The position numbers and the translations under genes are program-made. From Colwellia sp. (GTDB lineage Bacteria; Pseudomonadota; Gammaproteobacteria; Enterobacterales; Alteromonadaceae), in contig NZ_JABSPA010000008.1 of assembly GCF_013214175.1 (NCBI RefSeq), positions 62,001 through 126,000 on the forward strand: a stretch of 64,000 nucleotides of DNA. The letters run 5' to 3'. Within the stretch, counting starts at the first letter, position 1, and every line of letters starts with the position of its first letter. This document shows, one piece after another, positions 1 through 64,000 of the stretch. The notes below the pieces were generated by a model. It had not been told where the DNA came from and ran no database searches. It was given only the letters and a program-made list of their open reading frames with translations.

Positions 1-1
1 A

Positions 2-316
2 GGCTTACAAATTTTCTTAGATGTTGTTGAGCAAGAAAAGGAATGGGCGCAATATTTATTTAAAGATGGCTCAATGATTGGTCTAAATGCTGAAATATTA
101 AATCAATATATCGAGTATATTTCAAATCAGCGCTTAACGGCCATTGGCTATGATGCACCTTTCGACATAAAGAGTAACCCGTTACCTTGGATGAATGCTT
201 ACCTGGTTAGTGATAATGTTCAGGTTGCACCTCAAGAGACTGAAATATCGAGCTATTTAGTTGGTCAAGTTGATTCATCTGTTGATGCTGATGATTTTGA
301 CGGTTTTGATTTATAG
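2..316 (+). CDS. nrdB: Ribonucleoside-diphosphate reductase class Ia beta subunit, C-terminal part
   Basis: Only the last 104 codons are present; the frame is open from base 2 and the gene enters from the left edge. NrdB carries the diiron-tyrosyl radical used by class Ia ribonucleotide reductase to make deoxyribonucleotides. The visible part has the late helix segment [13 protein letters not shown], the YDAPF and NPLPWM segments typical of the family, and an acidic tail ending DDFDGFDL, which is the type of C-terminus that docks NrdB onto NrdA. The ferredoxin gene 49 bp downstream fits the usual nrdAB-yfaE order. The metal-binding residues lie outside the window. Confidence 0.93.
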
Positions 317-365
317 TGATAAGTTGATGGTGATACTAGCCTTAATTTAGGCTAGTTAAATACGT

Positions 366-671
366 ATGAAAGTAAGGAATGCCACTCAAAACGTGAAGGA
401 CACCATCAAATTGCAGCCTAAAATTATGGTTCAGGGTAAAGTTGTTCCTTTTGAAAATAACGAAGAAACTTTACTCGACTGTTTAGAGTCTGCCGATATC
501 GAAGTACATTATCATTGCCGGGATGGGTTTTGTGGTGCTTGTCGAGTCACACTAGTTGAAGGTGAAATTAACTACCCTCAAGGAGAGCCTTTAGCGTTTG
601 TTGGTGAAAATGAAATTTTACCTTGCTGCTGTATTCCCGTAACCGACATTACCTTGGTAATAGATGATTAA
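366..671 (+). CDS. yfaE: 2Fe-2S ferredoxin for NrdB cofactor maintenance (YfaE-like)
   Basis: A 101-residue plant-type [2Fe-2S] ferredoxin. The ligand motif CRDGFCGACR gives C51, C56 and C59, and the fourth ligand lies in the CCC run at 87-89 within ILPCCCIP, a hallmark of YfaE. YfaE reduces and rebuilds the diiron-radical cofactor of NrdB, and this gene sits directly behind nrdB. It is longer than the E. coli protein (about 84 residues) because of roughly 18 extra N-terminal residues. No clear ribosome binding site marks the first ATG, so an internal start at M21 (position 426) is possible. A decayed copy of its last codons follows at 736-815. Confidence 0.9.
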   Translation: MKVRNATQNVKDTIKLQPKIMVQGKVVPFENNEETLLDCLESADIEVHYHCRDGFCGACRVTLVEGEINYPQGEPLAFVGENEILPCCCIPVTDITLVIDD

Positions 672-735
672 CATCTAACTAACAATCAGGGTAATGCTAT
701 TTCTTTCTTCAATCTGCTAAGCTCTTCTGATACCC

Positions 736-815
736 GTGAAAATAAGCTATTAAGATTAGCTTGTTGCTGTATTACAGTACCTACAACCAACATTACCTTG
801 GCAATAGACGACTAG
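736..815 (+). pseudogene. Decayed duplicate of the 3' end of the ferredoxin gene
   Basis: Read in frame, the segment ending at the stop codon at 813-815 gives LACCCITVPTTNITLAIDD, which matches the true ferredoxin end LPCCCIPVTDITLVIDD. At DNA level the similarity appears to begin near the shared gtgaaaat at 604 and 736. There is no upstream part of the gene and no start codon, so this is a remnant of a local duplication, with substitutions and a 3-base insertion relative to 604-671. It is not expected to make a protein. Confidence 0.75.
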
Positions 816-866
816 CGCCACTCTAGTTATTACCAAGTTAATGCTTAGTGAATGCTTAGTTAAAAC

Positions 867-2231
867 CTAGCTAACATCCAAGTGTAACTCTATCCCTTTC
901 ATCACTCGATTGAGCTCAGGGGAAAGCAGGGAAAATAAACCAACAAAATCATCTTGCTGATCATCATTTATGGCGATATCAAGTGCTTTAGTGGCTTCAA
1001 ATAAATCCATTGCACCAACAGAGCAAGCAACGCCCTTTAATGTATGTGCAATATGCTTAGCGGTCTCAATATCTTGCTTTTGTATTGCACTTTGTAACTT
1101 CTGTCCATCAAGATGATGATCTTGATAAAACATCACTAAAATCTCTTTAAATAGGTCCTTATCCCCTAATACATTGTTAACACCAATATCAAAATCAATA
1201 CCATCATAATTCACCACAATAGCATTACTATCAGCTATAGATAATATATTATCTGTAGCGATTAAGCTGGCTCTAATAAGGTCACTTTCTACTTCGGCTT
1301 CAACAAGGTGAATAAGAGTACCCACATCGACCACTTGGTTACGGCCATTTTCTTTGGCAAAATATAACGCACTGTCCGCTTGTTTTAATAATTCATCAAT
1401 TGTTAAATTATCATCGTCCGCTAGAACTAAACCAACACTCACCGTAATATTTATTTTTATATTTTTACTATCTGTGTTTGTTATGTTGATACTCTGCTGC
1501 TCAACTTGTTGCCGTAATCTCTCGCAAGCAATATAAGCATCGCCACTACCGGTGTTAGGTAAACAGACAGCAAATTCTTCACCGCCAATTCGGCCAACAA
1601 TATCATAATCTCGAAACACCTCGGTCATATTTTGACCAAACACACGTAATACTTGATCGCCTGCATCATGACCGAAATTATCATTAACTTGTTTGAATAA
1701 ATCAATATCAAACATTGCTACAACTAATGGCTGCTCTGCTCTATTAGCTAAGCTTATGGCATTGCTGCTTAGTTCAAAAAAACTACCGCGATTATTCATG
1801 CTGGTAAGAAAATCAGTTTTAGCTAAGTATTCCAGTTGAGCGGTCTTTTCTTTTAATCTTATGGCTGTCCTAATGCGAGCAAGTAGCACTTTAGCAACAT
1901 AAGGTTTAATAACATAATCCCCTGCGCCTAGCTCCAAAGATGCAACGACTTCGTCTTCATCTGTTGAGGCTGATAACATAATTACCGGAATTTGAGCACT
2001 TTTTACTTGAACTTTAATTTTTGTGAGCGTTTCTAACCCAGAGAGGCCTGGCATATACATATCGAGTAAAATAAGGTCTATTGCTAAAGTGTCTAAAAGA
2101 ACCAATGACTCTTCACCACTATCACAGCTTGTAACCTGATAACCGGCAGCACCAAGATCAAACTCTAAGAGCAACTGAGTATCTTTAGCATCATCAACAA
2201 CCAGTATTCTATATTCTTTCTCTAAAATCAT
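867..2231 (-). CDS. Response regulator with GGDEF and C-terminal Hpt domains
   Basis: 454 residues. The N-terminal receiver domain (about 6-122) has the acidic pair at 13-14, phospho-acceptor D57 and K109. The diguanylate cyclase domain (about 135-300) has an intact active-site motif GGEEF at 216-220. An inhibitory-site motif RDYD at 207-210 lies at the right distance, so c-di-GMP synthesis with product inhibition is expected. The last 110 residues form an Hpt domain with HTLKG and phospho-accepting H396. A receiver, cyclase and phosphotransfer domain in one chain suits a phosphorelay end point. It is the last gene of the long minus-strand signalling run, 77 bp after the hybrid kinase at 2309-4483, its probable partner. 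Confidence 0.9.
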   Translation of the reverse strand: MILEKEYRILVVDDAKDTQLLLEFDLGAAGYQVTSCDSGEESLVLLDTLAIDLILLDMYMPGLSGLETLTKIKVQVKSAQIPVIMLSASTDEDEVVASLELGAGDYVIKPYVAKVLLARIRTAIRLKEKTAQLEYLAKTDFLTSMNNRGSFFELSSNAISLANRAEQPLVVAMFDIDLFKQVNDNFGHDAGDQVLRVFGQNMTEVFRDYDIVGRIGGEEFAVCLPNTGSGDAYIACERLRQQVEQQSINITNTDSKNIKINITVSVGLVLADDDNLTIDELLKQADSALYFAKENGRNQVVDVGTLIHLVEAEVESDLIRASLIATDNILSIADSNAIVVNYDGIDFDIGVNNVLGDKDLFKEILVMFYQDHHLDGQKLQSAIQKQDIETAKHIAHTLKGVACSVGAMDLFEATKALDIAINDDQQDDFVGLFSLLSPELNRVMKGIELHLDVS

Positions 2232-2308
2232 TTAGCATTCACCTGGCTACAAAAAAACTATTATCTATGTTTCATAAAGTACACATAGAAGCTTATTACT
2301 ACTTTCTA

Positions 2309-4483
2309 TTAAATAGCGAGAAATTCAGCTAATTCCTTAGAATTAAAAGGCTTTCTAAGTACAGGGTAATCCCAACTTCTATCTTCGATGGCAATGTAGC
2401 CACTAATAGAGAATACATTAATATCTGGGAATTTTTCCATCACCAAGTTAACCGCTTCTTTACCTGATAAGTCAGGTAAAATCATATCGGTAATAAATAT
2501 CTCAAAGTTAATACCCGAATTGATTTGTTCTATCAATTCTTTTTTATTATTGGCAACGGCAACCTTTGCCCCTTTACTATCAAGGAATAATGCAACAAAT
2601 TCAGCAATACTAACTTCATCATCAAGCACTAATATATTGGTATTTTGATAACGTAGCGAAGTTAACTTAGACTCACGAGCCAAATATTTTTCTCTCAAGA
2701 CTTTGCATTTGAACACCAGAGTGAAATGAGCACCACCAAGATCACTACTTCCTTCCACTTGAATCAAACCATTGTGTTTATACATGGTGCTATATACATT
2801 TGCCAGACCAATACCATTGCCTTTATTGACAGACTTAGAGCTATAAAATGGATCAAATATCTTAGTTAAATTTACTTTTTCAATACCTATTCCGCTATCT
2901 TTAACGTGAATTTCTAACCTGTTGTTATCCATTAAGTTTGCCGATATTTCGATTTGGCCACTAAGACCTTTTTCTTGAATTGCATCTTGAGCATTAAGCA
3001 CTAAATTTAATAAAATATTAATAAACTCACCTTGGGGGAAGGTAATTAAACAATGCATTGGTTGAAAATTAAAAGTGATCTTAATAGTACTTAGCAATAG
3101 TTGCTTAAATAAATACTGATTATCGAAAATATCTTGAATGGGATCAAAGCTTACTACCTTAACGGTTGGTTTACGGGTAAAGGCCAATAAACGCTCAGTG
3201 ACATCTTTACCTTTATCTATGGCATTTTTGACTCTGTCGATATACGACGAAATGTCTTGTTCTCCACGAGAAAATTTTATCTCTAACATTTCAATAGCAC
3301 CAAGCGCCACACCTAAGACATTATTAATATCATGAGAGACATTACCAAAGGTATTACCTAACAAAGCTAAACGATTAGAGATCACTTGTTGCTGCTCTTT
3401 ACGAAACTTATCGGTCACATTTTCAACTATCCAAATATAAATGCCTTCCTCTGCCTCATAAGTAACAGATAAATCAAAAACCGTGGTGTATTTGTCAAAG
3501 CTAACATTGTTTTCTTTTATTTGACCTTGTACTTTGGCGAGTTTTTTAAACTCCATATATTCAGTAATGCTAAAGTTTATATAATTAAACAGTACCGCAC
3601 TGATCCCGTCGTGGTGAGGTGATATATCCTGATAAACGACATTATCATTATCATCTATAAAGAAAATAGGTACTTTTATTGTAAAGTTGACCATAGCTAA
3701 GAGCTTCAACTTTTCAAATATTTCTTCACTACGAGTAATGTCTTTATAAACGCCAAAAACGGCAAGTGCAATGCCATTACTATCACGCTCTACTTCAGCA
3801 ATCACTTCAACCTTAACTTTTTTTCCAGACGGTTGCTTCAAAGCTGTTTTGAGATAAAAAGGCTGTTGTTGGTGAATAGCATTGTGAAAACTGGTGCGAA
3901 ATTTGGGTCTATCCTTAGCTAAAAGTACATCAACTGCTTGCTCAAAAGTTGGGACGATGGCTTTATTAGTGAGCCCGTGAATACGAAATACTTCTGCAGA
4001 CCAATCAAGTGTTTGCGACTTAATATCAAAGCGCCAATGACCCGAATTACTGATACGTTCGGCTAGCTTTAACCTGTCATTCTGTTTTTTTAATTGCGCT
4101 ATCATGTTCTTTGTTTCTGTAACATCTTTTACAGTGCCAAACATCAAACTAGCTCGACCATCAATACGTTCAACAACTTTACCAACCGCATGTAGCCATA
4201 ATTTATCATCTTGATTGTTTATAATCGCGATGGTGATATCAATGCGGTCAATTGCCCCTTTCAAGTGTTGTTGTATGTTTAGATGCACATTATTTAGGGT
4301 ATTAGTGTCTAGATGTCTTTCCCATATTTCACTTGTTCCTATTTGTTCTTTATCTTCATAGCCCAATATTTTCATTAACTGAGCGGAATAGAAAATACTT
4401 TCATTAACAAGATCCCATTGCCAATAGGCCTCATCAATGCCCGTTAATACCTTGTGTGTTAGATCGTGTGATTGTGAGTTCAA
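2309..4483 (-). CDS. Soluble PAS hybrid sensor histidine kinase with receiver domain
   Basis: 724 residues with no membrane segment. Two PAS domains (about 15-125 and 140-250) are each followed by a GTVKDVTE or GVYKDIT signature. A third, weaker PAS-like segment spans about 265-360. The dimerisation/phospho-acceptor region has NVSHDINN with H384. The ATPase domain has the N-box LNLVLNAQDA (about 492-501), a DSGIGI G1 box (529-534) and KGNGIGLA. The C-terminal receiver domain (about 615-724) has phospho-acceptor D666. The start codon overlaps the stop of the upstream receiver protein by 4 bases (ATGA), so the two are translationally coupled. The ligand is unknown, and the PAS domains lack the FHK/W pattern of the chemoreceptor at 11798-15403. 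Confidence 0.88.
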   Translation of the reverse strand: MNSQSHDLTHKVLTGIDEAYWQWDLVNESIFYSAQLMKILGYEDKEQIGTSEIWERHLDTNTLNNVHLNIQQHLKGAIDRIDITIAIINNQDDKLWLHAVGKVVERIDGRASLMFGTVKDVTETKNMIAQLKKQNDRLKLAERISNSGHWRFDIKSQTLDWSAEVFRIHGLTNKAIVPTFEQAVDVLLAKDRPKFRTSFHNAIHQQQPFYLKTALKQPSGKKVKVEVIAEVERDSNGIALAVFGVYKDITRSEEIFEKLKLLAMVNFTIKVPIFFIDDNDNVVYQDISPHHDGISAVLFNYINFSITEYMEFKKLAKVQGQIKENNVSFDKYTTVFDLSVTYEAEEGIYIWIVENVTDKFRKEQQQVISNRLALLGNTFGNVSHDINNVLGVALGAIEMLEIKFSRGEQDISSYIDRVKNAIDKGKDVTERLLAFTRKPTVKVVSFDPIQDIFDNQYLFKQLLLSTIKITFNFQPMHCLITFPQGEFINILLNLVLNAQDAIQEKGLSGQIEISANLMDNNRLEIHVKDSGIGIEKVNLTKIFDPFYSSKSVNKGNGIGLANVYSTMYKHNGLIQVEGSSDLGGAHFTLVFKCKVLREKYLARESKLTSLRYQNTNILVLDDEVSIAEFVALFLDSKGAKVAVANNKKELIEQINSGINFEIFITDMILPDLSGKEAVNLVMEKFPDINVFSISGYIAIEDRSWDYPVLRKPFNSKELAEFLAI

Positions 4484-5646
4484 AATAGTTCATCCTCATC
4501 ATCAATGTCATAAGTATTATCAATTTGATCATTCTCCGTATTTAACTGCTGGAGTTGATCAACACTATTTAAGGCTTGATCGAGTAACTGGGTAACCTCT
4601 AGAAAGTTTATATCATCTTGACTATGTTTTTTAAGCGCACCATGGACTAAGTCGGTAAGGTAATCTTCTTGGTCTTGGGTCATATCTAAAATATGGAAAC
4701 TAGTACCCATTTTTTGCACTATTTCATTCATCACTTCTTGTTGATGATGTTTAGATATTTCCACCATTTTTTTAGTGGTACTCACCGCTTGCTTTATCTG
4801 TTCTTGAACACTAACCAGTGAGTTTTTATAGGTAATGAAAGCAATTCTAGCGCCAATACATTCTATTACCGAGGCTAAGGCATCAATATATATATCCGTA
4901 TCAACAGTGCCATTTTCAAGATTAAGAATGAATAAGGAAACCAAGGTATGATTGAATATGGTTCTTGAGCCAAAGCGATAAAGGCGTGGTTTAATCTTCA
5001 ACAGCTCCATAACTTCAATTTCAACGGGTGAACAAATACCTTTTTGTGCACTATAGAAACTAGGTTTGTCATTTATTGGATAAAAAGCAATACAACCATG
5101 CAAGTCCATACTATTAAAGTAAGAAAAAACCTCATCTCTAATTTTCTCATAAGTAAAACAGTGATTGAGTTTAGAGGTCAATTGCATACAGCTGCCATAT
5201 TTTGACGCTTGCGCCATTGAGACATTTATAACATTATTTTTTGATTGGATTTCATCTTCAAACTCATGGATCTTAGCTTGATACTCCATCAGCTTATCAA
5301 GCTTTGAATTAAGGGCTAATAAAGAAAAGGGTTTTGCTAAAAAATCATCCGCACCACACTCTAACCCCTTAAGTACCGCCTCTTCCGTTGCCGTACCGGA
5401 ATATAGTACAAATGAAGTAGGGGCGTTTTCATTACCTTGCTGCGATTTAATCCAATCAGATCCCTTCTCACTGCCAATATTTTCATCAACTAAAGCAATA
5501 TCAAAATGGATATTTTCTTTTAGTAAGTCTTGTGCAACCAAGAGGTTACTGGCACATTTTATCTCGAAAGAATCTTCTAAACTTTCCGCCAATAAATTTA
5601 AGTAGTCAATATCATCATCAATAATTAATAAATTATGCTTCACCAT
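4480..5646 (-). CDS. Receiver-domain protein with uncharacterised C-terminal region
   Basis: 388 residues. An N-terminal receiver domain (about 4-120) has the acidic cluster IIDDDID, phospho-acceptor D54 and a KPF motif. A coiled-coil-like segment follows (about 118-140), then a region of about 150 residues that I do not recognise. A second helical stretch follows, and the tail is very acidic, ending DEDELF. There is no enzymatic or DNA-binding output that I can see, so it may act as a scaffold, a phosphate sink or an adaptor. It overlaps the hybrid kinase gene by 4 bases and follows crsR by 22 bp. The same type of C-terminal tail occurs in CheD and in the small receptor of this cluster. Confidence 0.8.
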   Translation of the reverse strand: MVKHNLLIIDDDIDYLNLLAESLEDSFEIKCASNLLVAQDLLKENIHFDIALVDENIGSEKGSDWIKSQQGNENAPTSFVLYSGTATEEAVLKGLECGADDFLAKPFSLLALNSKLDKLMEYQAKIHEFEDEIQSKNNVINVSMAQASKYGSCMQLTSKLNHCFTYEKIRDEVFSYFNSMDLHGCIAFYPINDKPSFYSAQKGICSPVEIEVMELLKIKPRLYRFGSRTIFNHTLVSLFILNLENGTVDTDIYIDALASVIECIGARIAFITYKNSLVSVQEQIKQAVSTTKKMVEISKHHQQEVMNEIVQKMGTSFHILDMTQDQEDYLTDLVHGALKKHSQDDINFLEVTQLLDQALNSVDQLQQLNTENDQIDNTYDIDDEDELF

Positions 5647-5668
5647 CTTACAGTTCCTTTTATGCTAC

Positions 5669-7417
5669 TTAATCGTGCCAAATATAGCTGGCTGTCACTA
5701 AGGTACCTTGCTCTTGATAATCCAGGGTGTCACAAAGTTGATTTACTAATTCTACCCCACGACCACTTAACTTTAATCCGTCATTCATGGCAATGCTGTT
5801 ATCTTTAAAAACATCCAATATATCAAAACCTTGACCACTATCTTTAATATTTATGACCATCTTTCCGCCATGTGCAAGCGGGAAATATTTTAGCGCTATA
5901 CCGACAAAATCTTCAGATACTTTGTTATCCTCGTTGGCCAACAGATCTAGCCTGTGTGCTCGCTCTTTAAAATATTGACTGAAACCCTCTGCAGAATTTT
6001 TTAGCGAGGAGTTTAATCCTAGCACTCCGTGGTCAAGCGCATTGATAAACAGTTCTGTTAATATAGTATATAAACTTTGCCAGTGCTCGCCAGCGCCCTC
6101 TAAATCATTAATTTGATTCATAACTAACGGAATTGGGTTAACCTTTTTAAGTAGCCCTCCCGTTAAATGTAAGTGGTATGACCAAGTAGGTAATGAGTTG
6201 TCGGCTAAAGCAAAGTAGTTATCTTCTTCAGTGAAACCTTCAGGAATTGTTACTTTATTGCTCACCTTTATTTGTTGCCAGCCACTACAGGGAACATCGA
6301 CTAAAGAAATATCATCTTCTTGCTCACAATTTTCACAAAAGTCATCAAGGCTGCTCAAAACATTATTAACAAGATCCTTCTGAATGATGCCGGCAATAGC
6401 CGCTTGTTCAAAACGATGAAAATCAAAAAGGTCACCTGCAGGGTTTCTCGCCTCTACTATGCCATCAGTAATAAAAACTAATCGGTCATTAGGTTTTACC
6501 TGTACCACTTCGACCTGAGCATCGGCTAATAATTGCGGTAATATACCTAAAGGCGGATGTGTGGAGACAAATTGCTGTTTGATGGTCCCCTGAACATCAA
6601 ATAAGTAACCATCGGGTAAACCGGCATTAAATATATATGCCGACTTTTCATGCTCTGAAATGCAGGCGAAACAAGCGGCAAAAAACAAATCACCGGGAAG
6701 TAAGGTAAACATTTGTCGGTTTAATTGCGCGACAATATCTAATATGGAAAAGCCCTTTTTAGTCATGGCTCTAAACGTATCAGTCACAGGAATAGCACCA
6801 ATTGATGCCCGTAAGCCATGACCAGTAAAGTCGCCAAGTAAAACATGAATGTCCCCATTTGGGCACAAAGCGGTTAGCTGGATATCGCCACTAAAAATAG
6901 TGGCCGCCTTTTTAATAGTACCAATTTTATCTAAAGCAAAGTTTCTTGCTTCAATCACCCCTGACATCATTTTTTCAGCCAGCTCAGCATCATTTTGTTG
7001 CTCTAGTTGTAGGCCTTTTACCTGGTCAACTAAATCACTAATCCTTTGCATTGCCTTTATTTTTGCCTTAAAAACCTTAGGGGTAAAAGGCCGTACCAAA
7101 ATACTATCACCGCCCGCATCAACACTATCGATAAAAGCTTGTTCGCTATCCATACTGGTAATAAAAATAAGCGGTGCGAGTGTGCCCTCCCCTGAAAGTT
7201 TTTTTATTCTTCGAGTTGCTTCAAACCCATCCATAATGGGCATATTAATATCCATTAAGACAAGGTCAGGTTGATGTTCAATATACATTTGCACACCACT
7301 AGCGCCATCATTGGCAATAATTACCTGATAATCTTCCTCTTTCAGTAATACCGATAGCAATTTACATTGCATTTTTGAATCATCAACAACTAAAGCAATC
7401 TTTTGAATTCTAGGCAT
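5669..7417 (-). CDS. crsR: CrsR-like regulator: receiver, PP2C phosphatase and HATPase kinase in one chain
   Basis: 582 residues. The receiver domain (about 5-125) has phospho-acceptor D56. The RsbU/SpoIIE-type PP2C phosphatase domain (about 165-380) has metal-ligand motifs GDFTGHG (D196), TDGI (D318) and EDDISL. The C-terminal RsbW-like ATPase/anti-sigma domain has the N-box ELFINALDHG (about 455-464), KDSGQG and SGRGVELV. This three-domain layout is that of Shewanella CrsR. There the phosphatase and kinase act on the STAS protein CrsA, and the kinase domain also holds sigma-S. The STAS gene lies 34 bp upstream, as expected. Control of sigma-S here is inferred from the family. Its place inside a che cluster suggests chemosensory input through D56. 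Confidence 0.87.
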   Translation of the reverse strand: MPRIQKIALVVDDSKMQCKLLSVLLKEEDYQVIIANDGASGVQMYIEHQPDLVLMDINMPIMDGFEATRRIKKLSGEGTLAPLIFITSMDSEQAFIDSVDAGGDSILVRPFTPKVFKAKIKAMQRISDLVDQVKGLQLEQQNDAELAEKMMSGVIEARNFALDKIGTIKKAATIFSGDIQLTALCPNGDIHVLLGDFTGHGLRASIGAIPVTDTFRAMTKKGFSILDIVAQLNRQMFTLLPGDLFFAACFACISEHEKSAYIFNAGLPDGYLFDVQGTIKQQFVSTHPPLGILPQLLADAQVEVVQVKPNDRLVFITDGIVEARNPAGDLFDFHRFEQAAIAGIIQKDLVNNVLSSLDDFCENCEQEDDISLVDVPCSGWQQIKVSNKVTIPEGFTEEDNYFALADNSLPTWSYHLHLTGGLLKKVNPIPLVMNQINDLEGAGEHWQSLYTILTELFINALDHGVLGLNSSLKNSAEGFSQYFKERAHRLDLLANEDNKVSEDFVGIALKYFPLAHGGKMVINIKDSGQGFDILDVFKDNSIAMNDGLKLSGRGVELVNQLCDTLDYQEQGTLVTASYIWHD

Positions 7418-7451
7418 AGCTCGTCCCTAGTCTGTTTAAGGAAATAATAAA

Positions 7452-7757
7452 CTACTCAATCGTCATTAACCGTTGAAATTGTGCTATTTCTAGAATTTTC
7501 CTTACCGTGTCGCTTGGCTTGGAAATCGTTAATTGCCCCGCATAAAGTTGCACATGATCTTTAAGTAATAAGATCATACCTAACGCTGAACTGTCCATAT
7601 ATTCTGTTTTGCTTAAATCAAGTACATAGCTTAAATCTTGAGTTGTTATACTGCTGTAAGCATCACGAAATAGTTGGTGCAATGAGAAATCAAAGCGATC
7701 ATCAATTGCAATAACAAGTTCTTTTCCATCTCCTGAGATTCGACTGCTAACGGTCAT
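7452..7757 (-). CDS. crsA: STAS-domain anti-sigma factor antagonist (CrsA-like)
   Basis: 101 residues forming one STAS domain, close to the usual length of SpoIIAA/RsbV proteins. The phospho-acceptor motif MDSSALG is present, with S56/S57 as the modifiable serine. In the partner-switch model the unphosphorylated form binds the kinase/anti-sigma domain of CrsR and frees the sigma factor. The kinase domain phosphorylates it and the PP2C domain reverses this. It is transcribed just ahead of crsR and 47 bp after the small receptor gene. Confidence 0.87.
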   Translation of the reverse strand: MTVSSRISGDGKELVIAIDDRFDFSLHQLFRDAYSSITTQDLSYVLDLSKTEYMDSSALGMILLLKDHVQLYAGQLTISKPSDTVRKILEIAQFQRLMTIE

Positions 7758-7804
7758 AAAAGCATTCCTTATAGTTAGTTAATTACATAGGTTAAATAAA
7801 TAAG

Positions 7805-8995
7805 TTAAAATAAATCTACTTCGCCTTCTTCCATATTAAGCTGCAATACACTGCGTGATTCATCTGCTTTTCTTGTCGCTTGATAGACATTTTGACAAGT
7901 CGATTTGAGCATAAGTAATTGTTGGTGCACGTCTATATCGGTGTCTTTATTGAACGTTGCCAAGACATCACTGATTTCATGAATACTGCTGACATTCATT
8001 TGCAAGGACTCTAGTGACTGCCTCGTAATATCTTCAAATTGCAACGAACGAATGCCAAGGCTTACGGCTTGAGTAATCTTAGGTGATAAAATAGCAAGCT
8101 CTTCAACATTCTTTGCTGTCTGAATGTTAACGTCCTCCACATGGCTCATCATGACCGACATTTGCTCTTTCGCTTCAAGGGTTGAGGTCATATCAGCAGA
8201 GGCCATTACTTCAACAGATGAACGTAGATTGGCAATGATGCCCTTGGCTTTATTTATTTCAGTACGAATATCCTCATTTAGCGCGGTGGAGCCGACAGAC
8301 AATGAGCGCACTTCATTTGCAACAACGGCAAAGCCACGGCCAGCCTCTCCCGCTCTTGCCGCTTCAATAGCTGCATTTAAGGCCAATAAATTGGTTTGAC
8401 TGGCTAAGCCCTCAACTTGCGCTAATAACTTAAATATACGTTCAAATTGTGACACCATCTCATCGGTATAAGTCATAGTTTCAAGGCTTTGTTTGCTGGT
8501 ATTAATAATGACACCAACAAAGTCGTCTAAGGTTTTATTTGAATCGATGACAAAGTTTTCTAATGTTGCCCCTTTATCATCTTCTTCACTGCCCGAATGA
8601 GAAATAAGTGCTTTGATCATATATTGCTGCTCTTCACTTAAACTCTGCAGGTGCTTAAAGCTATCCGATATGCCAATTACCGCATCAGCAACCACTTCTT
8701 TGGTCCGCTCTAACTCTTGTTCAACGATATTTATTTCTTGGTGAATAAATTGTTGTAATTCAAAAATGACACTATGGATAAGTTCCTCATCAACCACAGA
8801 CATGCCCAGGCCAGTTTTAGGTATACTTTCTTGTCGGATTATCTGATTAATTTTAGCAGCTAAATACACCAACAAAATCAGTAAGCTAGATAGGAATACA
8901 ATAAAAAAGGTTTTATCATCAATAATAAGGTAACTTGCCAGCGACAGCAGGCATAAAAAGCACGATGCATACAAACCATTTTTTATATTTATCAT
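7805..8995 (-). CDS. Small membrane-anchored methyl-accepting chemotaxis-type protein
   Basis: 396 residues. Two closely spaced hydrophobic helices (about 8-25 and 29-48) separated by only a few residues form a membrane hairpin, so there is no periplasmic sensor domain and no HAMP is obvious. The chemoreceptor signalling hairpin includes [20 protein letters not shown] and [15 protein letters not shown] at about 200-235. The part before the tip is short and irregular, and the protein ends EEGEVDLF. The ATG overlaps the cheB stop by 4 bases. It probably signals from cytoplasmic or membrane-associated cues, or acts as an adaptor within the array. Confidence 0.85.
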
Positions 8996-10107
8996 AAAAC
9001 GTCCCTAACAGTATTTTTTGCTAAAACGTCTTGCATTTCTGTTCTACTTAAACTTGCATATCTCAGCAAATGTTTCGATATTTCAAGTAAAGGTGACTGC
9101 ATAGTATAAGCAGAAATAGCATGGGCCCTGCCAGGCATGCCCCAGATAAGACTTGAGTTTTTATCTTGAATTATGGTTCGTGAACCGAGCTCTTTTAGCC
9201 GTAACATGCCATGGGCACCATCTTGCCCCATGCCAGTTAACAAGACCGCTTGTACGTTATCGGCGAACTCACAAACAGAGTCAAATAACACATCGACAGC
9301 GGGTTTATGTCGATTAACCTCTTCACCATCACTTAAAGTACAAAACAAAGCACCATTTTTATGCACTACTTCTAAATGTTGATCTCCTGGGGCGATATAT
9401 ACATGACCCGCTTTAATTTTTTGGCCATGACTTGCCTCATGCACCTCAACTTGGCAGTTGTCATTTAAGCGCTGGGCGAAACGTAAACTAAAGGTTTTAG
9501 GGATATGTTGGGTTATAACAATGGCAGGAGAATTACTGGGTAAACTAACAAGAAGTTTTTTAATCGCTTCGGTTCCCCCTGTAGAGGCGCCTATGGCAAT
9601 AAGGTGGTTAGCACGCTTGCTACCACTAAAAGATAAAATATTCTGGCTATCTTTAACAACTTTATTGCTTGTTAACGTATCCGATAATTTAAAATTCTTT
9701 TGATCTATAGTGACTGCTTGAGTTATTTTCTCCGTTAACACTTCTCTAAAGCTGGCTTGGGTGGCAAGTAACTCTTGTACCGTTGGCTTAGCAATGAAAT
9801 CTACCGCGCCAATTTCAAGAGCTTGTAAAGTAATGTCTGCCCCTTTAGTGGTAAGTGTGGAAAGCATAATGACGGGCATAGGGCGCAAACGCATCAAATT
9901 AATAAGAAAAGTAATACCATCCATTTTCGGCATTTCTACATCTAAAGTTAATACATCTGGGTTTAATTTTTTGATCAGATCTCTAGCCACGAAGGCATCT
10001 TCAGCCTCGCCAACAACTACAATATTTGAACTGTGGCTTAATGCTTCCTTGATGATGTTGCGAATAACCGCGGAGTCATCAACAATAAGTACTTTAATTA
10101 TATCCAT
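8992..10107 (-). CDS. cheB: Chemotaxis protein-glutamate methylesterase/deamidase CheB
   Basis: 371 residues. The N-terminal receiver has phospho-acceptor D56 and K107. The C-terminal methylesterase domain (about 165-355) has the catalytic triad: S175 in GASTGG, H201 in TQHIP and D296 in GMGQDGA. It removes methyl groups from receptor glutamates and opposes CheR. The gene follows cheD by 26 bp and overlaps the small receptor gene by 4 bases, so one transcript is likely. Confidence 0.96.
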
Positions 10108-10133
10108 ATAATTTTACTCCTTTGCAGTTACCA

Positions 10134-10793
10134 CTAAAAAAGTTCAACATCACCACTAACCTCTTTTTTATTAATTTCACTGCGATAATTACTTTCTCGG
10201 CGAATAATAGTGTCATTGTGCAAGTTATCCAGTCGCTTAATAAGTACTCGGCCACTATAAGGTTCAAAAATGACTTTTCTGGGGTAAATATCCCCGATAT
10301 CACTACTTTCAATGACAATCTCTTCCTGATCTAAATAGGCCAAGGCAAAATCAATGTTCTTCTGGCCAACATCAGACATTTGATTTAGCACCTTTGCGCC
10401 ACCAAATAGCTTTGCTCTTAAATTTTTTCGACAACCACCTGACCTTAAAATAGTATTAATGAGATGTTCCATAGCAAAGTTACCATAACGGGTTGCATCT
10501 GCCGTTTTGTCTCTTTGTCCCCAATTAACTTCATGTGCTTCTTTATTGGTGATCGGTAACATAAAGTGATTCATACCTCCTATACGGCTATTCTCATCCC
10601 AGATACACGCTGAAATACATGAACCCAGAGTTGTTGCTATAGCAACATTTTCAGTGGTCATATAAAATTCACCCGGTAAAATTTTGGCAACAACCATATC
10701 TCGTTGTTTATCCCAATAATGATTAATCTGCATAAATTCCGGCAAGCAAAGCGCCATATATTCAGATATTTGTGGATGATTATTACGTAGCAC
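10134..10793 (-). CDS. cheD: Chemoreceptor glutamine deamidase CheD
   Basis: 219 residues, the usual length plus short ends. The CheD signature TTLGSCISAC holds the nucleophile C59, and GGMNHFMLP holds the catalytic H76. CheD deamidates receptor glutamines and often takes part in adaptation with CheC, but no cheC gene is in the window. The protein ends SGDVELF, a tail also seen in the small receptor and the receiver protein of this cluster. It lies between cheR (36 bp) and cheB (26 bp). Confidence 0.95.
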   Translation of the reverse strand: MLRNNHPQISEYMALCLPEFMQINHYWDKQRDMVVAKILPGEFYMTTENVAIATTLGSCISACIWDENSRIGGMNHFMLPITNKEAHEVNWGQRDKTADATRYGNFAMEHLINTILRSGGCRKNLRAKLFGGAKVLNQMSDVGQKNIDFALAYLDQEEIVIESSDIGDIYPRKVIFEPYSGRVLIKRLDNLHNDTIIRRESNYRSEINKKEVSGDVELF

Positions 10794-10829
10794 AAAACTT
10801 CCTTATTAAAACTGGCTTTAGGTGAATAC

Positions 10830-11741
10830 CTATGGTTTTCTAAAAATGGTTCTCCCCACGCTACTAAAATACTGTTGATAATTACCTAAATTCTCACTGT
10901 GTCCTAGAAAAAGTAAACCTCCTGGGGCAAGCATTTCATAATAACGGGAGAATAATTCTTGCTGGGTTTTTTTATCAAAATAGATAATGACGTTTCGGCA
11001 GAAAATAGCATCAAAGGGCCCTTGCATCGGCCATTCATGTAATAAATTAAGCTGCTTAAAAGTGATCATATTTTTTAGCTTGTCATGTACTTTGACACTT
11101 TCGCTATTTTGCCCACGCCCCTGAAAAAAATAGTTTTGTTTTAATTTTTTTGGAATTTCTTCAATACGATTAAGATCATATATTCCTACTTTACCTTTCG
11201 CTAAAACATTACTATCGATGTCAGTGGCGAGAATTTTCACATCCCAGCGAGCTAGTTCATTTTTAAGCGCTTCAAGTATCGTAATGGCTATACTGTACGG
11301 CTCTTCTCCGGTGGAACTTGCAGAGGACCAAATTCTAAGTACCTTTTTACCACTCGCACCCGCCGCTTTGTTTTTCATCAAAGCCGGAAGCTCCTCATTG
11401 GTTAGATATTCAAAGTGATGATTTTCGCGAAAGAAACTGGTTAAATTAGTGGTTATAGAATTAATAAAATAATCTTTTTCTTGCTCACCTTGGTCTCTTA
11501 ATAACTGACAATATTCAGAGAAAGTATTAAGATTTCGTTCCCTGATTATGCGAGTTAATCGTCGGTATAACATCTCCCTTTTACTATCATTGAGCACAAT
11601 ACCGGTATTGTTATAAACAAACTGGCAAATAAACTTAAAATCGCCTTGAGACAGTTGCATCGCCTGATCTCTATTAGCCCGACGGTCTTGCAGATGACCT
11701 TGCATATGATTAGTATTCCTCCTTAGCTCAGTCATCCCCAT
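10830..11741 (-). CDS. cheR: Chemotaxis protein methyltransferase CheR
   Basis: 303 residues. An N-terminal helical domain (about 30-100) is followed by a SAM-dependent methyltransferase domain with TTNLTSFFRE, the SAM-binding SSTGEEPYS and the late motif FCRNVIIYF. It methylates glutamates on chemoreceptors. The neighbouring large receptor ends in EWEEF, the kind of pentapeptide bound by the beta-subdomain of tethering CheR proteins such as Pseudomonas CheR2. This enzyme is therefore probably tethered to that receptor. The first 28 residues are basic and glutamine-rich. Confidence 0.95.
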   Translation of the reverse strand: MGMTELRRNTNHMQGHLQDRRANRDQAMQLSQGDFKFICQFVYNNTGIVLNDSKREMLYRRLTRIIRERNLNTFSEYCQLLRDQGEQEKDYFINSITTNLTSFFRENHHFEYLTNEELPALMKNKAAGASGKKVLRIWSSASSTGEEPYSIAITILEALKNELARWDVKILATDIDSNVLAKGKVGIYDLNRIEEIPKKLKQNYFFQGRGQNSESVKVHDKLKNMITFKQLNLLHEWPMQGPFDAIFCRNVIIYFDKKTQQELFSRYYEMLAPGGLLFLGHSENLGNYQQYFSSVGRTIFRKP

Positions 11742-11797
11742 TTCCTCTCCATTATTTTCGTTCTAAATTCCTAGTTTTACTGTTTTATCTTGAACTG

Positions 11798-14700
11798 TTA
11801 GAACTCCTCCCATTCTTGATCTACGGCTGTGCTTGGACGTTTGGCTCTGCGTGTTGGCGCCGGACTTGCTGGACTAAAGTTTGACTGCCTCGCTGCTGGC
11901 GCCGCTTGTCTTGGAGCAGCTTGTCTTGGTGCTGCTTGTCTTGGGGCAGGTCTTCTTTGATGTTGCTCTGCTGGTTGTTGTTGTTGTTGTTGTTGGCCGT
12001 TATCGCCATTATTGAAAAAGGCAACTTGATCTAATAATGATTGAGACTGTTCTTCCATCGATTTACTTGATGCGGATGCCTCTTCAACCAATGCTGCATT
12101 TTGTTGAGTCATTTCATCCATTTGACTCACCGCCGCGCTCACTTCACCAATACCAGCAGATTGCTCTTTACCGGCACTATCAATATCGGCAATCATTTTA
12201 CTGACATCTTCTATGGCCGTCACTAATTCACTAAAGGTTTGCCCTGTTTCATCAACTAACTTAGTGCCTTGACCAACCGCTTCGACACTGTCATTAATTA
12301 AGCCTTTAATTTCTTTCGCTGCACCTGCGGAGCGTTGTGCTAGATTCCTTACCTCTGCCGCGACTACCGCAAAACCGCGACCTTGTTCACCAGCTCTTGC
12401 CGCTTCAACCGCAGCATTTAGTGCCAGTAGATTGGTTTGGAAAGCTATTTCATCAATAACACTAATGATATCCGCAATCTTTTTACTGGATTTATTTATA
12501 TCACTCATGGCCGTAATGGCATTTCGAACCACAGCGCCACCACTACTGGCCTTCTCCATCACAGATTTTGATAACTTACTTGCTTCAGTTGAATTCTCCG
12601 CATTTTGTTGCACCGTACTGGTTAACTCTTCCATGGCAGAAGCCGTTTCTTCTAAGCTTGAAGCTTGTGATTCGGTACGATGACTTAACTCATTATTTCC
12701 TGCGGCAATTTCGCGCGCTGAATCAAAAACATTGGTGGAAGCATTACGTATTTCATCAACCATTTGACTTAGATTTTCAATGGAGCCATTCATCGCATTA
12801 GCCAGTGCCAGGAATTCGCCACCATAATCACTACGCATACTTTGGGTTAAATCCCCCTCTGCAAGCGCTTGTGCAACTTGAATAGCATCATTAATAGGCT
12901 CAACAATTGAATCCATCAAACTATTAATATTATTGCCTAACTCCTTCATGAAACCTTGGTACTCCTCGGTAGTGATACGGCTATCTAACTTACCGGCGAT
13001 AGCATCGGTAATTAACTTATCTATCTGACTTTGTGCATCTTTTTCTTCAGTTAAATCTACCCATTGCACCCCTGTGCCCACATGATTCCCATCGCTATCT
13101 CGTAAAGCCATGGCAATAAGTTGAAAGGTTAAGCCCGCAACCGAAATTTCAGTGGTATAGGGTAAATTAGCAGGATTGCCTAATAAATTTTGTTGATGTG
13201 CTGGGTTTTTATGGAAGCTATCAAAATTGGTACCGACCATAGTATCGACATTAAAAGAAGGTAAGACAGAACGTAGTGTTGTTTCTCTACGACGTAACAT
13301 AGTTACTACTGCTGGGTTGGCATAAACAATATTACCGTGAGTATCAGCCATCATTATATTAGTAGTCATGCCTTCCATGGTCGAGGTTAAGCGCCCTACT
13401 TCAACAGCGTTTTGTCTTGCTGCTGTAACATCTTGCCATTCTAGGGCATTACCTATGTACTCGCCACTGGCATCCAAAATGGCGGTAACATTAAGCTGGA
13501 AGGTTAGGTGTTTTATCTGAATATCGGTCGAATATGGTAAGTTATTCGGGTCATCGAGTAATTTACGTTGATGGGCCGGATTCTTATGGAAACTGTCAAT
13601 GTTAGTGCCAATAATCACCTCGGGATCGGCTTTAAAGCCAGGCCAATTTTCGGCAAAGGTCGCTTCGTGTTCTTTCAGTAAATCTAAAGTAGCTTTATTA
13701 GCGTAGGTAATAACAAAGTCCCTATCAATCATGATATTGGCGGTACCCGATTGATCAATGGCGCCTTGTAACTGCACGGTTTTATTTTCTGCCGCACGCG
13801 CCGCGGTGACATCTTGCCATTCAAGGGCATTACCTATGTACTCGCCAGCTGCATCCATAATAGCGGTAACATTGAGCTCAAAGGATAAGTGTTTAATTTG
13901 AATATCGGTTTTATAAGGTAAGTTATTCGGGTCATCGAGTAGTTTACGTTGATGTGAGGGCACTTTATGAAAAGTGTCAATGTTAGTGCCAATAATCACC
14001 TCGGGGTCGGCGACAAAACCAGGCCAGTTATCGGCAAAGGTCGCTTCATGTTCTTTTAATAAGGCAAGTGTGGCCGCGTTAGCATAGGTAATATTAAAAT
14101 CTCTATCGACCATGATATTAGCAGTACCCGATTGGTCAATAGCGCCTTGTAACTGGGCTGTTTTATTTTCTTGTGCTCGCGCTGCGGTGACATCTTGCCA
14201 TTCCAGCGCATTACCTATGTACTCGCCAGCTGCATCCATAATAGCGGTAACATTAAGCTCAAAGGATAAATGTTTGATTTGAATGTCGGTTTTATAAGGT
14301 AAATTATTCGGATCAGACAGTAATTTACGTTGATGTGACGGCACTTTGTGGAAACTATCAATATTGGTGCCAATAATAATTTCAGGGTCGGCGACAAAAC
14401 CCGGCCAATTGTCAGCAAAGGTCGCTTCATGTTCTTTCAGTAAAGCCAAGGTGGCGGCATTAGCGTAGGTAATATTAAAATCTCTATCAATCATAATATT
14501 GGCAGTACCCGATTGGTCTATCGCGCCTTGTAACTGTACGGTTTTGTTTTCTTGCGCTCGGGCCGCCGTCACCTCTTGCCACTCCAGTGCATTACCTATG
14601 TAGTCACCCTTGGCATCTAAAATAGCACTGACATTGAGTTCAAAAGATAAGTGTTTAACTTGAATATCGGTTTTATAAGGTAAGTTACTCGGATCGTCGA

Positions 14701-15403
14701 GTAGTTTACGTTGATGTGATGGAACTTTATGAAAACCATCAATATTGGCGCCGATAAGCGCCTCTTTACTCGCTTCAAAGCCCGGCCAGTTTTCTGCAAA
14801 GGTCTGCTCATGCTTTTTAAGTAAAGCTAAAGTGGCTTCGTTGGCATATGTGACTTCAAAATCTCGATTAATCATCATAAATGCAGTCGCTGATTGTTCG
14901 AGTGCCCCTTGCAGTTGCACGGATAAATCGTTGCTTTGCTCATTTTTGACGGTATTCTTTTCCATGGTAGGTCCTTTTGCTGACTGAGTTGTTGCGGCGG
15001 CATCAGCTGCGGCAATCATAGTAGTTGCTAAGGTTTGGTATACCACTGTCCAAGCCTTTTTAACGGGGGCGGTAAAGTCATCACCTAAACCTATTGCTAA
15101 GGTTTTTAGTAACGCAGCGCCAACCGTATCGTAATGTTCAGGCTCTGCGCCGTAGCGAAGATGTTTAGCGCCTAAATTTTGCACTGCAGGAATTAATTTA
15201 TCCGGGTTATCAAGTAACTTAACCGCAACATCAAGCATTGCCATTAATTTTTTGCCTTGCTCGGCCATATCATCAGGAAATAATGCTTTTAATGAAGGGT
15301 CCATTTCAAACAAAGTGGTATAAAATATGTCTGCGGCTTGTGGCGCAATAGGTAATACTTTTTGCCAACTTTTTTGCACTAAACTTATTTGCTTCGGGTT
15401 CAT
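11798..15403 (-). CDS. Soluble Aer2-type chemoreceptor with globin domain and five haem-type PAS domains
   Basis: 1201 residues with no membrane segment. Residues 1-135 are a flavohaemoglobin-like globin, with probable proximal His H81 in AKHLRYG and a likely distal Gln near 49. Five PAS domains follow. Four are near-identical units of 127 residues starting at 162, 289, 416 and 543; a fifth, divergent one lies at about 669-790. Every PAS keeps the Aer2 pattern FHK (H225, H352, H479, H606, H731) and the conserved Trp (W275, W402, W529, W656, W781) that serve haem and O2 binding in Pseudomonas Aer2. Two HAMP units (about 791-895), as in Aer2 HAMP4-5, lead to the signalling domain with its [17 protein letters not shown] tip. 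A Gln/Pro/Ala-rich linker ends in EWEEF for CheR docking. The N-terminal HAMP stack of Aer2 is replaced by the globin. An AGGA ribosome binding site precedes the ATG. Expected ligands are O2, NO or CO. Confidence 0.93.
13400..14920 (-). repeat. Four in-frame tandem repeats of 381 bp encoding PAS units
   Basis: The receptor gene contains four consecutive units of exactly 127 codons, each beginning at (V/A)QLQGA and ending just before the next. Units 2 and 3 differ at only a few residues, which points to recent duplication or gene conversion. The fifth PAS, at about 13031-13399, is divergent and close to the Aer2 sequence, so it is probably the ancestral one. Confidence 0.9.
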
Positions 15404-15537
15404 AAGTTATTTTCCTGTGTGGTTATTTTTAATTTATTTTTAATTTATTTTAATTAAATTTTAATAATGGCTGATGGTGTAGTCGCTCTCTTTTACCTGG
15501 GTTTACCTTTGATTTACCTTGGCTATAAATTTTCTAG

Positions 15538-16089
15538 TTAAGCACTTGATAAGGTTGGTGCAGAGGTTGTTGACGCTTGGCTAACCTCTACGTTCGCTGT
15601 CACTTGCTCAGACCTTGTTTCACTCTTATGAACAGTGCGATATAAGTCTTCTTCATTTAATAAAGAATCACTGTCGAGTAAAATAATTAGCTTGTCATCG
15701 ACTGTCGCCATGCCTTTAAGAAAGCAGCCATCAATATTATTGCCAAAAGCAGGGGCTTTACGTATAGCTTGGCGGTTAAACTTATAAACCTCTGACACTG
15801 CATCAACAATAATGCCAACTACCATACTGCTGGCTTTAGATTGCTGCCGTAAAATGATGGTGATGGTTTGTTTATTATATTCAAGTGCGGGTTGACCAAA
15901 ACGTTCACGCAAATCAATAATAGGAATGATTACCCCCCGTAAATTAATGACGCCTTTAATATAATTTGGCTTATTCGGAAGTTCGGTAATTGAGCTCCAG
16001 ACACGAATCTCTTGCACACATAGAATGTCAACGCCATACTCTTCGCCTTTAAGTATGAAAGTAAGATATTCTTGTTCTATATCAGTCAT
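15538..16089 (-). CDS. cheW: Chemotaxis adaptor CheW (second copy)
   Basis: 183 residues. A CheW domain spans about 8-150, with the family features VQEIRVWSSITELPNKPNYIKG... then VINLRG and PIIDLRERFG. CheW links chemoreceptors to CheA in the signalling array. A C-terminal tail of about 30 residues rich in Ser, Thr, Ala and Val follows the fold. It is 33 bp downstream of the other cheW and 134 bp upstream of the large receptor gene. Paired cheW genes suggest that the two receptors of the cluster, or two positions in the array, use different adaptors. Confidence 0.93.
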   Translation of the reverse strand: MTDIEQEYLTFILKGEEYGVDILCVQEIRVWSSITELPNKPNYIKGVINLRGVIIPIIDLRERFGQPALEYNKQTITIILRQQSKASSMVVGIIVDAVSEVYKFNRQAIRKAPAFGNNIDGCFLKGMATVDDKLIILLDSDSLLNEEDLYRTVHKSETRSEQVTANVEVSQASTTSAPTLSSA

Positions 16090-16122
16090 GCTCTTTCCTT
16101 AAACAAAATTGTTACGGTATTA

Positions 16123-16656
16123 CTAACTATGCAGGCTATGCGGTTCTACTTTTTGCAAATGATTAACATTAAGTATGGTGACGACATTTTTTTCACTGTT
16201 TATTAAGCCATCGATATATTGTTGACCCACACAGCCGCCAAATGCTGGCGCTGGTTTAATATCAGTACTCTCAATATTAAGCACATCAGAAACAGCATCA
16301 ACAACAAAACCAATAGTGCGTGATGACTCTTCGCTTTCGTAGGTAAGTACAATCACTACGGTTGTTTCTAAGTAAGTCGCTTCACCAATGCTAAATTTGA
16401 GGCGTAAATCGACAATGGGCACGATAATGCCTCTCATATTAATGACACCCTTAATATAACTTGGCGAATTAGGGATTTTTGTTGGTTGCTCCCAACTTCT
16501 AATTTCTTCGACACACAAAATATCAACCGCATATAGCTCTTGTGCTAACATAAACGTTAGATACTGATCACCGCTGGTGATAAAGTCGACGCCTTCAACA
16601 ACGTGTTCACCTTCAGCGGGAATATCTTGTGCCATCTCTTGAATATTCATAAACAA
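16123..16656 (-). CDS. cheW: Chemotaxis adaptor CheW (first copy)
   Basis: 177 residues. A CheW domain spans about 30-170, with VEEIRSWEQPTKIPNSPSYIKG split around the conserved IPN segment, then VINMRG and PIVDLRLKF. An acidic N-terminal extension of about 28 residues precedes it. The start lies inside the end of cheA (10-base overlap), which implies coupled translation and a direct role as CheA partner. Confidence 0.93.
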   Translation of the reverse strand: MFMNIQEMAQDIPAEGEHVVEGVDFITSGDQYLTFMLAQELYAVDILCVEEIRSWEQPTKIPNSPSYIKGVINMRGIIVPIVDLRLKFSIGEATYLETTVVIVLTYESEESSRTIGFVVDAVSDVLNIESTDIKPAPAFGGCVGQQYIDGLINSEKNVVTILNVNHLQKVEPHSLHS

Positions 16657-18815
16657 ACCTCCGCTGTTACACTAGCATTACCATCAGTTTTTACCCGTTG
16701 GGCTTGTTGGGCTTGTGCTAACGCCATATGGATAATTCCCGGTATATCTAGAATCATAGCGACGGAGCCATCACCAAGAATTGTCGCCCCTGATATACCT
16801 CCGACCTGTTGGTAATTATCTTTTAAACTTTTTATAACCACCTGCTGTTGAGCCAGTAAATCATCAACCATCAAACCAATTTTTTGACCATCAGCTTCAA
16901 CAACAACCAGTAAGGCGTTGTCTATTTCTGTACATTCTGTCGCCAAATTAAACAGTTGATAAATAGGTAGCACTGGCACATTGTCATCACGTAAGCGATA
17001 AAGCACCATATCGCCCGAAACACGATTAATAAGTTTGTTATCAATTTGCAGTGATTCAACAATAGAAATGAGTGGGATGATGTAGGTTTCGCTGCCCACT
17101 TTGACCAGTTGACCGTCTAAAATGGCCAATGTTAGCGGTAAGTGCACCTTAAATGAGCTGCCTTTACCTAGGGTAGATTTAACTTGAATTCTGCCACCAA
17201 GTGATTGAATATTGCGCTTAACCACATCCATGCCAACACCACGGCCGGAGATATCGGTGACTTCTGCCGCGGTTGAAAAACCTGGTTCGAATAATAAGTC
17301 ATATACCTGACTATCCGTTAAGATAGCATTCGCTTCAACAAGCCCTTTTTCTACCGCTTTCGCTAATACAATTTCTCGGTTAATACCGGCGCCATCATCG
17401 TTAATTTCAATAACAATATTGCCACCTTGGTGATAGGCATCTAAAGAAATGGTACCTTTTGCTGATTTGCCATTAGCAAGTCTAACTTCACTTGTTTCGA
17501 TGCCATGGTCAGCAGCATTCCTCACTAAATGTACTAACGGATCGCCAATTTGTTCCATTACCGTTTTATCTAATTCGGTTTGTTCACCTTTGATCACTAA
17601 CTCCATTTCCTTACCGGTTTTTACCGCTAGATCATGAACAAGGCGAGGAAAGCGATTAAAGGCAAAACTGATCGGTAGCATGCGAATACGCATGACACTT
17701 TCTTGTAATTCTTTGGTATTTTGTAATAGTTGCTCAAGACCACTGGTGAGCCGTTCAACTTTGTCCATTTCAAAATCGTTACCCAGTTCTGACAACATAG
17801 ACTGAGTGATAACTAATTCGCCCACTAGATTAATTAAATTATCTACTTTATCTACACCAACCCTAATGGAACCAACCTCAGCTTTTCCTTTAGTTTTAGT
17901 TTTAGTTTTAGAGGTTATATTGTTATCTTCGGCAGTAGAGTCAATAACCAGTTTTGTTTCAGGGTCCTGCACTTCAATATCTTCAGTAGGTTTTTGGCTG
18001 GTGTCAGGCTCTGTTTGCTGTTCATTATTTGTTAGAGTGCTTGAAGGCGAGCTTGATGACTGGGTTGATGAAGTACTTGCTGAGATACTTGCTGAGGTAG
18101 TTGATGGGGCTTTTATTGGCACTAATTCTAATAAACATTCATCTTCAACCCATTCAAATATTTCTCTGACCTCGCTTTCATCTACTTCAGTATAAAGCGT
18201 TAATTGCCAACTTAAATAAAGCTCTTGAGCATCAATGTCCTTTAAAGCGGGTAAATCTTTGGTATCGGCACAAAGTGTTAACTCACCTAGCTCTGCTAAA
18301 GCACTGAATAAAAAAATGGGATCATTGCCCGTTTTCGCTAAGCTATGCTCTGGTACGAAATTGATGTTATAACCAGAGATATTATTTTCTGCAACTTTCG
18401 TTGTACTTTGATTATCACTGTCCGTTGAGAGCTCATCACCCAAAGTTTCAGCTAAGCGCTTAGACGTTTTCTCAACCTTATCAATATCATACTCTTCATC
18501 ATCCCGTGCGGCTTCTATTAATAAGCGCATACAATCGATGGAATCAAGCAATATTTCGGTATCTTTAGGGCTGATTTCGCGTCGGCCATCACGCATTTCA
18601 TCAAGTAATGTTTCTACTAAATGAGTAAACTCAGTGACGTTATCAAAGCCAAAGGTTCCTGCCCCGCCTTTAATTGAGTGCGCGGCTCTAAAAATTGTGT
18701 GAATTGTTTCATTATCCCCCTCTTGCAAATTTAATAATTCAGACTCCATTACCTCGAGTCCTTCAAAGCTCTCTTCTAAGAAACTTGGAATAAATTGTGA
18801 TAAATCAACACTCAT
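16647..18815 (-). CDS. cheA: Chemotaxis histidine kinase CheA
   Basis: 722 residues. The Hpt domain P1 has FRAAHSIKGGAGTFG with phospho-accepting H46. A middle region (about 145-240) stands where the P2 domain usually is. A long Ser/Thr-rich linker and a TKTKTKGK stretch (about 240-315) follow. Then come the dimerisation domain, the ATPase domain with DPLVHLVRNAADHGIE and DISGRGVGMDVV, and a CheW-like P5 domain. It phosphorylates CheY, CheB and possibly the other receiver proteins of the cluster under receptor control. It lies 123 bp after cheY and overlaps cheW by 10 bases. Confidence 0.96.
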   Translation of the reverse strand: MSVDLSQFIPSFLEESFEGLEVMESELLNLQEGDNETIHTIFRAAHSIKGGAGTFGFDNVTEFTHLVETLLDEMRDGRREISPKDTEILLDSIDCMRLLIEAARDDEEYDIDKVEKTSKRLAETLGDELSTDSDNQSTTKVAENNISGYNINFVPEHSLAKTGNDPIFLFSALAELGELTLCADTKDLPALKDIDAQELYLSWQLTLYTEVDESEVREIFEWVEDECLLELVPIKAPSTTSASISASTSSTQSSSSPSSTLTNNEQQTEPDTSQKPTEDIEVQDPETKLVIDSTAEDNNITSKTKTKTKGKAEVGSIRVGVDKVDNLINLVGELVITQSMLSELGNDFEMDKVERLTSGLEQLLQNTKELQESVMRIRMLPISFAFNRFPRLVHDLAVKTGKEMELVIKGEQTELDKTVMEQIGDPLVHLVRNAADHGIETSEVRLANGKSAKGTISLDAYHQGGNIVIEINDDGAGINREIVLAKAVEKGLVEANAILTDSQVYDLLFEPGFSTAAEVTDISGRGVGMDVVKRNIQSLGGRIQVKSTLGKGSSFKVHLPLTLAILDGQLVKVGSETYIIPLISIVESLQIDNKLINRVSGDMVLYRLRDDNVPVLPIYQLFNLATECTEIDNALLVVVEADGQKIGLMVDDLLAQQQVVIKSLKDNYQQVGGISGATILGDGSVAMILDIPGIIHMALAQAQQAQRVKTDGNASVTAEVCL

Positions 18816-18938
18816 AACTGATTACCTACTCTTTCCTTGTCAAAAATCGGGACATTATCACGACAGGGTACTTATATGATAAGTACCTAAGATAAGTATG
18901 TTACTAAACGGTTAAACAGGTTTTTTATACTAACAATG

Positions 18939-19301
18939 TCACTTAACCACTCGTTTAATGGTGGCTAATAATTTTTCTGGGTTAAAAGGTTTAACCAACC
19001 AACCCGTTGCTCCGGCCGATTTACCGCGCATTTTCATATCAGTGGAGCTTTCTGTGGTTAACATCAAAATAGGGGTAAATTTAAAATCACCTAACTTGCG
19101 TAACTCAGTGCATAAACTAATGCCATCCATATTGGGCATATTTACATCGGAAATGACCAAGTCAAAATTACTGCTTTTAGCCTTATTTAGACCATCCAGA
19201 CCATCTTTAGCCTCGACGGTTTCGTAGCCGGCACTTTTTAAGGTAAAACTGACCATATCTCTTATTGAGTTTGAGTCATCAACAACTAGCACTTTAGTCA
19301 T
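18939..19301 (-). CDS. cheY: Single-domain response regulator CheY
   Basis: 120 residues, one receiver domain of standard length. It has the acidic pair D8/D9, phospho-acceptor D52 in ISDVNMPNMDG, T in MLTTES and the invariant K of VKPFNP. As the first che gene before cheA it is the expected CheA target. Whether it acts on the flagellar motor or on another output cannot be told from sequence. No cheZ is present in the window. Confidence 0.94.
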   Translation of the reverse strand: MTKVLVVDDSNSIRDMVSFTLKSAGYETVEAKDGLDGLNKAKSSNFDLVISDVNMPNMDGISLCTELRKLGDFKFTPILMLTTESSTDMKMRGKSAGATGWLVKPFNPEKLLATIKRVVK

Positions 19302-19375
19302 ACTGGTTTCCTCATCGTTTAATGCATCGTAGTTTTGTGTTGTTAGCGTTATTTCTCATCGGAAAAACCAAGATT

Positions 19376-19651
19376 TCAATCCTTGATATATTGCAATAAA
19401 ATGGCATCTTTGATACCAAGTTGTTGAATACTTTCCTTTAAGATGCTGGATTTTGATTGCCACTTAATTTCTTTACCCTGGGCAATGATGTAGGTAACAA
19501 CGGCAAGGATAAACTGCACTCCGATAGTATCAATCCGTGCTAAGTCACTATCATCAATGGATATCACATCTTGACCATCTATTATTGGTATGATTAGCGC
19601 TTGATACTCGTTCACCTGAGCAATCGTTAAGTCACTGGGGAATTTAATCAT
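19376..19651 (-). CDS. STAS-domain protein at the head of the chemosensory cluster
   Basis: 91 residues matching a short STAS domain. The loop IDTIGVQFI stands where anti-sigma antagonists carry a phosphorylatable Ser, but the position is DTIG rather than DSSG, so a classical phospho-switch is doubtful. It is the first gene before cheY (74 bp) and is probably co-transcribed with the che genes. It may be an adaptor of the array or a second partner-switch component. Its function is not known from sequence. Confidence 0.78.
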   Translation of the reverse strand: MIKFPSDLTIAQVNEYQALIIPIIDGQDVISIDDSDLARIDTIGVQFILAVVTYIIAQGKEIKWQSKSSILKESIQQLGIKDAILLQYIKD

Positions 19652-19839
19652 TTTTTAATATCCGTATTTTTATTATTTTGCTTTGTGCCTTAAAGCATAT
19701 GACAGATTTAACGGAATGCAAGAAAGTGTATTCAAAAAGAATGGAATGATGCAACACACTGAAATATAGATACTTTATATAGATTGAAAAATATACAGAT
19801 AAAGCTTTTAGACTACATTGCAGCTAGCATAAAATATTG

Positions 19840-19873
19840 AAAGTGCAAGGAAAAATACTTTCCCTTACACTTT
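19840..19873. other. Inverted repeat between the DnrP-like gene and the STAS/che genes
   Basis: AAAGTGCAAGG pairs with CCTTACACTTT (one mismatch) around an 11-base centre. It lies about 53 bp downstream of the DnrP-like stop on the minus strand and about 190 bp upstream of the STAS gene. It may end transcription of the NO genes or form a regulatory stem. It lacks a convincing U-tract. Confidence 0.4.
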
Positions 19874-19925
19874 ATAAGGAATTACCAGCGAGTAAATTGG
19901 CCTTGTACCTGCCAAATCAAGGGTA

Positions 19926-20126
19926 TTAACGTGGTAAATAGAAGACCATAACCAAGCAAAACAGCGCTATAAGCCAGAAAGCTTTAACAAAAAACCTGAC
20001 TTTACTATTTCTATCATTGGGATGTTTTTCGGGTAGCGCCATGCCGCAGTGTCGACATGGTTGTTTTTCATCATCACAGTTATTTTCTGTTTGGCAATAC
20101 AAACATGTTTTTGTTAATTGAGCCAT
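19926..20126 (-). CDS. dnrP: DnrP-like small zinc-ribbon membrane protein
   Basis: 66 residues. Two CxxC-type pairs (C8/C11 and C24/C27, the second in CRHCGMALP) form a zinc ribbon. A single hydrophobic helix (about 45-64) follows, and the protein ends YLPR. This matches the small DnrP proteins found next to denitrification genes in Pseudomonas, from memory of the family. Its role in NO metabolism is not defined. It lies 31 bp downstream of norD and is probably the last gene of the NO-related transcript. Confidence 0.78.
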   Translation of the reverse strand: MAQLTKTCLYCQTENNCDDEKQPCRHCGMALPEKHPNDRNSKVRFFVKAFWLIALFCLVMVFYLPR

Positions 20127-20157
20127 ATTTACCTCTTTTATATTTCACAGCTGATGG

Positions 20158-22014
20158 TTACTGTGAGGTGAGTTGGTGATATAACTGCGGCAAACGCAAT
20201 GGTAATTGCGCCGGTCGTAATATCTGGGTAAAACCATCATTGCCAAATAAGTAAGGTAAGTACTCTTGGGCATCGACATCTATGCTGATACAAAAAGGTT
20301 TAATACCTAAACGTTTGGCTTCATTTATCGCTTGATGAGTATCCTCAATGCCAAATCGTCCTTCATAGTGATCTATATCATTTGGCTTGCCATCGGTTAA
20401 TATCAGTAAAAGTTTATCTGTGGTCTTTTGCTCACTAATGACCTTAGTTGCTTGACGAATTGCCGCGCCCATTCGAGTATAAAATCCGGGGGTAATTGCT
20501 TGAATGCGCCCTCTGACCTGATCACTATAATTTTCATTAAAGTTTTTCAACATAGTAAAGCGAATATGGCTACGTTTTACCGAAGAAAAACCGTACATAG
20601 CAAAACGATCTCCGACTGACTGTAGTGCTTCGCCAAATAACAACAAACTTTCTTGCACTACGTCAATTACCCGATTGTCATTATCTAAGTGTGAATCAGT
20701 CGACATAGATAGGTCGGCTAATAATAGACAAGATAAATCGCGATTATTACCCCGATAAGATTTAAACAAACCCTTTTCGGCGGTTGCTGCGGTTTTACTT
20801 TCAATATGAAAATCAAGCCAAGCATTGAGATCAAGCTCTTCTCCTTGCGGCTGAGCTTTGAGCCAATATCTGACACTGCGTAATTGCTCAAATTGTGCTT
20901 GGATCATTTTGGCTGTTTTTTGTAGTTTAACGGGTAACTTCGCCGGCGCAGCGTCACGTGGCAGCATAGGTTGAAGTAAACAGCGATCAGCTTGTAAGGT
21001 TTGAGTTTTATAATTCCACTCAGGTAACTTTATTCCTTCACCCAGTGGAATATCATCTTGTGAGGCCGAGGGTAAATCTAAATCAATTTTTATTTGACCA
21101 CTTTTTTGATGCTCTTGCTTTTTGGTCAAGGTGATTTTATCTAGATCATCAATAGTACTTTGATAATCGTCTTCATCTTCATCAGTGTCATCCGTGCCAC
21201 GGTCCATTTTTGAAAATTCACTCCATGAGAACAAGCTTTCTAAACGAAAAATCATCATGCCGCCGCGACTATCCGGTTCATCGACCCGCTCTGCTTTTTT
21301 TCGTGCACTGCGGGATTTCTTTGCTATTTTTTTCTCTGATTCTTTATCTTCACTATCCGTTAATAATTCATCTTCATCAAGTTCCGCAGCAACTACATCA
21401 TCACTGTTCGCCGAAGGGTAAAGCCATAGGTAAACGGCCTTTGGAGCAAAGTTTACTACGGGAAAATCCGTTACCGAGCCTGGAGTAAATATGGCATCTC
21501 TTATGGCTTGTTCCATGATTCGTTCCACTTGTTGCATCTTTTCTAACGGCGGACGCATCGCTACAAAAGCTTTGGCTAAGCGGCAATATCGTTTATGTAA
21601 TGCGGGAAATTTCTCTAGTACCTCTACTACTAACGCTTGGTTATCTTTGGCCCAATGACGGAAATTACCATCATGATGTGCAGCCAAAACGGCTAACCAA
21701 ATATAGAGATCATAATTAAGGGTTTTGTCATTAAAGACGGCTAAAGATTCAGGCAAACGTAAACTCTCTTCATCTTGCCAAGCGAGGCTTACCAGTTGAT
21801 TGTCGCCAGATATTTTTTGCAAGAAGCTTTTACGGGTAAGATATTCACGCCCTGTTGCTGCTTCCACGCGTTTAACAACATCACCACCTAAGGCTCTAAA
21901 AACCATAGCAACGGATTTACTTACTTGATCAAAATAGACACGCTCGTCGTCAAACTCAGGGTTTGCTTTACGGGTAATATATTTGTGCCAAAGTCCACCA
22001 ACCCACTCTTCCAT
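20158..22014 (-). CDS. norD: Nitric oxide reductase activation protein NorD
   Basis: 618 residues, the usual NorD size. The C-terminal von Willebrand factor A domain has the metal-site motif DLSMSTD at about 431-437, followed by ILTDGKPND. A charged central region (about 210-300), rich in Asp, Glu and Lys, precedes it. NorD works with the MoxR-type ATPase NorQ to assemble or activate the NorCB nitric oxide reductase. norQ is in the same cluster, but norCB is not in this window. Confidence 0.93.
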   Translation of the reverse strand: MEEWVGGLWHKYITRKANPEFDDERVYFDQVSKSVAMVFRALGGDVVKRVEAATGREYLTRKSFLQKISGDNQLVSLAWQDEESLRLPESLAVFNDKTLNYDLYIWLAVLAAHHDGNFRHWAKDNQALVVEVLEKFPALHKRYCRLAKAFVAMRPPLEKMQQVERIMEQAIRDAIFTPGSVTDFPVVNFAPKAVYLWLYPSANSDDVVAAELDEDELLTDSEDKESEKKIAKKSRSARKKAERVDEPDSRGGMMIFRLESLFSWSEFSKMDRGTDDTDEDEDDYQSTIDDLDKITLTKKQEHQKSGQIKIDLDLPSASQDDIPLGEGIKLPEWNYKTQTLQADRCLLQPMLPRDAAPAKLPVKLQKTAKMIQAQFEQLRSVRYWLKAQPQGEELDLNAWLDFHIESKTAATAEKGLFKSYRGNNRDLSCLLLADLSMSTDSHLDNDNRVIDVVQESLLLFGEALQSVGDRFAMYGFSSVKRSHIRFTMLKNFNENYSDQVRGRIQAITPGFYTRMGAAIRQATKVISEQKTTDKLLLILTDGKPNDIDHYEGRFGIEDTHQAINEAKRLGIKPFCISIDVDAQEYLPYLFGNDGFTQILRPAQLPLRLPQLYHQLTSQ

Positions 22015-22194
22015 AACCTTAATTCTTTCATTCAGTTAAATAATAGTAAGATTGTATCAACAAAATTTTCACTTGCTGTGATGTGGGTCAACAGAAGGTT
22101 ATTTCACTTGCAATAGCTTGTTCATTACGAGTGAAATTAAGCCCGAAAGAGGGGAAATAGCCATAGTAGGAGTATTTATTAAACCTAGCTGAGG

Positions 22195-22620
22195 TTATTT
22201 AGGTTTAGGAAAATTTAAAATAGGGTCGTTATTAAAACGTGGTTTACATTCAGTAGGCAATTTTTTAACCAAGACTCGACGAAAAGATTCATCAAGGGTC
22301 AGCCACTGATTAACCAATTCGGGATGGGTATTGGTTTCTCTAAAAGTATCTAAAAGTAGTTGTCTTCTAACATCAAATAACTCGTCCGGAATAAACATAT
22401 GTTTATGCGCTATTGGCGGCGCTTTGCCTATGTAGTGATTTTCGCCGCCCAAGACTTTTTGCATAAAATCAACTTGCTGGTCTTCAATATGCTGCTGTGA
22501 AATATTAAGAAAATACTGCTTTAACCATGGGTGTTGATAAACTTTATCGTAAAAAACTTTGTTAATAGTAATTAAACTAGCGCGCCCGCCTATTCGGTTA
22601 AAGTTTTCACTTCTGGTCAT
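22195..22620 (-). CDS. Truncated haemoglobin-like protein in the NO gene cluster
   Basis: About 141 residues. The FNRIGGRASL start helix, the VYQHPWLKQYF segment and YIGKAPPIAHKHMFI (with a likely proximal His) are typical of group 1-like truncated globins, and the C-terminal extension is rich in Pro and Lys. Such globins bind O2 and NO and can oxidise NO to nitrate. A start 24 bases further upstream (22644) is possible. However, the ATG at 22620 has a strong AGGGG ribosome binding site 11 bases before it, while the upstream one has none. Its place between norF and norD supports a role in NO handling. Confidence 0.8.
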   Translation of the reverse strand: MTRSENFNRIGGRASLITINKVFYDKVYQHPWLKQYFLNISQQHIEDQQVDFMQKVLGGENHYIGKAPPIAHKHMFIPDELFDVRRQLLLDTFRETNTHPELVNQWLTLDESFRRVLVKKLPTECKPRFNNDPILNFPKPK

Positions 22621-22727
22621 TGCACAATGCGCCCCTATAGCCATTAGAAGAATAAATAGTTAACTAAATTATTACTAAACATTAGCTAAATTGTAGCCAA
22701 ACTATAGGGTAAAAAAGCTAACATGGA

Positions 22728-23147
22728 TTAAAATATAGGCAGTTTATTTGCCATTGCTCTCGCTAAATTAAACATACCAAGCAAGACAAAACCTGCATGC
22801 AAAGTAACAAAATACACTAAGCCAACCATAATAGAGGTTTGCAGCTCCGCTGAGAAATAAATGACCAATGAAGGTATAACTGCCAGTAACAGGCCCGCTA
22901 ACACCGACAATTGTATACTGCGTATCAAATGAATTTTAGCTATACCTAGATTTCTCAGCCACACCTCATTATTACCGCTACTATTTTTAGCATGTTCGCC
23001 ATTAATTTTTTTTTGCTGCTTAAATTGCTTAAAGTAATAAAGTAATACTAAGAAAAAAACGCCAGGCAGCAGAAGTAAATTTGCTAGGTATAAAGATTGA
23101 TAAATTACCGCAAACTTACCGCTTGGGCTAGGGCTTCGATTAATCAC
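22728..23147 (-). CDS. Small integral membrane protein of the NO cluster, unknown function
   Basis: 139 residues with three hydrophobic helices (about 18-40, 76-98 and 103-130). A basic loop sits between the first two, containing FKQFKQQKK. No motif that I recognise and no obvious metal-ligand set apart from scattered His (for example in LHAGF). It lies 95 bp after norF and about 107 bp before the globin gene, on the same strand, so a role in NO reductase assembly or haem/copper supply is possible but unproven. Confidence 0.7.
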   Translation of the reverse strand: MINRSPSPSGKFAVIYQSLYLANLLLLPGVFFLVLLYYFKQFKQQKKINGEHAKNSSGNNEVWLRNLGIAKIHLIRSIQLSVLAGLLLAVIPSLVIYFSAELQTSIMVGLVYFVTLHAGFVLLGMFNLARAMANKLPIF

Positions 23148-23242
23148 ACTTCTCTCCTTGATTTTATTTTTAATGACTAAGCTATTTTTAATGACTAGAA
23201 TTTTTTAAATATTGTCTGTTAGTTGTTTTGGCATTACCAATA

Positions 23243-23572
23243 TTAAACTAAATAAATAACGGCAATAATGAATGGTATCAAGATAATGTAACTTAATAAC
23301 AGCCAACGCCACAATTTAGGTGCATGATGAAGCTCCATAAAGACATCAACAATTTGTTGGCCTTTAATCACCACGATGCTTAGCGCGCTCACGATATATA
23401 GACTTCGATTATCAATAAAACTTGCTAATAAAACCGCAACTATGGTTAAGGCAATCAGTAATAACCAACTGAGGGTAGCAAGGTTCTTTGTTTTGAAGTC
23501 TTGTATTGATTTATCTTTATTCACTTGAGAGAAAACTCCATTCGAACTATATACACTATGGTTAAATAACAT
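23243..23572 (-). CDS. norF: NorF-like subunit (cytochrome oxidase subunit IV family)
   Basis: 109 residues with three hydrophobic helices (about 33-52, 55-75 and 88-108). The motif GQQIVDVFMELHHAP between helices 2 and 3 resembles the NorF/COX IV-like family. The reading frame is open upstream into norE, but translation most likely begins at the ATG at 23572, overlapping the end of norE by 11 bases. NorE and NorF are small membrane partners that support NO reductase activity. Confidence 0.78.
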   Translation of the reverse strand: MLFNHSVYSSNGVFSQVNKDKSIQDFKTKNLATLSWLLLIALTIVAVLLASFIDNRSLYIVSALSIVVIKGQQIVDVFMELHHAPKLWRWLLLSYIILIPFIIAVIYLV

Positions 23573-24146
23573 AAATAAGTGGAAACAAGATAATCCATAA
23601 TAAGTCCACCATATGCCAATAACTGGCGCCGGCTTCAAAGCCTGAAAGATTATGAGTTTGAGTTTGTTCATGCCAAACACTATGGGCAATGATAGCGAGG
23701 ATAACCATACCCAATAACACATGCATTAAATGAAAAGCGGTGATTAAAAAATATAAAGTAAAAAAAGTATTGGTTTCAATAGTTATACCGAGTTCAAATA
23801 ACGAAAGGTACTCCCAAACTTTGACCGTAATGTAAATTACAGCAAAAGCTTTAGCGGTAAATAATAAGTACACCGCCTGCTTTGACTGAGCCTTGTACAT
23901 AGCCCTTAATGCTAAGGCAACAAAAAAGCTACTGGTAATTAGCGCTATGGTATTGATCAAGCCAAAGCTTTGATGTAATTGTGCCTTACCCTCAGTAAAC
24001 ATTGCCGGATATTGCTGTTCGCTGATGGCAAAGCCAATAAAGAAAATGGCAAAGACGGTAAGCTCTGCCAAGATAAAAAACCACATGGCTAAATCACCCG
24101 GTAGTTTTTTATTTTCTTGTGCTGCTGTAAATGATGCATTTGTCAT
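23562..24146 (-). CDS. norE: NorE, cytochrome c oxidase subunit III family protein
   Basis: 194 residues with five hydrophobic helices. It has the COX3 family features PGDLAMWFFILAELTVF, then FHLMHVLLGM and the end YWHMVDLLWIILFPLIY. The length is typical for NorE, which lacks the two N-terminal helices of oxidase subunit III. It follows norQ by 71 bp and overlaps norF. It supports full NO reductase function but is not itself catalytic. Confidence 0.9.
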   Translation of the reverse strand: MTNASFTAAQENKKLPGDLAMWFFILAELTVFAIFFIGFAISEQQYPAMFTEGKAQLHQSFGLINTIALITSSFFVALALRAMYKAQSKQAVYLLFTAKAFAVIYITVKVWEYLSLFELGITIETNTFFTLYFLITAFHLMHVLLGMVILAIIAHSVWHEQTQTHNLSGFEAGASYWHMVDLLWIILFPLIYVI

Positions 24147-24217
24147 AAAAATTAAACGATAACTTATGGATAACTGATTGAGAATTTATTGATAGCTTAT
24201 TGAGAGCTTATTGATAA

Positions 24218-25000
24218 CTAGTCGAAGTAGATTCTGGCAACGTCCATTAAAGCTCGCACTGTTTGTGGATCATCCGTCAATGGCTCAGCTAAACAGCAAC
24301 GGCACACTTCTAATGGATCCATACCAGAGCTGATCATTCGGGCAGCGTAAATTAATAAACGGGTTGAAGCGACTTCATCTAAATCATTTTGTTCTAACCG
24401 ACGTAACGCGCCCGCAAGCTCAACAAGTTTAAAGGCTAAATGAGGGTCAGCGTCGGCTTCTTTAATAAGTATTTGTTGCTCAAGTTCAGCACAGGGGTAT
24501 TCAAAGCGTAAAGCGACAAAACGTTGCCGAGTACTGGCTTTCATGCCTTTTAGTAGGTTTTGATAACCTGGGTTATAAGAAACCACCAACATAAAGCCAG
24601 GCGCTGCTTCAAGTATTTCACCGGTACGCTCTAAGGGCAGTATACGGCGGTCATCCGCTAAAGGGTGTAATACCACTGTGGTATCTTTACGTGCCTCGAC
24701 TACTTCATCTAAATAACAAATACCTCCTTCTCTCACCGCTCGGGTAAGTGGTCCATCTTGCCAATAAGTACCGTTAGGACCAATTAAATGCCGTCCCACT
24801 AGATCTGCAGCAGTTAAATCATCATGACAAGCTACCGTATATAAAGGTTTATTAAGTTTTTGTGCCATATGCGCAACAAAACGTGTTTTACCACACCCTG
24901 TTGGCCCTTTTATCAATACGGGCAGCTGATGTTCAAAGGCATAATTAAACAATGACACTTCATTGTTTTGTTCTTGGTAAAATAACTTGTCAGTTGTCAT
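24218..25000 (-). CDS. norQ: MoxR-type AAA ATPase NorQ
   Basis: 260 residues. Walker A GPTGCGKT (about 33-40), Walker B ICYLDEVVE (about 94-102) and sensor motif VVSYNPGY are all present. It belongs to the CbbQ/NorQ family that partners with VWA proteins (here NorD) to insert metal or remodel the NorB subunit. It is the first gene of the cluster, 83 bp downstream (in transcription direction) of a perfect FNR/DNR-type palindrome. Confidence 0.93.
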   Translation of the reverse strand: MTTDKLFYQEQNNEVSLFNYAFEHQLPVLIKGPTGCGKTRFVAHMAQKLNKPLYTVACHDDLTAADLVGRHLIGPNGTYWQDGPLTRAVREGGICYLDEVVEARKDTTVVLHPLADDRRILPLERTGEILEAAPGFMLVVSYNPGYQNLLKGMKASTRQRFVALRFEYPCAELEQQILIKEADADPHLAFKLVELAGALRRLEQNDLDEVASTRLLIYAARMISSGMDPLEVCRCCLAEPLTDDPQTVRALMDVARIYFD

Positions 25001-25080
25001 GGGAAATACTATCTAGGGTAATTAAACTTAACGCTAAACTACTCTGCTCCCTTTAAAAGTACAATTAGACAACGCCGGTT

Positions 25081-25098
25081 CATTGATAAGGATCAATG
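25081..25098. promoter_or_regulatory. FNR/DNR-type operator upstream of norQ
   Basis: The palindrome CATTGAT-AAGG-ATCAATG contains the exact consensus TTGAT-N4-ATCAA at 25083-25096, as bound by CRP/FNR-family regulators FNR, DNR and NNR. It lies 83 bp before the norQ start and 154 bp before yciB on the other strand. Low oxygen or NO would then induce the nor accessory genes. Which family member binds cannot be decided from the site. Confidence 0.82.
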
Positions 25099-25251
25099 AC
25101 TAAGGCGAAATAAAGGTTTTATTGTTTAATGATATGTAAATATAAGCTTGGCTATTAAACTCGCATTCGTTAAAATTGGCTTATTGCTAACAGACGATTA
25201 TTAATATCGCTCTATTTGCTCCCTTAATGTCACTTTTAACAATGGTTTTAT

Positions 25252-25818
25252 ATGCAACTATTTCTTGAATACTTCCCACTGATTATCTTTTTCATTGTAA
25301 ATTCAATCGCCGGGATTTACTGGGCTACGGGTAGCTTAATTGTCGCCGCTTGTTTGCAAATTATTTACTATAAAGTTAAGAAAGAAAAAATCCCCGCTAA
25401 ACAATGGATAATCTTTGGTTTGGTGGTGGTTTTTGGTGGTCTTACTATTTATTTACAAAATGATGCCTTTCTCAAATGGAAAGTAACCATTATTAATACT
25501 TTTTTCGCCGCGGCATTATTAGTGAGTGATATTATTTTCAAAAAGAATATCATTAAACAGTTTTTAGGTGAGTCTTTATCACTACCAAAAAACATTTGGA
25601 CAAGATTAAACTTTGCTTGGGCAATGTTCTTCCTATTTTGTGCTGGATTAAATTATTACGTAGCGTTTAATTTCGACCTTGATACTTGGGTAAACTTTAA
25701 GGTATTTGGCTTAACCGGCTTAATGTTTGTTTTCTCTATTACTTCTATTTTATTACTGTATAAGTATTTACCTATTGAAGAAGATGAAAACGATAAAGTT
25801 ACCGATGATAAAAAGTAG
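25252..25818 (+). CDS. yciB: Inner membrane septation protein YciB (IspA/IspZ family)
   Basis: 188 residues, five hydrophobic helices, starting QLFLEYFPLIIFFIVN as usual for the family. It includes the NFAWAMFFLFCAGLNYYVAF segment and ends in a charged tail. YciB proteins affect cell envelope synthesis and division. yciI follows 67 bp downstream, the common gammaproteobacterial order. Confidence 0.94.
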   Translation: MQLFLEYFPLIIFFIVNSIAGIYWATGSLIVAACLQIIYYKVKKEKIPAKQWIIFGLVVVFGGLTIYLQNDAFLKWKVTIINTFFAAALLVSDIIFKKNIIKQFLGESLSLPKNIWTRLNFAWAMFFLFCAGLNYYVAFNFDLDTWVNFKVFGLTGLMFVFSITSILLLYKYLPIEEDENDKVTDDKK

Positions 25819-25885
25819 TCACTCTAATTAAGCTACTGCCCTAATAACAAATTAACTCAAGCAATTATTTAAAGGAATACCCGCC

Positions 25886-26188
25886 ATGTTTTATCTTATA
25901 TACAGTGAAGATGTTGAAAACTCACTTAGCTTACGCCTATCGGTACGCGATAAACATATTGAGCGTTTAAAAGATTTACAAGCACAGGGGAAATTATTAT
26001 TAGCGGGTCCATGCCCAGCTATTGATAGTGAAGACCCAGGTGAAGCCGGCTTTACCGGTTCATTAATCGTTGCTGAATTTGATAGTTTAACTGCCGCACA
26101 AACATGGGCGGATCAAGACCCTTATATCAGCGCTGGTGTTTATAAAAAAGTCACCGTTAAACCTTATAAAAAAGTATTACCCGCATAA
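25886..26188 (+). CDS. yciI: YciI family protein
   Basis: 100 residues, a single YCII domain of the ferredoxin-like fold. It has the conserved His H24 in VRDKHIERL, the acidic D in AEFDS and the [13 protein letters not shown] segment. The biochemical role is not settled, though relatives have lyase- or dehydrochlorinase-like activity. It pairs with yciB. An AAAGGA ribosome binding site precedes the ATG. Confidence 0.94.
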
Positions 26189-26302
26189 TTATTTGATAAA
26201 AAAAAAGATTATCAACTAAACTTAGCGCTAAAGATTACTAGCTAGTTTACCTGCTATTTAGCGCACTTTGTACTTGTCACTATTAGAGTTTGTAACCGAA
26301 AA

Positions 26303-26734
26303 ATGATCTATAAGAAAACACTACTAACCTTATCACTTTTATATCCTTTATTGATGATGAGCCCTGCTAACGCGGCAAAAGATATTGCCTCATGTCAAAA
26401 ACAAACCGCTGAGGAAATATCCTCTGCGGCTATGTCTCGGTGTTTAGATAGCGTTATTTCATATGTGGATAGGGAATTACAAACTTGGGTTAACTTACAT
26501 ACTTTTAATTTAGAAGAAAAAGCCTTAGTTAATGGCCGATATTCTGCCTTAAGAATGTTTAAGCGTTCACAAAGTAATTTTATTACTTATAGAGAAAATG
26601 ATTGTCGCTGGCAATATCTAGCAATATCGCCAGAAAGAGGCGCTGATGTCGCCTATAAAACTTGTTATGTGTTATTAAGCCAAAGTCGGATAACTGCGCT
26701 TAGTAAAATTAAAACCACTAACACTGCGTCATAA
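26303..26734 (+). CDS. Secreted LprI-like (DUF1311) protein
   Basis: 143 residues. A signal peptide (about 1-24, ending ANAA) is followed by a helical Cys-containing domain. It has DIASCQKQ, a central region with an FKRSQSNFITYRENDCRW segment and a final ACYVLL-like CYVLLSQSRI helix, as in the lysozyme-inhibitor LprI N-terminal/DUF1311 family. Periplasmic location is expected. The function is a family inference only. Confidence 0.72.
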   Translation: MIYKKTLLTLSLLYPLLMMSPANAAKDIASCQKQTAEEISSAAMSRCLDSVISYVDRELQTWVNLHTFNLEEKALVNGRYSALRMFKRSQSNFITYRENDCRWQYLAISPERGADVAYKTCYVLLSQSRITALSKIKTTNTAS

Positions 26735-26764
26735 GCCTTACTTTACCGAACTTCTTTATGCTTA

Positions 26765-26800
26765 TTTAGCATGTTAATTAATTCAAATTAACATGCTAAA
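26765..26800. terminator. Bidirectional hairpin between convergent genes
   Basis: A perfect 15-bp inverted repeat, TTTAGCATGTTAATT against AATTAACATGCTAAA with a 6-base loop, between the convergent LprI-like and AI-2E permease genes. U-tracts are weak on both sides. Confidence 0.65.
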
Positions 26801-26823
26801 ACTTACACTAGCTAAGTTTAATC

Positions 26824-27888
26824 CTAGCTAAGCAGTGCTTGTTCAGTTTTATCATCTAATTCATCTTCATCACTTAGCATCACAGCTAACCAACGACCCT
26901 CAGGTGAGCTTTCCAAGCCTATCTTTAATATCATGGTCAGTGGCACACTTAATAACATACCAACAGTGCCTAATAACCAGCCCCAAAATATCAGTGATAA
27001 AAACACCACTAACGTCGATAAACCTAAACCTTTACCTAGATATCTAGGTTCAATAATATTGCCCATCACCATATTAATGAAAACAAAGCCCAAACCTATT
27101 GCACCAGCGTCACCAATACCTAATTGTAGAATAGCTAAAGTCATCGGTGGTACTGAGGCGATAATAGAACCAATGTTAGGAATATAATTAAGTAAGAAGG
27201 CCAATACACCCCAGAGTAAAAAGAAGTCTAAACCAAAGGCCCATAACATCAGCGAAACAATACAACCGGTGGCAATGCTAACCAAGGTTTTAATGGCAAT
27301 ATAATGGTTTACTGAAGAGATAAATCGCTCAATTTGTTGCAAACGCATTTGTGGATCATCTAAAGCTAAATGCAGCTTATGCGGAAAAGATGATGATTCA
27401 AACAATATAAACACCACAGTTAAAACAATCAAAAATAGATTTGCCATCACCGAGCCAAAACTTGATAGCATTTCAGCCGCTAAGCCCATGGCTGCAGCGG
27501 GATCAAAGTACTCGGTTACGATAGAGGTAGAAAGTTGAATATCGTGTTTGGCAAAAAAGTCCGTTAACCAAACAAATTGTTGTTTGAGTTGCACTCGATA
27601 TTGAGGAATATACTGTGAAAGTTCATTTAACGAACTGCCCACTAAGCCCGTTAAAAAAACAGCCATAGTGACAATAACGGCGATAACAAAAATTATGGAG
27701 ATTGCTTTCGGTATTTTGAATTCACTGGCTTTTTTGATTAAGGGGTTACAGATGATAGCGATAAAGACTGACAGTAAAAACGGTACTAATATATTCGCTG
27801 CAGTTTTAATACCGGCAAAAATGATAAAAATAGCGGCTACCGTGACAAAGGCTTTTACGATAGAGCTATGATTTGAACTTGAAACCAT
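26824..27888 (-). CDS. AI-2E family transporter (PerM/YhhT-like permease)
   Basis: 354 residues. Multiple hydrophobic helices cluster at the N-terminus (about 10-75) and in the C-terminal half. The family signature appears in the stretch with LLNYIPNIGSIIASVPP (about 236-252) and VMGNIIEPRYLGKGLGLS. Members export small molecules or exchange ions; substrate assignment from sequence is unsafe. It ends in an acidic tail. It stands alone on the minus strand. Confidence 0.9.
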   Translation of the reverse strand: MVSSSNHSSIVKAFVTVAAIFIIFAGIKTAANILVPFLLSVFIAIICNPLIKKASEFKIPKAISIIFVIAVIVTMAVFLTGLVGSSLNELSQYIPQYRVQLKQQFVWLTDFFAKHDIQLSTSIVTEYFDPAAAMGLAAEMLSSFGSVMANLFLIVLTVVFILFESSSFPHKLHLALDDPQMRLQQIERFISSVNHYIAIKTLVSIATGCIVSLMLWAFGLDFFLLWGVLAFLLNYIPNIGSIIASVPPMTLAILQLGIGDAGAIGLGFVFINMVMGNIIEPRYLGKGLGLSTLVVFLSLIFWGWLLGTVGMLLSVPLTMILKIGLESSPEGRWLAVMLSDEDELDDKTEQALLS

Positions 27889-28038
27889 GAAAATTAATCC
27901 TTATATTTTTATGATTTCAATATACCTTAAATACTTTAGTTACACTAGCTTAGCTATGTTTAAGCTCAAGTAATCAACTGGTTATTCTCCAGAGCCTGTA
28001 TGGTTAAAAATTATAACCGCTATAGCCTATGTGCGAGC

Positions 28039-28070
28039 ATAACGACCCAAGCGATAAGCAGGGTCGTTAT
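28039..28070. other. Hairpin downstream of ybbP
   Basis: ATAACGACCC pairs perfectly with GGGTCGTTAT across 12 bases, just after the ybbP stop on the minus strand. It probably protects or ends the ybbA-ybbP transcript. No U-tract follows. Confidence 0.5.
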
Positions 28071-28076
28071 CTGTGT

Positions 28077-30587
28077 TTAACCAAGCTTCCTTAACAAGCC
28101 TTGGGTATTTTGTCGCATGGTATTAGCCACCATAAGATAACCAATGCTTGAAACAAATAATGCACCACTTACCGGCCCTAACAACCATATATAAGGATGA
28201 AGGCGCCCTGCTATATCAAAGAGTTGCTGTTGAATAACCAGTAAAGCAACATCACTCACTATTGCGGCAACTAAGCCGGCAATGCCTCCCAACAGCATAA
28301 ACTCATAAAGTGTTGCCAACTTAATCAACCGACCTTTAGCGCCTAAAGTTCGTAAAATCACCACTTCTTGCATACGCTCAGCCAAGCTTGCTTGAACCTG
28401 AGAAATAAGTACTAAAGCACCACTGACGAGGACAATAGATAAAACAAAACCAATAGCTAAGGATACTTGCGCAATAATTGCTTGCGCCTGTTCAATTTGT
28501 GCCTTGATATCTATCATACTTATTGTTGGGTATCGCTGTAATAACTGGCTGATACCTTTGGTATCGCGATCATGTAATTTCGCAGCACTAAAGTAGGTTA
28601 CCGGTACTTTTCCGGCCATATTAGGGCTTAAAATCATAACGAAATTGGGTTTTAGGCTACCCCAATCGACTTTCCTGAAACTTGTGACTTTAGCGTCTAT
28701 TGGTTGTTCATTGACCAAAAGTGTAATGGTATCGCCAATTTTTAAGCCAAGAGTTTCTTGCCAACCATCAAAAACGGATACTTCAATATCATCACCAGTA
28801 CCGCCATCAGTAAACCATTCTCCTTCAGTTATTTCATTACCTTCAGGCAAAGATGTTAACCAAGTTAAATTAGGCTCTCTACTGACCCCTTCTCTGGCAT
28901 TTTCATCTTTTTCCTCACCCTCTTGTTTAGACACGCGACGAGCAAATTCTTCGCCATTTACAGCATCAACACGGCCACTAAATACGGGATAAAAGTCTTC
29001 ATGGGCAATGTTGTTGTCCTTAAAGAATTTTTTGATTGGCGTCACTTCTTCTTTAGCGATATTGATGATGAACATATTAGGTGCATCTGCAGGTACTTGC
29101 ATTTGCCAGTCTGAAATGATGTCGTTTTTTAATACCACCAAAAATAGCATTAACTTAATCGCTAAAGCGAAACTGATCAGTTGGATGGCATTGGCATTGG
29201 CTCTTTTTTGTAAGGTGGCTATTGCTAATGACCAACTAGATCCTGGTCTAAGTCCTAGTTTACGACCTGCAGCAAATAATAAGCGTGATAAAGCAAATAA
29301 AACCGCAATGACAACTAAAGTCGAAGCAAATAAAATTAAGGTAGTAACAATCTCACCACTAAATAGCCACATCAAGACAAAAATAGTTAGCATTGAAAGG
29401 CCAATATGAATTCGGCTTATTGCTAAGGTATCACCTAAGTTACGGCGCAATACTCGAAGCGGCGGAATATCAAATAAATCTAACAGCGGTTTAAGTGAAA
29501 ACATCAATGCACAAACAAGACCGATAAAAGCAGATAATAACCAAGGACGTACACCCGCTTGCGGCAATTCGGTGCCCATAAAGGTAGCCAAATAATCAGC
29601 GCCTATGGTTTGCAAGACAAAGCCTAGCGCTAAACCGGCAACGATTGAAAAAGTTGTCACCAAACTAAGGTGTAAAAGAAAAATATTACGGATAACTTTA
29701 CGACTACCACCCAGTGTTTTCATCATGGCAACGGGGTCGTACTGTCGCTCACAATAGCGCTTAGCTGACACAGCCATAGCAACCGCGGCTAACATTATGC
29801 CAAATAATCCGGCCAATAATAGAAAGCGTTCGGCACGGTCTAAGTTATTGCCCAGTGGTGATTGTCTATCTTTAAGACCTTGCCAGTTTTGGTTACTTTT
29901 AAGCTGAGGTTTGAGCCAAGCATAATAATCACTTAACTCTTGTTCATTACCCGCAAAAAGTAGACGGTGGAATACTCGACTACCGGGTTGAACCGCTTGA
30001 GTAGTTACAATATCGGCATAGTTTAACAGCACACGCTTATTACCCGATAACGAGAAAAATGGCGCATCAGGCTCTTTTACTAACACTTTAGTGACGTTAA
30101 AATTACCAGCGCCCAACTCAACCTTATCGCCAACGTTTACCTTAAGAGTATAAAACAAGCCTTCACTAAGCCAAACTGAACCGGCCTTAGGGCCAGTATC
30201 GACTTCATAGGCTTTGCTGGCAAGATTGTCCTTGATGGTGATTTTTCCGCGCAGAGGATAAGCAGCAGTGGTCGCCTTCACTGAGCCTAAAACTAATTCA
30301 TCATTGGCAAAGAGCATGGAATCAAAATAAAGCATTTGTGCCGTTGCCAGACCAAATTGACTCGCTTGCTTGAGCAACTGTGGCTCAAAAGCATGATTAC
30401 TTGATAAGCGACGATCGCTGGCAATAAAGTCACTACTTTTTTGCGCAATATTTAGACTGATTCGCTCGGTAATTGCAGATAAACTAAATACGGTAAGCAC
30501 AGCCAGAGCAATGGCAGCAAAGATAATAGTTAGTTCACCACGTCTAAATTCTCGAGAGAATAGCTTAAAGGCCAGTTTAACCCACAT
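28077..30587 (-). CDS. ybbP: ABC transporter permease YbbP (FtsX-type)
   Basis: 836 residues. The layout is of the MacB/FtsX exporter type: an N-terminal helix (about 15-40), a large extracytoplasmic domain, then groups of helices near 255-440, and a second periplasmic domain with a final FtsX core (about 690-820). It works with the ATPase YbbA, whose gene overlaps by 11 bases. The family is thought to extract lipids or release envelope molecules; the substrate is unknown. The adjacent tesA fits the conserved ybbA-ybbP/tesA arrangement of enterobacteria. Confidence 0.92.
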   Translation of the reverse strand: MWVKLAFKLFSREFRRGELTIIFAAIALAVLTVFSLSAITERISLNIAQKSSDFIASDRRLSSNHAFEPQLLKQASQFGLATAQMLYFDSMLFANDELVLGSVKATTAAYPLRGKITIKDNLASKAYEVDTGPKAGSVWLSEGLFYTLKVNVGDKVELGAGNFNVTKVLVKEPDAPFFSLSGNKRVLLNYADIVTTQAVQPGSRVFHRLLFAGNEQELSDYYAWLKPQLKSNQNWQGLKDRQSPLGNNLDRAERFLLLAGLFGIMLAAVAMAVSAKRYCERQYDPVAMMKTLGGSRKVIRNIFLLHLSLVTTFSIVAGLALGFVLQTIGADYLATFMGTELPQAGVRPWLLSAFIGLVCALMFSLKPLLDLFDIPPLRVLRRNLGDTLAISRIHIGLSMLTIFVLMWLFSGEIVTTLILFASTLVVIAVLFALSRLLFAAGRKLGLRPGSSWSLAIATLQKRANANAIQLISFALAIKLMLFLVVLKNDIISDWQMQVPADAPNMFIINIAKEEVTPIKKFFKDNNIAHEDFYPVFSGRVDAVNGEEFARRVSKQEGEEKDENAREGVSREPNLTWLTSLPEGNEITEGEWFTDGGTGDDIEVSVFDGWQETLGLKIGDTITLLVNEQPIDAKVTSFRKVDWGSLKPNFVMILSPNMAGKVPVTYFSAAKLHDRDTKGISQLLQRYPTISMIDIKAQIEQAQAIIAQVSLAIGFVLSIVLVSGALVLISQVQASLAERMQEVVILRTLGAKGRLIKLATLYEFMLLGGIAGLVAAIVSDVALLVIQQQLFDIAGRLHPYIWLLGPVSGALFVSSIGYLMVANTMRQNTQGLLRKLG

Positions 30588-31290
30588 TGGCAGCTACCCC
30601 TTCGCTGATTTTTTCCAGTTGTCCGCCTTCAATATGTATAATGCGCTGGCATTTTTTTGCTAATTGTTCATCATGTGTCACGAGTACCAAAGTAGTACCG
30701 TTTTGCTTATTTAAATCAAAGAGTAGTGTTTCAATCAAATGACCATTTTTACTGTCAAGATTTGCTGAAGGCTCATCGGCAAAAAGTATTTTAGGCGAGC
30801 CAATAAAGGCTCTAGCAATAGCAACTCTTTGTTGTTCACCGCCGGATAATTGTGAAGGATAATGTCCAAGTCGATGTGAAAGCCCTACTTTATCCAATAA
30901 TTCAACCGCTTGTGCTTTGGCATCATGGTCACCGGCCAGCTCTGCTGGTAACATGACATTTTCAAGAGCGGTTAAACTTTGCACCAACATAAATGATTGA
31001 AAGACAAAACCAATTTTTTCAGCCCGTAACTGAGCACGTGCTTCTTCATCGAGTGTACTTAAGGCATCACCGTCGAGATGAACCTCACCCTGACTTGCCA
31101 CATCTAATCCTGCCAACAAACTCAGCAAGGTTGATTTACCCGAGCCAGAAGCACCAACAATTGCGACTGACTCCCCTGACTTGACAGAAAAGTTTATATC
31201 GCTAAGGATAGTGAGGCTTCCTTCAAGTGTGTTAACACGCTGAGTAAGCCCTGACACTTGAATAACATTTAACTGAGAAAGTACTGACAT
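30577..31290 (-). CDS. ybbA: ABC transporter ATP-binding protein YbbA
   Basis: 237 residues from the ATG at 31290. Walker A GASGSGKST, signature LSGGEQQRVAIARA and Walker B ILFADEPSANLD are intact, and the closest family is LolD/MacB-type. The reading frame continues 75 bases upstream, but the ATG at 31290 has an AGGA site at good distance and matches the normal family start. The start codon overlaps that of the divergent tesA by two bases (CATG). Confidence 0.93.
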   Translation of the reverse strand: MSVLSQLNVIQVSGLTQRVNTLEGSLTILSDINFSVKSGESVAIVGASGSGKSTLLSLLAGLDVASQGEVHLDGDALSTLDEEARAQLRAEKIGFVFQSFMLVQSLTALENVMLPAELAGDHDAKAQAVELLDKVGLSHRLGHYPSQLSGGEQQRVAIARAFIGSPKILFADEPSANLDSKNGHLIETLLFDLNKQNGTTLVLVTHDEQLAKKCQRIIHIEGGQLEKISEGVAANVG

Positions 31291-31909
31291 GACACGCTGT
31301 TTCCTAAAATCTATTATTATCTTAATTTTGACAAACTTGTCATTAACAAGCCATGCAAACGACAAAATATTACTTATTGGTGACAGCTTAAGCGCTGGCT
31401 ATGGGCTTGAGCAAGCACAAGCATGGGTTCATTTGTTACAAAATAAATATATAGAAAAAAACCAAGCCATCACAGTAATTAATACCGCTATAAGTGGTCA
31501 AACGACCGATAACGCCTTATTGAAAATTGATGCTTGGCTTAAAACACACCAACCGAGTCATGTATTGATTGAACTGGGTGGTAATGATGGTATTAGAGGC
31601 TTTCCTGTAAAATTGTTGCAGAAGCATTTAAGTCAGTTGGTCACCATAAGTCAACAACATGGTGCGAAAGTAGCCTTAATGGAGATTCATATCCCGCCTA
31701 ACTTAGGTCCAAGATATCGTCAAATGTTTACCGACAGTTATAGTAAGGTTGCCAAACAAACCGGCGCTTACCTTATGCCCTACTTTATGAGTGACATAGC
31801 TGTTGATACTTCGTTAATGCTTAATGATAACTTACATCCAAATGCCAAAGCACAGCCAATAATCCGTGATTTTATGTACAGTGAAATTAATAAATGGTTA
31901 GCCGACTAA
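31289..31909 (+). CDS. tesA: Multifunctional acyl-CoA thioesterase I / lysophospholipase L1
   Basis: 206 residues. A signal peptide (about 1-23, ending SHA) is followed by the SGNH hydrolase fold: GDSLSAGYG with nucleophile S33, GGND and the D180/H183 pair in DNLHPN. It is periplasmic and hydrolyses acyl-thioesters and lysophospholipids. The start codon overlaps the ybbA start on the other strand, so the two promoters lie inside each other's coding sequences. Confidence 0.93.
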   Translation: MTRCFLKSIIILILTNLSLTSHANDKILLIGDSLSAGYGLEQAQAWVHLLQNKYIEKNQAITVINTAISGQTTDNALLKIDAWLKTHQPSHVLIELGGNDGIRGFPVKLLQKHLSQLVTISQQHGAKVALMEIHIPPNLGPRYRQMFTDSYSKVAKQTGAYLMPYFMSDIAVDTSLMLNDNLHPNAKAQPIIRDFMYSEINKWLAD

Positions 31910-32275
31910 TTTAGCTCAGTAAGCTAAAGAACAAGCTCCAATAAAGAACGGGGCTATGGCAAGTAAAGACCAAAATGCTCGGCTAAAATGGCCTCAAGTG
32001 ACTATAACGGGCTTACTCTCAACCCTAATAGCCAACTATTGCTCACACAAGTACCTTATTATCATAAATTCATTGCCGTCAAACTTACTAATTTAATTGG
32101 TATAAGAGTTTGTTTTTAAGGTAAACTTATCTTCTATAGCGATGAATACCTGCCAAGGTATTTATCGATATAAAGTAACTTCTGCAAAGATGTAGATATC
32201 AAGGTTTATGCCTGCATTTGTTACAAACACCTAGAACTTTCCCGCTCAGTAAAACAACTTAAATAGAGTAATGCT
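31910..32275. other. Intergenic region between tesA and the antiporter gene
   Basis: 366 bp without a gene. It contains a degraded copy of the intergenic repeat family described at 56646-56798, and probably the antiporter promoter in the last 150 bp. I see no other structure. Confidence 0.6.
31936..32103. repeat. Degraded intergenic repeat, related to the element at 56646-56798
   Basis: The core AATAGCCAACTATTGCTCA (32027-32045) matches 18 of 19 bases of the core at 56712-56730, and the right end is ATTGGTAT, as in the other copy. The left end is no longer recognisable as ATACCAAT, so the left boundary is approximate. Confidence 0.55.
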
Positions 32276-33847
32276 ATGGACTTTATCTGGATACTTTTCG
32301 CCTTTATCTGCGGCTTGGCAGCAAAAACCACCTCACTTCCTCCCTCTATTGGTTTCCTTGCGGCTGGTTTTATCTTAAATATCGCTGGTTATCAAGCAGA
32401 TGAAAGCTTGAGTGTACTCAGTGATTTAGGTATTACCATCATGCTATTTACCATAGGTTTAAAGCTCAACGTGAAAAACCTATTCAAAACAGAAGTTTGG
32501 CTAGGTTGCTCTTTACATACTTTACTTTGGATTGTGGTCACCATAAGCTTTATTAAAATACTCGCGCTAATGTCAGTGAGTTATTTCAGTGATTTAGATT
32601 TTATGACGGCAGCGTTAATCGCTTTTGCCTTAAGCTTTAGTAGCACAGTTTGCGTGATAAAATTATTAGAAGAAAATGGCGAGATGCGTACCCGCCACGG
32701 AAAATTAGCGGTAAGTATACTGGTTATTCAAGATATAGTTGCCGTTGTCTTTTTAGTTGTTGCTACCGGTAAAACACCATCAATATGGGCTTTTGCCCTA
32801 CTGGGGCTATTTCTAATCAAACCCCTTATTAATAGAGTGATTAGCCATGTTGGCCATGGTGAACTCATTCCCTTAATGGGCTTTTTCCTAGCACTTGGTA
32901 GCTATGAATTATTCGAACTGGTGAACATTAAGGGAGACTTAGGTGCGCTTATTGTTGGTATGTTCTTAGCCTCTCATGTTAAAGCCTCTGAAATTAATAA
33001 AGCCTTAATGAGTTTTAAAGATATCTTTTTAATTGGCTTCTTCTTATCCATTGGTTTTACTGCGATACCAACACTAGAAATGCTAGGTTTAGCGAGTATA
33101 TTAGTATTGTTAATACCGATTAAATTCGCGCTGTTTTATGGCATTTTCAGTCTATTAAAAATGCGTTGTCGTAGTGCCTTTCTCAGTGCCTTATCATTAA
33201 GTAATTTCAGTGAATTTGGCTTAATTGTTGGCGCGCTAAGCGTAACCGCGGGCTGGCTGAGTAATGATTGGTTAGTGATCATGGCATTAAGTGTATCCAT
33301 TTCCTTTATTATAACGAATATCGTTTATCGCTTTGCCCACACACTCTTTGCTAAACATAGACGATTTTTATCCTATTTTGAACGCCAAGAAAAACTCGAC
33401 GAAGACAGTTTCTGTCAACCTTGTCAGCGGCCTATTGTTATAATCGGCATGGGTCGCGTTGGCATGGGTGCTTATCAAGCCATTAACAGCCATAGTACTA
33501 ATCCGGCATGGGGTTTAGATGCAGATAAAGACAAAATAACCTGGTTAACGAGTGAAGGCATTGAAGCTTATTATGGTGATGCTGAAGATATTCACTTTTG
33601 GGAGAGTATTGATCTTTCACGTATTGAATTAGTATTACTTGCGCTACCTTCAGTACAAGATGCAATTAGCATTACTACCCAATTAAATGCGGCTAATTAT
33701 CAAGGAAAAATTGCTGCCGTCGCCCGTTATGATGATGAACGTTTACAACTAGAAGAATTCGGCATTGATAAAGTTTTTAACTTTTATACAGAGGCTGGAG
33801 TCGGTTTTGCTGAAGAAAGTTTAGCTTTATTAACTGAAACTAAGTAA
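32276..33847 (+). CDS. KefB/YbaL-like cation:proton antiporter with TrkA-N domain
   Basis: 523 residues. A Na+/H+ exchanger-type membrane domain with about 12 helices spans 1-365. A cytoplasmic nucleotide-binding RCK/TrkA-N domain (about 383-500) has the Rossmann motif VIIGMGRVGMGA. It belongs to the monovalent cation:proton antiporter-2 family, like KefB/KefC and YbaL, and would exchange K+ or Na+ for protons under NAD(H) or ligand control. No KefF/KefG-type subunit gene is nearby. Confidence 0.9.
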   Translation: MDFIWILFAFICGLAAKTTSLPPSIGFLAAGFILNIAGYQADESLSVLSDLGITIMLFTIGLKLNVKNLFKTEVWLGCSLHTLLWIVVTISFIKILALMSVSYFSDLDFMTAALIAFALSFSSTVCVIKLLEENGEMRTRHGKLAVSILVIQDIVAVVFLVVATGKTPSIWAFALLGLFLIKPLINRVISHVGHGELIPLMGFFLALGSYELFELVNIKGDLGALIVGMFLASHVKASEINKALMSFKDIFLIGFFLSIGFTAIPTLEMLGLASILVLLIPIKFALFYGIFSLLKMRCRSAFLSALSLSNFSEFGLIVGALSVTAGWLSNDWLVIMALSVSISFIITNIVYRFAHTLFAKHRRFLSYFERQEKLDEDSFCQPCQRPIVIIGMGRVGMGAYQAINSHSTNPAWGLDADKDKITWLTSEGIEAYYGDAEDIHFWESIDLSRIELVLLALPSVQDAISITTQLNAANYQGKIAAVARYDDERLQLEEFGIDKVFNFYTEAGVGFAEESLALLTETK

Positions 33848-33855
33848 TAGCGAGT

Positions 33856-33892
33856 AACTAATGATAGCCGCTTACTGCGCTTATCATTAGTT
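33856..33892 (+). terminator. Hairpin after the antiporter gene
   Basis: AACTAATGATAGCCGC pairs with GCGCTTATCATTAGTT (14 of 16 positions) starting 9 bases after the stop codon. It lacks a U-tract, so it may act as a transcript-stabilising stem or a weak terminator. Confidence 0.5.
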
Positions 33893-34119
33893 AATATCAA
33901 AACACTTACGGCCCTAAACCGGCAAATAAACAGACAAAATCACGCTGTGCATAGCCTGTGTAAAAGGTGTGATAAAGCGGTGTTACAGCTGTTAACAATA
34001 TCATTTAAAAACCTGCACAGAAACAACAAAATACCACCTAAGCACCTGTAATATAACAACTAAATAAATAATCAACAAAACATTAGCTATTTAAAAAACA
34101 TACACTACACTTAATTACA

Positions 34120-34297
34120 CAAGCTTAGCAGGGAGTAAGGTTTTTCCTGCTAAGGTGTTAGTAAACAGGATTTTACACCCTAGTTTATTTTTGTTTTTTG
34201 TTTTTATCTTAATTACCAGATAATGGTTAATTAGCGCACGGCTCAAACCCCTTGAGCCAATCTTTAAGCCCAAACGTTTGTTTGGGCCTTTTTTTGT
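34120..34297 (+). ncRNA. Candidate structured small RNA with Rho-independent terminator
   Basis: A run of stems lies in a gene-free region: CTTAGCAGG/CCTGCTAAG (34124-34154), GGTGT/ACACC just after it, GGCTCAA/TTGAGCC (about 34240-34258), and the terminator stem GCCCAAAC/GTTTGGGC followed by seven T. Long pyrimidine-rich single-stranded stretches lie between. This is how Hfq-dependent small RNAs look, but no known family was recognised, and the 5' end and promoter are guesses. The terminator could instead end a long antiporter mRNA. Confidence 0.45.
34268..34296 (+). terminator. Rho-independent terminator
   Basis: The stem GCCCAAAC-GTTT-GTTTGGGC is followed by CTTTTTTTG on the plus strand, 420 bp after the antiporter gene and just before the convergent tatD end. 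Its strength with nothing annotated upstream is the main reason to suspect a small RNA. Confidence 0.85.
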
Positions 34298-34342
34298 CTT
34301 AAATTTATCAAGGTATCTATAGATGGAAGTTTTAACCGCGGA

Positions 34343-35110
34343 TTAAAGCTTAAAAAGTCGATTAAAGTTATCACTAGAAAGTTTAGCTATTTCTTCAACT
34401 GATTGGCCACGAATACTTGCTAAATGTTTGGCGACTTCGACCACATAAGCAGGTTGATTTTCTTTACCTCGGTGAGGTACAGGAGCAAGATAAGGTGCAT
34501 CAGTTTCGATTAAGAATTTATCATCAGGCACTAAAGCCGCAACTTCTCTTAATGCGGTGGCATTTTTAAAGGTAACGATACCTGAAAAAGAAATATAAAA
34601 GCCTAATGCTATCGCTTGTTCAGCCATATCCCAGCTTTCAGTAAAGCAATGTAGAATACCTCCTACTTGCTCTGCCCCTTCACTGCGCAGTAGCGCTAAA
34701 GTATCTTCTTGCGCTGCGCGAGTATGAATAATGAGCGGTTTATTTAATTGCTTGGCAACGTGAATATGTTTTTTGAATGAATCAAGCTGCAACGCTTTAG
34801 TCTCTGGCGCGTAATGGTAATCCAAACCAGTTTCACCAATAGCGATTACTCGCTCATTTTGACTTAAGGCTAATAGCTGCTCAGTTATAATTTCATCTTC
34901 TTGATTTAAAGGATGAGCACCGCAAGTCAGCAATACATTGTCATAATGAGCGGTTTTTTCTGCCATTTTAGGAAAATCAGCTAAGGTCACGCTGACACAA
35001 AGCAATTTATCTACTTTTGCCGCTTTGGCAGCCTGGATAACATTATCCAGATTATCATCATAAAGGGATAAATTAAGGCGATCTAAATGGCAATGAGAAT
35101 CTATAAACAA
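34343..35110 (-). CDS. ycfH: TatD family metal-dependent hydrolase (YcfH)
   Basis: 255 residues. The TatD nuclease/hydrolase fold shows metal ligands SHCHLD at the N-terminus, GETGLDYH, IIHTRAA, HCFTE and ETDAPYLAP. It corresponds to YcfH, the TatD paralogue encoded beside holB. It acts as a metal-dependent nuclease or deacylase. It is the distal gene of the tmk-holB-pilZ group, 124 bp after pilZ. Confidence 0.93.
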   Translation of the reverse strand: MFIDSHCHLDRLNLSLYDDNLDNVIQAAKAAKVDKLLCVSVTLADFPKMAEKTAHYDNVLLTCGAHPLNQEDEIITEQLLALSQNERVIAIGETGLDYHYAPETKALQLDSFKKHIHVAKQLNKPLIIHTRAAQEDTLALLRSEGAEQVGGILHCFTESWDMAEQAIALGFYISFSGIVTFKNATALREVAALVPDDKFLIETDAPYLAPVPHRGKENQPAYVVEVAKHLASIRGQSVEEIAKLSSDNFNRLFKL

Positions 35111-35234
35111 CGAGGAGCTCCTGTGCTTTAAAAGGTTTGGCTTTGAATAGCCGTTATAATTTTTGTCACTTATTTATTGTGTGACAAGAAAGCCGTATTA
35201 TACCAATTGAACTAAGTAATTATTCCGTTTCGTA

Positions 35235-35561
35235 TTACATAGTTAACGTCGGCTCTGAAGAATTTAAATGTCGAGCGATTATTTGCTCAATTTGATGGCG
35301 AGTTTTTTCAGGATCTTTAACAAAAGTAACACCAACACCAGGAGGAGTACCGTTTTGCGCGCCAATGGGGGTCAACCAACAAACTTCACCATGAACAACA
35401 GACTCTTCTAAAGCATCTGGCAGTAATATGTGTAATTCAACTTCATCACCGAGATCATATTGGCGTGGTGTACGGACAAAAACGCCACCTTCTTTAAGAA
35501 AAGGCATAAAGGCAAGATATAAATCACGCTCTGAATGAAACTCTACGTTTAATGGAACCAA
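35235..35561 (-). CDS. pilZ: PilZ-domain protein (type IV pilus PilZ orthologue)
   Basis: 108 residues. It closely resembles Pseudomonas aeruginosa PilZ in the segments YLAFMPFLKEGGVFV, YDLGDEVELHI and GVGVTF, and sits at the same locus, between holB and tatD. It lacks the RxxxR and (D/N)xSxxG motifs needed for c-di-GMP binding, as the Pseudomonas protein does. It is therefore expected to act by protein contacts (PilB/FimX) in pilus assembly rather than as a c-di-GMP receptor. The N-terminus is a little shorter than in Pseudomonas. Confidence 0.9.
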   Translation of the reverse strand: MVPLNVEFHSERDLYLAFMPFLKEGGVFVRTPRQYDLGDEVELHILLPDALEESVVHGEVCWLTPIGAQNGTPPGVGVTFVKDPEKTRHQIEQIIARHLNSSEPTLTM

Positions 35562-35570
35562 GTTGCTCTC

Positions 35571-36584
35571 CTATGTCGATGGTCTAACGATATCATTTAT
35601 CGTCATAAGTAGCTGTTCAGCGACGAATTGTCGATTAGCTTGTGTATAAGACTTTATCAGTTTATGACTACTGATGATAGCTTGATATATTTGATTCAAC
35701 ACCTGTACTGAAATTTTCTGATTAACAATCTGCGTAGGCTGTTCAGGGTCATTATCTGAGCCATTAACGAGATAATATTGCCTTACTAGGTTACAGGTTA
35801 TTTTTTCTAGCCAACGTAAACCGTGTTTATTATCCACAAGCTGGTTGAGTAAAGTAGCTTCACTTTGACCATGATTTAAGTAATCTAAAAAGCATTGATT
35901 AAAGGCTTGAAACGCTTGGAAAACATCTTCATCGGTTAATTCGGGCAATTGGGATAAATTAACAAAAGCATTAGCATTTAACTTGTCATTAATACTAGAG
36001 CCATTGGCTATTTGAGAGTTACCATGCAGCGATGTTGTGAGTTGAGCCAATAATGCTTCACCGACCATAGGTCTGATAGCATATATTGCACAGCGACTAA
36101 TTATGGTCGGTAATAAACACTCAATATCATCGGTAATTAAAACAATATAACTGTTCGCGCTTGGCTCCTCTAAGGTCTTTAATAAAGCATTAGCAGCAGC
36201 AATCGTCATTGTTTGCGCTTGAGGAATTAATATTGTTTTCAACCGGCCAAGATGCGCTGTTTTTTCTAAGAAAGCATTACCGCGACGAACATCATCAACC
36301 CCTAAGGTTTTATTCTCACTGGTTAATAATAAATGATCGGGATAACTGTTACTTTTTCTTAATAAACAAGCTTTGCATTGCTCACAGGCTCTGCTGATGT
36401 TGCCATCATCAGCAGAATCACTGCTTGATAATGGTTGTTGGCATATTAGTAAATCAATTAGCCACTTTGCCAAGGCATCTTTACCCGCACCAGCTATACC
36501 TTGCAAGATAATGGCATGAGCCAAGGTTTGTTGCTGATATTGTCGGCTTAATTGCACTTGCTTTTCGCGGCATATTTGTAACAT
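35571..36584 (-). CDS. holB: DNA polymerase III delta' subunit
   Basis: 337 residues. It has the AAA+ fold with a P-loop-like GIAGAGKDALA near 29-39, the zinc-binding cysteines CEQCKAC and a further Cys upstream (about 50-76), and the SRC-type motif ISRCAIY near 160. It is part of the clamp loader. The gene starts 9 bp after the tmk stop and ends 9 bp before pilZ. Confidence 0.92.
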   Translation of the reverse strand: MLQICREKQVQLSRQYQQQTLAHAIILQGIAGAGKDALAKWLIDLLICQQPLSSSDSADDGNISRACEQCKACLLRKSNSYPDHLLLTSENKTLGVDDVRRGNAFLEKTAHLGRLKTILIPQAQTMTIAAANALLKTLEEPSANSYIVLITDDIECLLPTIISRCAIYAIRPMVGEALLAQLTTSLHGNSQIANGSSINDKLNANAFVNLSQLPELTDEDVFQAFQAFNQCFLDYLNHGQSEATLLNQLVDNKHGLRWLEKITCNLVRQYYLVNGSDNDPEQPTQIVNQKISVQVLNQIYQAIISSHKLIKSYTQANRQFVAEQLLMTINDIVRPST

Positions 36585-36593
36585 ATGGGCTAT

Positions 36594-37232
36594 CTAATCC
36601 AAGTCTGCTTGCGCGATAAATTTGATCACCGCTTGTTCTATATCTTGATGCACGGCTAGCATTGTTTGTGCTGCATCAACTGTCACAATAGATGTATCCT
36701 GTGCGGCTAGCTCGCGATATTTATTATGAACACGAATAAAAAATTCCATCTGCTCTAATTCAATACGGTCTAAATCACCTCGTGCTTTTGCACGAGATAA
36801 ACCAATATGTGGGTCTATATCTAAATAGAGAGTGATGTCAGGGCGAAAGCCTTTTAAAGTAATATTACTGATAGTATCCATAATATTTTCGTCAAAGCCT
36901 CGACCGCCGCCTTGGTATGCACGTGAACTTAAATCATGGCGATCCCCAATTACCCATTTGCCTTCCGCTAAGGCTGGCAATATTTTGTTGGCAAGCAATT
37001 GACTGCGACTGGCATACATAAGTAACAATTCTGTTTCAATAGTAAGCTTTTCTTGGTGATCTACTGATTTGACCATATCACGCAAGGATTCAGCCAAAGG
37101 TGTGCCACCTGGCTCTCTGGTATTAACATAGTCAATACCTTGTTTCTTTAAGATATTTTCTATTACTGCGATAGCCGAGGATTTACCCGCACCTTCCATG
37201 CCTTCAATGACAATAAATTTTCCTGTAGACAT
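36594..37232 (-). CDS. tmk: Thymidylate kinase
   Basis: 212 residues. P-loop [10 protein letters not shown] (about 9-18), the DR motif in [17 protein letters not shown] and the TREPGG motif are all present. It phosphorylates dTMP to dTDP. It belongs to the mltG-tmk-holB-pilZ run, 95 bp after mltG. Confidence 0.96.
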
Positions 37233-37327
37233 ATTTTCGCTTTTACCTTGGGTCAGTTATTTTTTAATTTAATCAATTGTGTATTTTAAACACGTGAGTA
37301 ATATCTACTCAGCTCTTACTGCTACTT

Positions 37328-38338
37328 TTACCGATTTGCTCTTTTTTGTTTGTTCAAGTAATCCCTAACCGCACGATTATGTTCAGCCAGTGTTTTACTA
37401 AAAACATGTTTACCGTTACCACCACTTACAAAGTAATAATAATCACTCGTTGCAGGGTGCAAGGTTGCTTTAAGAGCTGATAAACCAGCCATTGCAATAG
37501 GTGTTGGTGGTAAGCCATTAATTCTATAAGTATTATATGCTGTTTTTTCACGTAAATGTGCCCGGGTGATATCCCCTTGATAACGTTCACCTAGGCCATA
37601 AATAACCGTCGGGTCGGTTTGCAAACGCATTCTTTTACGTAAACGATTGACAAAAACTGCTGAGATCACAGGCTGCTCGGCAATATAACTGGTTTCCTTT
37701 TCTATTATTGAAGCCATGATTAACGCTTGATAAGGCGTTTTATAAGGTAAATTTTTAGCCCTAGCTTCCCATGCAGTATTAAGCTGCGATTGCATATTGG
37801 CATAAGCACGTTTTAATAAGGTTAAATCTAAAGTATCTGCGGTGAAGGCATAAGTATCTGGAAATAACCAACCTTCTGGATTTGCTGAATCAATACCAAG
37901 TTTTGCTGCTATTTCACTAACGGGTTTACCGTTAACACTTTGTTTAATTTGTGGATGTTCTGCCAAAATAACTAAAGCATCTTTAAAGCGAGTGCCTTCA
38001 ATAAAAGTAACTGAAAACTGATGCTCTTTACCCTCAACAAGCTGGACTAATAATTGTGCTAAAGTAGAATCTTTTTTTATCAGATAGGTACCCGCTTTAA
38101 TATTGGCTTTTTGTGGAAATAATCGACCATAGTTTCTTAGCCAAAAACGTGTAGTTACCCACTGTTTTTGCTCTAATTGCTTAGCAAAAGAACTAATAGA
38201 ACTGCCTGAGGACACAGTTAAAAAGTTATCTTGAGCAATGGCTAGCGGCGTAGTCAAAGCTTTATCAAATTGGTAGGCTAAAGTCGCCGCGGCGCTCAGC
38301 AATGCTAACAAAATAAGTAGAATTAGTTTTTTGAGCAC
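37328..38338 (-). CDS. mltG: Endolytic murein transglycosylase
   Basis: 336 residues. One N-terminal membrane helix (about 4-22), a LysM-like region and the YceG catalytic domain follow in order. The domain has EGWLFPDTY (about 155-163), SIIEKET with the catalytic Glu (about 210-216) and MRLQTDPTVIYG. It cleaves nascent glycan strands at the inner membrane. It lies between pabC (50 bp) and tmk. Confidence 0.95.
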   Translation of the reverse strand: MLKKLILLILLALLSAAATLAYQFDKALTTPLAIAQDNFLTVSSGSSISSFAKQLEQKQWVTTRFWLRNYGRLFPQKANIKAGTYLIKKDSTLAQLLVQLVEGKEHQFSVTFIEGTRFKDALVILAEHPQIKQSVNGKPVSEIAAKLGIDSANPEGWLFPDTYAFTADTLDLTLLKRAYANMQSQLNTAWEARAKNLPYKTPYQALIMASIIEKETSYIAEQPVISAVFVNRLRKRMRLQTDPTVIYGLGERYQGDITRAHLREKTAYNTYRINGLPPTPIAMAGLSALKATLHPATSDYYYFVSGGNGKHVFSKTLAEHNRAVRDYLNKQKRANR

Positions 38339-38388
38339 ACCCTGTCCTTTTTAAAAATAAATATGATAGATAAGTAGATAAAGGTCGT

Positions 38389-39195
38389 TTAGATAAACCC
38401 TGTCATTTGCTTTTGCAGTCGCTGCACATCATCCATTGCAAGTATGCGATTATTGTACGTTTTTACCGGGATAATGCCCATCAAAGAATTACAGATAAAC
38501 ATCCCTTGTGCTTGTTTAAGCTCGCTTAACTTAATTTGGCTAACGTTAATATGCGGATATTTGGCTAAAATAGCCTTCCTAATAATACCATTAACGCCAG
38601 AGGATGATAAATCTGGTGTGCATAATTGCCCATCTAGCCAGTAAAATAAATTAGCGCTGATTGCTTCTATGACATACCCTTGGCAATTAGTAACGATTAG
38701 GTCATCTTCAATACGATCATCAAGCTCAGCTTTTAATAACACTTGCTCGAGTCTATTTAGATGTTTTAACCCCGCAAGCATAGGGCTAGTCGATAGCTGT
38801 TGTTTACTATCCCCTAAGTTAATTCCTTGCTGGGCAAGTGCGCTATAATGACTTGGGAAATCTGACACCATAATAATAACATTGGTGGCGCTTTCGCTTA
38901 GCCCTATTCTCGAGTAACCTCTGCCGCCACTACCTGCAGTAATCATCACTTTTAAGACTGCAAGCGGATAAGCTTTAGCAACCGATTGCAATTGTTCCGT
39001 TAAGTTTGCCATTACTGGCGATGTTAACTTTAATTGCTGGCAACCTAGCGTTAATCTTTCGATATGTTTATCGAGTAATACTATTTGGCCATCCACAATT
39101 TTTGCTGTGGTGAATAGTCCATCACCGTATGCTAAACCGCGATCAGTAACTTGGATATCTGTTTGCTGTTGACCATTTACCGAGCAATATTTCAT
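38389..39195 (-). CDS. pabC: Aminodeoxychorismate lyase
   Basis: 268 residues, PLP-dependent fold type IV. It has RGLAYGDGLFTT near the N-terminus, the PLP-Lys region GLKHLNRLEQVL (Lys about 139) and EAISANLF. It makes p-aminobenzoate for folate. A repeat element (39220-39484) and the fabF terminator lie between fabF and this gene, so pabC probably needs its own promoter here. Confidence 0.93.
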   Translation of the reverse strand: MKYCSVNGQQQTDIQVTDRGLAYGDGLFTTAKIVDGQIVLLDKHIERLTLGCQQLKLTSPVMANLTEQLQSVAKAYPLAVLKVMITAGSGGRGYSRIGLSESATNVIIMVSDFPSHYSALAQQGINLGDSKQQLSTSPMLAGLKHLNRLEQVLLKAELDDRIEDDLIVTNCQGYVIEAISANLFYWLDGQLCTPDLSSSGVNGIIRKAILAKYPHINVSQIKLSELKQAQGMFICNSLMGIIPVKTYNNRILAMDDVQRLQKQMTGFI

Positions 39196-39219
39196 TGATT
39201 GTCACTACATTAATGATAA

Positions 39220-39484
39220 ATACCAAGTACATTAATCAATTGACCACTTAGCGAGAATTAAAAGGCTTAGAGGCAAGGCATTGATTGAAGAGAATGGTTA
39301 TTCCCTTGTCGAAATTAATAACGATGCATGTAGGCCTTTTAAACTCGCCCTTTGGGAGTTTATTAGCAAACTAATAACTACTCAAAATTAAAGAAATATA
39401 GAATAACTATGTTTAAGTAATTTTGTTTGCTCTAAGCTCGCTAATACAACTCTAAGTTGATCAATTCATTAGTGTAATTGGTAT
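39220..39484. mobile_element. MITE-like repeat, copy 1 (265 bp)
   Basis: It begins ATACCAAG and ends ATTGGTAT, and the outer 32 bases of each side form imperfect terminal inverted repeats (left end running to CCACTTAG, right end to CTAAGTTGATC). The inner part shares a long, almost unbroken match with 51858-52124, starting AAAGGCTTAGAGGCAAGGCA in both. No coding capacity. The near-equal lengths (265 and 267 bp) support discrete element boundaries. Confidence 0.82.
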
Positions 39485-39489
39485 GACAT

Positions 39490-39535
39490 AAAAAAGCCTG
39501 AAGACTTCCTCAAAGTGAGGCTAGCATTCAGGCTT
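39490..39535 (-). terminator. Terminator downstream of fabF
   Basis: On the minus strand AAGCCTGAA pairs with TTCAGGCTT, with an inner GCCTC/GAGG stem, followed by a run of six T. Confidence 0.85.
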
Positions 39536-39580
39536 ACTCATTGTTTTTCAGGAAATTGGTATTAGTTATTAGGCACTAAG

Positions 39581-40819
39581 CTAAATTTTCTTAAAGATAA
39601 GGGAGCCGTTCGTGCCACCAAAACCAAATGAGTTACAAAGTACGTATTCAAGTTCAACATCACGCGCTGCACCGGCAATATAATCTAAATCACAACCCAC
39701 ATCGGGGTTATCTAGATTGATCGTTGGCGGCACTTGGTTATGCATCAGTGCCTGAATACTAAAAATAGCTTCAACAGAGCCAGCTGCACCTAATAAGTGT
39801 CCAGTCATTGACTTAGTAGAGCCCATCATAACCTTGTGTGCACTGTTACCAAATACGGTTTTAACCGCATTAGTTTCGGCAATGTCACCCGCGTGTGTCG
39901 AAGTACCATGAGCATTGATATAGCCAATTTTACTGATATCAATTTTTGCGTCATTAATCGCATTTTGCATAGCACGCGCTGCACCATCACCATTTACAGG
40001 TGGTGATGTCATGTGGTAGGCATCACCACTCATGCCAAAACCAACCAGCTCTGCATAAATCTTAGCGCCACGTGCTTTAGCATGTTCATATTCTTCAACA
40101 ACGATAACACCAGCACCATCACCAAGGACAAAGCCATCACGGTCTTTATCCCAAGGACGCGATGCGGCCTCTGGGTCGTCATTTCGACGAGATAAAGCCC
40201 GTGCAGCACCAAAGCCGCCCATACCTAGGGTAGTAGATGCTTTTTCAGCACCACCAGCAACCATAGCATCGGCATCACCATAAGCAATCATACGCGCAGC
40301 ATGGCCGATATTGTGCACACCACTAGTACAGGCTGTGGTAATAGCAATATTTGGACCTTGCAGACCAAACATAATAGAGATGTGCCCGGCAATCATATTA
40401 ATAATGGTTGAGGGGACAAAAAATGGCGATAACTTACGCGGATTACCTTCGGCTTTTAACAGCTTATTGTGGTTTTGTTCAATTAATCCTAAACCGCCAA
40501 TACCTGAGCCAACAGCAACACCAATACGAGGAGCATTTTGCTCGGTTATTTCAAGGCCTGAATCTTTAAAAGCTTGCACACCAGCAGCAACACCGTATTG
40601 AATGAAAAGATCCATTTTCTTGGCTTCTTTTCGTTCCATATAGTTTTGCGCATCAAAACCTTTTATTAAACCAGCAAACTTAGTTGGATAATCTGTGGTA
40701 TCAAAATGGTCAATATTAGCTATACCACTTTTTCCAAGTAACAGGTTTTGCCAGGTTTCTTCTGCGGTGTTGGCTAAAGGGCTAAGCATGCCCATACCAG
40801 TAACTACTACACGTCTCAT
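39581..40819 (-). CDS. fabF: 3-oxoacyl-ACP synthase II
   Basis: 412 residues, the same length as E. coli FabF. The catalytic triad is C164 (TACTSG), H304 ([11 protein letters not shown]) and H341 ([10 protein letters not shown]), with the gatekeeper-region GFGGTN near the end. It elongates acyl chains in type II fatty acid synthesis and controls unsaturated lipid content, relevant in the cold. It is separated from acpP by a terminator. Confidence 0.97.
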
Positions 40820-40908
40820 AACAGAGCGGCCTCCGAAAAATTTATTGTATTACCTAAGTTAAGGCTTAATTTAGCCCATAAGTTAAGTATTATCGTCATA
40901 TTAAAGAT

Positions 40909-40948
40909 AAAAAAAAAGCGGTCACTTACAATTAAGTATACCGCTTTT
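40909..40948 (-). terminator. Terminator between acpP and fabF
   Basis: On the minus strand AAAAGCGGT pairs with ACCGCTTTT and is followed by a run of nine T. It should reduce read-through from the highly expressed acpP into fabF. Confidence 0.82.
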
Positions 40949-40987
40949 ATTATTTTATAAGCCCGATAAAATCGAACTTATTAACAA

Positions 40988-41221
40988 TTACTGGTTTGCA
41001 GTAACGTAATCGATTGCTGCTTGCACTGTAGTGATCTTTTCAGCTTCTTCGTCAGGAATTTCAGTATCAAATTCTTCTTCTAACGCCATAACTAATTCTA
41101 CAGTGTCTAATGAGTCAGCACCTAAGTCATCAACAAATGATGAATCAATTTTTACTTCTGCTTCACTAACACCTAGTTGTTCAACTGTAATTTTTTTTAC
41201 GCGTTCTTCGATATTACTCAT
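40988..41221 (-). CDS. acpP: Acyl carrier protein
   Basis: 77 residues, acidic. The phosphopantetheine attachment site is S37 in [18 protein letters not shown]. It carries acyl intermediates in fatty acid synthesis. It lies between fabG and fabF as in most gammaproteobacteria. Confidence 0.98.
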
Positions 41222-41381
41222 CTTCTTTCCTTTACTAAAAAGTGTATTCTTTCAAATTGTGTGTAGTGTATTCGTCAACAGCTCACCATGCAAGCTTCTA
41301 ATTCACTTTTTTATCTGGTCTAACCTGTTGAACTATTGAAAAATATTATTAAAAAACAATGTAAGGCTTAACAAATAAGGC

Positions 41382-42128
41382 TTACACCATATACATACCA
41401 CCATTGACGTGAATAGTTTCACCCGTCACATAAGCAGCAGCATCAGAAGCTAAGAAAGCTACCGTACTGGCAATCTCTTCTGGCTTACCTAAACGTTTTG
41501 CCGGTACTTGAGAGAAAATACCCTCTTTTTGCTCGTCAGTCAGTGTTTTTGTCATATCAGTATCAATAAAGCCTGGTGCAACTGTATTAACAGTAATACC
41601 ACGAGAAGCGACTTCACGTGCCAAGGCTTTAGTAAAGCCTAATAAGCCCGCTTTAGCTGCAGCATAGTTTACTTGACCGGCATTACCCATAGTTCCCACA
41701 ACAGAGCCTATATTGATGATACGGCCAGTGCGTTTCTTCATCATAGGACGAATAGCCGCTTTACTTACTTTAAATACCGACGTTAAGTTAGTATCAATGA
41801 TATCTTGCCACTCGTCATTTTTCATACGCATAAACAAGTTATCACGGGTAATACCGGCATTATTGACCAAAATATCAATAGAACCATGTGCTTCTTTAAT
41901 AGCAGCGAACATTTCGCTGATCGAATCATCACTGGTCACGTTAAGCACTAAGCCCATACCACTGCCATTATTTTCCGTTAAGTATTCGGCAATGTTCTTT
42001 GCGCCATTTTCTGATGTCGCTGTACCAATTACCGTTGCACCAAGTGCTTGTAATTGTGTTGCTATCGCTTTACCAATACCGCGGCTCGCGCCAGTTACTA
42101 AAGCGACTTTACCTTCTAATGAAAACAT
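41382..42128 (-). CDS. fabG: 3-oxoacyl-ACP reductase
   Basis: 248 residues, short-chain dehydrogenase. The cofactor motif TGASRGIG (12-19), NNAG (89-92) and the catalytic S142, Y155 and K159 are intact. It reduces 3-oxoacyl-ACP with NADPH. It ends GGMYMV, typical of FabG. Confidence 0.97.
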   Translation of the reverse strand: MFSLEGKVALVTGASRGIGKAIATQLQALGATVIGTATSENGAKNIAEYLTENNGSGMGLVLNVTSDDSISEMFAAIKEAHGSIDILVNNAGITRDNLFMRMKNDEWQDIIDTNLTSVFKVSKAAIRPMMKKRTGRIINIGSVVGTMGNAGQVNYAAAKAGLLGFTKALAREVASRGITVNTVAPGFIDTDMTKTLTDEQKEGIFSQVPAKRLGKPEEIASTVAFLASDAAAYVTGETIHVNGGMYMV

Positions 42129-42276
42129 ATTTATACCTACTATTTTTATTTTATCACGCTAACTTGCAGAACAAGTTAACGAGTTAACGAGTTATTTACA
42201 TTAATAATATTTTGCTAGTTTCTGTCAGCTATTTAACAATAACTTAGCAATGATTTAAAATTATCGATTGTTTTAC

Positions 42277-43215
42277 TTAACTATTAATAAGATCTTTTGC
42301 TTGTTGCAAAGTATCATTAGTGTTGTAGCTCACACTTTTTAGTGATTTGTTAATCCGCTTATTTAAGCCTTGCAAGACCTTACCTGGACCCACTTCAACA
42401 ACTTTTTCGATACCTTCACTGGCAAGTTGGCTGATAGTTTCGCTCCAACGAACCGGTGAATATAGTTGCTTAACCAAGGCGGCTTTAATTGCTGCGCTTG
42501 CTGTTTCTTTAGCTACATCAACATTATTGACCACATTAATGGCTGGCACTTTAAAGGTCACTTTATCGAGTTCAACGGCCAACTTAGTGGCAGCATCAGT
42601 CATTAAAGCACAGTGCGATGGCACGCTTACTGGTAGCGGTAAAACGCGTTTGGCGCCTGCCTCTTTACATAGTACTCCAGCACGTTCTACGGCTTCTTTA
42701 TGACCGGCGATAACCACTTGGCCTGGAGAATTAAAATTCACCGCAGAAACCACTTGTGTTTCTTTTGCCGTGGCACAGGCTTTAATAGTCTCATCGTCGC
42801 TTAAGCCAATAACCGCAGCCATAGCGCCAACACCTGCAGGTACACAGGCTTGCATAAATTCACCACGTTTTTCAACCAGCACTACCGCTTCACTTAAGGA
42901 AAAAACACCGGCACAAACTAAGGCAGAATATTCGCCTAAACTGTGACCAGCCATAACATCGGGAGTCACATCAGACTCGGCTTGCCAAACACGCCATAAG
43001 GCAACACTAGCAGTTAACAATGCTGGTTGGGTAAAATTGGTCTGGTTGAGTTTTTCTGCTGGGCCTTGAGCAACTAATTGCCACAAGTCATAACCCAAAG
43101 CTTTAGAAGCTTCGGTAAAGGTTGCTTGTACAATACTATTTTCTACAAAGTCACTGAGCATGGCAACAGTTTGAGAGCCCTGCCCTGGAAATACGAATGC
43201 TAATTTATTTTGCAT
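42277..43215 (-). CDS. fabD: Malonyl-CoA:ACP transacylase
   Basis: 312 residues. The catalytic GHSLGEY motif has S92, with H201 in VPSHCALM, and the N-terminus FVFPGQGSQ is typical. It loads malonyl groups onto ACP. It directly follows plsX (111 bp), without the fabH gene usually found between them. Confidence 0.97.
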   Translation of the reverse strand: MQNKLAFVFPGQGSQTVAMLSDFVENSIVQATFTEASKALGYDLWQLVAQGPAEKLNQTNFTQPALLTASVALWRVWQAESDVTPDVMAGHSLGEYSALVCAGVFSLSEAVVLVEKRGEFMQACVPAGVGAMAAVIGLSDDETIKACATAKETQVVSAVNFNSPGQVVIAGHKEAVERAGVLCKEAGAKRVLPLPVSVPSHCALMTDAATKLAVELDKVTFKVPAINVVNNVDVAKETASAAIKAALVKQLYSPVRWSETISQLASEGIEKVVEVGPGKVLQGLNKRINKSLKSVSYNTNDTLQQAKDLINS

Positions 43216-43326
43216 CTTGATTCTCTATTTAAGTTCTATTTAGTAAATACGATTATTGATTATTTTTATTGAAGTTAATGCTGTCGATTTTGTTACTTAT
43301 CGAGACGCTGAATCAGCTATGAATCA

Positions 43327-44376
43327 CTATCGAGCAGAAAAACCGTGTTCTAAAGAGTTTTTGATTTTTTCAGGTACTTGCCTTTCAACTTCTTTAACCG
43401 CTTCCATAATTGCGGCTAAAAAAGCACCTATATTGGCATTACCATGACTCTTAACGACAATACCACGTAATCCTATCAAACTTGCGCCATTGTACTGGTC
43501 GGGGTTCATGGTTTTAAACAACTTTTTAAAGCTAGGTTTTAACAAGGAACCAAACAATTTAGCCACTAAACTCGCATTAAAGGCCGTTTTTGACTTTTCA
43601 TAAACTAAGCGAGCGACACCTTCACAGGTCTTTAAAGCAACATTACCAACAAAACCATCACAGACAATGACATCGGCTTTATTAGAAAAGATATCACAAC
43701 CTTCTATAAAACCGACGTAGTTAATATCTTCATTTTCTTTTAATTCAAGTGCGGCAAGTTTTATATGATCGCTGCCCTTAATGGCTTCTTCACCCATGTT
43801 GAGTAAAGCAATGCGCGGTTTAGTAATGCCATCGACTTGCTCGGCCATTACTGAGCCCATAACACCAAATTGGTATAATACATGAGAGTCACAAAAGACA
43901 TTGGCGCCTAGATCAAGCATAAAGACATGTTTATCTTTATCATGGGTAGGTAGAGATGAAATAAGTGCTGGGCGTTCGACCCCGGGTAAGTTCTTTAAGA
44001 CAAAGTGTGCCATTGAAAATAGTGCACCGGTATTACCAGCACTGACACAGGCTTGTGCACGCCCGTCATGAACGAGATCAAGCGCTTTACGCATTGATGA
44101 ATCTTTTTTAGTACGCAAAGCCACAATAGGTTTATCGGTCATAGAGACGACTTGTGAAGTAGCGAAAATACTTAATTGTTTATGAGTAGTTAATTTTTCT
44201 TTAGAAATATGGAGACGAGCAAGAGTTTCTGTAATGATTAGTTCATCACCACAAAGAATGAGGTGCAATTTAGGCTGTTGCTTTATCGCCATTATTGCTG
44301 AAGAAATTGTTATAAAGGGGCCTTGGTCGCCCCCCATAACATCTAACGCGATGGTTAGATTAGTATCTAAGCTCAA
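43327..44376 (-). CDS. plsX: Phosphate acyltransferase PlsX
   Basis: 349 residues. It has [12 protein letters not shown] at the N-terminus, SAGNTGAL (about 110-117), and [11 protein letters not shown]. It converts acyl-ACP to acyl-phosphate for phospholipid synthesis. It is preceded by rpmF (40 bp). Confidence 0.97.
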
Positions 44377-44416
44377 GCGCGAAGCCTAAACTATTTTACT
44401 ATAACAAAGTAATCGC

Positions 44417-44587
44417 TTAAACAGCGATTACTTTAACGCCTTTGTAAAAGCCATCAGCCGTTATATGGTGACGACGATGCGTTTCACCTGATACTGGATC
44501 TACTGATAAGTTTTCTGGTGTAACTGCATCATGTGAACGGCGCATGCCACGTCTTGAACGAGACTTTTTGCTTTTTTGAACTGCCAT
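44417..44587 (-). CDS. rpmF: Ribosomal protein bL32
   Basis: 56 residues, starting [20 protein letters not shown] and ending GVKVIAV. The length and sequence are typical for the gammaproteobacterial L32 without zinc cysteines. It follows yceD by 48 bp, with a GGAGAAAC ribosome binding site, and precedes plsX as in E. coli. Confidence 0.97.
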
Positions 44588-44635
44588 GAGTTTCTCCTAA
44601 ATCGGTTATTAGTTAAAGGGCTGTATGCTTATTAA

Positions 44636-45148
44636 CTACTTGAATTGTTTTAATACATCAAATGGATTTGGCTTCTCAAGCTCTTCTGGCAATTCACCCC
44701 AAACTGAATCAGCATCTGCTGGACAGTCTCGAATTTTATGCCGTGGAATTAATGGAAGAATAAGCATGAACTCTTCTTCTATTAATTCGCGTAAGTTTAC
44801 TTCACCATTTTCATCTAATTCTACTACGTCATAATATGACGGAATTTTTTCAGCGGCTTCCTCATTTTTGGCCGGACTAAAAGTAAACTCTACTTTAAGT
44901 TTATGGTCAAAATTTTCGTTACACCGCTGACAAGTTAATGCAACTAATGTCGAGCTCGTACCTGACATTACTGTCAAACCACGTTCATCGACATCAAACT
45001 TAACACTAACTTTGACTTCATCGCTTCGGCTTTCGCATTCAGCAAGTAATCGAGTCATATCTGACAATTTAAACGCACCTTCACACACAAGTCTGCGCTG
45101 TGCACTACGGGATGGGCTAATTGTTATTGGAAGTTTAAGATTCTGCAT
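44636..45148 (-). CDS. yceD: YceD family protein (DUF177), 23S rRNA accumulation protein
   Basis: 170 residues. The CQRC motif and the DLRELIEEE-like segment NLRELIEEEFMLILPLIP define the family. Family members support 23S rRNA maturation or accumulation, and the gene pairs with rpmF. It is the first gene of the rpmF-plsX-fab run, divergent from maf. Confidence 0.94.
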   Translation of the reverse strand: MQNLKLPITISPSRSAQRRLVCEGAFKLSDMTRLLAECESRSDEVKVSVKFDVDERGLTVMSGTSSTLVALTCQRCNENFDHKLKVEFTFSPAKNEEAAEKIPSYYDVVELDENGEVNLRELIEEEFMLILPLIPRHKIRDCPADADSVWGELPEELEKPNPFDVLKQFK

Positions 45149-45342
45149 AAGCCGCGCATATTATAGTCCCTATAGGCAAGTGTCAAAAGAAAATTGCACT
45201 ATTTTGTTTAAAAGCTCAAGATAGCTCCAATAATAGTAATAATTGCTTAATAATTGTTTATTTAGACAACGTTTGTCATTCAAATAATCAATTGCGTTAA
45301 CTTTACCTGCTCAACTCATCATTCTCATTTTAAAGGCTCAAT

Positions 45343-45942
45343 ATGAAAACCTTAGTGCTAGGCTCTACCTCTGTATTTCGTAAAACCATTTTAGAAAAAC
45401 TGCAATTACCGTTTAACTGCGCAAAACCTAATATTGATGAAAGTGCTCAGCAAGGTGAATCACCACAGGCTTTAGTTGAGCGCCTTGCCATTGAAAAGGC
45501 AAAAGCGGTTACCGCACAGTACCCAAGTGCTTTAATTATTGGTTCAGACCAGGTAGCTGTATGTGAAGGAGAAATTATTGGAAAACCCCATAATTTTGAC
45601 AATGCGGTTATACAATTAACTAAATTTAGCGGTAAAAGCATTACCTTTTATACGGGGCTTTGTGTCTATGACAGTAAAAAAGATACTGTGGCGGCTTTAG
45701 TCGAGCCCTTTATCGTGCATTTTAAACCATTAAGCCTAGAGGAAATCACTAATTACCTTCAAGCCGAGCAACCTTATAACTGCGCTGGTAGCTTTAAAAG
45801 TGAGGGTTTAGGAATATGTTTATTTAGTCGACTTGAAGGGGATGATCCAAATACTTTAATAGGTTTACCCTTAATTAAGCTAGTTGCCTTATTAAAACAA
45901 CAGGGTATCGATGTATTGGCCGAGCAAAACAAGATTCATTAA
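45343..45942 (+). CDS. yceF: Maf family nucleotide pyrophosphatase (YceF-like)
   Basis: 199 residues. It has the LGSTSVFRK start, VERLAIEKAKAV, SDQVAV and GKP motifs of the family. The YceF subgroup hydrolyses m7GTP and modified nucleotides. It is divergent from yceD, as in E. coli. A strong hairpin terminator follows at 45959-45988. Confidence 0.95.
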   Translation: MKTLVLGSTSVFRKTILEKLQLPFNCAKPNIDESAQQGESPQALVERLAIEKAKAVTAQYPSALIIGSDQVAVCEGEIIGKPHNFDNAVIQLTKFSGKSITFYTGLCVYDSKKDTVAALVEPFIVHFKPLSLEEITNYLQAEQPYNCAGSFKSEGLGICLFSRLEGDDPNTLIGLPLIKLVALLKQQGIDVLAEQNKIH

Positions 45943-45958
45943 TAGAGTATAGAAATGA

Positions 45959-45988
45959 TAAAGGCAGTCCCCTTAGGGACTGCCTTTA
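45959..45988. terminator. Bidirectional terminator between maf and the HAD phosphatase gene
   Basis: TAAAGGCAGTCCC pairs perfectly with GGGACTGCCTTTA around a 4-base loop, located between convergent genes. Confidence 0.8.
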
Positions 45989-46042
45989 TATTAAGTGTCA
46001 TTGCAGATACTCGTGCATAAAATCATAAGGCGTTAGCGGCCC

Positions 46043-46732
46043 CTAAGCAGGCAGTAATAACTGCTGCAACTCTGCCAAAGAGTCAACAATGGCTTTTGGT
46101 TGATAACGGTTTAATACCTCTCTATCATGCACTCCTAAAGTGATACCAATCCTATCAACTCCCGCTGCTTGCGCCATTTGCATATCATAACTAGTATCAC
46201 CAATCATAACAGCCTGCTCGGGTAAAATGTTCAGTTCTGTCAATAGACTTAAGACCATTTGCGGATCAGGTTTTGACCGCGCTTCATCGGCACAGCGTGA
46301 GGCATGGAAGAAGTGCTCAGTTTGGCTTTCACAAAAAACCCGTTGTAAACCTTGCCGCCCTTTACCTGTTGCTACCGCAAGCAGTGTATTATTATCCTTA
46401 AGCGCAGTTAGCAGTGACAGTGCATTATCAAATAAAGGGGCTGGCGGATTATCACCCTCGACATATTGATATTTATATTGACTGAGCATCGCGGTCAATT
46501 GCGATTGGGAGCTATGCGGAAACAGAATATCCAGTGCGATAGGTAAACTTAAGCCAATGATCTCTTTTACTTGCATTGCTGTTGGCATCTCTAATTGACA
46601 ATGATGTGCAGCGGCTTGCATTGCCGAAACAATACGAGCAACCGAGTCCATCAAGGTGCCATCCCAATCAAAGATAACTAATTTATATTTAGGCTTATAT
46701 TCAGGCATAAGGTCAGGTATAAGGTCAGGCAT
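46043..46732 (-). CDS. HAD family phosphatase (phosphoglycolate phosphatase-like)
   Basis: 229 residues. HAD motif I is DWDGTLMDS (D19 and D21), motif II lies in VATGKGR, motif III Lys is in RSKPDPQMV and motif IV is IGDTSYDMQMA. The cap is the C1 helical type. The gene starts 5 bp after the rluC stop, a common pairing of an uncharacterised HAD phosphatase with RluC. The exact substrate is unknown. The N-terminus contains a short repeat (PDLIPDLMPEY) encoded by repeated bases. Confidence 0.9.
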   Translation of the reverse strand: MPDLIPDLMPEYKPKYKLVIFDWDGTLMDSVARIVSAMQAAAHHCQLEMPTAMQVKEIIGLSLPIALDILFPHSSQSQLTAMLSQYKYQYVEGDNPPAPLFDNALSLLTALKDNNTLLAVATGKGRQGLQRVFCESQTEHFFHASRCADEARSKPDPQMVLSLLTELNILPEQAVMIGDTSYDMQMAQAAGVDRIGITLGVHDREVLNRYQPKAIVDSLAELQQLLLPA

Positions 46733-46737
46733 AGCGT

Positions 46738-47919
46738 TTATTCTTTTACCAGTTTAGATAACAATCGCTCTAAACTTGCCTCTAATGGCGCTTCAATTTT
46801 CATGCGTTGCTCCGTTACAGGGTGAGTAAATTCAATACTCGCCGCATGTAAGAATAATCTCTTTAAGCCTTTACTCTTCATTTGCTCATCAAACTCTTCA
46901 TGACCATACTTAGCATCCATGGCTATGCAATGACCACTCGTTTGACAGTGAACACGTATTTGATGTGTCCTGCCTGTTACTGGGAAAGCCCTTACTAGGG
47001 TTGCGCCGCGATAACGCTCTAACACCCTAAAGCGTGTTTCAGACTCTTTACCATTTTGGTTGTCGACAACGACAACACGTTCACCCGATTTCAAATCATT
47101 TTTCTTTAGTGCTGCAGTCACTCGAGTCAGTTTAGTAGGCCAATGGCCTTTAACTAAGGCGTGATAAAACTTCTGTACATTTTTATCACGAAACTGTTCA
47201 TGTAAACTGCGTAAAGCCGAGCGTTTTTTAGCGACAAGTAAACAACCTGATGTATCTCTGTCTAATCTATGTACCAATTCTAACATCCGCGCTTCTGGTC
47301 TTAACGCACGTAATGCTTCAATTAAGCCAAAACTCAAACCACTACCGCCGTGTACTGCCATACCGGAAGGTTTATTAATAACAATTAATCGGTCATCTTC
47401 AAACAATATTTGCTTTTCTAAATTAGCAACAATACTTAATCCCGTAGAAACAGCATCTTTTTGTTCAGAAACTCTAATGGGAGCAATACGTACTTCATCA
47501 TTAATGGCTAACTTATAAACCGGTTTAATTCGTTTTTTATTAACCCTGATTTCACCTTTACGCATAAGGCGATAAAGATGGCTTTTAGGAACACCTTTAA
47601 GGGTTCTTAATAGAAAATTGTCGATACGTTGCCCTGCATCTTCACTATCTATAGTGATATAACGCACCTTAGGCCTTTCCACTTCTTCTGCACTTTTAAT
47701 TTGCGCAGTATCTTCAACAGGTTTTTTTTCATGCTGGATCTTTTTTACAACAGGTTTATTTGCTTGTTGTGTCTTTTTTATAGCAGGCTTATTTGAATGC
47801 TTTATCTTCGTTACAACAGATTTTTTGGCATGCTGTGTCTTTTTTACAACAGGACGTTGTTGATGGTTTGATTTATTTTTATTCACGTGATTAGCTTTTT
47901 GAGTGTTTATTTCTTTCAT
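46738..47919 (-). CDS. rluC: 23S rRNA pseudouridine synthase RluC
   Basis: 393 residues. An S4 RNA-binding domain (about 92-145) is followed by a pseudouridine synthase domain with catalytic Asp in HRLDRDTSGC and the RTHQIRVH motif. It modifies 23S rRNA positions 955, 2504 and 2580 in E. coli. It is about 75 residues longer than E. coli RluC because of a basic N-terminal extension with four 11-residue repeats. It is divergent from rne, as in E. coli. Confidence 0.95.
   Translation of the reverse strand: MKEINTQKANHVNKNKSNHQQRPVVKKTQHAKKSVVTKIKHSNKPAIKKTQQANKPVVKKIQHEKKPVEDTAQIKSAEEVERPKVRYITIDSEDAGQRIDNFLLRTLKGVPKSHLYRLMRKGEIRVNKKRIKPVYKLAINDEVRIAPIRVSEQKDAVSTGLSIVANLEKQILFEDDRLIVINKPSGMAVHGGSGLSFGLIEALRALRPEARMLELVHRLDRDTSGCLLVAKKRSALRSLHEQFRDKNVQKFYHALVKGHWPTKLTRVTAALKKNDLKSGERVVVVDNQNGKESETRFRVLERYRGATLVRAFPVTGRTHQIRVHCQTSGHCIAMDAKYGHEEFDEQMKSKGLKRLFLHAASIEFTHPVTEQRMKIEAPLEASLERLLSKLVKE
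47722..47853 (-). repeat. Four tandem 33-bp repeats in the 5' part of rluC
   Basis: Residues 23-66 are four units of 11 residues: PVVKKTQHAKK, SVVTKIKHSNK, PAIKKTQQANK and PVVKKIQHEKK. They give a strongly basic, probably disordered tail that may add RNA or ribosome affinity. Confidence 0.85.
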
Positions 47920-48612
47920 AACGGCAGTTTAACACATTTTATTTAGCGAATAATGCAATTAACTTCCTTTATTATTAGCTAATAAGCAAAGATAGTGGGA
48001 TAATAAAAGGGTTATTAGTTGATATTTAACGCTAACACCGTATTAAGCAGCCATATGAAAAAACTAACATTAGGCTAATCGACGTAACAATTTAACCCTA
48101 GAAGCTTTAAAGAGAGACGTAAGAGGCAAACTGCGGCCACATTAGTATGCGACATTTTTTTTTGTTAATTGTACCTTTTAGGCGCTAACATCATAAAAAT
48201 AAGACATGCTGATAGTACGGCCTATTGCATAAACTGACACAGGTAATTATCGCTTTTGAAAGTTACCCGATGTAGATTGTCAAAAAAGCATAAACAGTTT
48301 TAACAATTTGATTTTAAGATGTTATTAGCCCAGCACCATAAAGCAATTATTATAAAATAATACCAAAGCGATATAAGCTGGTATTTTGCACAGCACACAA
48401 GCTGAGCACATAAAGAAACAAATTAACATTGCCTCGCTCAATTAAGGCAGTGATATTGAAAAAACAATCAGAATTTATAACAGCTTAACCTGGTTTTATG
48501 ACAGGTTAACCCTGACAACCGTGAGGCTGACAAATTGCTGTTACCAGAAAAACAGATTGCTTTGTGTCCTAAGCAAATGGTGTGTTGTGACTAAAAATGA
48601 GTCCGACAAACT
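47920..48612. promoter_or_regulatory. Long intergenic leader of rne (and divergent rluC promoter)
   Basis: 693 bp without a gene. In E. coli rne has a 361-nt leader with hairpins through which RNase E controls its own mRNA. Here two stems are visible near the start: GGTAA/TTACC at about 48242-48267 and TTAACCTG/CAGGTTAA at 48485-48509. A short ATACCA...TGGTAT inverted repeat lies at about 48361-48387. The role is inferred from the family. Confidence 0.55.
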
Positions 48613-51600
48613 ATGAAACGTATGTTAATTAACGCTACCCAATCAGAAGAATTGCGCGTAGCACTAGTAGATGGCCAAAAACTTTACGATTTAGATATTG
48701 AAAGTCCTGGTCACGAACAAAAAAAATCAAATATTTATAAAGCAAAAATCACCCGTATTGAGCCTTCATTAGAAGCAGCTTTTGTTGATTATGGCGCAGA
48801 CCGCCATGGTTTCTTACCAATGAAAGAAATTGCACGTGAATACTTCCCTAAAGGCTATACCTTTCAAGGCCGCCCAAACATTAAAGAAGTGTTGCGTGAA
48901 GGCCAAGAAGTTATCGTTCAAATAGATAAAGAAGAACGTGGCCAAAAAGGTGCTGCACTTACTACATTTATCAGTCTCGCCGGTAGTTACCTCGTTTTAA
49001 TGCCAAATAATCCTCGTGCAGGTGGTATCTCACGTCGTATCGAAGGTGATGAACGTACCGAATTAAAAGATTCTTTAAGTAAGTTAGAATTACCTAAAGG
49101 CATGGGCTTAATCGTAAGAACCGCGGGTGTTGGTAAAGATTATGACGAATTAGCTTGGGATCTCAGTGTACTTTTACACCATTGGCAAGCAATCAGCGAT
49201 GCAGGAAAAAGTCGCCCTGCCCCTTTCTTAATCCACCAAGAAACAAACCTTATTTTACGTGCTATTCGTGACTACTTACGTCGTGATATTGGTGAAGTAT
49301 TAATTGATCGCCCTAAAACCTTTGAAAGTGTTAAAAAACACATTGAAGTGGTTCGCCCTGACTTCTTAAACAAAATAAAGCTTTACACCAGTGATGTACC
49401 TTTATTTACTCATTACCAGATTGAAACTCAAATTGAAACGGCTTTTCAGCGTGAAGTACGTCTACCTTCTGGCGGTTCAATAGTTATTGACCCAACAGAA
49501 GCGATGACATCTATTGATATCAACTCTGCGCGTGCCACTAAAGGTAGTGATATTGAAGAAACTGCTTTTAATACCAATTTAGAAGCAGCTGAGGAGATTG
49601 CTCGTCAATTACGTTTACGTGATTTGGGTGGATTAATCGTTATTGATTTTATCGATATGACTCCGGTTCGTCACCAGCGTGAAGTGGAAAATAGAATGCG
49701 TGATTCTGTTCACCAAGACAGAGCCCGTATCCAATTAGGTAAAATATCTCGCTTTGGCTTGTTAGAAATGTCTCGCCAACGATTACGTCCATCTATTGGT
49801 GAAACTAGCCAAGGTGTATGTCCACGTTGTAGTGGTACCGGTCATGTACGTGGTGTTGAGTCTTTAGCTTTATCTGTATTACGTTTAATGGAAGAAGAAG
49901 CCATTAAAGACAATACCTTGCAGGTACAAGCACAAGTACCTGTACCTGTTGCTACCTATCTATTGAATGAAAAGCGCCGCTCAGTTATGCATGTTGAAAA
50001 ACATCATAATGTCAGAGTTCTGATCATTCCTAATCCACATATGGATACTCCGCAATACGAAGTACTGCGTGTTAAGAATGATGAAACAGTCGTTGAAGCA
50101 AGTTATGAATTACCGGTAAAAGAAGCTGAACTTGAAGAAGCTAAAATGCCTAAGTTTGATAAATCTGCAGCGAAGCGTGACGAACCATTAATTCAAGGGA
50201 TGACAGCACCGACACGTGCTCCTAGACCTAGTGATAAGGCAGATAAAGCTGACGACACTACAATAGCAAAGCAAGAGAAACCTAGTGGCTTCTTTGCTTG
50301 GTTGAAGAAGCTTTTTGTTGCTGAAGAAGTTGTTGAAGAAGTTAAAGAAAGCAGCCCTGTTGATAAACCTAGACGTTCTCAAGGTAGACGTGACAGTCAA
50401 CAAGGTAAACGTCGTAACAGTCGTGGTGGCAACCGTAATCGCAATGACCGTAGTGAACGTACTGAACGTACTGAACGAAATGGTGATAGTTCAACTACTC
50501 ACTCAAGCAACAGTGCTAATGAATCAAGAAGTCCTCGTCCTGCACGTGCTGACGAACAGACTAAACCTAAGAGACAAGCCCGTAAAAATGACAACCTAGA
50601 TAAAGATAATGTTGTTAAAGAAGAGAAAAATACTGAACGTCGTCAACGTAGAACGAATCGTAAAAAAATACGTATTCAGTCTGCAGATAAAGCTACCGAC
50701 TCAGCAGAATCTTTAACAGCCGTTAAAGCGACTGATAATGAACAGCTTAACAAGCCAGTGGTAGACGTCGAAGTTAATATCGAAGTGAATAATGAAGACA
50801 GACCACGCAATAGACGTTCACCTAGACACCTAAGAGCAAATGGGCAGCGTCGTCGTCGTAATAACAGTGCTGAAAATAATGCTGAAGTTTCACCAGTAAA
50901 CCAAGCATTGACTGCTGAACCGGTAACTGCCGATGAATCCGTAGCAGCGCGTTACCCTGCGGCTGCGGTTACAGAAACAGCAGAACAACAAACGGTAGAG
51001 ACTACTGCAAATGAAGTTAAAGTAACTACTGAAGAAGTTGTTAAAGAAGCTGTCGTTGAACAAGTGAATGCTGCGCCCGTTGTAACTGCTGTTGAAGAAC
51101 AGTTAAGTACTCCTGTAGTAATAGATACGCCGAAAGCCGAAGAAGTTTCAACCGCAGCGGTTGTTGAGCCAGTAATTGAGCCAGTAATTGAGCCAGTAAT
51201 TGAGCCAGTAATTGAAGCTAAACCAGTGACTGAAGTTCAGCAAGAGTTACCTTTAGAGCAACAAGAAGAAATTGCTACGACTAAAGAAGCTTCACCTGAA
51301 GTGAAAACAGAAGTTGTCGAAGCTACTGTTGAAACTACAGTTGAAACAGTGGTGACAAATCAAGCGACTGAAACTGTTGAGCCAGAAACGGCAAGTGTTG
51401 TTACTCCGGTAGCTATTGCGACTGAAACTGCCGATACCAATACCAATGCGCCAGAGGAAAAGGTTGAGGTAAAAGTTAAACCCGCTAAGAAAGCAGCTCC
51501 TGTAGCTAAAAAATCGGCTCCAAAGGATAAAAAGCTAGCGAGACAAGTGAAGAAAGCAAATCGCCTTTCTGGTCGTGCAACGGCGCCAATGACAAAAACA

Positions 51601-51738
51601 GAAACCATCACTACCATTAAAGACATACCAACAAGCTTTATGGCTGATAACGAGCGACTAGCTCATCAATCATCAGGTAGAACGGCTATCACGGCTGATG
51701 TTGTGAACCGTAGTAGCGCGCAGGCAACTAAGCCTTAG
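48613..51738 (+). CDS. rne: Ribonuclease E
   Basis: 1041 residues. The N-terminal catalytic half (1-510) contains the S1 domain, the catalytic D302 and D345 (E. coli D303/D346), and the zinc-link CPRC with C403 and C406. An amphipathic membrane-anchor-like segment, [10 protein letters not shown], starts at 559. Arg-rich stretches (about 590-640 and 740-760) are the likely RNA-binding regions. The rest is a low-complexity Glu/Val/Thr/Pro tail for degradosome partners, including a four-fold EPVI repeat. RNase E starts mRNA decay and processes rRNA and tRNA. A terminator follows at 51762. Confidence 0.96.
51166..51213 (+). repeat. Four perfect 12-bp tandem repeats in rne
   Basis: The unit GAGCCAGTAATT occurs four times without change and encodes repeated EPVI in the disordered C-terminal half. 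The perfect identity suggests recent slippage and likely length variation between strains. Confidence 0.9.
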
Positions 51739-51761
51739 CAAAACACCTACGAAAAATACAA

Positions 51762-51794
51762 AGCCAGTTATAAACTTTATAACTGGCTTTTTTT
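51762..51794 (+). terminator. Rho-independent terminator of rne
   Basis: AGCCAGTTATA pairs with TATAACTGGCT around a 5-base loop, followed by a run of T. Confidence 0.9.
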
Positions 51795-51857
51795 TGTCTA
51801 AATTTCAGCTACTTTAATCACAATAATTATTATTCAATTAAAGCAAAAAGGTATGTG

Positions 51858-52124
51858 ATACCAATCTGTATAAGAAAGTGATCGCTTAGCGATAGTTTAA
51901 AGGCTTAGAGGCAAGGCATTGATTGAAGAGAATGGTTATTCCCTTGTCAAAATTAATAACGCCGATTATAAGCCTTTAAAAATCGTCCTTCGGGAATGTA
52001 TGAGTACCATGATAACGACACAAAACCTGTTTGATATAGAACGTAACTATATCTATACAACTTTTATTTGTTCTAATGTCGCTCATATCATTCTAAGTGG
52101 TCACTTCTTTATACTGAATGGTAT
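51858..52124. mobile_element. MITE-like repeat, copy 2 (267 bp)
   Basis: The ends are ATACCAAT and ATGGTAT. The terminal inverted repeats extend about 32 bases to CTTAG on both sides (left with GTATAAGAAAGTGATCGCTTAG split by a few changes on the right). The core starting AAAGGCTTAGAGGCAAGGCA matches copy 1 at 39220-39484 almost base for base for about 60 bp, and similarity continues to both ends. An internal TTTAAAGGCTTA/TAAGCCTTTAAA pair can form a stem. Confidence 0.82.
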
Positions 52125-52351
52125 TAATTATGCCATTAAAATATAACATTTATATTACAAGCTATATGGATGGTAATCTATAAAGGCTATACAGGACTAT
52201 AACTTAGCATTAACAAAATAGCTTGACTGTTGGTCTAGGCTAACGTTAAATAGTTAAATAGTAGAAGACCAGCTGTTAATAAATGATATAGGTCATAATT
52301 GTTACCTAGTGAATAGTAAGGTAACGGATAAAAAAGAGAGTAATAATTATT

Positions 52352-52783
52352 ATGAAAAAATGGTTTTTTTCTGACAATGGTGAAGTAACAGGTCCTCTAG
52401 GGCTAAAAGAGTCAAACGATTTAATTGCTAAAAATCCAGATTTATATGCTTGGCACCCTTCTTATACTCATTGGGTCCCGGTTAGTTGTATTAATGAATT
52501 TGAAAGCACTATCACACCTCCTCCTCCGCCAATAGAGATCCCGAGTGACCTTATTGATGATTTAATTGGCGAAGAAAAAGAATTAATTACCACCTTAGAA
52601 CGTATCGATAAAACGATTAAAACTACTTCCGACTCTTTATATGAAATAGATACTGACTTAGATAATTTTGGCCAAGTTGCTCATAATTTAACGGAACAAG
52701 TTAGAGTGGTAGTGAAGACCATTGAAGAGCAGTATGCCTCTCTACAGAAGAACCTAGCTAACGTAATTAAAACTGATTACTAA
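52352..52783 (+). CDS. GYF_2-domain (DUF4339) protein, short paralogue
   Basis: 143 residues. The N-terminal GYF-like domain (about 1-50) starts MKKWFFSDNGEVTGPLGL with WHPSYTHWVPV, the aromatic pattern of GYF_2/DUF4339. A PPPPP stretch (about 56-60) and a helical coiled-coil-like region (about 70-140) follow. No signal peptide. The first 20 residues are almost the same as in the next gene, so the two arose by duplication. GYF domains bind proline-rich peptides or act as protein adaptors. The function is unknown. Confidence 0.82.
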   Translation: MKKWFFSDNGEVTGPLGLKESNDLIAKNPDLYAWHPSYTHWVPVSCINEFESTITPPPPPIEIPSDLIDDLIGEEKELITTLERIDKTIKTTSDSLYEIDTDLDNFGQVAHNLTEQVRVVVKTIEEQYASLQKNLANVIKTDY

Positions 52784-52867
52784 TAATATTGAGTTGTTTT
52801 AACTAGCAGCTAACTAATTCATCAGCTTAATTATAAAAACTAAAGTTAACAGATAAGAGTATTTACA

Positions 52868-53806
52868 ATGAAAAAATGGTTTTTTTCAAATAATGGCGAA
52901 GTAACTGCCCCATTAGACTTAGACGCAGCAAAAGATTATTTAGCCAGCAACCCCAATGTATATGGCTGGCATCCTTCCTTTAATCAATGGAAACCGGTCA
53001 ATTGTATTAGTGAATTTGTCGACGTACTACCACCAACAGTACAAGCGCCATTAATTCCAAAAGCAATATCTGACAAATTTTTAGCAAAAAAACAACGCTT
53101 AGAAGCAAAGTTAACCTCAATTGACGACAGTATTAATCACAGTCAATCATCTTTAGGTAAATTTGAACAACAAATTGCCGACTATAAAGACTTAACAAAA
53201 AACTTAAATGATGATGTTAAAGGTGCTATCGATAACATCGAGAAAAAATACAAAAGTTTAAGCCGTAAGCTATCGCAAGTTAAAGACGCGGTGCATATTG
53301 CAGAAACAGAAATGTCTGAAGTTGTTGACGACTTTGCACATAGAATGAGCTCTAATGACATTTTTATGCCCTCTTGTAATCAAAGTACAGCGATGCCACA
53401 AGACTATTCAAGTACAGCATTAGCAGACAGTGCTCATGCAAGCAAAGCCAAACTGGCTCAACAGAAATTAGCAACGCCTCACAGACGCGAAACTCAGGTT
53501 GAAGAAGCAGCAATTGCAGTACAAGAGCCGGTAAAAGCGCCTGATAAGAAAGAAGTTAAAAAAGCGGCGAAGAAAACAGAGAAGCCGGCCAGCAAATCAC
53601 TTTTATATGACACATACGAAGCCAATCACTCTCCTAAAGACAGCTTCAATGGCATGAAAAATATGATGAAGTCGGTCTTTAAAGGCGATAATAAAGTAGA
53701 CAAGATTGAAAAAGAACAGAAAGTAGAAAAAGTAGAGACAAAGAAAGCTAAAGATGAGCCTTTATCAATGGCTGAACGTTTAAAGATGGCACAAAACAAC
53801 CAATAA
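52868..53806 (+). CDS. GYF_2-domain (DUF4339) coiled-coil protein, long paralogue
   Basis: 312 residues. The GYF-like domain (about 1-50) has WFFSNNGEVTAPLDL and WHPSFNQWKPV. A coiled-coil region (about 75-155), an Ala/Lys/Pro-rich linker (about 185-245) and a basic tail ending MAERLKMAQNNQ follow. It lies 84 bp after its shorter paralogue on the same strand. No enzymatic motif is visible. It probably acts as an adaptor or scaffold. A bidirectional terminator follows. Confidence 0.8.
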   Translation: MKKWFFSNNGEVTAPLDLDAAKDYLASNPNVYGWHPSFNQWKPVNCISEFVDVLPPTVQAPLIPKAISDKFLAKKQRLEAKLTSIDDSINHSQSSLGKFEQQIADYKDLTKNLNDDVKGAIDNIEKKYKSLSRKLSQVKDAVHIAETEMSEVVDDFAHRMSSNDIFMPSCNQSTAMPQDYSSTALADSAHASKAKLAQQKLATPHRRETQVEEAAIAVQEPVKAPDKKEVKKAAKKTEKPASKSLLYDTYEANHSPKDSFNGMKNMMKSVFKGDNKVDKIEKEQKVEKVETKKAKDEPLSMAERLKMAQNNQ

Positions 53807-53860
53807 AATCGTTACTGCTTTAGTAATAATATAATTATGAGTAGTCCTTAAAACGACATC

Positions 53861-53899
53861 AAAAAAAGCCAGTCATTATTTAAAATGACTGGCTTTTTT
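53861..53899. terminator. Bidirectional terminator between the GYF gene and eda
   Basis: AAAAAAGCCAGTCATT pairs with AATGACTGGCTTTTTT, with T runs on both strands. It serves both convergent genes. Confidence 0.9.
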
Positions 53900-53958
53900 A
53901 TTATTAATAAGCAGTAAATGTTTACCGAAAAGGCTAAACATTTACATTTATGGCAAGG

Positions 53959-54606
53959 CTATTTTACATGCGCTAATGCTTGTTTAGCTAACTTGGTAAT
54001 TTCAGACCAAGTCTTATTCTCAACGATATCACTTGAGACTAACCATGAACCACCACAACAAACAACATTAGGTAAGGCTAAGTAGTCACGAACGTTATTT
54101 AAATTGATGCCGCCGGTTGGGCAAAAACGAATATCAGGGAAAGGTCCACCAATTGATTTGATAGCATTTACACCACCAGATGCTTCTGCTGGGAAAAATT
54201 TCAAGTGGTCATAACCATAATCAGCGCCGTCCATAAGTTCTGAAATTGAAGATATACCTGGAATTAGCGCAATATTGCCTTCATTACCCGCTTGTAATAA
54301 ATCCTTAGTTAAACCTGGGCTAATCGCAAATTTAGCGCCAGCATCATAAGACTGTTGTAGCTGATGACGATTGGTCACTGTACCTGAGCCGATGATTGCT
54401 TCTGGCAACTCTTTGGCTATGATACTAATCACATCAAGCGCAGCTGGTGTACGTAAGGTCACTTCTAATACCTTAACATCCGCAGCTAATAATGCTTCAG
54501 CAATGGGCAGCGCATCTTCAACATTATTGATTACGAGTACAGGAACAATTGGTCCCATGTTGAAAAGGTCCTTTGGCATAATTTTCCAATTTCTTGATAC
54601 TGTCAT
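53959..54606 (-). CDS. eda: KDPG/KHG aldolase
   Basis: 215 residues, class I aldolase. It has PVLVIN near the start, the E in LEVTLRT, GSGTV and the Schiff-base Lys in HLKFFPAE (Lys about 142), then FCPTGGI. It splits 2-keto-3-deoxy-6-phosphogluconate into pyruvate and glyceraldehyde-3-phosphate, the last Entner-Doudoroff step. It lies 180 bp after edd, with a hairpin between them. Confidence 0.96.
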   Translation of the reverse strand: MTVSRNWKIMPKDLFNMGPIVPVLVINNVEDALPIAEALLAADVKVLEVTLRTPAALDVISIIAKELPEAIIGSGTVTNRHQLQQSYDAGAKFAISPGLTKDLLQAGNEGNIALIPGISSISELMDGADYGYDHLKFFPAEASGGVNAIKSIGGPFPDIRFCPTGGINLNNVRDYLALPNVVCCGGSWLVSSDIVENKTWSEITKLAKQALAHVK

Positions 54607-54676
54607 AAATCCTCTTTATCTTTCATTGCGATCCTTACCCTATAGATAAGTATCACTAGATTCTTTTTAATTATTA

Positions 54677-54707
54677 TCGCTAAGCACTATCAAAGTGTGT
54701 TTAGCGA
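54677..54707. other. Intra-operon hairpin between edd and eda
   Basis: TCGCTAA pairs with TTAGCGA, extended by GCAC/GTGT, in the 180-bp gap. It may tune the edd to eda transcript ratio. Confidence 0.45.
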
Positions 54708-54786
54708 GTACTTGTATTAAACTTTTTTGCTGAAATGGCAGCAGTTAATGCGGTCATTAATTATGGGGTACTTTCTTTAACTGAAC

Positions 54787-56598
54787 CTAATCAAATAAAG
54801 AACAGGCTCCGGTTTCAGCTGAACTTAAATTACGGCGCATAAAGCCAAATAACTCACGCCCCATACCTTCATGATGACCATTAACTTGAAATATTGCCGT
54901 CTTGCGATTGGCTAATTCCTGCTCATCAACAAGCAATGTTAACTCACCTGTTTCACCATTTAGGTTAATCATGTCGCCTGTCTGAACCTTAGCAATCAAA
55001 CCACCGTCAAGTGCCTCAGGGCATAAATGAATGGCTGCAGGTACCTTACCTGAAGCGCCAGACATACGTCCGTCTGTAAGAAGCGCAACTTTAAAGCCTT
55101 TATCTTGTAAGACACCTAACAGAGGTGTCAGTTTATGAAGCTCAGGCATACCTCGCGCTTTAGGGCCTTGAAACCTTACTACGGCAACAAAATCTTTTTC
55201 GAGTTCTCCAGCGTCAAATGCCGCCTGTAATTCATGTTGATCTTCAAAAACAACCGCTGGTGCTTTAATGATAAAGCTGCCTTCTCTAAGTGATGACGTT
55301 TTAATAACAGAAACACCTAAATTACCTTTCATCACTCGTAAACCACCATGTGAACTGAATGGCTTAGCAACGGTGGCAATAATTGCATCATCAAGTGACT
55401 TTTCAACGCAATCAACCCACTTAAGCTCGCCATTATCTAGAATAGGCTTCTTAGTGTATCGAGTTAAACCGCGACCACAGATGGTTTCTACATCTTCGTA
55501 TACAAGTCCACCTTCAATAAGTTCACGGAACAGTAACGCCATACCACCCGCTTCTTGGAATTGATTGATGTCAGCATGACCATTAGGATAAATGCGTGTT
55601 AATAAAGGCACACTTTCAGAAAGGTCATTAAAGTCTTGGAAGTTAATAATGATGCCAGCCGCTTTAGCAAAAGCAATGATGTGCATGACCAAGTTAGTTG
55701 AGCCACCCGTTGCTAATAAGGCAACAATTGCGTTAACTACTGATCGTTCATCGACCATTTTACCGATCGGCATATAATTACCCGATTGCTGGGTTAAACG
55801 TGTCGCCTGACGAGCAGCAGCTTTGGTTAATTCTTCACGAAGCTGTGTATTCGGTGCAATAAAAGAGGCTCCTGGTAAATGTAAACCCATCACTTCAACA
55901 ACTAACTGGTTAGAGTTTGCTGTGCCGAAGAAAGTACAAGTACCGGCAGAATGATAGGATGCAGATTCGGCCTCAAGTAACGCTACCTCATCTACTTCAC
56001 CCTTAGCATGCTGCTGACGCACACGGGCTTTTTCTTTGTTTGGAAGACCTGAAGGCATGGGCCCAGCAGGAACAAATACAATAGGTAAATGGCCAAATGT
56101 CATACTTGCTATCAACAAACCCGGGACAATTTTGTCACAGATGCCTAACATTACTGCACCATCAAACATATTGTGTGACAAACCAATTGCTGTAGCCATT
56201 GCGATAACATCACGACTCATCAGGCTAAGATCCATACCTGGTTGACCTTGGGTTACACCATCACACATTGCAGGTACACCCGCAGCAACTTGTGCCACGC
56301 CACCGGCATCTTTAACTGCAGCTTTGATAATGTCAGGGTATGTCTGATATGGCTGATGAGCACTAAGCATATCGTTGTAAGAGGTGACAATAGCGATATC
56401 TGAGTGTTGAATGCCGCGTAACGATGTTTTATCTTCTTTGCCACAAGCAGCAAAGCCGTGGGCTAAGTTACCACATGACAAACCAGCACGATGTACGGTG
56501 TCTGATTTTGCCGCGTCAATTTTTGCTAAGTATTGAGCACGTGTTTTAGCACTACGTTTTATGATTCTGTCGGTAATATCTACTATTTGCTGTTTCAT
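54787..56598 (-). CDS. edd: Phosphogluconate dehydratase
   Basis: 603 residues, IlvD/Edd family. The cysteines for the Fe-S cluster are in AMCDGVTQG and [11 protein letters not shown], with a third earlier in LSCGNLAHG or the CGKED region. [10 protein letters not shown] lies near the C-terminus. It dehydrates 6-phosphogluconate to KDPG. A repeat element lies between pgl and this gene, so the operon may be split into separate transcripts. Confidence 0.96.
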
Positions 56599-56813
56599 TT
56601 ACTCTCTCAACTTATATACTTTTAATTTTATTTAATACTTAACTTATACCAATTTCATTAAATTATTGCCCACTTGTGCTGGTTAAAACACTCCATGTCA
56701 GCGTTGTTCCCAATAGCCAGCTATTGCTCAATCGAGTGCCTTGCCCTGATTTATTTTTCCTATGCACAACAAGATCACGAACTTAATGTTATTGGTATTA
56801 TTTAACAAGTGAG
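56599..56813. other. pgl-edd gap carrying a repeat element
   Basis: 215 bp, unusually long for this otherwise tight gene set (zwf and pgl overlap by one base). Most of it is the 153-bp repeat at 56646-56798. Confidence 0.7.
56646..56798. mobile_element. Short MITE-like repeat (153 bp) between pgl and edd
   Basis: It starts ATACCAAT and ends ATTGGTAT. The first and last 18 or so bases form an imperfect inverted repeat (ATACCAATTTCATTAA against ATACCAATAACATTAA on the other strand). Its core AATAGCCAGCTATTGCTCA recurs at 32027-32045. It shares the terminal octamer with the 265/267-bp elements but has a different core, so it is a second family or a deletion form. Confidence 0.7.
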
Positions 56814-57509
56814 TTATGGAGCCCAAAAAATTTGAGTGTTTAAGCTAGGGTGCTGTAAAAATGCTCTAATCGGTATTTCAAATGCATCATCACCATTTAA
56901 CGCTTGTGTTAATACCGTCTTCTTTCCTTCTCCACATGAATGAAGGAAAATATTTTTGCTGGTGATTAAGCTAGCAAAAGTGAAACTGATACGTTGATGC
57001 GGCGCTGTTTTAGGTTGCACTTTCATGAGTGCTGCATCGTTTGTCTCATCAAGAGCAACATTGATTTCGTCGCTACACGGGAATAATGAAGCAGTATGAC
57101 CGTCTTCGCCCATACCTAAAATTAATACATCCAATGGTAATAAAGTGGCTTTAGCAGCAATGTTTAAATCCTTGAGTGTTTCCTCACTAAACTCTTCACC
57201 TTGTTTTAAGTGGAAGAATTTCGCTGCTGCAGCATTATTTTGTAGTAAATTTTCATGTACTAAACGGGTATTACTGTCTTGGCTATCAATTGCCACCCAA
57301 CGTTCATCGGCTAAAGTGACTGTAACTTTTGACCAGTCAATATCACTTTGTGATAACACCTTAAAAAAGCCTTTTGGTGTTGAACCACCTGAAACGGCGA
57401 TACTTGCTTTACCTTTACGTTTTATTGCTTGTGCAAGGATTTCACTGACTGATTGTGCCAAAGTGACATCTAATTCATTTCGTGTTGAGAACTCTGTTAA
57501 CTGGTGCAT
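56814..57509 (-). CDS. pgl: 6-phosphogluconolactonase
   Basis: 231 residues, DevB/Pgl family, with SGGSTPKGFF near 40, LADERWV and ILGMGEDGHTASLFP. It hydrolyses 6-phosphogluconolactone. The start codon overlaps the zwf stop by one base, so the two are co-translated. Confidence 0.96.
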   Translation of the reverse strand: MHQLTEFSTRNELDVTLAQSVSEILAQAIKRKGKASIAVSGGSTPKGFFKVLSQSDIDWSKVTVTLADERWVAIDSQDSNTRLVHENLLQNNAAAAKFFHLKQGEEFSEETLKDLNIAAKATLLPLDVLILGMGEDGHTASLFPCSDEINVALDETNDAALMKVQPKTAPHQRISFTFASLITSKNIFLHSCGEGKKTVLTQALNGDDAFEIPIRAFLQHPSLNTQIFWAP

Positions 57510-58978
57510 TATTCAACCCACTGGCGATCATCACGCGCGATTAGAGAAATAGAAGATACCGGACCCCAAGAGCCTGCGGCGTAAGGTTTAGGTGTTTCAT
57601 TGGTGGTTTTCCAAGCTTCAATGATGCTGTCAGCCCAAATCCAAGCGGCTTCCACCTCGTCACGACTAACAAATAATGATTGATTACCATTTAACACTTC
57701 TAGCATCAAACGTTCATAAGCATCAACTACACGCTCATCGCCATAGGTATCAGAGAAACTTAAATCTAATTTGTTTTCTTGGATTAGCATTTGTGAAGCT
57801 ATACCAGGAATTTTATTCATCATTTGTAATTCAACCCCTTCATCAGGTTGCAAACGAATGGTTAATTTATTGGCGGGTAAATCACTGTAACTGTCTTTAA
57901 AAATATTATGAGGTTGTTGTTTAAAGTGCACCACTATTTCACTGTGTTTCTTCGGCATACGTTTACCGGTACGAAGGTAAAATGGTACACCTTTCCAGCG
58001 CCAGTTATCTATTTCGGCTTTTATCGCAACAAATGTTTCGGTATTACTGTTGGTATTAGCACCTTCTTCATTTAAATAACCAGGTACGGGTTTGCCTTCT
58101 AAGAAACCATCACTGTATTGGCCACGAACAACTTTATCTTTAATATTGTCTCGGTTAATTGCTTTTAAGGCTTTAACGACTTTAAGTTTCTCGGCGCGAA
58201 CACTTTCTGCACTTAAGTCAGCCGGTGGCTCCATGGCCAGTAGCGACAAAATTTGCAATAGGTGATTTTGTACCATATCGCGCATTTGCCCTGCTTCGTC
58301 ATAAAAGCCCCAACGTCCTTCAATACCAACACTTTCTGCTACTGTGATCTGTACATGGTCGATACTGTTTCGATCCCAATTATTAGTAAATAATGAGTTA
58401 GCAAAGCGTAATACCAATAGGTTTAGCACTGTTTCTTTACCTAAGTAATGATCGATACGGTAAGTTTGCTTTTCAGTAAAGTATTGTGAAACTTGATTGT
58501 TGATTTCAATAGAAGACTCAAGAGAGTGACCAATTGGCTTTTCCATAACAACACGATCCGCATCGTTAATTAAACTGGCGTGCGCTAAGCCCTGGCAAAT
58601 ATCACCATAAATCGCCGGAGGCGTTGAAAAGTAATAAACACGGGCACTATTGCCATTAGCTAAGGCCGTAGCGAGTTTTTTAAATGAGCTAGCCTCTTTA
58701 AAATCTAATTGTTGATACACCAAACGATTAATGAAACGGGCCAGAACTTGCTCATCTATTGTTTCTTTAACAAAATCATTTAAATTTTCAACAACAATAT
58801 TTTTGAATTCTTCAAGACTATGCTCTTGTCTTGCGGCACCTACTATACGGCTATCTTTATTGATTAAACCACAGACTTCCAATTGGTAGAGGGCGGGTAA
58901 TAGCTTACGTCGTGATAAGTCACCTAAGGCTCCAAAAATGACGATTTCACTCGCTGCTTGACCATTTAACTTACTCAT
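57509..58978 (-). CDS. zwf: Glucose-6-phosphate 1-dehydrogenase
   Basis: 489 residues. The NADP-binding GALGDLSRRKLLPALYQL start, the substrate motif RIDHYLGKE and the EKPIGHS motif are intact. It oxidises glucose-6-phosphate to the lactone. It is divergent from hexR, with two HexR-type sites in between. Confidence 0.97.
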   Translation of the reverse strand: MSKLNGQAASEIVIFGALGDLSRRKLLPALYQLEVCGLINKDSRIVGAARQEHSLEEFKNIVVENLNDFVKETIDEQVLARFINRLVYQQLDFKEASSFKKLATALANGNSARVYYFSTPPAIYGDICQGLAHASLINDADRVVMEKPIGHSLESSIEINNQVSQYFTEKQTYRIDHYLGKETVLNLLVLRFANSLFTNNWDRNSIDHVQITVAESVGIEGRWGFYDEAGQMRDMVQNHLLQILSLLAMEPPADLSAESVRAEKLKVVKALKAINRDNIKDKVVRGQYSDGFLEGKPVPGYLNEEGANTNSNTETFVAIKAEIDNWRWKGVPFYLRTGKRMPKKHSEIVVHFKQQPHNIFKDSYSDLPANKLTIRLQPDEGVELQMMNKIPGIASQMLIQENKLDLSFSDTYGDERVVDAYERLMLEVLNGNQSLFVSRDEVEAAWIWADSIIEAWKTTNETPKPYAAGSWGPVSSISLIARDDRQWVE

Positions 58979-59070
58979 AGCATTTCTCTTATATAAAATT
59001 TATTGCTTTAATTTTACTTAAACCTGCACTCAAGCCTAGGCGCTAGTGAACTTACCGTAAAATAATTAGT

Positions 59071-59085
59071 TGTAACTAAACTACA
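59071..59085. promoter_or_regulatory. HexR-type operator 1
   Basis: TGTAACTAAACTACA, close to the palindromic HexR consensus recalled from Shewanella studies (TGTARTWWWAYTACA), 93 bp before the zwf start. KDPG would release HexR and induce or repress the operon. Confidence 0.75.
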
Positions 59086-59131
59086 TATAACCCTAATTTA
59101 GCGCTTGTTTAGCTGACAGTAAAGAACTTTT

Positions 59132-59146
59132 TGTAATTTTACTACA
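59132..59146. promoter_or_regulatory. HexR-type operator 2
   Basis: TGTAATTTTACTACA fits the HexR consensus at every position. It lies 46 bp from operator 1, so two dimers could bind along the same region. Confidence 0.82.
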
Positions 59147-59439
59147 CAAATAACTTTCACAAAGAATAATTGGCTTATATGTAAGATGAGATGAGTAATA
59201 ATGGCGATATTACTGCCATTGAGATAAATACTGTACAGTTTAAAGAGTAACCATCCTGCCTGTTTTGACTTGTTTTCACCCTACATCATGAAATAAAATT
59301 TCATTTTTTCTGTTCCTTAAGCAGAAAATAAATTACAGTATAGACAAAATAGCCTGTTTATTGATGCAGGCTATCATTGAAATAACGTTTAAAACTTACT
59401 TTAGAAATGAAGATAAACAAGATCTAGGATCAGTCCATA

Positions 59440-60288
59440 ATGAATATATTAGAAAAGATCACTAACGAACTAGACACGCTCAGTAAATCTGAACGTAAAG
59501 TAGCAGAAGTCATTTTAGCGTCACCAAGTACCGTTATACACTCTAGTATTGCTGCACTTGCCAAACAAGCCAATATCAGTGAGCCTACCGTTAACCGGTT
59601 TTGTCGTCGTTTAGACACTAAAGGCTACCCTGACTTTAAATTACATCTAGCGCAAAGCTTAGCCAATGGTACGCCTTACGTTAACCGTCATGTCGATGAA
59701 AATGATAGCGCAGAAGAATATACCGACAAGATTTTTGAATCTACCATGGCCAGTCTTGAATTAGCGCGTAAAAGCTTAGATGCAAATGATGTCAATCGTT
59801 CGGTTGATCTATTAACCCAAGCCAACAAAATATCCTTTTTTGGTTTAGGTGCTTCGGCCATTGTTGCCCATGATGCACAAAATAAGTTTTTCCGCTTTAA
59901 TGTGCCAGTGGTTTATTTTGATGACATATTAATGCAACGTATGAGTGCTATAAATAGTCGCCAAGGTGATGTCGTTATTGTGATTTCACACACAGGTCGT
60001 ACCAAATCATTGGTTGAAGTGGCCAATTTAGCAAAAGAAAACGATGCCACTGTTATTGGCATTACCACTAAAGGTACACCACTGGCTAAGGAATGTAGCA
60101 TAGTGCTTACCGTTGATGTCTGTGAAGATACTGACCTCTATATGCCAATGTCATCACGTATCGCTCAACTCGCCCTAATTGATGTTTTAGCCACCGGCTT
60201 TACTTTACGTCGTGGTAGCAAATTTAGAGACAACTTGAAAAAAGTAAAAGATAGCTTAAGAAGCTCACGCTTTGAGAAAAAAGACTAA
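59440..60288 (+). CDS. hexR: Central carbon metabolism regulator HexR (RpiR family)
   Basis: 282 residues. The N-terminal RpiR helix-turn-helix domain (about 1-77) has IAALAKQANISEPTVNRFCR, and the SIS sugar-phosphate domain (about 125-255) has FFGLGASAIVAHDA and ISHTGRTKS. It senses KDPG and controls the Entner-Doudoroff and central carbon genes. Its position opposite zwf is conserved. The stop lies in a short tandem repeat. Confidence 0.95.
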   Translation: MNILEKITNELDTLSKSERKVAEVILASPSTVIHSSIAALAKQANISEPTVNRFCRRLDTKGYPDFKLHLAQSLANGTPYVNRHVDENDSAEEYTDKIFESTMASLELARKSLDANDVNRSVDLLTQANKISFFGLGASAIVAHDAQNKFFRFNVPVVYFDDILMQRMSAINSRQGDVVIVISHTGRTKSLVEVANLAKENDATVIGITTKGTPLAKECSIVLTVDVCEDTDLYMPMSSRIAQLALIDVLATGFTLRRGSKFRDNLKKVKDSLRSSRFEKKD

Positions 60289-60315
60289 AAAGAAAGACTA
60301 AAAAGAAAGACTAAA
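60283..60315 (+). repeat. 13-bp tandem repeat at the hexR stop
   Basis: GACTAAAAAGAAA occurs twice and then partly a third time. The first unit contains the hexR stop codon, and the following units repeat it. Confidence 0.75.
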
Positions 60316-60325
60316 TATATAGTCG

Positions 60326-60356
60326 CTAATGTTTGAAACTATCTTTCAAACATTAG
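60326..60356. other. Perfect 13-bp inverted repeat between hexR and pyk
   Basis: CTAATGTTTGAAA and TTTCAAACATTAG flank a 5-base centre, with no U-tract after it. It could be an operator for an unknown repressor or a stem in the pyk leader, 54 bp before the pyk start. Confidence 0.7.
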
Positions 60357-60409
60357 TACTACCATCGATAAACCTATTTAAACGTAATCAAAAACGTAAG
60401 AGGATTAAC

Positions 60410-61864
60410 ATGCCTAGAAGAACAAAAATTGTTGCTACCTTAGGTCCTGCAACTGACGATAGAGAAGTTTTAAAAAATGTATTAGCTGCCGGTGTCAACG
60501 TAGTTAGACTTAATTTTTCTCATGGTATTCCCCAAGATCACATTGATAGAGCCAAAAATGTTAGAGAAATAGCAAAAGAGCTTGGCATTTATGTTGGTAT
60601 CTTAGGTGATTTACAAGGTCCTAAAATCCGTGTTTCTACTTTTAAAAATGGCCCTATTAAATTAGCCATTGGTGATAAGTTTGAATTAGATGCCACCTTA
60701 GAAAAAGGCCAAGGCTGTCAAGAAAAGGTCGGTATTGATTATAAGAAATTAGTACAAGATGTTAGCACTGGCGATGTTTTATTACTGGATGACGGCCGTG
60801 TGCAATTAAAAGTATTATCCACCTCTGACACTTCCGTATTTACAGAAGTAACCGTTGGCGGCCCTTTATCAAACAATAAAGGCATTAACCGTCAAGGTGG
60901 TGGTTTAACTGCACCAGCACTTACTGCTAAAGATAAAGAAGATATTAAACTTGCCGCTAAGATTGATGTCGATTTTCTAGCCGTATCTTTCCCACGTAAT
61001 GCTGCCGATATGCGCGAAGCACGCTTACTTGCCCAAGAAGCCGGTTGTGATGCCCGTTTAGTCTCTAAAATTGAACGTGCTGAAGCGGTTAATGATGATA
61101 AAATTCTTGATGGTATTATCTTAGCCTCCGATGTTGTTATGGTAGCTCGTGGCGATTTAGGTGTTGAAATTGGTGATGCGGCACTAGTGGGTAAGCAAAA
61201 ACATATTATTGCCCGCTCTCGTCAACTTAACCGCGTAGTTATCACTGCCACACAAATGATGGAAACCATGATTGAACAGCCTATGCCAACACGTGCTGAG
61301 GTTATGGATGTAGCAAACGCAGTATTAGATGGTACGGATGCGGTAATGTTATCGGCAGAAACTGCCGCAGGTAAATATCCTGTTGAAACTGTAAAAGCGA
61401 TGGCAAATGTTTGTCTCGGCGCTGAGCAACATCGTTCAGTCAATATTTCCAGTCATAGAATTGAACTTACCTTTAGTGAAGTCTCTGAAACAATTGCCTT
61501 ATCAGCTATGTATGCAGCCAACCATTTAGACGGTGTTAAAGCGATTATCGCCTTAACTGAGTCAGGTCAAACCAGTAAAATAATGTCACGTATTACCTCT
61601 GGCTTACCAATTTTCTCATTATCTCGTCATGCAAAAACATTGAATAAAACGGCAATTTACCGTGGTGTTTACCCGATTGAATTTGATTCAACCGATGTTA
61701 ACAATGACAATTTATCTAATGAGATATTAAAAGCGGTCAGTGGTCACATTGACTTAGTCGTAGGAGATAAGTTAATTTTAACGCACGGTGATACCATGGA
61801 AACCGTTGGTGCATCAAATACCTTAAAAGTATTAACCGTCACTAAAAAGAACCTTAGCAAGTAG
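60410..61864 (+). CDS. pykA: Pyruvate kinase
   Basis: 484 residues from the ATG at 60410, which follows an AAGAGGA ribosome binding site and gives the normal start [15 protein letters not shown]. The active-site segment is [11 protein letters not shown], the metal/substrate Lys lies in SKIERAEAV, and the MLSAETA motif is intact. The type fits PykA (AMP/sugar-phosphate responsive), often the partner of hexR in gammaproteobacteria. The frame is open 81 bases further upstream, but that part includes the inverted repeat and lacks family similarity. Confidence 0.95.
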
Positions 61865-61892
61865 CTGCAAATGCTAAGACTAAATAAGTAAC

Positions 61893-61928
61893 AAAAAGGC
61901 TAGATGTTGATAACATCTAGCCTTTTTT
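61893..61928. terminator. Bidirectional terminator after pykA
   Basis: AAAAAGGCTAGATGTT pairs with AACATCTAGCCTTTTTT, with T runs on both strands, between convergent pykA and the LytTR gene. Confidence 0.9.
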
Positions 61929-61994
61929 ATTGCTATGTCTTGCTACATTAAGTGAAGCTCCATTCAATGCTGTTACATTCAGTGCTGTTACAGA

Positions 61995-62837
61995 CTAACT
62001 ATTCACTGCCTGCTTTACTTTATCTTTATAACTTCGACTCACTTTTAATTCTTTACCATTTTTCAATACAAGAAAATACTCGCCATTGACTTGGCTGCAA
62101 AATTTTTCAATCACCTTCTTGTTCACTATCGTCGATCTATGATTGCGGATAAATTGTTTGGGATCTAAACACGCTTCTAATTCTTTCATGGTTTTTCTAA
62201 GAATATAGGTGTTTTCTCGTAAAGTATTTTGCTTAGTTTCCAAGGTGTGAACACACATATAATCACCGGCAGCATCAATCCAAAGAATATCTTTTACCGG
62301 CACACGATTCACTTCACCAGCATCTTTAATTGCCAAGACATCGGAATAGCTAGACAAGGTTAATTCTTGATTGTTCTCTAATTCTGCTAATATTTTTTGA
62401 TAATCATTACCAGTAACATCACTCACTAAACGCACTAATTTCGATTTATGTGCACTATCAGCACTGTTTTTAAAATATTGTTGTATTTTTTCAATGGTCT
62501 GCTCAAGTCTTTCTTCGTCGGCTGGTTTTAAAATATAATCCAATGCATGTACTTCAAAAGCCTTTAATGCGTATTGATCAAATGCGGTAACAAAGACCAC
62601 GACAGGCATGGTTAAACCTTGCTCGATAATACTTTCAAGTACCTGAAAACCATTAAGACCTGGCATTTGAATATCGAGAAACATCAAATCGACTTTATAA
62701 GCACGTATGGCTTCTAATGCCTCTCTACCGTTACAACACTGCTCAATAACATTAATATTATCATGAGCTTGTAATCGTATAGCTAAACCTCTACGAGCAA
62801 GTGGTTCATCATCAACAATAAGGGTTGATAGTGACAT
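61995..62837 (-). CDS. LytTR-family response regulator
   Basis: 280 residues. The receiver domain (about 1-120) has phospho-acceptor D55 and the KPADEERL motif. The LytTR DNA-binding domain (about 170-278) has DILWIDAAGDYMCVHT and FIRNHRSTIVNKK. It is encoded 76 bp after a LytS-type kinase gene, and together they form a BtsS/BtsR- or LytS/LytR-like system. Target genes are not evident in the window. Confidence 0.92.
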   Translation of the reverse strand: MSLSTLIVDDEPLARRGLAIRLQAHDNINVIEQCCNGREALEAIRAYKVDLMFLDIQMPGLNGFQVLESIIEQGLTMPVVVFVTAFDQYALKAFEVHALDYILKPADEERLEQTIEKIQQYFKNSADSAHKSKLVRLVSDVTGNDYQKILAELENNQELTLSSYSDVLAIKDAGEVNRVPVKDILWIDAAGDYMCVHTLETKQNTLRENTYILRKTMKELEACLDPKQFIRNHRSTIVNKKVIEKFCSQVNGEYFLVLKNGKELKVSRSYKDKVKQAVNS

Positions 62838-62913
62838 AAAAAATTCCTAAGTAATTAGTTCCGGTAAACAACAGCGCAGCGCTAACCTATTCGAACAATT
62901 TATAATTCTATTA

Positions 62914-63990
62914 TTAGCTTAGCTCAAATGGCATACGCAGATTTACTTTAACACCTGAAGGTTGGTTATGGGAAACAACTAACGAAAATTTTTCATGGTA
63001 TAAAGCTTGTAGGCGTTCACGAGTATTGACTAAACCGACACCACTTTCTCGGTGTAAATTGCCATTGATAATATCAGCTCCGGGTCCGTTATCCGCGACT
63101 GAAATTAATAAGTCGTCGGCAAAGCGCTGTACTGAAATGGTAATTTTTCCGCCCTGCTCTTGTACAGCAATGGCATGTTTAATCGCATTTTCAGCTAAGG
63201 GCTGTAAAATCATACTCGGTACTAAGGCCGCTTGGCAATCATCGTTTATTTTAAAGTCCAGCTGTAACCTGTCTTCAAATCGTACTTGCTCTATCGCCAA
63301 GTACAGTTGTAAAGCTTGTATTTCAGTTTGTAAACTGACTTTTTTCAATGGGTCTTTATCCAATGAATAGCGTAGAAATTCACTGAGTTTAGTCACCATG
63401 GAATTAGCGATTTTATTTTCTTCCACCAAAATAAGCGTTGAAATAGCATTTAGGGTATTGAACAAGAAATGAGGATTCAATTGATAGCGCAACATTTTTA
63501 ACTGTGCTTGATGTGCCACAGCATTCGCTTTTAATACATTTTGTTTTTCTATTTGCAGCATTTGATAGTATTTACTACCAAAATATAAACCACTCCAACT
63601 TAAAATAATGTAAAAAGATCCTAACGTTGAGCGGGTATACATATACCAAAACTCTGGCTCATAGCCATGTTTATAGATTTCCCAATAATTAATATTTTTA
63701 ACTATTTGCCATAATACGCCGGTAAAATAGGATGAAAGTATCACTACTAGGGCAATTTTAATGGGCGGAAAGTTCCACGCCTTTCGATAAATATAACGCA
63801 GCGGTACAGTAAACAACCAACCGGCATAAGCGTTAAGAAAGATAATTATCACAAATATATCACGCAAATCATGCTGCAATGAGCCAAGATAATGCACAAA
63901 TGCAAAGCCAAACCAGCCTGCGGTGTGTGCTAGCCAAAATAAGCGATTTCTATTTTCTAGTAATTCTTTCCAATTCACAAAAGTAACCAT
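62914..63990 (-). CDS. LytS/YehU-type membrane sensor histidine kinase
   Basis: 358 residues. Four hydrophobic helices (about 17-36, 44-64, 76-97 and 120-140) precede the His_kinase domain with LNPHFLFNTLNAIS (H174) and an ATPase domain with PLAENAIKHAI and DNGPG. The start codon at 63990 lies 10 bases from the window edge, with a plausible AAGGA-like site at the very end. The signal is unknown; the short loops suggest sensing within the membrane. Confidence 0.9.
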   Translation of the reverse strand: MVTFVNWKELLENRNRLFWLAHTAGWFGFAFVHYLGSLQHDLRDIFVIIIFLNAYAGWLFTVPLRYIYRKAWNFPPIKIALVVILSSYFTGVLWQIVKNINYWEIYKHGYEPEFWYMYTRSTLGSFYIILSWSGLYFGSKYYQMLQIEKQNVLKANAVAHQAQLKMLRYQLNPHFLFNTLNAISTLILVEENKIANSMVTKLSEFLRYSLDKDPLKKVSLQTEIQALQLYLAIEQVRFEDRLQLDFKINDDCQAALVPSMILQPLAENAIKHAIAVQEQGGKITISVQRFADDLLISVADNGPGADIINGNLHRESGVGLVNTRERLQALYHEKFSLVVSHNQPSGVKVNLRMPFELS

Positions 63991-64000
63991 TTAAAGGATG

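Follow-up and report, generated by a model that had tools for sequence, protein, structure and literature searches.

The locus studied here lies in a 64,000-nucleotide stretch of a Colwellia genome (contig NZ_JABSPA010000008.1, positions 62,001 to 126,000), referred to below as the window. It comprises a chemosensory gene cluster built around one large receptor gene (Table 1). Read in the direction of transcription, the genes run STAS, cheY, cheA, cheW, cheW, aer2, cheR, cheD, cheB, mcpA-like, STAS, and REC-SpoIIE phosphatase. This order equals the stage-1 order of F7 clusters given in the accessible text of PMC7184735, which places the cluster in class F7.

Table 1. Genes of the F7 cluster in the window and features of its receptor gene, in order of transcription (residue numbers are those of the receptor).
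Feature	Position	Strand	Basis or remarks
STAS protein	19376..19651	-	Pfam scores slightly below cut-off
cheY-like receiver	18939..19301	-	Sight and synteny
cheA (F7)	16647..18815	-	Best NCBIfam match CheA, below the model's cut-off
Two cheW-like genes	15538-16089, 16123-16656	-	Sight and synteny, no HMM
aer2-type receptor gene, 1201 aa	11798..15403	-	Globin-PAS x5-HAMP x2-MCP-pentapeptide
F-type globin domain, residues 1-135	14999..15403	-	Tyr28, Phe42, Gln49, Leu53, proximal His81
AAAAGGA, putative internal Shine-Dalgarno (SD), codons 142-144	14972..14978	-	Globin-PAS1 linker
In-frame ATG (Met147), proposed to start a globin-free form of 1055 aa	14963..14965	-	
PAS1, residues 163-287, His225, Trp275	14543..14917	-	78% identical to PAS3; secondary structure
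PAS2, residues 290-414, His352, Trp402	14162..14536	-	
PAS3, residues 417-541, His479, Trp529	13781..14155	-	6ceq E 2e-21, 3vol E 9e-17
PAS4, residues 544-668, His606, Trp656	13400..13774	-	85% identical to PAS3
PAS5, residues 671-786, His731, Trp781	13046..13393	-	
Di-HAMP unit, residues ~787-881	12761..13045	-	HAMP_2/HAMP matches, 3vol aligned through 881, model helices
MCP signalling domain, residues 943-1099	12107..12577	-	Profile match
C-terminal pentapeptide EWEEF, CheR tether type	11801..11815	-	Sequence
cheR	10830..11741	-	Best NCBIfam match CheR, below the model's cut-off
cheD	10134..10793	-	Sight and synteny
cheB	8992..10107	-	NCBIfam match
mcpA-like small receptor	7805..8995	-	MCP signalling parts only; mcpA name from place in cluster
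STAS anti-sigma-antagonist-like	7452..7757	-	
REC-SpoIIE (PP2C) serine phosphatase with HATPase_c_2	5669..7417	-	

A sequence-only reading of this DNA had described the receptor gene as encoding a multi-sensor chemoreceptor. Our analysis confirms that observation: the domain make-up it named, from a flavohaemoglobin-like globin through five PAS domains, two HAMPs, and a signalling domain to a WEEF tail, is borne out by profiles and alignments. The minus strand, the F7 cluster, and the internal start described below had escaped that reading. The protein scores 1418 bits against the Aer2 model NF041847 (cut-off 1200) and is thus assigned to Aer2. The alignment to this Vibrio-type model spans PAS3-PAS5 to the tail of the receptor. 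When the same model is searched in six frames, the match is broken into pieces that each fall below the cut-off. The domain order is also that of Aer2, with a di-HAMP after the last PAS followed by the MCP signalling domain, and PAS5 is the counterpart of the PAS that adjoins the HAMPs in Vibrio and Pseudomonas Aer2. The terminal EWEEF fits x-[HFYW]-x2-[HFYW], the C-terminal CheR-tether motif given in the accessible text of PMC7184735. The same pattern occurs in every one of the 91 ORFs that have a signalling domain, a count that includes repeats. No transmembrane segment was detected in the receptor, where the top 19-residue Kyte-Doolittle mean is 1.24 and falls within the signalling domain. 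An assembly artefact was considered and rejected, as the PAS copies share at most 47 consecutive identical nucleotides and a congener agrees.

The receptor resembles Vibrio Aer2 in its PAS stack, di-HAMP, and MCP domain, and shares the F7 cluster and the pentapeptide with the fetched Vibrio-type relatives. However, Vibrio Aer2 lacks a globin and has two PAS domains (V. cholerae) or three (V. vulnificus) rather than five. Similarly, Aer2/McpB of Pseudomonas aeruginosa has the same His and Trp in its haem PAS, a di-HAMP, and a CheR-tether tail, but it differs in having one PAS, three N-terminal HAMPs, a stage-2 cluster, and no globin. The receptor is a member of Aer2 with a new globin and multi-PAS layout. 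No earlier description of such a receptor was known to the sequence-only reading, and none of the literature matches listed (titles and opening lines, with few subscription journals covered) describes a globin fused to Aer2.

The globin domain matches PF00042 and is therefore classed as F-type; it has the 3/3 fold and a pocket of Tyr, Phe, Gln, and His, which we take to be TyrB10, PheCD1, GlnE7, and HisF8. These pocket residues are kept in 19 or 20 of the 20 fused globins of the FA clade (Alteromonadales) and in all 49 of the FB clade (all other fused globins). A HemAT-type globin-coupled sensor was rejected, because the domain matches PF00042 and has no match at E 0.1 to PF11563, the protoglobin profile for the S-family globins of HemAT-type sensors. 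PF11563 does match this genome's own flavohaemoglobin-like protein and one globin of L050, a receptor from a metagenome-assembled genome (MAG) that has four globins and four PAS domains; the two models thus overlap. HemAT and other globin-coupled sensors likewise carry an N-terminal haem globin on an MCP. Their globin, however, belongs to the S-family rather than the F-type, and in our receptor haem PAS domains intervene. MCP fusions are placed among S-family globins in the accessible text of a 2012 globin study (PMC3287990). The closest solved globins among the matches listed are HGbI and HGbIV-roadblock of Methylacidiphilum, which have the same fold. HGbIV-roadblock is a fusion too, but neither of these Hell's Gate globins is part of a chemoreceptor. 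The fold-match list of the receptor model is taken up by the globin.

In globin trees, FA groups with single-domain globins, while FB forms a separate group. This grouping does not establish two independent captures of the globin, since AU tests on two trees leave a single origin standing (p 0.554 and p 0.453). In the first tree (p 0.554), from which four long or odd rows were dropped, holding FA and FB together gave the higher likelihood. For the second (p 0.453), eight rows were dropped and the rest thinned to <80% identity, giving 69 rows. The single-domain rows of these trees were chosen by likeness to the window's globin. Within the fetched stretches, no globin ORF adjoins any of 53 globin-less Aer2 ORFs.

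All five PAS copies retain the haem His and the distal Trp, as the sequence-only reading had stated. With His81 of the globin, its count of six candidate haem sites also holds. PAS3 and PAS5 match 6ceq, 3vol, and 4hi4 by sequence. The same structures are matched by fold by one PAS of each structural model (the models show the fold, without haem), the 6ceq fold match coming from either PAS1 or PAS2. In 6ceq itself, the Trp is replaced by Leu. The FHK His of PAS3 and PAS5 corresponds in the alignment to H234 of PaAer2, a position obtained by counting from W283. H234 is the haem ligand of PaAer2 according to the accessible part of a review (PMC13401364).

His and Trp are both present in 294 of 300 Aer2-type PAS copies from 92 ORFs, a count that covers only copies found by two Aer2-type HMMs at E 1e-3, and in 110 of 110 copies of a second, partly overlapping set that excludes copies <86 residues. 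Other PAS types, such as Pfam PAS_3 in L051, L067, L120, and the second ORF of L049, fall outside the count. The six exceptions are found in L049 (second ORF), L062 (three), L107, and L124; in L107 and L124 a letter is missing at the end of the stretch or contig. This near-universal sequence pattern lends indirect support to a haem in each PAS copy. One b haem per PAS and per globin would be most likely, giving at most six gas-binding sites per chain.

PAS2 and PAS3 share 96% of their amino acids and 87.5% of their nucleotides, with a dN/dS of 0.04. This ratio is 0.07-0.12 in four other pairs, and a sixth pair is not computable. A PAS tree that took in 27 loci (some being the same genome twice) shows three groups by position: the last copies, the genus's penultimate copies, and most of the first copies. 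Middle copies, by contrast, often cluster with others from their own protein, indicating duplication within species. Some copies depart from this scheme and some forks have weak support; the second copy of L125, for example, is placed among first copies. From these groupings, the ancestral layout of the branch was probably globin-PAS1-PASpenultimate-PASlast, with middle copies added later. Extra copies probably arise mid-stack via tandem duplication or gene conversion. In the window's receptor, tandem duplication of the middle copy would have expanded the haem-PAS stack from the usual three to five.

These patterns bear on what the repeats are for. PAS number varies from 3 to 6 within one genus, middle copies are duplicated within species, and PAS layers correlate with F7 array layers (accessible text of PMC7184735). 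All of this could be expected if the repeats were spacers, their number setting receptor height or array packing and drifting by unequal recombination. We regard this as improbable, because the haem His and Trp persist in nearly every copy at dN/dS values of 0.04-0.12, which exceeds the needs of a spacer. The sequence-only reading had instead suggested sensors of different affinity. Under such a scheme, graded haem sensors would widen the dynamic range or separate O2 from NO, and the globin haem and PAS haem are indeed of different kinds, while PAS1, PAS4, and PAS5 belong to separate tree groups that are mostly position-specific. The near identity of PAS2 and PAS3, however, argues against different affinities for these two. 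Furthermore, the three PAS domains of V. vulnificus Aer2 are reported to resemble one another in O2 affinity while differing in signalling role (review PMC13401364). We thus consider graded affinity rather doubtful.

Judged from sequence, the globin-Aer2 layout is shared widely but unevenly across Gammaproteobacteria. Within the genus, Aer2 PAS domains occur in 11 of 25 genomes (own included), and a globin stands in front in all 11. The PAS numbers in ten of these are 5, 5, 6, 6, 4, 4, 5, 3, 3, and 5; the gene of the eleventh, G020, is broken inside the PAS repeats. The class was sampled with 369 genomes: a globin match at 1e-15 occurs in 68 of them and lies within an ORF of at least 780 aa in 32 (own included). 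Globin-PAS-MCP is confirmed in 32 of the 369 (own included), with three PAS in most; the layout is neither unique nor rare. From the 31 other class genomes 34 loci were fetched, 33 of them globin-PAS-MCP, with at least one per genome. The first locus of G073 (L153) is a different fusion, a long globin ORF without Aer2-type PAS or MCP, and G073 is counted via its second gene, L176. In a phylum-level sample, a globin match is present in 30 of 398 genomes and globin-PAS-MCP in four (own included). Named hosts include Colwellia, Thalassotalea, Glaciecola, Paraglaciecola, Methylophaga, and gammaproteobacterial MAGs; the named and unnamed collections partly repeat genomes (e.g., L113 = L122, L042 = L125, and L045 = L178). 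When proteins with the same last 400 residues are merged, 70 of 123 distinct fetched Aer2-type proteins carry a globin, in a set biased to the query. The globin-bearing proteins have 1-6 Aer2-type PAS domains.

The linker between globin and first PAS is 17-34 residues long in 68 of 71 listed rows (some repeats). In the model of the window's receptor it is disordered (pLDDT ~40, and <50 at residues 143-160), so a rigid-rod push of the globin on PAS1 is hardly possible. The globin may act by contact, by dimerising, or by gas buffering. It is possible, if somewhat short of probable, that it serves as a tethered ligand buffer or NO/O2 scavenger rather than as a sensor, shaping the gas that reaches the PAS haems. 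The disordered linker would suit such a role, as would a pocket like that of O2-binding HGbI and flavohaemoglobins, and part of the genus has nor accessory-type genes and a truncated globin next to the cluster. In addition, a globin-free form seems to be made (see below), in which case the signalling chain would not need the globin. A profile search, however, found no fused reductase domain, and in both clades the globin occupies the same end of the protein, most often immediately ahead of the first PAS; both points speak against this role.

The same linker holds a candidate internal start. In the window the site reads AAAAGGA-CCTACC-ATG (14978-14963). Its anti-SD energy is -5.3 at the internal ATG, as against -4.3 at the ORF's own start, and the site is less structured than 98% of the segments scanned across the gene. 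We compared 64 distinct linkers of up to 60 residues, excluding three proteins with longer ones. All 64 contain an in-frame ATG, which chance would give in ~57% of 28-residue linkers at the 3.0% Met of these proteins. In 56 of the 64, a linker ATG is preceded at 4-10 nt by an SD core, compared with 171 of 1657 other internal ATGs in the same genes; the former is counted per linker (99 ATGs) and the latter per ATG, a mismatch avoided by the all-ATG and single-ATG tests below. The SD words are GGAGG (17), GAGG (14), AAGGA (13), AGGAG (7), GGAG (4), and AAGG (1), and the spacing to the ATG among the 56 is 8 nt in 29, 6 nt in 14, and 9 nt in 8.

Linker ATGs have a median anti-SD energy of -5.6 (n = 99), compared with -1.9 for the 1657 controls (Mann-Whitney p 1.8e-27), and 63 of the 99 are at or below -5 versus 10.4% of controls. 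The linker sequences are related, which overstates independence and makes all p values given here too small. In a set thinned to 24 lineages with globins <60% identical (22 FB and 2 FA), 23 reach -5 or lower, compared with 14% of 623 controls. As a group, the sites are also stronger than synonymous shuffles (p 1.2e-5); singly, only 5 of 64 linkers beat their shuffles at p <0.05, and 14 are below 0.1, so that the signal is a collective one. Both the thinned and the 64-linker shuffle tests use the best ATG per linker. The 38 linkers that have only one ATG involve no choice of site; of these, 31 are at or below -5 (p 1e-18 versus controls) and 29 are stronger than the mean of synonymous-codon shuffles (p 4e-6). 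Fifteen FA linkers show a (K/E)-G-x-x-Met pattern, and 13 of them encode the SD glycine by GGA, which makes up 11.7% of Gly codons across these genes; the remaining two use GGT and GGG inside GAGGG words. Eight of the 64 linkers have no SD core before an ATG. Four FA linkers are weak, at -2.4 to -4.0 (L048, L047, L136, and L046), and in L163 and L168 a GTG with a strong SD outscores the ATG.

The internal ATGs lie 6-26 residues before PAS1 (mode 18). This position resembles the likely starts of nine globin-less relatives, chosen by best SD, which lie 17-39 residues before PAS1. Such a resemblance is what a fusion joint predicts: if a globin gene had lost its stop codon before aer2, the old start signal could survive as an unused fossil, or the site could serve as a pause for folding of the globin. 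We think this quite unlikely. The strong sites persist in all but one of the 24 thinned lineages while linkers otherwise vary in length and letters, they exceed synonymous shuffles as a group, the SD spacing is tight, and pausing requires no ATG. A functional dual start is the reading that we prefer. The conserved internal SD with an in-frame start, present in the window (Met147) as in most of the other linkers compared, suggests that the gene probably yields two receptors, one with and one without the globin.

This conserved internal start is the most interesting part of our finding. Genes with two products by internal initiation include cheA (CheA-long/short) and ccmM, according to the accessible text of PMC11005335, and aerR, whose two forms act oppositely according to that of PMC6199135. 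These products are not chemoreceptors, however, and no sensory globin is removed in them. Among the literature matches listed, none describes a dual start in a chemoreceptor.

Taken as a whole, we consider it likely that the window encodes a stage-1 F7 Aer2 receptor with a linked F-type globin, a duplicated middle PAS, and a dual start. The receptor would be cytoplasmic, with a ligand-binding globin joined to its N-terminus through a flexible linker. By analogy with Pseudomonas and Vibrio Aer2, gas signals from the PAS stack would reach the MCP tip and CheA by way of PAS5 and the di-HAMP. A mix of long and short receptors in one array would allow the cell to adjust the amount of globin on the sensor. 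With somewhat less assurance, we lean towards extending this arrangement to Gammaproteobacteria at large: a conserved internal ribosome site would give a globin-free form, making F7 arrays a tunable mix, with long chains carrying up to six haems here and seven or eight in relatives.

Aer2 is the best-studied type of haem-PAS receptor, and the job of the stage-1 and stage-2 F7 array is unclear. The proteins described here form a widespread, apparently undescribed Aer2 subfamily in which a globin has been added and the PAS haems would have been multiplied. Their natural series, a globin followed by 1 to 6 Aer2-type PAS domains, offers a test of how gas signals are integrated. The conserved internal start makes the role of the globin directly testable, one product at a time.

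The presence of STAS proteins and of a receiver-PP2C phosphatase in the cluster, together with two further CheA homologues in the genome, raises the possibility that its output is partner-switching or a stress response, instead of or besides the flagellum. These homologues also mean that flagellar control may sit outside the F7 cluster. PMC7184735 describes the function of stage-1 and stage-2 F7 as unclear, and a related system in Shewanella possibly acts in RpoS regulation, according to PMC9855816. In a comparison of 29 loci, the core order from cheA to cheB is conserved as far as it can be seen, several loci being truncated by the length of the fetched stretch.

In a receptor from a metagenome-assembled genome (L050:1-4599), the MCP domain is preceded by a tandem array of four globins along with four PAS domains of the Aer2 type, so that one chain possibly holds eight haems. 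In one genome of the class sample (locus L153), a globin lies within an 838-aa open reading frame (1-2082) that has no match to Aer2-type PAS or MCP, and a globin-Aer2 gene, in which the globin precedes Aer2-type PAS domains and an MCP domain, follows immediately downstream. This reading frame is a further fusion involving the same globin clade. A globin-Aer2 from Paraglaciecola (L058) has Arg at the proximal His position of its globin and sits on a long branch; haem loss in this one lineage is possible.

In five other Aer2-like receptors (L070, L079, L115, L120, and L067), the haem PAS domains are preceded by other modules (CHASE3, NIT, and PAS_3). The N-terminal part of these receptors seems to be a swapping site. 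In one relative, a second receptor gene with PAS_3-type domains immediately follows aer2 (L049:7648-10524), and its WEEF tail is the same as that of aer2.

Genes flanking the F7 chemosensory cluster around aer2
Feature	Window position	Strand	Location
REC protein, PAS histidine kinase with receiver, REC-GGDEF-type protein (last named by eye)	867-5646	-	Beyond PP2C gene
nor accessory-like genes and truncated globin	20158-25000	-	Upstream of F7 cluster, same strand
Truncated globin	22195-22644	-	

The PP2C gene, which encodes the REC-SpoIIE phosphatase at the cluster end, is adjoined by a REC protein in six of ten genus loci; the remaining loci are incomplete or lack a match. Upstream of the cluster, Pfam domains (VWA, COX3, COX4, and CbbQ/NirQ/NorQ-type AAA) mark apparent nor accessory genes (NorD-, NorE-, and NorF-like and a NorQ-type AAA; nor names assigned by eye). 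With some loci incomplete, a truncated globin adjoins the F7 cluster in 6/10 genus loci and a NorD-like gene in 4/10. A NorB/NorC-like pair, also named by eye, occurs elsewhere in the same Colwellia genome (L133).
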